DNA of 23,113 nucleotides from IMG/VR virus record IMGVR_UViG_3300027976_000235, positions 1-23,113 of that record. One strand, given 5' to 3'. Position numbers and translations under genes: made by a program. The first letter of the stretch is position 1; every line of letters starts with the position of its first letter. Below the pieces are notes generated by a model. That model saw nothing but the letters and a program-made list of their open reading frames with translations, did not search any database and was not told where the DNA came from. This DNA is from a virus. This document shows, piece after piece, positions 1-23,113 of this stretch.

Positions 1-151
1 TCTGCCAATCGTAGGCCAAGACTCGCATCGCCTCTTTTGCGAACACGTCACGGATCGACATGCCCTGTTCGAACGTCGGGTTCCAAGCTCCATCTTGTGT
101 TTCACTCTGTTCGCCCGGAAACGCCGGTCCGCCGTCATCTTTTTTAGTCAT
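1..151 (-). CDS. Small phage protein, GGPAFP type (partial, runs off the left edge)
   Basis: The visible 50 residues start MTKKDDGGPAFPGE and continue to EQGMSIRDVFAKEAMRVLA before the window edge cuts the gene. The pair of motifs GGPAFP and GM(S/T)(I/L)RD is known from many short uncharacterised proteins of proteobacterial phages. No function is known to me for that family. The start ATG at 151 overlaps the TGA of the upstream gene (ATGA), so it is translationally coupled and belongs to the end of the long leftward operon. The missing C-terminus prevents any further call. Confidence 0.75.
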   Translation of the reverse strand, partial: MTKKDDGGPAFPGEQSETQDGAWNPTFEQGMSIRDVFAKEAMRVLAYDWQ

Positions 152-324
152 GTCACGCGCTCCCAAATACGATCAAGTAATTCAGCTTGCTTTTCTGATA
201 GCCGACGACCTTTGGTCAACTGGTCTGAAATGGAGTCGACAAAGGTTCGCTCCCAATCGGTCAGTTTGGACTCGCGTTTTTCGCAGTCGTCTACCATCTG
301 TTGGTGTTCGTCGTGTTCAGCCAT
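148..324 (-). CDS. 58-residue conserved small phage protein, function unknown
   Basis: The protein begins MAEHDEHQQM and ends in a charged helical segment (LTDWERTFVDSISDQL then LSEKQAELLDRIWERVT). The open frame extends upstream to 486, but ATG at 324 is preferred: GAGGA lies about 9 nt before it, and the upstream extension overlaps the preceding zinc-motif gene heavily. Its TGA overlaps the ATG of the next gene. The sequence predicts a soluble, helical, acidic protein with no membrane segment. The LTDWE...ISDQL...LSEKQ...LDRIWERV pattern is familiar from small phage proteins of unknown role. The reading frame call is firm and the function is not known. Confidence 0.75.
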   Translation of the reverse strand: MAEHDEHQQMVDDCEKRESKLTDWERTFVDSISDQLTKGRRLSEKQAELLDRIWERVT

Positions 325-655
325 TAAATGGAGTCCTCGATTTGATGCGTGAATGGTCCGAGCCTGGGCGCTGGTGCGCCGGTGGGTTGTGCAGCGATGG
401 TACGTATGCGACGCGCTTGAACAAGTCGCTCCCCGCTGGCGTGGCTTCGTTTTTTCCCCGCACTCGCTTGGCCGGCATCGGATCAACCCCGATTCGCCGG
501 CGGGCTGATGCTGACAGCGTGATCGGTGCCGCTCTTGTGCGCGCCGCCCCGCAGGTTCTGCACATGTTGAGCAAGCCCGACTTCATGTTCGGATGCTTGT
601 TGAATGCTTCCAGAGGCTTCACCTCAAGGCATTTTGAGCAAGATTTTTCAGTCAT
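317..655 (-). CDS. Zinc-motif protein (CX2C...CX2C), possible nuclease-associated fold
   Basis: 112 residues. Two CXXC knuckles stand at C6/C9 and C32/C35, separated by 22 residues, with the pattern CSKC...KPLEAF...CRTC. This arrangement is typical of the N-terminal zinc module of phage HNH and endonuclease-VII-like proteins, and of stand-alone zinc-finger proteins. The C-terminal half is basic and low in predicted structure, and no HNH catalytic triad is visible, so a nuclease activity is not supported. The start is well fixed by CGGAGG six nt before ATG 655. The gene overlaps the next start by 8 bases and sits near the distal end of the replication operon. DNA or RNA binding is a reasonable guess only. 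Confidence 0.65.
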   Translation of the reverse strand: MTEKSCSKCLEVKPLEAFNKHPNMKSGLLNMCRTCGAARTRAAPITLSASARRRIGVDPMPAKRVRGKNEATPAGSDLFKRVAYVPSLHNPPAHQRPGSDHSRIKSRTPFNG

Positions 656-673
656 CGTATCCTCCGTTAAAAG

Positions 674-907
674 TTAGTCCTTCGGCTGCGTATAATCAAC
701 CCGCATTTCTTCGTCCGACTCCTCTTGCAGCGCGGCTGGACGCGACACTGCGTCAGCTTGATCCGCGTCGTCCGCAGCGCGCTCCCACGCATCGCCGACA
801 TTTCCACCGATCAGCAGGCCCAGCGCGATCACGGCACCGAGCCCGCATAGCGTGCCGATAAGCAACCATTGCGTTATACTACCTGTCCACCATTCGAAAA
901 GTTCCAT
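674..907 (-). CDS. 77-residue single-pass inner-membrane protein, unknown role
   Basis: Residues about 13-35 form one long hydrophobic helix (ITQWLLIGTLCGLGAVIALG...), rich in Gly and Leu, preceded by MELFEWWTG and followed by an acidic, hydrophilic tail. It is predicted to be membrane anchored with the tail on one side. AGGAG seven nt before ATG 907 supports the start. It is too short for a holin call by itself, has only one membrane segment, and no endolysin gene is next to it. It lies in the leftward operon between the small HTH protein and the zinc-motif protein. The function is unknown. Confidence 0.65.
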   Translation of the reverse strand: MELFEWWTGSITQWLLIGTLCGLGAVIALGLLIGGNVGDAWERAADDADQADAVSRPAALQEESDEEMRVDYTQPKD

Positions 908-908
908 G

Positions 909-1172
909 CTATTCTCCTAGCAATCTAGCTAAACAATCTCCCGTATCCTGACATTTTAAGTTACCTTCTTTATACCACTGACGATGCCGATTAACTGTTC
1001 GAACCGCTATACCCAGGCGGGCGGCTACAAGGTCGGAGCTGACGCCCGCATAACGCTGCCAGAAGAAAGCCTCGCAGCAGTAGCCAAGGCCTCGGGTAAC
1101 GAGGTGGGCGGCGGAGCCCGGACGAGTATATCCGCTTGGATTATCGTTTTGTAATTCGCGCGTGATAGTCAT
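909..1172 (-). CDS. 87-residue putative helix-turn-helix protein
   Basis: Residues about 46-65 (SDLVAARLGIAVRTVNRHRQ) fit a helix-turn-helix of the kind found in sigma-region-4 and RWP-like DNA-binding proteins: a first helix, a Gly turn, then a recognition helix rich in Arg/Asn/His. Cysteines at 32/33 and a CX5C pair at 74/80 may bind metal or form a structural pair. The start ATG overlaps the stop of the ATPase gene (ATGA) and has CGGAG upstream. The first 30 nt or so of the coding region contain one arm of a 25-nt repeat also present in the leader of the gene at 11,852. A role as a phage regulator is an inference. Confidence 0.6.
   Translation of the reverse strand: MTITRELQNDNPSGYTRPGSAAHLVTRGLGYCCEAFFWQRYAGVSSDLVAARLGIAVRTVNRHRQWYKEGNLKCQDTGDCLARLLGE
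1137..1161 (+). repeat. 25-nt dispersed repeat, copy 1 (inside an early gene)
   Basis: The plus strand here reads TGGATTATCG...GTAATTCGCGC and matches the minus strand of 11,874-11,898 at 23 of 25 positions, so the two copies are inverted relative to each other. This copy covers codons 4 to 12 of the HTH gene read on the minus strand. An 11-nt core (GTAATTCGCGC) recurs at 16,061-16,071. Confidence 0.7.
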
Positions 1173-2416
1173 GTCAGAGTCTCCGGTGTAATCCCTAGTC
1201 CACGCTTAGGGATCGTAATCGCTTCCCCTGGTGCGGTGATAGGAGCAAGCATCAAGCCTTGGATTGTAGAGACAATTTTAAGCTGCCCGCTGTTCAATGC
1301 CCCCGCGAGGATGCCTTCGAAGTCGCGGAAGTCGGGGAAGTATATATGAATCATCTTGTAAGCCTCGGCATAAGGAATCATACCTTTGCGCTTGACGAAT
1401 TCAATAAAGCGCTCGGCCTGCATGGAGTCCTCTGTCCGTCCGATGCGCGAGAAGACTCTGTTCATGTCTTGCTCTACGTCGAGGAGCATCGTGTTAGCAA
1501 GCTGCAAGTCCTCGGCAGTAATTTGCAGACTGTTTCCGCGCGAGGCACTGAGCACCATTGCAACCTTGTGCATGTGGGTTTGCTTGCGGGCGGCGTAACC
1601 CTCTAGCATCTGATCATCCATGCGAGCCACTGCGTCCTTCCAGAACGACTCGTACCAGGCGGCTCCCCATGCGCGGGCATCCTTGGTGATGGTGTAGCAG
1701 CCGCAGAGGGTGCTAATGCGCTCAAGGTCCTGGATGAGGCCAGCTCGTAGCTGAGCATCTCCGTCACCTACGTGCTCGTCTACGTAAGCAATGTACTTGT
1801 CCTTAGTGTCTCCGTAGATGAATATACACCGGGAGCTGAGGCCGCCACCGATCATAGACTGGGGCATGTTGTCGGCGATCCAGTGAGGAGTCGTGCCAGC
1901 TTGCAAGTTGATCCACGGCGCTTCGATTATATCGTTCCCGCTCATCTTAGTGATCTTTTCATAGGACTTCTTGCCGTCCCAGAGCTCGATAAGTAGGTTA
2001 ATCATATCGCGGTCCTGCAGGTTGAGCAGTGATCCCAGCTCTGATGCAACGAGAGTCAGTGGTGACATAGGATGGAACTCCCCGTTGTACTCGAAAGCTT
2101 CGCTTGCTCCGGCGAAGGCGGAAACCAACGCTTGCCAGGTGATAGCATTCGGACCGAACTTTATACCGGGAACTTGCCGGAGCAAATCCGTAGCTATGTC
2201 GATGGTAGTGGACTTGGCAACGACTCCAGGTGGACCGACGTAGATTATATAGAACGAAGGATACCACTGGAAGCGCTTCATGTCGATCCAGACTCGGCGA
2301 CGAAGCGCCCCGGCCACGGTTCCGATGCCAGCCCAGAAATGAAACCGGCGCGGTGCTTCTGTTACGCTGCTGTACTCTAGGTAAGCGCGTATCCAGTCGG
2401 GGTAGTTGCGAATCAT
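1169..2416 (-). CDS. Phage replicative ATPase of the DUF3987-like helicase/primase type
   Basis: 415 residues. A P-loop stands at residues 61-70 (GPPGVVAKST) after a beta strand (FYIIYV). It is a variant Walker A in which Ala replaces the Gly before Lys, as in DUF3987-type phage proteins. LVASELGSLL (122-131) is the likely Walker B region, with Glu as the acidic residue. Further on, LQAGTTPHWIADNM and GGGLSSRCIFIYGD fit the conserved segment with an Arg that ends the ATPase core. The C-terminal 90 residues look like a winged-helix tail. The gene directly follows the DNA polymerase (ATGA overlap, GGGGGGA as SD), which fits a role in unwinding DNA at the fork. No primase catalytic motif is visible, so helicase is the safer reading. 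Confidence 0.75.
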   Translation of the reverse strand: MIRNYPDWIRAYLEYSSVTEAPRRFHFWAGIGTVAGALRRRVWIDMKRFQWYPSFYIIYVGPPGVVAKSTTIDIATDLLRQVPGIKFGPNAITWQALVSAFAGASEAFEYNGEFHPMSPLTLVASELGSLLNLQDRDMINLLIELWDGKKSYEKITKMSGNDIIEAPWINLQAGTTPHWIADNMPQSMIGGGLSSRCIFIYGDTKDKYIAYVDEHVGDGDAQLRAGLIQDLERISTLCGCYTITKDARAWGAAWYESFWKDAVARMDDQMLEGYAARKQTHMHKVAMVLSASRGNSLQITAEDLQLANTMLLDVEQDMNRVFSRIGRTEDSMQAERFIEFVKRKGMIPYAEAYKMIHIYFPDFRDFEGILAGALNSGQLKIVSTIQGLMLAPITAPGEAITIPKRGLGITPETLT

Positions 2417-4911
2417 TCACAGTCCCCCCAGCTTACCGGTGAGGTCTTAATGCCGGTAGGAATAATCAGCGGATCGTCATAGGGGATGGGTATACGACTT
2501 GCTGCGAGCATACGGGACAGAAGAGTGCCTGCACGGTGGGTCGGAAACTGTCCTGCCAAGCTATCGTGAACTTGTAGGAGCACTTGCACTTCGGGCAATT
2601 GATCGTAGAAGTTGAGCCAGATCCGGTTGATAAGGATACCGACGGTGGACTGGGGAAGCCACGCGAGAGCCTCGGGGAGCAGGACTTCGAGTCGATCGAA
2701 GATGTACCAGCGATAGCCCCAACGGTTCTCGACGAAGCGGTGCCGAGTAATTTGTGCAAGGGTTCGGTTGTGCCACTCTCGGATTCCAGGGTGAGCACCA
2801 AACCACTGCTTTTGCGCTTTGTCCACCTCGTGGACTGTACGCCCGGTATGAGCAGCAACTGTTTTAGCTCCTCCTCCGTAATTCGTAGCGTGGCAGAATA
2901 CTTTTGCGAATTCCCGAGCGTGCTTGAGCGGAGCACGATGGTCTTTATAGTTAGGGTGCGTTTCACAGAGTTCTTCCATGGGTGGGGCATTGCGGCCAGC
3001 GACGAGGTAGGCATTAGCCAGGTGCATGTCTACGCCAAGGCGCATCGCGGCCATCCAGTCTGGTTCATTAGCTTCCCAGACTACGACTTGAAGATCCGCT
3101 CTATCAAGGTCCATATCGAAGAAAGTGAACCCAGGATCAGGACCGTACATACTACGTATGTTAGGGAGAGTAAAATCCATGCTTCCGCGAGCAGCCGCCT
3201 TGCCTGACGATTTAGATTTCTCGCTTGGGATAGTTTGCAAATTCCCTCCGGAGCCGAAGGGGTTTTTGGAGGAACTGAGTCTGTATGAATAGGGTGCTGA
3301 TTTTCCACCTGCGTCTCCTGCTATGTTAAAAGAACAGCGCATCCGTCCGTCGTCATCGACTGGCATACCGACGAAGTCGCCGAGGAACTTATTGAGAGTC
3401 CGTATGTCTGCGATAGCATGGCACAGGGGCTTGACCAGAGGCTCCTTAGCCGCCAGCCGCGTCAGTGCCTCATCATCACAAGTCGGGCGCATTACGGTCC
3501 GGCCATCTACGATAGTACGCTTAATCACCGGCGGCAGACGCAAGTCATCGTAGAACAGAGCTTGCATCTGCTTGGGTGAAGCGGGGTTTATGGAGTGACC
3601 CAGGACGTTGAAAAGGAATGCCTCGCGGTGGCTTAGCTCCTCCTCGATATCAGTCGCCATTTGCGCCTTGATCGGAGTCTTTATCCTCACACCGATGTTC
3701 ATAGCGCGCAGGACCGGCCAGAACATACGTTGCTGGATGGCGTCTACGGCAGCTAGTCCCATTACGTCAGCAGTCTGAGCTAAGACCTCGCCGACCTCGC
3801 GGGTGTAGACGCAGTCTTGGAGGTTGTACCGCCAACGCTGATCTTCGGGGGCGTCTGAGGCGATCTTACCTTCATCCTTCCAGTAGACGTACCAGTCTGC
3901 ATACATCGAGGCTAGAAACGCAAGGCCCTTAGGCAAGGCGGCGAAGACCGAGTGCTGTGAGATCATCGTATCTTGAGCGCCGCGAGGGATGAAGTGCCAG
4001 TAGCGGTACACCCACTGCGCATCGTAGAGACCGTTCTGCCACCTTACACGAGCATTTGCGTGGGTGAGTAACTGGTAAAGAGCGAAGACTATAACGGACT
4101 CTTGCTCCTCGTCCCAGTAACCTTCGCGTTTTCCCCTTGCGATGAACGGGATGCAGAGCGCATCCGTGGAGGACCAGCTGAAGCCGATGCAGTCAATAGC
4201 TCCGGGCCGCGTCTCAATGTCGAAGTCGAGCCAAAGTGGTCCCCCCTGATCCATTCGCTGGAGTAAGTCTCGGATGGTATCCAGCACCTGGGAGTAGCTT
4301 GGACGGACGATAAAATTCCAGGCGGGTTGGTTGTCATAGACGCGACTTGTCATATGCCGCTTTACTCGTCGCAGGTCGTTAAGGACTACCGCACGCAAGT
4401 CCCATTGCTTGAGAACCATGGAAGGATGGAGCGTCGGAATCACCTTGGGACGCTCGAGTTGGCCCTGGTCCTTGAACATCGGGTCCATGCGGAGGAGCGA
4501 GCCGCGCCACTTAGTCACGGCCCAGTTACCGGTCAAGGCCCACATAGCGAGATTTCCGAATGTTACGATCAGGTTCGGCTGCACCATTTCGATTTCGATT
4601 AGCAGCTCCGCGACACCTTCGTGAACTTCGCGCGTACAATACTTATCCCTAAGCAGCGTGTGCGCCGCCGAGATGTCTTTCTTCTTCAGCGCGATGAATG
4701 CGCTTAGCTGGCCGAGCGGAGGCCGGACGCGGACGACGGAGGTGGTGAAGCATTCGCTTCGCATGATACCGGCCTCGTGGAGCATCCGGTTAAGCTCCTG
4801 GCCGGCGGCGCCCGAGAACGCTGCCCCGGTGCGTTCATCATCGGAGCTGGGATACTCCGCGACGAGCATGATGCGGCTGGGGATCGGCCCCTCGCCTCTG
4901 ATGCGGGGCAT
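2413..4911 (-). CDS. polA: Family A DNA polymerase with N-terminal uracil-DNA-glycosylase-like domain and 3'-5' exonuclease
   Basis: 832 residues in three parts. Residues 1-190 are UDG-like: AEYPSSDDERTG...FSGAAG (19-37) resembles motif 1 of family 4 enzymes and LHPSMVL (161-167) motif 2, but the GE(A/G)PG active-site signature is degraded and no Fe-S cysteines are seen. Residues about 225-390 are a DnaQ-like exonuclease with intact motifs: D231/E233 (FDIET), N293...D297 and Y362...D366. Residues 400-832 are the polymerase: NLQTIP (558-563), motif A with D601 and Asp606 at the Glu710 position of E. coli Pol I, motif B with R666, K670, H674 and Y678, and motif C QVHDS with D783. His674 sits where Pol I has Phe762, and Ser784 replaces the motif C Glu. 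Phage SPO1 polymerase is a known example of a UDG-like fusion. This is the main replicative polymerase of the phage. Confidence 0.92.
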   Translation of the reverse strand: MPRIRGEGPIPSRIMLVAEYPSSDDERTGAAFSGAAGQELNRMLHEAGIMRSECFTTSVVRVRPPLGQLSAFIALKKKDISAAHTLLRDKYCTREVHEGVAELLIEIEMVQPNLIVTFGNLAMWALTGNWAVTKWRGSLLRMDPMFKDQGQLERPKVIPTLHPSMVLKQWDLRAVVLNDLRRVKRHMTSRVYDNQPAWNFIVRPSYSQVLDTIRDLLQRMDQGGPLWLDFDIETRPGAIDCIGFSWSSTDALCIPFIARGKREGYWDEEQESVIVFALYQLLTHANARVRWQNGLYDAQWVYRYWHFIPRGAQDTMISQHSVFAALPKGLAFLASMYADWYVYWKDEGKIASDAPEDQRWRYNLQDCVYTREVGEVLAQTADVMGLAAVDAIQQRMFWPVLRAMNIGVRIKTPIKAQMATDIEEELSHREAFLFNVLGHSINPASPKQMQALFYDDLRLPPVIKRTIVDGRTVMRPTCDDEALTRLAAKEPLVKPLCHAIADIRTLNKFLGDFVGMPVDDDGRMRCSFNIAGDAGGKSAPYSYRLSSSKNPFGSGGNLQTIPSEKSKSSGKAAARGSMDFTLPNIRSMYGPDPGFTFFDMDLDRADLQVVVWEANEPDWMAAMRLGVDMHLANAYLVAGRNAPPMEELCETHPNYKDHRAPLKHAREFAKVFCHATNYGGGAKTVAAHTGRTVHEVDKAQKQWFGAHPGIREWHNRTLAQITRHRFVENRWGYRWYIFDRLEVLLPEALAWLPQSTVGILINRIWLNFYDQLPEVQVLLQVHDSLAGQFPTHRAGTLLSRMLAASRIPIPYDDPLIIPTGIKTSPVSWGDCE

Positions 4912-4913
4912 GG

Positions 4914-6251
4914 TTATAGTCCTAAAGTTGCGTCAAGTTCAGCCCCGGCTTTCAGTCTCTCAATGCGGGCGACTGCTATGCCGTAGGAAGCTTGGTCCAG
5001 CTCCACGCCAGTCGCCCGCACTTTGAGCGCGTTTGCAGCTGCAAATATCGGCCCGGTACCCATGAACGGATCGAGGACGGACTGGCCCGGTAGCAAAGTC
5101 CGGCTAAGCAAGTCTTGGAAGAGCGCAACCGGCTTCTGAGCCGCGTGGCCGAGGTTACTGTCCGGACCGTAATCAAGAACGTCGCCTGCCATCTTAAGTA
5201 TAGGCCGCTTCCCTTTGATTGCGTATAGGATAGTTTCATACTTACGCTGCGGCCCGAGTTCAGGCCACGGTGCGCGCATTGCTGTGCGTTTGAGCCAGAT
5301 GAGAGGAGTGCGGAAGACTTGCCAGCCGGCGGCAGCGAAAACAAGCTTGAGCGCGGGGAAGTTGTCTACGTCGCAGAAGGCGTAAAGGTGGGCCTGTGGC
5401 TTGGCTAGTCTGAATCCTTCAGTAGCAAGTGCCGCATAGCACTGGACCGCGAGTTCCGGCGTGTCAGCGTATCCGTGGGCACCGGCAGCCACTCCTCCGG
5501 AGTCTCCGAATTCATCGGCTCCCATGCCGTAGGGGGGATCGGTGAGGATGCAGTCGAACTGCTCCGCTGCTGCGTCTCGCATCCAGCTGAGGGAGTCTCC
5601 GTTAACGGCGCTGTGGACTGAGGCGGTAAAGGTTCGTCCAACAAGCGCGCCAAGCTCTCGATGCTTGGCACTGGCGTCGAGCTTTTTGAGGATTTTGAAA
5701 GCTTCGTCAACGGTCTTGGCTGCCGCGACTTCGGGGACGGCAAGGTTACGCCCCACGATAAGCTCCCGTCGAGTTGCTTCGTGATAAGTACCTTCGTCTG
5801 ATCCTCTGAGTTCGACTGCGATTGTTGCAGTTGAAGGCACAGGCGCTCCCGAGGCTTCAGCCTGTCGAGTTCGTAGAGAAAGGAGACGATTGACAGCAGC
5901 AGCTCGCTCTTGCCAGGATAGATCAACACGGTGGATATTTTCTTCAAGTTCGGCCTCCTCAGCCGCGAGCGGCGTTAAGTCATCAAAGAGTGTGTAAGGG
6001 ATGTGGCCTAGGGGTACTTCCTGGCCGTCGTGACGGATACCCCCGCCCAAGTCTGCAAGGTCAGCAATAGCACGGAAGCGGCGCTCGCCTGCAACGAGAG
6101 CGAAACCGCCTTCGTGGGAACGGAGGATAATGGGATGGAGCAAACCACGCTTGGAGATGGAGTCGGCAAACTCGTGGAGCTTAGCTTCGTCAAAGACGCG
6201 TCGCTGGCGGTTGGGGAGTACAGTGATAGTATCAAGGCGAATCGTTTTCAT
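4914..6251 (-). CDS. ParB-domain / DNA methyltransferase fusion
   Basis: 445 residues. Residues 1-120 are a ParB/Srx N-terminal domain with the GERRFRA box (55-61) and an ENIHR box (104-108). Residues about 205-445 are an N4-cytosine or N6-adenine methyltransferase with motif IV DPPYG (238-242), HAAQKP (369-374), motif I DPFMGTG (394-400) and the acidic motif II GVELD (415-419). The order IV then I marks the beta class. The ParB domain may supply DNA binding or CTP-dependent clamping. Methylation of phage DNA would protect it from host restriction or mark replication sites. No ParA or restriction enzyme is adjacent. No SD is seen before ATG 6251; the start is set by the ParB N-terminus. An intrinsic terminator lies just upstream and the polymerase gene follows after 2 nt. 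Confidence 0.9.
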   Translation of the reverse strand: MKTIRLDTITVLPNRQRRVFDEAKLHEFADSISKRGLLHPIILRSHEGGFALVAGERRFRAIADLADLGGGIRHDGQEVPLGHIPYTLFDDLTPLAAEEAELEENIHRVDLSWQERAAAVNRLLSLRTRQAEASGAPVPSTATIAVELRGSDEGTYHEATRRELIVGRNLAVPEVAAAKTVDEAFKILKKLDASAKHRELGALVGRTFTASVHSAVNGDSLSWMRDAAAEQFDCILTDPPYGMGADEFGDSGGVAAGAHGYADTPELAVQCYAALATEGFRLAKPQAHLYAFCDVDNFPALKLVFAAAGWQVFRTPLIWLKRTAMRAPWPELGPQRKYETILYAIKGKRPILKMAGDVLDYGPDSNLGHAAQKPVALFQDLLSRTLLPGQSVLDPFMGTGPIFAAANALKVRATGVELDQASYGIAVARIERLKAGAELDATLGL

Positions 6252-6278
6252 TTTTTATGCAGCCAGTTATACGAGGGT

Positions 6279-6304
6279 AAAAAGGGGAAGTTGCCAGCTT
6301 CCCC
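6279..6304 (-). terminator. Intrinsic terminator between the 159-residue gene and the ParB-methyltransferase gene
   Basis: Read on the minus strand: stem GGGGAAG, loop of 7 nt, stem CTTCCCC, then TTTTT. The 7-bp perfect GC-rich stem and U-run are classical. It should end or attenuate leftward transcripts just before the methyltransferase, polymerase and helicase genes. Confidence 0.85.
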
Positions 6305-6310
6305 GCAAAC

Positions 6311-6790
6311 TCAACCCGGCAGAATCGCAGCTACGCGCTCTTGAACCGTGTCGTTGTAAAGCTCATGCGCGAGCTTTACCTTCACGACCTTGCCCTGAAG
6401 CATACGCCAAGCAAACACGTCGCCAGGGTTGTTCGTGCCTGTAGCATCGCGGTAGGCCCGTTGCGCGCGGTTCTTACCTTTGCCCATGTCGATACTGCCC
6501 GAAGGAGTCAGGTCCAAGAAGGCCCTGTCAGTGATGGTCAGCTCGGGCGGCAAGCCCGTCGCCTGGAGAACCGCTGGAATCTGAATACGCAGCGGGATAA
6601 TCATCGAGACCCAAGGCTGGCCTGCACGCTCGCCCTTGCCGATGGTGCCAGCACCCGTAGTGATCTCTCCGATGACAGCTGTGTAAAGGCCATCTTCAGC
6701 GTCCGGGTTCTCCGTAGGGCACGGCGGGCGTTTCTCGTTTACCTCGTTGACTTGCGCGTCCAAAAACGCTGCGGGATCGAATTGACTCAT
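6311..6790 (-). CDS. 159-residue conserved phage protein of the replication module
   Basis: The protein starts MSQFDPAAFLDAQV and contains a Pro/Glu-rich linker (KRPPCPTENPDAEDG) followed by a beta-rich core (LYTAVIGEIT...PWVSMIIPLRIQIP...ELTITDRAFLDLT...KVVKVKLAHE). The beta-strand pattern and the place beside an SSB-like gene and a Sak4-like ATPase would suit an OB-fold or DNA-associated accessory factor, but I do not recognise a named family. AAGGAAA eight nt before ATG 6790 fixes the start. The gene is unusual in having an intrinsic terminator on both sides, so its mRNA may be made as a separate unit or at a different level from its neighbours. Confidence 0.75.
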   Translation of the reverse strand: MSQFDPAAFLDAQVNEVNEKRPPCPTENPDAEDGLYTAVIGEITTGAGTIGKGERAGQPWVSMIIPLRIQIPAVLQATGLPPELTITDRAFLDLTPSGSIDMGKGKNRAQRAYRDATGTNNPGDVFAWRMLQGKVVKVKLAHELYNDTVQERVAAILPG

Positions 6791-6811
6791 GATGAGTTTC
6801 CTTAGAGTTAC

Positions 6812-6838
6812 AAAAAGGCAGCACTGACCGGGGCTGCC
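6812..6838 (-). terminator. Intrinsic terminator after the SSB-like gene
   Basis: Read on the minus strand: GGCAGC, 10-nt loop, GCTGCC, then TTTTT. It lies 16 nt after the SSB-like stop codon and ahead of the 159-residue gene. Confidence 0.8.
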
Positions 6839-6853
6839 GAGCCGGTTGAGGGG

Positions 6854-7156
6854 TTAGAAGGGGATGTCGTCATCCATGTCGTCAAAGCCGGTCTTGCCGC
6901 CGACATGCGCGTAGGCTGGGGCAACGGGACGCGCAGCTGGGGGTCGCGCAATGTTTTGTCCTTGCGCATCCTTCCAGAACACATTGACCCAGCCCTGCCA
7001 GCCGGAATTACCCAGCGGGATTGTGTCGAGTTTGAGGCTAAGGGAATTGTCAGAGCGCAGGATTGCCGTGCCCATCTTCAGGTAACGGTTTTTCTCGCCG
7101 TTCTCGCCCTTGATGTAGGCGCAAGCATCGCCGGTTAGTTGTTGTGAAGTCGCCAT
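6854..7156 (-). CDS. SSB-like single-stranded-DNA-binding protein with acidic C-terminal tip
   Basis: 100 residues. The core is a short beta-rich domain (NRYLKMGTAILRSDNSLSLK, then WQGWVNVFWKD), a linker rich in Ala, Pro and Arg follows, and the protein ends in DDMDDDIPF. An acidic tail closing in DIPF is the established partner-docking tip of bacterial SSB proteins. The core is shorter than a usual SSB OB-fold (about 110 residues), so this is SSB-like by tail and context. The start ATG 7156 shares one base with the upstream TAA (TAATG) and has GGGGAGG upstream; the longer in-frame extension is less likely. It is coupled to a Sak4-like ATPase, a pairing known in phage recombination modules. 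Confidence 0.7.
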   Translation of the reverse strand: MATSQQLTGDACAYIKGENGEKNRYLKMGTAILRSDNSLSLKLDTIPLGNSGWQGWVNVFWKDAQGQNIARPPAARPVAPAYAHVGGKTGFDDMDDDIPF

Positions 7157-8013
7157 TACAAACCTCCCCGTTTCTTCCACACATCGAAAATCTGACCGAA
7201 GTCAGGGTTGATTTTGCTGCGAATGCCAAGGGAGCGCGTCTTAGTATCCACGCCGTAGGCGGCAGTGTCCCAGTAGAACTTGTCCGCTTCACGGGTGCAG
7301 TAGATTACGTCGCTGAACAGCGTGGGGATCTCCGATGCAAGGGCCTTACCGATAGCCTTAATCATGATCTTCGTAGACTGCGTAACAGCGTCGGTCTCCC
7401 GATCAACGTGCGCAGTCATCACAAAGGGACACTCCATGCCCTGAGTGCATAGGCGCAAGAAGTTCATCAGATTGTTCTGCGCCACGCCATAGTCGCCGGG
7501 CGAGGCCATCGGGCGGCTGCCGATTTGCATCTTCATCGCAGCGTTAGCGGTCTCCGTTAGGGAGTCCATGGCGAAGATACGAGTAGCTGGGAAAGCGTCA
7601 ATAGCTCCCAAACTCTTGCCTGTACGGTCATCCTTGAACTCGGAGCAAGTGCCGAGGATCTTCCAGAACGCATTGTTCTCGCCGCCACGGTTAGGGTCTA
7701 TGGACTTCGCAAGGGCCTCGTAGCTGAGCTTCCCCACGTTGTCAGCGGTTGACATTAGCGCCTTGAGTGAGATCGGCTTGGTGATCTGCTGGTGCCAGTA
7801 GACGCAAGCGGGCGGCTCCTGGTTCTTGTCGCGAAAGTAGCCAAGGAATGACTCAAGGCCACTCTCGGTGAAGAGAATGGCGAGCTCGAACTTGTTGCGC
7901 GCTGCCCACTCAGCGAGGGTGCCTAGGGCGTAGGTCTTGCCGGTTCCGCCTAGTCCCATCAGGACTACCTTCGGCCCAGTAAGCCCGCGCTTGTCGGGGG
8001 TTGCTTCAGTCAT
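7156..8013 (-). CDS. Sak4-like RecA-family ATPase (AAA_24 type), probable annealing/recombination protein
   Basis: 285 residues. Walker A is GLGGTGKT (20-27) just after the first beta strand (KVVLM). The Walker B strand RIFAMD ends at D150, and a later strand VMTAHVDRE (198-206) fits the sensor region of RecA-like cores. Sak4-type ATPases of phages promote single-strand annealing together with an SSB, which matches the gene immediately downstream. A nuclease gene lies a little upstream in the same operon, so exonuclease, ATPase and SSB form a plausible recombination set. ATG overlaps the upstream TGA (ATGA), with GGAG ten nt away. The alternative reading is a generic phage NTP-binding protein of the same superfamily. 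Confidence 0.8.
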   Translation of the reverse strand: MTEATPDKRGLTGPKVVLMGLGGTGKTYALGTLAEWAARNKFELAILFTESGLESFLGYFRDKNQEPPACVYWHQQITKPISLKALMSTADNVGKLSYEALAKSIDPNRGGENNAFWKILGTCSEFKDDRTGKSLGAIDAFPATRIFAMDSLTETANAAMKMQIGSRPMASPGDYGVAQNNLMNFLRLCTQGMECPFVMTAHVDRETDAVTQSTKIMIKAIGKALASEIPTLFSDVIYCTREADKFYWDTAAYGVDTKTRSLGIRSKINPDFGQIFDVWKKRGGL

Positions 8014-8351
8014 TTACGATTCTCCATCAATGCGAATAGCTCGCGGGTTAATAAGTCGTGATCGGCACCTTCGAGGTCGTCGAGGAGCCTCCCGTCACCG
8101 CATGGCACACAAGGGCGGCTTGCAACGAGCCATGCTGTTCGAGGTATGGGAGTATAGTGAAACACGAAATCATAGATTGCGCGCGCCCAGAGCTGCCCGC
8201 AGACGGGGCAAAACCAGGCAAGGTTAGGGTAGTAGGCGCTACAGCCATTGCCAGCCCCGCAGCAATAGACAACCTGGCGACCCACCAGGGCCTCGGCTTC
8301 GAAGTAAAGGATCGTAGCGTTGCCATGGCAGTCATTCGTCGCCGCTGTCAT
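8010..8351 (-). CDS. 113-residue zinc-ribbon-like protein
   Basis: Cysteines cluster as C30/C31...C37 and C48-PV-C51, with a second CXXC at C81/C84 (RPCVPCGDG). The FCPVCGQLW segment resembles one knuckle of a zinc ribbon. The start MTAATND at 8351 is chosen because GAGGAAG lies about 8 nt upstream, whereas the longer frame (to 8411) overlaps the preceding gene far more. It overlaps the acidic 106-residue gene by 20 bases and is coupled by ATGA to the Sak4-like gene. It probably binds zinc and nucleic acid or a protein partner. No specific family is recognised. Confidence 0.65.
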   Translation of the reverse strand: MTAATNDCHGNATILYFEAEALVGRQVVYCCGAGNGCSAYYPNLAWFCPVCGQLWARAIYDFVFHYTPIPRTAWLVASRPCVPCGDGRLLDDLEGADHDLLTRELFALMENRK

Positions 8352-8652
8352 CGAAGTCTTCCTCTTCCTCCATGAAAGCCTCCCAGAGCGCGTTGCTGAT
8401 GCGGGTGTCATCGAGGAGTTTGCCTAGAGCCTCCAGCATCACCGGGTCTTCCACTGAAGCATTAGCCAAATCCGAAGCCCAAACAACACTAACGCCAGTT
8501 ACTTCCGTCTCCGACTCACCCGGGTGGCAGTCCTCTGGAGGGCCGTATACCCTGGCTGGAGCGTAGACGCAGTTACCCGTAGCTGCCCATGCCACGGTAT
8601 AGGTCTGGCCTTCGTAGGTGACTTCTTGCTCCCCTGTGGCGATGGTAGTCAT
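8332..8652 (-). CDS. 106-residue acidic protein, unknown
   Basis: The product starts MTTIATGEQEV and has a beta-rich N-terminal half (VTYEGQTYTVAWAATGNCV). The C-terminal half is helical and very acidic, ending in EEEEDFDDSGDE. ATG 8652 overlaps the nuclease stop (ATGA) with GGGAG upstream. The acidic tail could mimic DNA or dock on a partner such as the nuclease or zinc-ribbon protein made from the adjacent genes, but nothing in the sequence proves this. No family is recognised. Confidence 0.65.
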   Translation of the reverse strand: MTTIATGEQEVTYEGQTYTVAWAATGNCVYAPARVYGPPEDCHPGESETEVTGVSVVWASDLANASVEDPVMLEALGKLLDDTRISNALWEAFMEEEEDFDDSGDE

Positions 8653-9566
8653 ACCGGCATCTCCCAAGGGGTTTCGGTCCGGGCGACTGGGTCCCACCGA
8701 CGCTGCTCGAATTGCTGGCGAAGCAGTGGCTCTGGTCGCTGCATCTGGCACACGCTACGGAAGGGGCAGCCGCCGTACTCGGCGCAGGCATGGTCAAGAT
8801 TGAAGTCCCAGTACCCGGCCTCCCAGCACTGGATCATTCGCTTGGCGTCTCGGATGAGTTGCTCGTACCAGCGTTCTTGCTGCCACTGGGGACGATACGT
8901 GATGGCTTGGAGGGTATCGTACTTGGATTTAAGAATAGATACACCTCGAACGAGGAATCCATCAAGCTTAATGCCAGCGCGTGCCGCTCCCCAGACGTAG
9001 CCGGTAAATTGACTACGCAAATCCCACTGACGAGGCCAGCTTGCGCCCAGCTGGGAGGCAGTTTTGTCATCTTCTCCAAGGCTCATCCCTTCATAGTCCA
9101 CCATCATGTCCATCCGACCACTGTAAAGGATCGGATCGCCGCTGACTGGGTGGGTAAGGTCCAGCGGCTCGAGGAACGAGAACTCAATACCACGCTTGCC
9201 GCCGGGCAAGGTCATCGGAATAGCCTTGTCGATGCCTAGCGGGTACATGGAGAAGTAATACTCCAGTGCCCCCGCCATGCGCTGGGCGGATTTAGCGCTG
9301 TCAGCTGGGCACTCGAAGTCGCCGTAATGGGTCAGCAAGGCGCTAAGGCCCCTGGCTACGCTGTCATCAGGCGTGGCGCCTTCGATGTAAAACGCTACCC
9401 TGGCGGCCTCGAGGCCCGAGGCAAAGGCGGCGCCCGCGTGAAGATGCACTGAGGGCTCGCGAGCCTTCCAGTGCTGGATGAATTCAAGATAGGCCTTTTG
9501 TGGGCAAGACTTGAACGCAGCCATTGTCGTGCTGTCGAGGACAGCGGGGAAGGGCGGGCGGCTCAT
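8649..9566 (-). CDS. Cas4/RecB-like PD-(D/E)XK nuclease with probable iron-sulfur cluster
   Basis: 305 residues. The core shows GRMD (150-153, metal-binding Asp153), then D166-D-K168 as the (D/E)XK element, and QFTGY (186-190) matching the QxxxY motif of RecB-like nucleases. Cys21 (SCPQKAY) at the N-terminus and C261, C267, C273 at the C-terminus give the four-cysteine arrangement that holds a 4Fe-4S cluster in Cas4 and AddB. The enzyme is expected to resect double-stranded DNA ends. With the Sak4-like ATPase and the SSB-like protein downstream, it would supply single strands for recombination-dependent replication. AAAGGAG before ATG 9566 and the GTGA/ATGA coupling around it support the frame. 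No CRISPR array or other cas gene is present. Confidence 0.85.
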   Translation of the reverse strand: MSRPPFPAVLDSTTMAAFKSCPQKAYLEFIQHWKAREPSVHLHAGAAFASGLEAARVAFYIEGATPDDSVARGLSALLTHYGDFECPADSAKSAQRMAGALEYYFSMYPLGIDKAIPMTLPGGKRGIEFSFLEPLDLTHPVSGDPILYSGRMDMMVDYEGMSLGEDDKTASQLGASWPRQWDLRSQFTGYVWGAARAGIKLDGFLVRGVSILKSKYDTLQAITYRPQWQQERWYEQLIRDAKRMIQCWEAGYWDFNLDHACAEYGGCPFRSVCQMQRPEPLLRQQFEQRRWDPVARTETPWEMPV

Positions 9567-9841
9567 CGCAGTGCTCCTTTAGCAATATACTGCTTGACGG
9601 CTGGGCTAAGACGTAGCTGGTCGGGCCCGAAGATGAAAACGTCTCGCCGCTCAAAGTAAGTGTCGGGTGCGTCGTAATTTACGATTAGTGCCTCAGCGTT
9701 ATACTCGAGCGGTTGAAACACGTAAGGGTTCGCGTTGACTATGTAGACGTTACCGAGGCTGAACAAGTCGCCGTTTCGGCATTCTCCGCCGTTGGTCTCC
9801 CGGAGAATTACTCCGGTTACGAGACACTTCGCGCCGTTCAC
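9563..9841 (-). CDS. 92-residue protein, unknown, GTG start
   Basis: The start is GTG at 9841, overlapping the TGA of the upstream gene (GTGA), with GGAG eight nt before it. The sequence is beta-rich (CLVTGVILRET, GNVYIVNANPYVF, EALIVNYDAPD, DVFIFGPDQLRL), suggesting a small all-beta fold, and ends in a short basic helix. It is coupled by ATGA to the nuclease gene. No recognised family. Confidence 0.65.
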   Translation of the reverse strand: MNGAKCLVTGVILRETNGGECRNGDLFSLGNVYIVNANPYVFQPLEYNAEALIVNYDAPDTYFERRDVFIFGPDQLRLSPAVKQYIAKGALR

Positions 9842-10122
9842 AGCGAATACTCCAGCATCAGCAGGTCGGCGATCTTCTGCTTTAGCTGCTCAGTGTGAGC
9901 AAAAGCGGTAGCTTCGGCCTTAAGCAATGCTGCCTCGAGCCGCGTAATTTCGCTAGCTACAGGATTGAAGTCGTCTGGAATCTCGATGGCTACCGTAGTC
10001 TCCAGGATAAACGTCTTAGACTGGTAAGCAGAACAGTCATAGGACTCTATTGTGTACTCCGGCTGTTTATCGTAATTCAGTCCACAGTGAACGTAAGCAC
10101 TAATCAAAACGGTCTTAGTCAT
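9838..10122 (-). CDS. 94-residue protein with C-terminal helix, unknown
   Basis: ATG 10122 is preferred to the upstream frame start at 10173 because AAGGAG lies 9 nt before it. The N-terminal half is beta-rich (TVLISAYVHCGLNY, TFILETTVAIEIPDDF). Residues 58-94 form a charged amphipathic helix (ITRLEAALLKAEATAF...LKQKIADLL), likely a coiled coil and oligomer interface. It is coupled to the next gene by GTGA. The preceding 56-nt gap holds a small stem-loop (CACGG/CCGTG, 10,149-10,164). Function unknown. Confidence 0.65.
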   Translation of the reverse strand: MTKTVLISAYVHCGLNYDKQPEYTIESYDCSAYQSKTFILETTVAIEIPDDFNPVASEITRLEAALLKAEATAFAHTEQLKQKIADLLMLEYSL

Positions 10123-10178
10123 TTCTCTAACTCCTTGTACTAACTCGCCACGGAGAGGGCCGTGACAACCCATTGATT

Positions 10179-10394
10179 CTAGGAAAGGTCCGCCAGCATA
10201 TCCTCAGCGGAGGGGATTACCGCGATGGCCTTGGTGCGCTTGGCGGCTGCGCTAGCTCCGAGTGCAGTAAGGCGCCCGGCGCGGAGAAGCTTGATTGCCT
10301 CTCTCATTTCGTCGAGGGTTAGCGCGTTCTCAGCCGCCCGGAGGCGCCAGGAAGTTATTTTAGCCTGTAACTCGAGGGGGACTGGTGAACTCAT
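10179..10394 (-). CDS. 71-residue conserved phage protein (LTLDEMREAIKLLRAGR type)
   Basis: The signature LTLDEMREAIKLLRAGR followed by an Ala-rich segment and KRTKA is familiar from short uncharacterised proteins of Burkholderia, Pseudomonas and related phages. It is predicted to be all helical, with a basic middle and an acidic C-terminus (SAEDMLADL). Its ATG overlaps the upstream TGA. I know of no assigned function; nucleic-acid binding by the basic helix is only a guess. Confidence 0.7.
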   Translation of the reverse strand: MSSPVPLELQAKITSWRLRAAENALTLDEMREAIKLLRAGRLTALGASAAAKRTKAIAVIPSAEDMLADLS

Positions 10395-10666
10395 GATTGC
10401 TCCAGACGTTTGGTAAGGGCTGCGATAGCCTCGGGACTACCACTGACGACGTAGCTGCCTGTAGGCGCGCCGACGTAAGGGGCTAAGTCAAGGTGCAGCT
10501 GGGTGAAATACTCGCGGATCAGGTTTACGAGAAACACCGAGTAGCCGCCGTGCGGGACTCTTGCCTCAAGGGGCGAGAACAGGTGCAAGGTTAGCTGGGT
10601 GTAAACCGGTAAGGGCAAAGCTACGTTAAGCTGCTGCGAGGGGATCAGGTTTGGGCGGCGGCTCAT
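10391..10666 (-). CDS. 91-residue putative ribbon-helix-helix-like phage protein
   Basis: The N-terminus (RRPNLIPSQQLNVALPLPVY) and the helix FLVNLIREYFTQ, joined by RVPHGGYSV, follow a pattern seen in many phage early proteins: a short beta strand with alternating residues, then two helices. This suits a ribbon-helix-helix-type DNA-binding fold, but the C-terminal third (SYVVSGSPEAIAALTKRL) is different. GGAG precedes ATG 10666 and the stop overlaps the next ATG. A regulator is plausible but not shown. Confidence 0.65.
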   Translation of the reverse strand: MSRRPNLIPSQQLNVALPLPVYTQLTLHLFSPLEARVPHGGYSVFLVNLIREYFTQLHLDLAPYVGAPTGSYVVSGSPEAIAALTKRLEQS

Positions 10667-10667
10667 G

Positions 10668-10811
10668 CTAGACTCCTTTGGGATAAGGCACGGGGCAAGC
10701 CGCCGGCGCTAAAGCGCCGTCGTCTCGCAACAGCCGGGGACAGTTTAACAGGAACAACGTGGAGGCGGGATGTCGGGGCAGCCGCGAGGCAGATGGGAGT
10801 CGCTTAGACAT
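10668..10811 (-). CDS. 47-residue small ORF, probable gene
   Basis: The ORF MSKRLPSASRLPRHPAS... starts 8 bases inside the preceding gene and ends 1 base before the next ATG. GGAG lies eight nt upstream of ATG 10811, and its end region supplies the SD for the next gene. This tight fit is the main support. The product is Pro/Arg/Leu-rich with two cysteines and no recognisable domain. It could instead be a spacer with chance frame. Confidence 0.45.
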   Translation of the reverse strand: MSKRLPSASRLPRHPASTLFLLNCPRLLRDDGALAPAACPVPYPKGV

Positions 10812-11001
10812 CGCGGTCGCTCCAATCATAGTCCTCGTAGGCCACCATGTCGCCGTCAGAGCCGCGAATCTGGATGTCGTAGCCGGCGGCAAGGAGGCTC
10901 GCGACGCAGATGCTAAGCACGTCGGCTTCGCCTTCGCCGTCTACGCTCAGGGATGCCGGGTCTTCCCAGAAGGAGGAGACCAGGGCGAGTTCAATTGTCA
11001 T
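10804..11001 (-). CDS. 65-residue acidic protein, unknown
   Basis: MTIELALVSSFWEDPAS opens a very acidic product ending DMVAYEDYDWSDRDV. The middle (LSICVASLLAAGYDIQIRG) predicts a helix followed by a strand. The longer frame to 11,079 is rich in Pro and Arg and lies inside the upstream gene, so ATG 11001 (11-base overlap with the previous stop) is chosen; no good SD is visible, which suggests coupling. No family recognised. Small acidic early phage proteins often bind host targets, but that is inference only. Confidence 0.55.
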   Translation of the reverse strand: MTIELALVSSFWEDPASLSVDGEGEADVLSICVASLLAAGYDIQIRGSDGDMVAYEDYDWSDRDV

Positions 11002-11656
11002 ACGGGCTTTCTGTGCGGGTGTTGGTGAAGGTCGCGGGGGAGCCGGCGAAGGAGCCCTCGCTCGGGGGAGCGTAGGCACGCGTTTCCAGCTTAGTCGCCC
11101 GGTTCATCACAGGAAGGATGTTGGTGCCGGCGGGCAAGGTGAGCAGTAGGTCACCCTCGACAAAGACGGTAGGGGAGAGGAGCTCGACGCGGCTGGTATA
11201 GCCGTCGATGAAGTGGAGGCCCAGGGTGACGCCGGCGGCTGCACACGCGGGAAAGTCCAGCATCACGTTAAGCGTGGCGGTGATGACCGTCTCGGCTCGC
11301 GGCGTAGCGTGGTAGAGCATAGGCTGCTCTGCATAGTAGCCGTAGTCGACTTCCTCAACGCAGGTGACTGGGATAGGCACAGCGGAGCGGATGAGCCGCC
11401 GGACGCCCGGCATAGTATTATGGGTCCACTCCCAGAAGTTCCCCATCAGGGACTGCGACGTTGCGTGGACCAGAGCGATGCCTCGCCCCTTGGTCCAGTT
11501 CGCCGGGTCAGCGTAGATCTGCTGGGCGTCAGCACTGTGGCGTTCAGCCGCCGACGCCTGGTTAGTAATGCGGGGCCGCTTGGCGACCTCGGCGACTGCC
11601 ATGCCCCGCCGGGCCTCCGCGAATAGCTCGTCCAGGCTGAGCAGTGACTTATCCAT
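10991..11656 (-). CDS. 221-residue protein of unknown function, early operon
   Basis: The N-terminal 50 residues are helical and basic (LDELFAEARRGMAVAEVAKRP). The rest is beta-rich with hydrophobic strands (IPVTCVEEVDYGYY, TVITATLNVMLDF, VTLGLHFIDGY, LLLTLPAGTNILPV), and the C-terminus is Ser/Thr/Pro-rich. No membrane helix and no recognised motif are seen. GGGAGG six nt before ATG 11656 fixes the start, which overlaps the upstream stop by 8 bases. It is the second gene of the long leftward operon. Confidence 0.7.
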   Translation of the reverse strand: MDKSLLSLDELFAEARRGMAVAEVAKRPRITNQASAAERHSADAQQIYADPANWTKGRGIALVHATSQSLMGNFWEWTHNTMPGVRRLIRSAVPIPVTCVEEVDYGYYAEQPMLYHATPRAETVITATLNVMLDFPACAAAGVTLGLHFIDGYTSRVELLSPTVFVEGDLLLTLPAGTNILPVMNRATKLETRAYAPPSEGSFAGSPATFTNTRTESPYDN

Positions 11657-11852
11657 GGGGAGCCTCCCAGTAGATCGAGGGCTCGATCACGTAGTTGCTG
11701 GCGGCATAATTATCCAGCCGTTCGCCTTCGAACACGACCCCATAGGACTCGCCGCCCCAGGCATTGGTATACTTGACGATCTTGCGCGGGCTATCCTCCG
11801 CGAATTCGCCAGCGATGATTCGGTCTGCTAGACCTTTGTTAACTGTACTCAT
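11649..11852 (-). CDS. 67-residue protein, first gene of the long leftward operon
   Basis: MSTVNKGLADRIIAGEFAED begins with a short helix; the remainder looks beta-rich with several Tyr and Trp (KYTNAWGGESYGVVFEGERL). The leader has GAGG close to ATG 11852 within the AAGAGGCTC sequence shared with two other early genes. The ECF-type promoter site at 11,907-11,934 points at it with a predicted leader of about 50 nt. As no other good promoter was found further left, this gene probably heads the transcript for the replication module. Function unknown. Confidence 0.65.
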   Translation of the reverse strand: MSTVNKGLADRIIAGEFAEDSPRKIVKYTNAWGGESYGVVFEGERLDNYAASNYVIEPSIYWEAPHG

Positions 11853-11906
11853 GAGGAGCCTCTTTGGTTGACTGCGCGAATTACAAAATCATAATCCACA
11901 CCCACA
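11853..11906 (-). promoter_or_regulatory. Leader of the replication operon, with AAGAGGCTC ribosome-binding element
   Basis: The leader between promoter A and ATG 11852 carries AAGAGGCTC directly before the start. The same nonamer stands directly before ATG 13513 and ATG 15472, so three early genes share it. It also holds the 25-nt repeat at 11,874-11,898. Confidence 0.5.
11874..11898 (-). repeat. 25-nt dispersed repeat, copy 2 (in the operon leader)
   Basis: The plus strand starts GCGCGAATTACAAAA and ends ATAATCCA; it matches the reverse complement of 1137-1161 at 23 of 25 positions. It lies 20-45 nt upstream of ATG 11852, within the predicted 5' leader of the operon. Confidence 0.7.
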
Positions 11907-11934
11907 TTAGACGCGGACTGGGACAATTAGTTCC
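11907..11934 (-). promoter_or_regulatory. ECF/RpoE-type promoter A
   Basis: Minus strand: GGAACTA, 15 nt, GTCTAA. An A/T-rich stretch (AAAATATAATTG) lies upstream of the -35 element, as an UP-like element would. Predicted start near 11,900, about 50 nt before ATG 11852. It is one of six sites with identical spacing. The match is to the known RpoE/AlgU consensus (GGAACTT, about 15 nt, GTCTAA); use by such a factor is inferred. Confidence 0.65.
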
Positions 11935-12021
11935 CCAGTTTTCAATTATATTTTCCGCTTACCGATGTACCGGAGCTGCCCCGGCGACCATCCCTTCCGT
12001 TGTTCCCGATCGACTGTCTTA

Positions 12022-12209
12022 GCGCGCTCCGCGCGCAACTGCCGCCCGAGTGCCTCAGAACAAGGGGGAGCGTAGGGGTTTCAACTCCCTACGCCCCTTG
12101 CCGCCCCAGGATAGAGGCTCAGTCACCCCTGGGACTCGCCGGCGGCTGCTGCCGTCGTCTAGGAAAGAGGACTCGGACGCTATGCCGAATCCTCAGACCT
12201 AGCCGCCGG
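12022..12209. other. Intergenic array of stem-loops (possible structured RNA or terminator cluster)
   Basis: The gap 11,853-12,211 has no convincing gene. Four structures follow each other: GCGCGC/GCGCGC (12,022-12,036); GCGTAGGG/CCCTACGC (12,070-12,077 with 12,087-12,094, plus three outer pairs); CCCAGG/CCTGGG (12,105-12,133); and a nested element in which CCGGCGGCT/AGCCGCCGG (12,139-12,147 with 12,201-12,209) encloses the 10-bp hairpin at 12,167-12,194. All are downstream of the 197-residue gene on the minus strand. No U-run follows most of them, so simple termination is not certain. Confidence 0.6.
12167..12194 (-). terminator. Possible terminator hairpin after the 197-residue gene
   Basis: Minus strand: GAGGATTCGG, loop of 8, CCGAGTCCTC (one G-T wobble), then TTTCCT. 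The stem is strong but the U-tract is short, so efficient intrinsic termination is uncertain. Confidence 0.4.
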
Positions 12210-12211
12210 GC

Positions 12212-12805
12212 TTAGACCGCGTCGAGCTCAGCGTCGGCGTCAACTGGTGCTGCCTTGGCTTTCTTGCCCGCTTCCATGCGGCTGATGATCTCGCCCGTCT
12301 TGGTTCCAGTCACGCGGAAGCTGTCGTACAGCGCACGACGGGTAAGCCCTTCGGTGCTGTCGATTTTCTTCTGCAGATACGCTTTGACCGTAGCCACATC
12401 CTTGCCAGTCGCTTCCATGATAGCTTGGATAACCACATGGGCACCACTGACGCCACCACCACCGCTGGCTCGGCCCTTGCCCCAGTTGCCTGCTTGAATC
12501 AGCGCGTTGAGGTCATCAATAGCCACGACCATGTCATCTTCGCTCATCGGATCAGCCGCGCTCGATGCCAGCTCGTCGCCGAATTTCTGCTCCATCCCAT
12601 GCCCCGCGAAGCGCAAGAGCAGCGACGCCGGGCAGTCGATGGTCCGGGTCTCGCCGTTCCGGAAGTCCATCCGAATGCTGACGGTATCGCCGTCAATCAG
12701 AGTCTCCTTCAGCACCTTGCGTTTCCCGGCGAAGCTGACTACGCGCCCATCCGTCAACTCGACACTAACTACTTCGGCTTTCGCCTTAACTTCTGCTTCA
12801 CTCAT
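12212..12805 (-). CDS. 197-residue conserved early phage protein, unknown
   Basis: The N-terminal 75 residues are beta-rich (VVSVELTDGRVVSFAG, DTVSIRMDFRNGETRTIDCP). A Gly-rich stretch (GRASGGGGVSGAHVV, about residue 112 on) precedes a helical C-terminal domain (IQAIMEATGKDVATVKAYL...LTRRALYDSFRVTG) and a charged Lys/Ala/Asp tail. ATG 12805 is chosen over ATG 12811 because GGAG is 8 nt from the former and only 2 nt from the latter. The gene has its own promoter site (B) about 125 nt upstream, with small stem-loops in the leader, and a hairpin array after it, so it is likely a monocistronic early gene. Confidence 0.75.
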   Translation of the reverse strand: MSEAEVKAKAEVVSVELTDGRVVSFAGKRKVLKETLIDGDTVSIRMDFRNGETRTIDCPASLLLRFAGHGMEQKFGDELASSAADPMSEDDMVVAIDDLNALIQAGNWGKGRASGGGGVSGAHVVIQAIMEATGKDVATVKAYLQKKIDSTEGLTRRALYDSFRVTGTKTGEIISRMEAGKKAKAAPVDADAELDAV

Positions 12806-12930
12806 TTTCATTACTCCACGTTGAAGCCCTTTTCACCGGCGGCTTCGTTATTCCGGTTAGTAGAGAACCTACTGGAGAGGCACAGGGCCTCTGCACTGGG
12901 CTCGCCGTTGCGCCATTACAACGGTGATTG

Positions 12931-12958
12931 TTAGACGTAGACTGGGGGGATTAGTTCC
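12931..12958 (-). promoter_or_regulatory. ECF/RpoE-type promoter B
   Basis: Minus strand: GGAACTA, 15 nt, GTCTAA. Its upstream flank (AAAATATATG, then GAAACTGG) is nearly the same as that of promoter A. Predicted start near 12,924, giving a leader of about 120 nt for ATG 12805; the leader contains AGAGGC/GCCTCT and CCGTTG/CAACGG stems. Confidence 0.65.
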
Positions 12959-12965
12959 CCAGTTT

Positions 12966-13205
12966 CTACATATATTTTCCGCCTTGCCGCCCGCGTGCCA
13001 AGTGCAGATGGTGCCACTCCTCCATGGCGGCTATCTTCGCCAGTGCCATATGCCGGGTGAACTGGTGCGACAGGATTGTATGGTCGCACTGCTGGACTTC
13101 CACCAGGGCCTTCTCCGTTTCGGCGGCTGCTATCTCCTCCAGCGTTGGTGCGCGGAAAGGGCTGGAGTAGAGCTTGCAGAAGTCCCGCAACCAGTGGATA
13201 GTCAC
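12966..13205 (-). CDS. 79-residue helical protein, unknown, GTG start
   Basis: The start is GTG 13205, overlapping the upstream TGA (GTGA). The product starts with MTIHWLRDFCKLYSSPF and continues as long helices rich in Glu, Gln and His (PTLEEIAAAETEKALVEVQQ...HMALAKIAAMEEWHH). It is likely a small helical bundle or coiled-coil protein. Similar short proteins are common in early regions of proteobacterial phages without assigned function. It is the second gene of a two-gene unit, and promoter B lies just after its stop. Confidence 0.65.
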   Translation of the reverse strand: MTIHWLRDFCKLYSSPFRAPTLEEIAAAETEKALVEVQQCDHTILSHQFTRHMALAKIAAMEEWHHLHLARGRQGGKYM

Positions 13206-13513
13206 CTTACGCTCCCGGCAGCGAAGAGCACCTTACGCGCTGCCTTAGCCTGCGCATCCCATACCCCTCCGTCATCGCTCTCGGCGGCCCACGCTGCCTT
13301 GGTCTGCGCTTCGTCTTCCCTCAGCGCCACGACTTCATAGTAGTGTCCAAAGTCATGCGGAAATCCCTTCACCACAAACTTTCCCTCCGGATACATCCTC
13401 TTCAGCTGATTCCGGTACAGCTGACACTCTGCCTGCGCCAGGGGATGGCCTACGCTTAGGCAGTCCTCCTCGCAAGGGGTGCTGCCGATATTAATATAAT
13501 TACCTTGGTTCAT
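13202..13513 (-). CDS. 103-residue protein with possible metal-binding Cys/His, unknown
   Basis: MNQGNYINIG opens the chosen frame; AGAGGCTC lies just upstream of ATG 13513, and the extension to 13,546 is not needed. STPCEEDCLSVGHPLAQAEC contains three Cys and one His in 20 residues and could bind a metal or be a recognition loop. The middle has a beta segment (GKFVVKGFPHDFGHYYEVVAL) and the C-terminus is an Ala-rich basic helix. The leader holds a stem-loop with GTGGGC/GGCCCAC arms at about 13,557-13,582. No ECF-type promoter lies directly upstream; promoter C reads through the gene before it. Confidence 0.65.
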   Translation of the reverse strand: MNQGNYINIGSTPCEEDCLSVGHPLAQAECQLYRNQLKRMYPEGKFVVKGFPHDFGHYYEVVALREDEAQTKAAWAAESDDGGVWDAQAKAARKVLFAAGSVR

Positions 13514-13594
13514 TTTGAGCCTCTTTAAGTTACCCTCATCCGGCAAGTTGCCGTGATTGTGGGCCTGTTGCCAAGCCCACTGCCACGCCGTGAC

Positions 13595-13774
13595 CTACGC
13601 TGGTTCTAATCGCACCTTACCGCCTGTGGCGAATTGCGCCAGGCCCGCATTAATTAACTTGACGGCGGCTAACAGTGCTGCCGTTTGCTCCAGTGCTGTG
13701 TCGTCACCGGGCTGAATATTAAATTCGAGGGTAAGTCCCCAGTTTGAATCAATTTCGTCAAAAAGCAATTTCAT
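13595..13774 (-). CDS. 59-residue small protein, unknown
   Basis: MKLLFDEIDSNWGLTLEFNI is chosen as start because AAGGAAG lies six nt before ATG 13774; the longer frame would run across promoter C. The protein has an N-terminal beta hairpin, then a helix (TALEQTAALLAAVKLINAGLAQF), then a basic end. No family recognised. Promoter C gives it a leader of about 43 nt. Confidence 0.65.
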   Translation of the reverse strand: MKLLFDEIDSNWGLTLEFNIQPGDDTALEQTAALLAAVKLINAGLAQFATGGKVRLEPA

Positions 13775-13823
13775 TTTAACTTCCTTTTTGGTCAAGTATG
13801 GCAGCATGATTGCCCCACATTGA

Positions 13824-13851
13824 TTAGACGCTTGCTGCGCCATAAAGTTCC
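13824..13851 (-). promoter_or_regulatory. ECF/RpoE-type promoter C
   Basis: Minus strand: GGAACTT, 15 nt, GTCTAA, an exact match to the RpoE consensus. AAAAATATAATC lies upstream. An inverted repeat (ATGGC..AGCA on one side, TGCTGCCAT on the other) spans the -10 region and could be an operator. Predicted start near 13,817, ahead of ATG 13774. Confidence 0.7.
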
Positions 13852-13881
13852 ACGTCTTGCCGATTATATTTTTAGCTGTGC

Positions 13882-13971
13882 TTAGCCTGCCCGCCAGAGC
13901 CACACGTCGGCGGCTACTACGGCAAGAGCCAGCACGTATGCTAGTGCTAGTGCGCGTTCTGTCCTAGTCAC
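13882..13971 (-). CDS. 29-residue membrane peptide
   Basis: A GTG start at 13971 overlaps the stop of the HTH gene (GTGA) and has GGGAGG six nt upstream, an excellent coupling signal. The product is MTRTERALALAYVLALA followed by VVAADVWLWRAG: two Arg at the N-terminus, then about 20 hydrophobic residues with a Trp-rich end. It should insert in the inner membrane as a single helix. Such peptides are easily missed. The role is unknown; phage membrane micropeptides include inhibitors and lysis modulators, but nothing here decides. Confidence 0.6.
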   Translation of the reverse strand: MTRTERALALAYVLALAVVAADVWLWRAG

Positions 13972-14414
13972 TGGGCACCTCCCGCCCGTAGCTTGTCAAT
14001 ATCAAGCCCGTAATCCCTTGCGTGCTGCTCGAGCTGGCTGAGGCCAGTAGGCTCGCTATCGTCTCCTCCATCCCCTCCGTCAAGCAGTGACCTAGGCGCT
14101 TGACGCGCGGGCGGCTGCTCCGTCACGGCTACAGCTACCGTAGGCACGAGGCCGACTAGCTCATCCATACTCCCTACTCCCATCATAGCCAGCAACCGGC
14201 CTTGGGACTTGTCCACGTCCGACTGGCTGCGCTCACCCGAGCCGGCGCTTCCGCGCCAAGATTCTCGCCGTACTATCCGTCCCACTTGCACCGTGCTCAG
14301 TCCATAGTACTCGCCAATATCCCGCTGCGTAGCACCCTCCGCGTAGTGCTGACGAATTTCCCCGACTTGCTCGGCCGTCATCTTGGCCGATTGCCTGTTT
14401 CGCTTCTCGAACAT
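13968..14414 (-). CDS. 148-residue HTH DNA-binding protein, probable phage regulator
   Basis: After a basic start (MFEKRNRQSAK) a helix-turn-helix occupies about residues 12-52: MTAEQVGEIRQHY, then ATQRDIGEYYGLSTVQVGRIVRR. This matches the HTH found in resolvases and in DNA-binding domains linked to homing endonucleases. The rest (55-148) is flexible, Gly/Asp/Ser-rich, with a short terminal helix, so no catalytic domain is present. A transcriptional regulator of early phage genes is the likely role. AGGAG eight nt before ATG 14414 supports the start. Its 363-nt upstream gap holds promoter D, tandem repeats and an AT-rich block, the most elaborate leader of the arm. Confidence 0.75.
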   Translation of the reverse strand: MFEKRNRQSAKMTAEQVGEIRQHYAEGATQRDIGEYYGLSTVQVGRIVRRESWRGSAGSGERSQSDVDKSQGRLLAMMGVGSMDELVGLVPTVAVAVTEQPPARQAPRSLLDGGDGGDDSEPTGLSQLEQHARDYGLDIDKLRAGGAQ

Positions 14415-14539
14415 AATTCTACTCCTTGGTTAACATCATCTACCTAGCACCCTAGCATCATCCTCTAGCTTATCATTATCTACCTCCATCTAACGGGCTG
14501 TTCTAAATCCTCGGAACCTTGGAATTCTGTACTCTGTTA

Positions 14540-14568
14540 TTTATAAGAAAAAAAAATTAAAATATAAA
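14540..14568 (-). promoter_or_regulatory. Candidate sigma-70-type promoter (weak)
   Basis: Minus strand: TTTATA, 17 nt of nearly pure A/T, TATAAA. The spacing is ideal and the -10 matches 5 of 6, but the block is so AT-rich that chance is likely. It would add a house-keeping promoter before the HTH regulator. Confidence 0.25.
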
Positions 14569-14640
14569 CAAAGAGTCAAGAATCCCAGAATTGAGAGAAC
14601 CCTGTATGATGAAGGTAGATATTGATATGACGCTAACATG

Positions 14641-14667
14641 ATAATGATGATAATGATGATAATGATG
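14641..14667. repeat. Tandem 9-bp repeat, three copies
   Basis: Three perfect copies of ATAATGATG end directly at promoter D's -10 element. Read on the minus strand they form the first transcribed bases after it (CATCATTAT units). A slippage-prone tract in a leader could vary expression. Confidence 0.8.
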
Positions 14668-14668
14668 A

Positions 14669-14696
14669 TTAGACGCATAGCTCGCGAAAAAGTTCC
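14669..14696 (-). promoter_or_regulatory. ECF/RpoE-type promoter D
   Basis: Minus strand: GGAACTT, 15 nt, GTCTAA. An exact consensus match. Predicted start near 14,662; leader to ATG 14414 about 250 nt, beginning inside the 9-bp tandem repeat. It is the only good promoter signal for the HTH regulator besides the weak AT-rich candidate. Confidence 0.7.
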
Positions 14697-14777
14697 CGCC
14701 AGTATTAAATATACTTTGGGGAACCTTCCGAGCCTCGGCCAAGGGGAACTCTTGCGAATTCCCGATGGTCGCGGGTT

Positions 14778-15026
14778 TTACTCCGGTATCCAGCGAAGAT
14801 TACGATTACTCGGCATAACCGATTCGGCTTCCGGATAGTCCTTTTTATACGACGGCAAGCCGTCAATATGAACCGCAATAGCCAGTGCTTTCGTAAACGC
14901 ACTAAGCGGTACGCGCATATTTGCTGTATCTCCGGTCAGGTTATCGGTTATAGAGTAAGAGACTTCCCTATTTACGGTATTGAACGTCAAGATATGATCT
15001 TCGAGGATAATATAACCATTAAACAT
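14778..15026 (-). CDS. 82-residue protein, unknown
   Basis: MFNGYIILEDHILTFNTV opens a beta-rich N-terminal half (EVSYSITDNLTG), followed by a helix (LSAFTKALAIAVHID) and a Pro/Glu-rich end. GGAG seven nt before ATG 15026 is clear. It follows the 126-residue gene after a 65-nt gap holding two stem-loops (GATGTAC/GTACATC at 15,060-15,080 and GGCA/TGCC at 15,045-15,056), so it may be expressed through or processed from that transcript. No family recognised. Confidence 0.65.
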   Translation of the reverse strand: MFNGYIILEDHILTFNTVNREVSYSITDNLTGDTANMRVPLSAFTKALAIAVHIDGLPSYKKDYPEAESVMPSNRNLRWIPE

Positions 15027-15091
15027 AATAAGACTCCATTATCGGCAGGATTGCCGCGAGATGTACCTGTCACGTACATCCCGCTGCCACC

Positions 15092-15472
15092 CTACTCCAT
15101 CGATGCCAGGAATTGCTCGGCAACCTTTGCCTGGGCCTCCTCATACGATATGCCGAGCTTAACCGCAATGGCCGCAATGGTCGGGTTTTGCGGTGCGGCC
15201 TTGGGCTTGCGAACCGTCATATCCCAGCTGTCGCTGGTCGTCAGGTGATTCACCATCTCTTGTGCCGCGTTCCTCCGCATAGCCTCGGTCACACCCGAGG
15301 GATACAGCGCTTTGCTGAAGGCCGCGTTATCGCCCACTTTATGGCCGATGCCGGCTAACTTGGCATATTGTTGGTTTGGCTTGGTGACGTCTGCGAGACG
15401 GATGACTAGGCTGTCCAGCCCATCAAATATAAATGTGACAGTCTCGTCAATTTCATTGATTACTTTTTTCAT
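15092..15472 (-). CDS. 126-residue conserved early phage protein, unknown
   Basis: MKKVINEIDETVTFIFDGLD is chosen as the start because AGAGGCTC lies just before ATG 15472; the longer frame would enter the promoter region. The first 30 residues are beta-rich, the middle (YAKLAGIGHKVGDNAAFSKA...EAMRRNAAQEMVNHLTTSD) is helical, and the end has two helices (PTIAAIAVKLGISYEEAQAK), the last resembling a small helix-turn-helix or UBA-like pair. Promoter E stands about 55 nt upstream. A DNA- or protein-binding function is possible; none is known to me. Confidence 0.7.
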   Translation of the reverse strand: MKKVINEIDETVTFIFDGLDSLVIRLADVTKPNQQYAKLAGIGHKVGDNAAFSKALYPSGVTEAMRRNAAQEMVNHLTTSDSWDMTVRKPKAAPQNPTIAAIAVKLGISYEEAQAKVAEQFLASME

Positions 15473-15531
15473 ATCGAGCCTCTTGGGTTTCCCCGGTTGT
15501 GGACAATCCGCATTGGTTTGCCTCATATGGG

Positions 15532-15559
15532 TTGGACGAACCAGCCCATATAAAGTTCC
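15532..15559 (-). promoter_or_regulatory. ECF/RpoE-type promoter E
   Basis: Minus strand: GGAACTT, 15 nt, GTCCAA (one change in the -10). An inverted repeat (ATATGGG..TGG / CCA..CCCATAT) is centred on the -10 element and could be an operator. Predicted start near 15,525, with a leader of about 53 nt to ATG 15472. Confidence 0.65.
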
Positions 15560-15562
15560 CGG

Positions 15563-15748
15563 TTAACCAGGTTTATTCAACCTGCAAAATTGCACGGTAT
15601 TCGCCCAGCCATTAAACGTGGCGCGCGTTTCGCCATCAGCGTGGTGGACGTAATACCGTTCGTCATCTGGGTTGTACGATACATCATGGCCGTGAACAGG
15701 TGCCTGTTCAACGGCAGGCTCCCCTTTTAACATTGTACGTTTATACAC
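15563..15748 (-). CDS. 61-residue protein, first leftward gene after the divergence point
   Basis: GTG 15748 is preferred because GGAGG lies four nt before it; an internal ATG at 15733 is the alternative. The product continues KGEPAVEQAPVHGHDVSY and has a short beta-rich, His-rich body (DDERYYVHHADGETRATF) ending in NTVQFCRLNKPG. The protein is small, soluble, and of unknown role. Promoter F lies just upstream with a leader of about 42 nt. Confidence 0.5.
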   Translation of the reverse strand: MYKRTMLKGEPAVEQAPVHGHDVSYNPDDERYYVHHADGETRATFNGWANTVQFCRLNKPG

Positions 15749-15796
15749 ATGACCTCCATATCCGGTTGCATGGCCGCATGATCGCTGCCATATGCA

Positions 15797-15824
15797 TTGG
15801 ACGCATGGCCGCCGATAAAGTTTC
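15797..15824 (-). promoter_or_regulatory. ECF/RpoE-type promoter F
   Basis: Minus strand: GAAACTT, 15 nt, GTCCAA. It is the most diverged of the six (one change in each element) but keeps the 15-nt spacing. A/T-rich sequence (TTTATTTTCAAATTG) lies upstream. Predicted start near 15,790. Confidence 0.55.
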
Positions 15825-15858
15825 AACAATTTGAAAATAAAATTCAATCCGGCTGGAT

Positions 15859-15949
15859 GTTGCGCCCATGCAACAGTCGGCGCCCGGCTGCCACCACCCG
15901 CCGACCCAGCGTGGTGGCCGTGCAACTGTGGTGCCGCCCCCACTGTTGC
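15859..15949. other. Structured divergence region with overlapping inverted repeats
   Basis: The noncoding stretch 15,825-16,237 between the two arms contains GTTGC/GCAAC (15,859-15,874); GCAACAGT/ACTGTTGC (15,870-15,877 with 15,942-15,949); GTCGGCG/CGCCGAC (15,876-15,882 with 15,898-15,904); and CCACCAC/GTGGTGG (15,891-15,897 with 15,911-15,917). Several are mutually exclusive or nested. It could be an RNA switch, an operator array or part of an origin; the sequence alone does not decide. Confidence 0.55.
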
Positions 15950-15954
15950 GTTTT
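15922..15954 (+). terminator. Terminator-like hairpin in the divergence region (rightward)
   Basis: GCAAC-T-GTGG, loop of 8, CCAC-T-GTTGC, then G and TTTT. It would act on plus-strand transcripts, yet no plus-strand gene lies upstream, so it may block read-through of stray transcripts or just be part of the structured region. Confidence 0.35.
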
Positions 15955-15990
15955 CGCCACTTACGAGGGGGGGAGGAGCAAAATAAAAAG

Positions 15991-16072
15991 TCGCGCGAAA
16001 TTCCCAAATGCACCATCTCATAGTTTAGCGTCTAAGGGAGTTCGCGCGAAGTACAATTTAGTAATTCGCGCG
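15991..16072. repeat. Cluster of CGCGCGAA-type palindromic elements
   Basis: Three related sites stand within 82 nt: TCGCGCGAAATT (15,991), the perfect palindrome TTCGCGCGAA (16,041-16,050) and GTAATTCGCGCG (16,061-16,072). The last shares its 11-nt core with both copies of the 25-nt repeat. They suit binding sites of a dimeric repressor that controls the divergent arms; this is inference. Confidence 0.5.
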
Positions 16073-16237
16073 GGTCATATGCCCTCGGCGTGTGGGGTGT
16101 GTGGGGTAGGGTTGGCTCGGCGCCGACGCCCGACGGCGGCCATCGTGGGGCCTCGGGAGGGGGCATGGCGCGTCCCCGGCACGGCGCGGCCCGCCCTTGC
16201 TATAGCTCGCTTGGGTATCCCCAAGACCACCCCGCCG

Positions 16238-16265
16238 GGAACTATTTCCACCGGTTTTCCTCTAA
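16238..16265 (+). promoter_or_regulatory. Weaker rightward relative of the ECF-type promoters
   Basis: Plus strand: GGAACTA, 15 nt, CTCTAA. The spacing equals that of the six leftward sites, but the -10 lacks its first G, a base usually important for ECF factors. It ends 5 nt before the first ATG of the small terminase gene. It could be chance. Confidence 0.3.
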
Positions 16266-16270
16266 CCCGC

Positions 16271-16810
16271 ATGGATAAAGCTACGTCAATCATGGATTCG
16301 GACCTGGGGCTGACGGCGGCCCCGACTATGGGGAATCTGGCCAAGGTGGGTTACTCCCATCGGGATATGATTGATTATATCATTGCCTCGCCGGGGTGTG
16401 GGTTGCGGGAGCTTTCCTTGCGCTACGGCTACAGCATCGGGTGGATTAGTAATATACAGGCCTCGGACGCCTGGAAAAGCGCGATGGCGGCGAGACGCGC
16501 CGAGATGGTTGATCCGGTGCTTCATGCTACGATCACGGAGCGCTTCGAGGGGATTACGGCTTTGTCGCTCCAGCGCCTGCAGGAGAAGCTTGAGGCACCC
16601 CAGGTTAGCGACAACGTGGTGCTGCGCGCGGTGGAGCTGGGGGCGAGGGCGATGGGCATCGGTGGGAATGCCGCTGCTACGGTAGTGGTGCCTCAGGGCG
16701 ACCATCTGGCAATGCTGGCTAACCGCCTTATTGAACTTCAATCACGCATTAAAACAGGAGTGAATTATGCCCAGCCCATCGAAGTCGAAGATGCCCACCT
16801 CGTCGCCTAA
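16271..16810 (+). CDS. terS: Terminase small subunit
   Basis: 179 residues from ATG 16271; a second ATG (16,292) is possible, and neither has a clear SD. The frame is open further upstream but that part is structured noncoding DNA. A helix-turn-helix lies at about residues 42-64 (GCGLRELSLRYGYSIGWIS), followed by SDAWKSAMAARRAEMVDPV and long helices (ITERFEGITALSLQRLQEKL...NVVLRAVELGARAMGIGG). This layout, DNA-binding HTH then oligomerisation helices, is that of phage small terminases, and the place ahead of the large terminase agrees. It should recognise the packaging site and load the genome into the motor as a ring. The tail (NRLIELQSRIKTG) is overlapped by the next gene. Confidence 0.82.
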   Translation: MDKATSIMDSDLGLTAAPTMGNLAKVGYSHRDMIDYIIASPGCGLRELSLRYGYSIGWISNIQASDAWKSAMAARRAEMVDPVLHATITERFEGITALSLQRLQEKLEAPQVSDNVVLRAVELGARAMGIGGNAAATVVVPQGDHLAMLANRLIELQSRIKTGVNYAQPIEVEDAHLVA

Positions 16811-16922
16811 GGGCCAAGGGGGCCAGCTGCCCCCTACGCCTCAGGCACCCCTGCGCCAGCACTACCAGCTAGCCTCGGCTGGCCTCGGTGCCCTAGGTGC
16901 CCCAGGTGCTAAAGCCAAATGA
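16767..16922 (+). CDS. 51-residue small protein overlapping the small terminase end
   Basis: AGGAG seven nt before ATG 16767 is a strong SD even though the start lies inside the terminase gene in another frame. The product begins MPSPSKSKMPTSSPKGQG and is rich in Ser, Pro, Lys and Gly, then has QHYQLASAGLGALGAPGAKAK at the end. It is probably disordered, with a short helix. The downstream side leads directly into the inverted repeat and tRNA. Small basic or proline-rich proteins at this place are common in phage head operons, but no function is assigned. Confidence 0.6.
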   Translation: MPSPSKSKMPTSSPKGQGGQLPPTPQAPLRQHYQLASAGLGALGAPGAKAK

Positions 16923-16934
16923 CCCCCTACGGTA

Positions 16935-17001
16935 GCCCCCTTGCCGCCTTCGTGACCCCCGCTTTGCAGCTGCCCGGTCACGCATGTTTGGGCAAGGGGG
17001 C
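16935..17001 (+). repeat. Nested inverted repeat upstream of the tRNA
   Basis: An 11-bp perfect outer repeat, GCCCCCTTGCC (16,935-16,945) with GGCAAGGGGGC (16,991-17,001), encloses a 7-bp repeat, CGTGACC (16,951-16,957) with GGTCACG (16,976-16,982), and the palindrome GCAGCTGC (16,966-16,973). The RNA would fold into a long stem-loop ending 12 nt before the tRNA. No U-run follows. Confidence 0.7.
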
Positions 17002-17013
17002 CGCCACCCTCTT

Positions 17014-17087
17014 CGCGCGGTGGAGAAGTCTGGAATCTCGCTTGGCTCATAACCAAGAGGTCGCAGGTTCAACTCCTGCCCGCGCAA
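17014..17087 (+). tRNA. tRNA-Met (anticodon CAT), initiator-like
   Basis: A complete 74-nt cloverleaf: acceptor CGCGCGG/CCGCGCA, T8-G9, D-arm GAGA/TCTC with the loop AGTCTGGAA, anticodon stem CTTGG/CCAAG with loop CTCATAA (CAT at 17,048-17,050), variable AGGTC, T-arm GCAGG/CCTGC with TTCAACT, discriminator A. Position 1-72 is a C-A mismatch and the D-stem has A11-U24, both hallmarks of bacterial initiator tRNA. The anticodon stem lacks the three consecutive G-C pairs (one is U-A). CCC, not CCA, follows, so the CCA end would be completed by the host. An elongator or modified-Ile tRNA cannot be fully excluded. Confidence 0.88.
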
Positions 17088-17102
17088 CCCTTAGGAGTAA
17101 TT

Positions 17103-17219
17103 ATGCCTACCGTTAATGGTAAAAAGTTTGCTTACACAAAAGCAGGTAAGGCCGCCGCGAAAAAAGCAGCTAAACCAGCACCCGCTAAACCAGCACCTGC
17201 AAAAAAGAAGCCGTATTAA
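17103..17219 (+). CDS. 38-residue Lys/Ala/Pro-rich phage protein
   Basis: MPTVNGKKFAYTKAGKAAAK is followed by two AKPAP repeats and KKKPY. Tiny proteins starting MP(T/K)VNGKKFPYT and ending in Lys/Ala runs are frequent beside terminase or portal genes of tailed phages. The strongly basic charge suggests binding to DNA or RNA. TTAGGAG five nt before ATG 17103 sits directly behind the tRNA 3' end. The function is not established. Confidence 0.75.
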   Translation: MPTVNGKKFAYTKAGKAAAKKAAKPAPAKPAPAKKKPY

Positions 17220-17220
17220 A

Positions 17221-17493
17221 ATGACCGCCGCCGCCCACACCCAGGAGTTCATGGGACGCTTCGAGATGCTTGAGCGCCTCAGCGCCCAGCTCGGCAGCCG
17301 CCCGGACGCCGTAGGGTTGCTTCAGAAGCGCGGCCACCTCGAGGCGGACGGAGTGACGTGGACTGAGGCCGGGGCCCTGCGCAACGAAATGACGGCGGCT
17401 GAACGCGCCCTAGGTCGCGCCGCCGCCAAGTCAGGCAAGTCCCACCTCGCTTACTCCTATGACGCCCGCAGCAACACCGCGAGGCTCAAATGA
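17221..17493 (+). CDS. 90-residue conserved phage protein, packaging region
   Basis: ATG 17221 lies one base after the previous stop. The product is helical throughout (AHTQEFMGRFEMLERLSAQL, WTEAGALRNEMTAAERALGRAAAK) and ends SYDARSNTARLK. It is overlapped at its stop by the next ATG (ATGA). Its steady place between terminase genes suggests a head or packaging accessory, but no domain is recognised. The longer frame from 17,116 is an out-of-frame shadow of the preceding gene. Confidence 0.65.
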   Translation: MTAAAHTQEFMGRFEMLERLSAQLGSRPDAVGLLQKRGHLEADGVTWTEAGALRNEMTAAERALGRAAAKSGKSHLAYSYDARSNTARLK

Positions 17494-17798
17494 ACCTTGT
17501 AATTTTGGAGAGCAAGTATGCCGCTGAAACCCGCAACCAAGTCTGGGATTTCACGTCGCGCCTTGCCGTTGGCGAAACCATCTCCTCTGCAACAGCTAGC
17601 TCTGCTGTCTACTCCGGCGCGACAGCCGCCGCGAATCCCTCACTCGGCAGTCCGTCTATCAGCGGCGCCAAGGTCACGGTAGCCACGGGCGGCGGCGTGC
17701 TCGGCGTAGTCTACACCCTCACCTGCACCGCCACAACCTCCCTTGGCCAGGTGCTGGTCCTCGCCGGCCTCCTTACCGTAGTTCCGGACTCCCTATGA
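17490..17798 (+). CDS. 102-residue beta-rich phage protein, possible structural or decoration protein
   Basis: After MNLVILESKYAAETRNQVWD the sequence RLAVGETISSATASSAVYSG and the later GGGVLGVVYTLTCTATTSLG form alternating strands of an Ig-like or similar beta sandwich. This pattern (DFTSRLAVGETI...A.VYSG...G.VY.LTCTA.TSLG) is seen in small phage proteins near terminase and head genes, generally of unknown role. A surface or head-associated protein is plausible. It is coupled at both ends by ATGA overlaps. Confidence 0.7.
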   Translation: MNLVILESKYAAETRNQVWDFTSRLAVGETISSATASSAVYSGATAAANPSLGSPSISGAKVTVATGGGVLGVVYTLTCTATTSLGQVLVLAGLLTVVPDSL

Positions 17799-17965
17799 CT
17801 TACACCTGCCCCGAGGCTGTCCCGGCGACTACCCTTACATCTACCTGCCAAACCGAGACGATTTCCCGGTTTCCCGGTTCTCGAACCTGTCCTCGGCCCA
17901 CTGTCCCCTTGGCGCGCCAGGCGGCAACGCCGCCGGCGCGACACTCAGCTTATGCAGTCCGTTAA
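17795..17965 (+). CDS. 56-residue Pro/Thr/Arg-rich small ORF, uncertain
   Basis: MTYTCPEAVPATTLTSTCQT starts at an ATGA overlap with the previous stop and runs 14 bases into the large terminase gene. The coupling at both ends argues for a gene. The composition (many Pro, Thr, Arg; three Cys) and lack of predicted structure argue for caution. A short direct repeat TTTCCCGG lies inside. No family recognised. Confidence 0.4.
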   Translation: MTYTCPEAVPATTLTSTCQTETISRFPGSRTCPRPTVPLARQAATPPARHSAYAVR

Positions 17966-19427
17966 GCTCACTGCCGATCTTGTCGAGTCTTTCGCGGGGA
18001 CTTTTATCAGTCCTCGTTACGATTCGCAGCGTCCAACGCCGCCTTTTCATCGGGAGGCTTGGGCATTGTATTGCTCCGACCATCCTGCCTGCATGGTCAT
18101 CGCTCCTCGTGATCACGCTAAGTCCACAGCTCTTACAACTGTCTACATCCTGGCCGAGGTTCTATTCCGTTCCAGTGATTACGTCATCATGATCGGCTCG
18201 ACTGAGGACGGTTCCGCTGAGCAGCTCGGGAATATTGTCGAGGAGCTTACGGAGAACGACGATTTGATTCGTGAGTTTGGTATCAAGAAGTTTCTTCGCA
18301 CCAGCAATACTGATGTGATCTGTGAGATGAATGATGGCTGGCGTTTCCGCATCGTCGCTAAGGGCGCGGAGCAACGCATTCGGGGGCGGCTGTGGAAAGG
18401 CAAGCGCCCTAACCTTCTAGTCGCGGACGACCAGGAAGACGATGAGCAGGTTGAGAATACCGACCGTCGTGCTAAGTTCCGCCGTTGGTTCTTCCGCGCC
18501 GCTAAACAAGCGCTTAGCAAAACAGGAAAGATCAGGTTGCATGGCACGATCCTTCACGATGATTCGCTCCTGAATCGGCTGCGGAAAAACCGTACTTGGA
18601 AGCATCTGTTTTACGCTGCTCACACAAGCTTTGATGACTTTTCTAACATCCTCTGGCCAGAGCGTTGGAGTGAGCAGCAGTTGCGCGATCGTCGCCAGGA
18701 ATTTATTGAGGACGGGGACTCGGCGGGTTACTCGCAAGAGTTCCTTAATAACCCTCTAGATCACTCTGACGCTTTTCTCAAGCTCGCGGACTTCTTGCCC
18801 ATGTCGCTTGATGATTATGACTCAGACAAGATTGTTTGCATCGCCTCGGACTTTGCAGTTTCGAAAGCGGATAAAGCTAACCGGACCAGTTTTACCGTGG
18901 GCGGTAAGGACGTTAATAACATTCTTCACTACATTGACCAGAGTGTGGGGCGCTGGGACCCTACGGAGTGGATTGATGAAATGTTTCGTCTGCAAACGCG
19001 GTACAATCCCGAGGTTTTCTGGGTTGAAGATGGTGTGATTTGGAAGTCTGTCAAGTCCATGGTTTATAGGGAGATGCAAGTTCGTGACAAACGAATCAAC
19101 ATTGAAGCAATCCCTTCGGTCAAGGATAAAGCAACTAGAGCTAGATCTTACCAGCGGAGAATGCGCGCCGGTCAGTGCCGTTTTGACAAGCAGGCTGACT
19201 GGTATCCAGGATTTGAGCAAGAAAACTTGCGTTTTACCGGAACAGCTGCAGCTACCCTTGACGATCAGTTCGACTCCGCCGCCCTTCTTAGTCGCGGTTT
19301 CGACGACCTGGCCCATGTAGAGCCAGAGGACTTTTATGACGAGGACGAGCAGGAGATGGAGAAAGGCTTTTGGATGCACAGAAATGCCAGCGCCTCTTCG
19401 GGCCGTAATGCTATAACGGGTTACTGA
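17952..19427 (+). CDS. terL: Terminase large subunit
   Basis: 491 residues. The N-terminal ATPase has APRDHAKST (51-59) as Walker A and LLVADD (155-160) followed by acidic residues as Walker B and catalytic carboxylate. A C motif follows near LHGTILHD (195-202). The C-terminal RNase-H-like nuclease shows IASDF with D300, WVEDG (E359/D360), and LDDQFDSAALL (D437/D438/D441), the usual three acidic positions. This protein pumps DNA into the procapsid through the portal and cuts it at the end of packaging. The start MQSVKL at 17952 has no good SD and is likely coupled to the upstream ORF. From here on the coding sequence has more T and fewer G/C third positions than the genes before it. Confidence 0.93.
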   Translation: MQSVKLTADLVESFAGTFISPRYDSQRPTPPFHREAWALYCSDHPACMVIAPRDHAKSTALTTVYILAEVLFRSSDYVIMIGSTEDGSAEQLGNIVEELTENDDLIREFGIKKFLRTSNTDVICEMNDGWRFRIVAKGAEQRIRGRLWKGKRPNLLVADDQEDDEQVENTDRRAKFRRWFFRAAKQALSKTGKIRLHGTILHDDSLLNRLRKNRTWKHLFYAAHTSFDDFSNILWPERWSEQQLRDRRQEFIEDGDSAGYSQEFLNNPLDHSDAFLKLADFLPMSLDDYDSDKIVCIASDFAVSKADKANRTSFTVGGKDVNNILHYIDQSVGRWDPTEWIDEMFRLQTRYNPEVFWVEDGVIWKSVKSMVYREMQVRDKRINIEAIPSVKDKATRARSYQRRMRAGQCRFDKQADWYPGFEQENLRFTGTAAATLDDQFDSAALLSRGFDDLAHVEPEDFYDEDEQEMEKGFWMHRNASASSGRNAITGY

Positions 19428-19428
19428 T

Positions 19429-21489
19429 ATGCTAAACCTCGAAAACAAGCTTACCCTTAATGCGAAGACCATTGCGTCGCCGAACTTGTGCGACCAGTTT
19501 ACGCCTGAGGATCTTGACGCGATAGGCTCGGAGTGCTGGACAGGTTACGACTACGACCAGCAATCGCGGGCTGTCTGGATGAAGCGTAATGAGGCCGGGA
19601 TGGATCTTGCGTTGCAGATTCAGAAAGAAAAGACTTTCCCTTGGCCTGGCTGCGCTAATGTAGCGTTTCCCCTCGTAACTATAGCCGCGATGCAGTTTCA
19701 CGCCAGGGCCTACCCCGCTATTGTTAACGGGGACACTCTTGTTAAGTGCAAGGTCTTCGGCGACGATCCGACAGGCGAGCATACTGCCCATGCTGATCGC
19801 GTCTCTACGCATATGAGCTGGCAGCTTCTGTACGAAGACAGGGACTGGGAAGAGCAGGAAGATAAAGCTATTCTTAACGTGTCGATTGTTGGCACGAACT
19901 TTAAGAAAACTTACTACCACGCCGGGCTGAAGCATAACGTCAGCGAGCTTGTCTTGGCCAAGGACCTGGTGCTTAACTACTGGTCTAAGTCGGTTGAGAA
20001 TGCTGTGCGTAAGACCCATAAAATTCCTAAGTTCCGCAACGAGGTCTACGAGAATGTGATGCGCGGGATCTGGAAAGACGTGCTTGAGGATGGTTGGTAC
20101 ACTGGCAGCCCGGCGCCCCGAACCACTACGGTGCAGCAGCGGCAGGATCAGCGCCAAGGTGTTACGCCTCCGCAACCAGATGACTCGACCAGTTTCATCT
20201 TTCTTGAGCAGCACGTTAATCTGGATCTGGATGATGATGGCTACGCTGAACCTTATATTATCACCCTTGAAGAGCAGTCTAAGTGCGTGGTTCGTATCGT
20301 CACGCGCTTTGATAATGAGGCTGCAATTGAGCGCATTGTCTCCGGTAAGCACAAAGGCAAGATTATCCGCATTGAAACTGCCGAATATTTCACCAAGAAA
20401 ACTTTTATACCATCGCCAGACGGCGGCATCTATGATATTGGTTTTGGTGTATTCCTCGGACCGCTTAACGAGGCCGTTAATTCCCTCGTTAATATGCTTC
20501 TTGACGCCGGCACAATGCAAACAACTGCGGGAGGTTTCCTCGCTCGCGGGGCTAAGATTCGCGGTGGGACTCAAACTGTTGCTCCCTTTGAGTGGAAGCG
20601 GGTTGATTCGACTGGTGATGATTTGCGGAAGTCGATCTTTCCCCTTCCTGTCAATGCGCCATCTGACGTGCTTTTTCAACTGCTTAGTCTCCTCATCAGT
20701 TACACATCGCGGGTAAGTGGAACCACGGATATTACCGTGGGTGAGAATCCGGGCCAAAACACCCCGGCTCAGACTACGCAGACTATGGTAGAGATGGGCC
20801 AGAAAATTTACACCGCGATTTTCAAGCGCATCTGGCGTTCGTCCAAGGAGGAGTTTCGCAAGCTGTATCTGCTTAATGGGATTTATATGTCCCTTGACGT
20901 GCCAAGCGTGGGCGGCGCTACGCGCGAGGACTATCTAGGTGGTGCTGACGCTATCGCGCCTGTGGCGGATCCCCACATCACTAGCGACGCGCAGCGGATT
21001 CAACTCGCTGTGACGCTCAAGCAGGCAGCCGCCTCTACGCCCGGCTACAATAAGGACGCAGTTGAGCGCCGGTTTCTTAAGTCCTTGCGGGTCGAGGGTC
21101 TTGGCGAAGTGTTTCCGGGTACTGAGGGGCAAGAGCCGCCGAAGGATCCGAAGGTTCAGCTGCAAGAGATCAAGGAGCAGGGGCTTGGGCAGCGGCTGCA
21201 GATGGAGCTACAGCAAAAAGGCGAGATGTTTGTTGCGGAGTTGCTGGAAGATCAGCGCCTTAACAACGCGAAGATTGCGGAACTTAGCGCCAAGGCCGCG
21301 GAATCCGGTGCTAATGCCCAGTCTGAGACGGCTTATGCCCAGGTCGCGATGATTAACGCGCAGTTGGCAGAGGCTAGGCGTGATGATGACAAGCTGACTA
21401 TGCGGATTGACACGATTCTGCGTATGACTGAGATGCAAAGCAAGCGAGAAATTGCAATAAAGGCCTTGGCAAAGGAGGCTAAGGCATGA
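19429..21489 (+). CDS. Portal protein
   Basis: 686 residues, within the range of P22-type portals and larger than T7-type ones. Signature segments are KTFPWPGCANVAFPLVTIAA with the following QFHARAYPAI (68-98), a pattern known from podovirus-like portals, and a central core with DIGFGVFLGPLNEAVNSL and SGTTDITVGENPGQNTPAQT typical of portal stem/clip regions. A Gln/Pro-rich linker lies at about 233-250. The C-terminal 120 residues form a long helix or coiled coil (LQEIKEQGLGQ, IAELSAKAAESGANAQ), a barrel-like extension. It forms the dodecameric DNA entry ring and docks terminase. It starts 1 nt after the terminase stop. Confidence 0.9.
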   Translation: MLNLENKLTLNAKTIASPNLCDQFTPEDLDAIGSECWTGYDYDQQSRAVWMKRNEAGMDLALQIQKEKTFPWPGCANVAFPLVTIAAMQFHARAYPAIVNGDTLVKCKVFGDDPTGEHTAHADRVSTHMSWQLLYEDRDWEEQEDKAILNVSIVGTNFKKTYYHAGLKHNVSELVLAKDLVLNYWSKSVENAVRKTHKIPKFRNEVYENVMRGIWKDVLEDGWYTGSPAPRTTTVQQRQDQRQGVTPPQPDDSTSFIFLEQHVNLDLDDDGYAEPYIITLEEQSKCVVRIVTRFDNEAAIERIVSGKHKGKIIRIETAEYFTKKTFIPSPDGGIYDIGFGVFLGPLNEAVNSLVNMLLDAGTMQTTAGGFLARGAKIRGGTQTVAPFEWKRVDSTGDDLRKSIFPLPVNAPSDVLFQLLSLLISYTSRVSGTTDITVGENPGQNTPAQTTQTMVEMGQKIYTAIFKRIWRSSKEEFRKLYLLNGIYMSLDVPSVGGATREDYLGGADAIAPVADPHITSDAQRIQLAVTLKQAAASTPGYNKDAVERRFLKSLRVEGLGEVFPGTEGQEPPKDPKVQLQEIKEQGLGQRLQMELQQKGEMFVAELLEDQRLNNAKIAELSAKAAESGANAQSETAYAQVAMINAQLAEARRDDDKLTMRIDTILRMTEMQSKREIAIKALAKEAKA

Positions 21490-21779
21490 GCGATCGCGCC
21501 TTGACTGAAGAAGAGTACAACGCGTGGGCTTTACATCCCATGACGAAGGCTCTGATAAAGATTCTTGAGGCAAAGCGGGAAGAATTGCGGCAGCAGTGGG
21601 AAGGTGGTTCATTCACCGACTACGACAGAGGAACAACGGCCTTGGTAAATGTGGGTAACCTGGGTACTTGCAAGGGCTACGCCTTTGTTTGTGACTTTTC
21701 CTACGAGACTTATGTAGCGGAGATAAATGATGAAGAATCTATCGGGGTTGGACCCACGAGGCGTAGCGGTGTTGATTAG
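21486..21779 (+). CDS. 97-residue conserved phage protein, unknown
   Basis: MSDRALTEEEYNAWALHPMT starts at an ATGA overlap with the portal gene. The N-terminal half is helical (TKALIKILEAKREELRQQWEG). The second half is beta-rich (TALVNVGNLGTCKGYAFVCDF). The pattern ...HP.TK.....L...RE.L...W..G.FT is familiar from short proteins that sit between portal and scaffold genes in proteobacterial phages. A head-assembly accessory is plausible. The last 50 nt or so overlap the GroES-like gene in another frame. Confidence 0.7.
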   Translation: MSDRALTEEEYNAWALHPMTKALIKILEAKREELRQQWEGGSFTDYDRGTTALVNVGNLGTCKGYAFVCDFSYETYVAEINDEESIGVGPTRRSGVD

Positions 21780-22059
21780 AGCTTACGAACCAGAGCGCAA
21801 AGGGGGGCTGATTGAGCTCCCTGCTGAGGTCGCTGGGCGTATGGCGATGCTAGAGCATCGAGCTGTTGTTATAGCGATCGGGCCTAGTGCTTGGCACGAC
21901 GAACCAGGTCCTCGGGCGGCTGTAGGTGATAAGGTTTTAGTCACGAAACACGCGGGTTTTATGGCCAAAGGGCCGCTGGATGGTAAGCAGTATAGACTGG
22001 TAAATGACCGAGATTTGTTCTGCGTCATTACTGACGCTGAGGAGGTCGCTTATGGCTGA
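21730..22059 (+). CDS. GroES-like (Cpn10) co-chaperonin
   Basis: 109 residues from ATG 21730 (ATG 21727 is one codon upstream; GGAG is 7 nt from the former and 4 nt from the latter). The fold signature of Cpn10 is visible in order: GVAVLIRAYEPERKGGLIELP (mobile-loop region about 24-34), RAVVIAIGP (45-53), VGDKVLVTKHAG (66-77), and KQYRLVNDRDLFCVIT at the end, matching GroES VGDRV..... and the DDILAVIE end. Phage co-chaperonins such as T4 gp31 replace host GroES so that GroEL can fold the capsid protein. Its position in the head operon fits this. It lies 50 bases inside the previous gene and overlaps the next start by 8. Confidence 0.8.
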   Translation: MKNLSGLDPRGVAVLIRAYEPERKGGLIELPAEVAGRMAMLEHRAVVIAIGPSAWHDEPGPRAAVGDKVLVTKHAGFMAKGPLDGKQYRLVNDRDLFCVITDAEEVAYG

Positions 22060-22918
22060 TTTAGACACACCTACGGTTGAGTCCTCGGCTACACCGGAAG
22101 TTCAGCAAAAGGCTGAGCGCATGGGGTGGATTCCAGCTACACGTTTTAAGGGAGACCCCGCCAGGTTTGTTGATGCGGATATGTACCTGGAACGTGGCGA
22201 GACTGTGCTGCCTATTGTCAAGGAACAGAACAAGCGTCTTCACGCTGAGATTGAAGCGTTGAGGACTAACCAATCGCGGACTGAGGCAGCGCTTGCTGCC
22301 GCGACGAAGGCGATTGATGAGATTGAAGAACGCCACACGGTGGCTACGCAGAAGGCGGTTGAGGGTGCTCGAACACAGCTTAAGGCGCAACTTGTCGCCG
22401 CTAGCGAGGCAGGCGATCATGAGGCGATTGCGGAACTGACGGATCGTATGGTGCAGTTGAAGGCTGCGGAAGCTGCGGCGCCCCCGGTGCCTAAGACTCC
22501 CGCGCCTCCACGCCCATTCGTGGCTACGCCGGACCTGCAAGAGTGGAATGACGAGAATCCTTGGTTCGGGAAAGACAAGCGCAAGACGAATCTTGCCTTG
22601 ACGATTGCGCAGGAACTTCGCGAAGGGGGTGAAACTGCGACGGGTAAGTTGTTCTTTGACAAAGTTAAGGACGAGTTAGAAGTGACACTGGGGACGAAAG
22701 TTGATGCTTCGCCGCCGACCAGCAAGGTCGAGGGCGGGCGTAACGGTAGTGCGGGTGACTCACGGCAGACGGGCGGTCGCGGCTATAGTGCCTTGCCCGC
22801 CGATGCCAAAGCCGCTTGTGATGCTGATGCGCGTCAGTTCGTAGGTGCTACGAAGAAGTACAAAACCGCAGCTGACTGGCGTAGTCGTTACGCTGAGATA
22901 TATTTTGAAGGAGCATGA
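22052..22918 (+). CDS. Probable scaffolding / head-assembly protein
   Basis: 288 residues from ATG 22052, with GAGGAGG seven nt upstream. The first 50 residues (EVQQKAERMGWIPATRFKGD, then VDADMYLERGETVLP) match the start of many phage scaffold-like proteins (A...GW.P...FKGDP..F.DA..Y..RGE..LP). Residues about 55-140 are a long coiled coil, followed by a Pro-rich linker (APPVPKTPAPPRPFV), then DLQEWNDENPWFGKD and a basic C-terminus, as expected of a scaffold that binds coat protein with its end. Its place between portal and the next head gene fits. The stop overlaps the next start. Confidence 0.75.
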   Translation: MADLDTPTVESSATPEVQQKAERMGWIPATRFKGDPARFVDADMYLERGETVLPIVKEQNKRLHAEIEALRTNQSRTEAALAAATKAIDEIEERHTVATQKAVEGARTQLKAQLVAASEAGDHEAIAELTDRMVQLKAAEAAAPPVPKTPAPPRPFVATPDLQEWNDENPWFGKDKRKTNLALTIAQELREGGETATGKLFFDKVKDELEVTLGTKVDASPPTSKVEGGRNGSAGDSRQTGGRGYSALPADAKAACDADARQFVGATKKYKTAADWRSRYAEIYFEGA

Positions 22919-22920
22919 TG

Positions 22921-23113
22921 ATGGAAGTACAAGCTAACCCCGCAAACCGCGAAGCCAAGACTAGTGGAGAGCGCAGACGCATACCGATGAGTGTGCCTGT
23001 ACAGAAGCTAGAAGCTCCGGCTATTTCGGGCTATCATCTGCATTGGTTTACAAGTGACCCAGCGCGGCTGGAACGTGCTACCTCGGGCGGCTACGAATTT
23101 GTGGACGAACGAG
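22921..23113 (+). CDS. Head-region protein, partial at the right edge
   Basis: Three ATG codons in frame (22,915, 22,918, 22,921) follow GAAGGAG; the last has the best 7-nt spacing. The visible 64 residues read MEVQANPANREAKTSG..., RRRIPMSVPVQKLEAP, then ISGYHLHWFTSDPARLERAT with SGGYEFVDER at the edge. The segment P.(I/V).GYHLHWF......I.RA...GYEFV is known from proteins encoded just before or near the major capsid gene of related phages. The gene runs off the window, so only the head-region assignment is supported. Confidence 0.7.
   Translation, partial: MEVQANPANREAKTSGERRRIPMSVPVQKLEAPAISGYHLHWFTSDPARLERATSGGYEFVDER

What the first reader, a model, noticed from the sequence alone, without database searches (positions are those of the whole stretch)
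11907..15824. Six leftward sites matching an ECF (RpoE/AlgU-type) sigma promoter with invariant 15-nt spacing
Sites at 11,907, 12,931, 13,824, 14,669, 15,532 and 15,797 all read GGAACT(A/T) (once GAAACTT), exactly 15 nt, GTC(T/C)AA on the minus strand. All are intergenic, all face left, and five of six are 40-125 nt from an early start codon. The RpoE consensus (GGAACTT, about 15 nt, GTCTAA) is established; that a phage builds its whole early arm on this class is unusual. It would tie early transcription to host envelope stress, or to a phage sigma factor encoded outside this window. An alternative is a phage RNA polymerase promoter that happens to resemble it.
Basis: partly seen in the sequence, partly recalled or inferred. 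Interest (0 to 1): 0.85.

Follow-up and report, generated by a model that had tools for sequence, protein, structure and literature searches.

The report
Phage promoters for an injected sigma factor
The six sites look like genuine promoters of the bacterial envelope-stress (RpoE) type, and near-complete relatives of this phage carry a matching RpoE-like sigma factor built into a giant protein that is probably injected with the DNA, which would let the virus switch on its own genes on arrival.

Summary
Six minus-strand sites match GGAACTW-N15-GTCYAA (one GAAACTT) against an expectation of zero. In this phage and 14 relatives the same word pair occurs 49 times at exactly this spacing and 3 times at all other spacings from 8 to 25. 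A seventh, right-facing near-match lies at 16,238, five bases before the ATG of the first late gene; three relatives have a site at the same place.

The relatives point to the phage. The window is a 23-kb fragment without that gene, but its three closest near-complete relatives and many others carry a full ECF sigma factor (regions 2 and 4, closest to E. coli RpoE and AlgU). It sits inside a 1,340-2,070-residue late protein in the ejection-protein position, between head closure and tailspike. Sister phages without the module mostly lack the sites.

Best reading: an RpoE-like sigma module is packaged, ejected with the DNA and steers host RNA polymerase to these promoters, much as N4 injects a whole polymerase. 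Ejection and promoter use are inferred. Two or three relatives keep sites without a recognisable sigma, so host RpoE remains a live rival.

The parts
11907..11934 (-). Promoter GGAACTA-N15-GTCTAA, upstream of ORF 11649-11852 (55 nt)
12931..12958 (-). Promoter GGAACTA-N15-GTCTAA, upstream of ORF 12212-12805/12811 (about 120-126 nt)
13824..13851 (-). Promoter GGAACTT-N15-GTCTAA, upstream of ATG 13774 (50 nt)
14669..14696 (-). Promoter GGAACTT-N15-GTCTAA, 255 nt upstream of ORF 13968-14414 (helix-turn-helix protein); a short tandem repeat follows the -10 box
15532..15559 (-). Promoter GGAACTT-N15-GTCCAA, upstream of ATG 15472 (60 nt)
15797..15824 (-). Promoter GAAACTT-N15-GTCCAA, the first site of the leftward arm, upstream of GTG 15748 (49 nt)
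16238..16265 (+). Seventh, right-facing near-match GGAACTA-N15-CTCTAA, 5 nt before ATG 16271; conserved in position in G006, G021 and G028, so possibly a leaderless late-operon transcript
16271..16810 (+). First rightward gene, small-terminase-like by position and helix-turn-helix look only; no Pfam or PHROG match
1169..15748 (-). Leftward arm served by the six sites: replication-type genes (primase/helicase 1169-2416, DNA polymerase 2413-4911, ParB-methyltransferase 4914-6251, Sak4-like 7156-8013, exonuclease 8649-9566) and small unknown genes
17952..22918 (+). Start of the rightward late arm: large terminase 17952-19427, portal-position protein 19429-21489, further genes. In relatives this arm runs on to the giant protein with the sigma module, which is missing from this fragment

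Best explanation
The sites are ECF promoters of the RpoE type. They are read by host core RNA polymerase carrying an RpoE-like sigma module that the phage brings itself. The module is one bead of a giant modular late protein, the last gene of an ejection-type cassette. The giant would be packaged and ejected ahead of or with the DNA, so its sigma can load onto host core polymerase and start transcription of the replication arm, and of the first late gene, without waiting for new phage protein or for host envelope stress. Shown: the sites, their fixed spacing and conservation; the sigma module in the relatives, its sequence class and its place in the genome. Inferred: that this phage's missing half carries it (its closest near-complete relatives do), that the protein is in the virion and is ejected, that it reads these sites, and that the leftward genes are early.
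For: Spacing: 49 GGAACT/GTCYAA pairs at one spacing and 3 at all others from 8 to 25, over 15 phage records; 57 of 64 sites checked are intergenic. Sigma70 r2 and r4 domains occur only inside giant frames of 1,343-2,067 aa in the first relatives, in 15 of 20 loci of a wider scan, and in the three closest near-complete relatives. Nearest solved structures by sequence: E. coli RpoE 1or7 (1.7e-14), then AlgU. The predicted fold also ranks RpoE and AlgU first; region 4 superposes on RpoE region 4 bound to its -35 DNA (2h27) at 1.1-1.2 A. Nearest bacterial genes are betaproteobacterial rpoE. Published E. coli-type consensus: -35 GGAACTT, -10 GTCAAA or TCAAA (PMC1804206; PMC2893595). Sigma in the giant goes with sites: 8 of 8 near-complete relatives with sigma have sites, 2 of 13 without (Fisher p 2e-4, not corrected for kinship). 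A more distant 46-kb phage with a free-standing sigma of this kind has a perfect site about 63 nt before that gene. The giant lies between head closure Hc3 and tailspike genes, preceded by two other unknown genes, like the ejection cassettes of P22, T7 and N4 (PMC8402733, PMC12633501). Its C-terminal half is modelled as all-helical; the best (weak, E 0.012) structural match is the PhiM1 ejectosome. No consistent internal start for a free sigma. A late-made sigma can serve early promoters if it is carried over in the particle.
Against: The window itself holds no sigma gene; it is a fragment. G005, G010 and perhaps G013 have giants without recognisable sigma yet keep some sites, so host RpoE or an unseen factor must serve there. 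The sigma-free, site-free genomes form more distant branches, so the association is partly kinship. No virion proteomics or transcription data exist; no cultured relative of the giant is known. The sigma model is only moderately confident (pLDDT 70, linker unresolved, the two halves not reliably placed).
Confidence: 0.64

Rival explanations
1. The sites are read by the host's own RpoE, released by the envelope damage that phage entry causes; the sigma module of the relatives is an extra or serves another purpose.
For: The sites match the gammaproteobacterial RpoE consensus. The likely hosts (Betaproteobacteria, by nearest rpoE) have rpoE loci with an RseA-like gene. G005 and G010 have sites without visible sigma.
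Against: 80 loci around rpoE-like genes, mostly betaproteobacterial (1.41 Mb), hold no strict site, so nothing shows that host RpoE there uses this motif. Host RpoE is normally held by RseA (general knowledge). Sister phages without the module mostly have no sites.
Confidence: 0.22
2. The sigma module acts late, in the cell that makes it, to boost or time late transcription, and the leftward sites are used by it then.
For: The module is encoded in the late operon. Sites also precede the first late gene and, in some relatives, the tail genes. The phiEco32-like phages use their own sigma for middle and late genes while host sigma-70 reads early ones (PMC8948821).
Against: Most sites precede the replication arm and the small genes at its start. 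No internal start was found that would free the sigma. The sigma is part of the ejection-position giant.
Confidence: 0.09
3. The elements are promoters of a phage RNA polymerase, or sites of a non-sigma DNA-binding protein, that happen to look like RpoE promoters.
For: Very uniform sites in a phage; short imperfect hairpins overlap two of them.
Against: No single-subunit RNA polymerase in 14 of 15 relatives. A two-box structure with a variable spacer and an A-rich upstream stretch is sigma-like. A matching sigma exists.
Confidence: 0.03

Closest known systems
E. coli RpoE / P. aeruginosa AlgU ECF sigma factors and their promoters
   Same: -35 GGAACTT and -10 GTCTAA or GTCAAA with a fixed spacer and upstream A/T; nearest sequence and fold of the phage module
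   Different: Phage module is about 23-37% identical, is embedded in a giant late protein instead of being a free protein of about 190 residues, and no RseA-type partner was seen
Phage N4 virion RNA polymerase (gp50)
   Same: Giant multi-bead protein of an ejection cassette that brings transcription machinery for early genes
   Different: N4 injects a whole polymerase; here only a sigma module that would need host core polymerase
phiEco32 gp36 / 7-11 gp47 phage ECF-like sigma factors
   Same: Phage-coded sigma that redirects host polymerase to phage promoters
   Different: Those are free proteins made during infection for middle and late genes (PMC8948821); promoter sequences differ
Polyvalent proteins (Iyer et al. 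2017, PMC5512222)
   Same: Large modular proteins coded near virion genes, thought to be injected; some giants here also have a PcfJ-like module, and repeated linkers
   Different: The word 'sigma' does not occur in that paper
P22 gp7/gp20/gp16 and T7 gp14/gp15/gp16 ejection proteins
   Same: Gene position and cassette of three; helical build
   Different: No detectable sequence similarity; no transcription module known there

Membership tests
RpoE-type (ECF) promoter | GGAACTT-like -35 box | tested here: met
   Six sites in window, five exact GGAACTW; for the consensus
RpoE-type (ECF) promoter | GTCTAA/GTCAAA -10 box at a fixed spacing | tested here: met
RpoE-type (ECF) promoter | Initiation 6-7 nt downstream by RNA polymerase with an RpoE-type sigma | not testable with these tools
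   Needs RNA 5' ends or in vitro transcription
ECF sigma factor (module in relatives) | Regions 2 and 4 joined by a linker | tested here: met
   Pfam Sigma70_r2 and r4_2; model
ECF sigma factor (module in relatives) | Closest to the RpoE/AlgU group | tested here: met
ECF sigma factor (module in relatives) | Present in the window's own phage | tested here: inconclusive
   The fragment lacks that half; the closest near-complete relatives G027-G029 have it
Ejection protein (P22/T7/N4 type) | Position between head-tail connector genes and tailspike, last of a cassette | tested here: met
Ejection protein (P22/T7/N4 type) | Sequence or fold similarity to a known ejection protein | tested here: inconclusive
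   No PHROG or significant PDB sequence match; weak fold match to PhiM1 ejectosome, E 0.012
Ejection protein (P22/T7/N4 type) | Found in virions and released on infection | not testable with these tools
   Needs virion proteomics
T7-type RNA polymerase promoter system | Phage-coded single-subunit RNA polymerase | tested here: not met
   PF00940 absent in 14 of 15 relatives

The most novel reading that the evidence does not exclude
A phage group delivers a bacterial-type sigma factor inside the virion, as a module of a giant ejection protein, and has built its early promoters for that sigma: virion-borne reprogramming of the host polymerase without a virion polymerase.
Probability: 0.6. Interest if true: 0.93.

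Novelty: new variant of a known kind. Interest (0 to 1): 0.86.

Why it matters
Phages are known to inject polymerases (N4, phiKZ) or enzymes that modify the host polymerase (T4 Alt), and to make their own sigma factors during infection. A sigma factor carried in the particle would be a further, compact way to take over transcription at the first moment. It would explain why phages of this group use a stress-type promoter that a healthy cell hardly reads, and it is testable: the sigma module, the promoters and the particle can each be checked separately. It also offers a candidate sigma-promoter pair for orthogonal expression and a marker for finding such phages in metagenomes.

Tried and rejected
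T7-type polymerase promoters: polymerase gene absent in nearly all relatives. Free sigma product by internal initiation: no consistent start with Shine-Dalgarno. Hairpin-type (N4 vRNAP) promoters: the palindromes at sites 11,907 and 12,931 are not shared by the other four (by eye). Calibration on host rpoE loci: no sites there, so it neither supports nor refutes host use. Search for the missing half of this very phage in viral contigs: only identical or close pieces of the same half (L007, L041) and a relative's giant were found. Search for a hidden sigma in G005, G010 and G013: nothing with a sensitive profile or a pattern. Sigma-70 promoter scan: 19 weak matches against 8.3 expected, none decisive. 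The two RpoE papers with -35 contacts and the full consensus were not held; residue-level contacts with the -35 DNA were therefore not compared. Ten literature searches found no virion-borne sigma factor; the library holds only openly licensed papers.

Full report
What was checked. The window is a whole virus record of 23,113 bases, a fragment of a podovirus-like phage. Five match TTRGAC-N15-WAGTTCC on the plus strand, with none expected in 100 dinucleotide shuffles; all six match a slightly looser pattern, with zero hits for the reversed control. The gap after the 7-mer is 15 nt every time. Five of six lie 49-126 nt before a start codon with a Shine-Dalgarno, the sixth 255 nt. A seventh site with one mismatch faces right at 16,238, five bases before ATG 16,271. 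Three relatives have a better-matching site (GTCTAA or GTCAAA) directly before the homologous gene. If transcription starts 6-7 nt after the -10 box, that messenger would begin at its start codon.

The sites belong to a phage group. The DNA polymerase of the window found 48 related viral loci, several on contigs near 44-46 kb. Across the window and fourteen relatives, GGAACT followed by GTC(T/C)AA occurs 49 times at the same spacing and 3 times at all other spacings from 8 to 25. Among 64 sites in fourteen records, 57 are intergenic. The aligned sites show further weak conservation: an A-rich stretch about 5-20 nt upstream of GGAACT, and T or C after GTCTAA. This is what an ECF sigma promoter looks like. 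The published E. coli-type consensus is GGAACTT and GTCAAA or TCAAA (PMC1804206; PMC2893595), and structural work on RpoE used GGAACTT (PMC8103513).

The matching sigma factor. A search of the relatives for sigma-70 region 2 gave four hits, all inside open frames of 1,343-1,979 residues. Pfam then showed region 2 and region 4 in the middle of these giants (in G001 region 2 is below Pfam's threshold but aligns with the others). Region 4 was above the curated cut-off in nine records, every time in a frame of 1,343-2,067 residues. A wider scan found twenty loci, fifteen of them giants. The window's three closest near-complete relatives in that set (G027 with 80% identical primase, G028, G029) carry it in giants of 1,843, 1,796 and 1,465 residues. 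The nearest solved structure is E. coli RpoE (E 1.7e-14), then AlgU. The predicted fold of the module again has RpoE and AlgU as best matches, and its region 4 fits RpoE region 4 on -35 DNA at 1.1-1.2 A, though the two halves are not well placed relative to each other. The nearest bacterial genes are rpoE of Betaproteobacteria, followed in the one locus examined by an RseA-like gene and a periplasmic protease. So the promoter class and the sigma class, found independently, are the same class.

Where the sigma sits. In G008 the order is head closure Hc3, a small gene, two unknown genes of 444 and 368 residues, the giant, then tailspikes. This is the place of the ejection proteins in P22 and of the three-gene ejection cassettes of T7 and N4, one of which in N4 is the giant injected polymerase (PMC8402733, PMC12633501; the P22 gene order itself is from general knowledge). 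Giants with and without sigma share a C-terminal domain of about 635 residues. It has no match among 50,697 phage genomes or in PHROGs and no significant one by sequence in the PDB. Its model is all-helical with moderate confidence, and the best structural match is the ejectosome of phage PhiM1, at a weak E of 0.012. The sigma lies next to repeated GxxDPxLL glycine-rich linkers, on both sides in several giants, which suggests beads on a string. No consistent internal start would free it.

Do sigma and sites go together? Among near-complete genomes of this kinship, eight with the module all have the sites; of thirteen without it, eleven have none and two (G005, G010) have some (Fisher p 2e-4). 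Kinship explains part of this: the site-free genomes lie outside the clade of the window, a clade that is itself only weakly supported. G005 and G010 are exceptions. Both records may be incomplete, and no hidden sigma was found. An independent pointer is G062, a different phage with a free-standing sigma of this family and a perfect site about 63 nt before that gene, as in self-regulated ECF factors.

Mechanism. The sigma is encoded in the late operon inside a protein of the ejection type, whereas most sites precede the replication arm. A late-made factor can serve early promoters if it travels in the particle. The best account is therefore that the giant is packaged and ejected, its sigma module binds host core polymerase in the new cell, and transcription starts from these promoters at once. 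Packaging, ejection, binding and early timing are inferred. The main rival is use of host RpoE; a second is late use of the module in the producing cell, as for phiEco32-like sigma factors (PMC8948821).

Novelty. Phage sigma factors, RpoE promoters and injected polymerases are each known. A sigma factor as a module of an ejection-type giant protein, paired with its own promoters, was not found in the literature searched (open-licence papers only) nor among deposited phages. The 2017 survey of polyvalent proteins does not mention sigma. It is filed as a new variant of virion-delivered transcription takeover.

Noticed in passing
window 17013-17090 +: A tRNA-Met (CAT) gene between the first late gene and the terminase; none found in the pieces of four relatives that were scanned.
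   Followed up: partly
window 21727-22059 +: A phage-coded chaperonin-10 (GroES-like) protein in the late arm (Pfam Cpn10, E 1.4e-6).
   Followed up: no
window 4914-6251 -: Fusion of a ParB-like domain with a DNA methyltransferase; ORFs of the same start and size occur in the relatives.
   Followed up: no
window 14635-14668: Tandem repeat of ATAATGATG-type units directly downstream of the -10 box of site 14,669, within the predicted leader.
   Followed up: no
L060:5323-11517, L075:10151-15757: Some giants carry a PcfJ-like module besides the sigma; modules differ between relatives and are separated by GxxDPxLL glycine-zipper-like linkers.
   Followed up: partly
L357-L359 (G062 35331-35963): A different 46-kb phage with a free-standing RpoE-like sigma and a perfect site upstream of it: possible self-regulated phage ECF factor.
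   Followed up: partly
L059 (G004, 75-kb contig): T7-type RNA polymerase fragment in a contig that also holds this group's DNA polymerase region; possibly chimeric.
   Followed up: no
L111:39992-40171: A gene of 180 bases in MW202489 is annotated as 'class d beta-lactamase oxA-58', which at that length is almost surely a wrong name.
   Followed up: no
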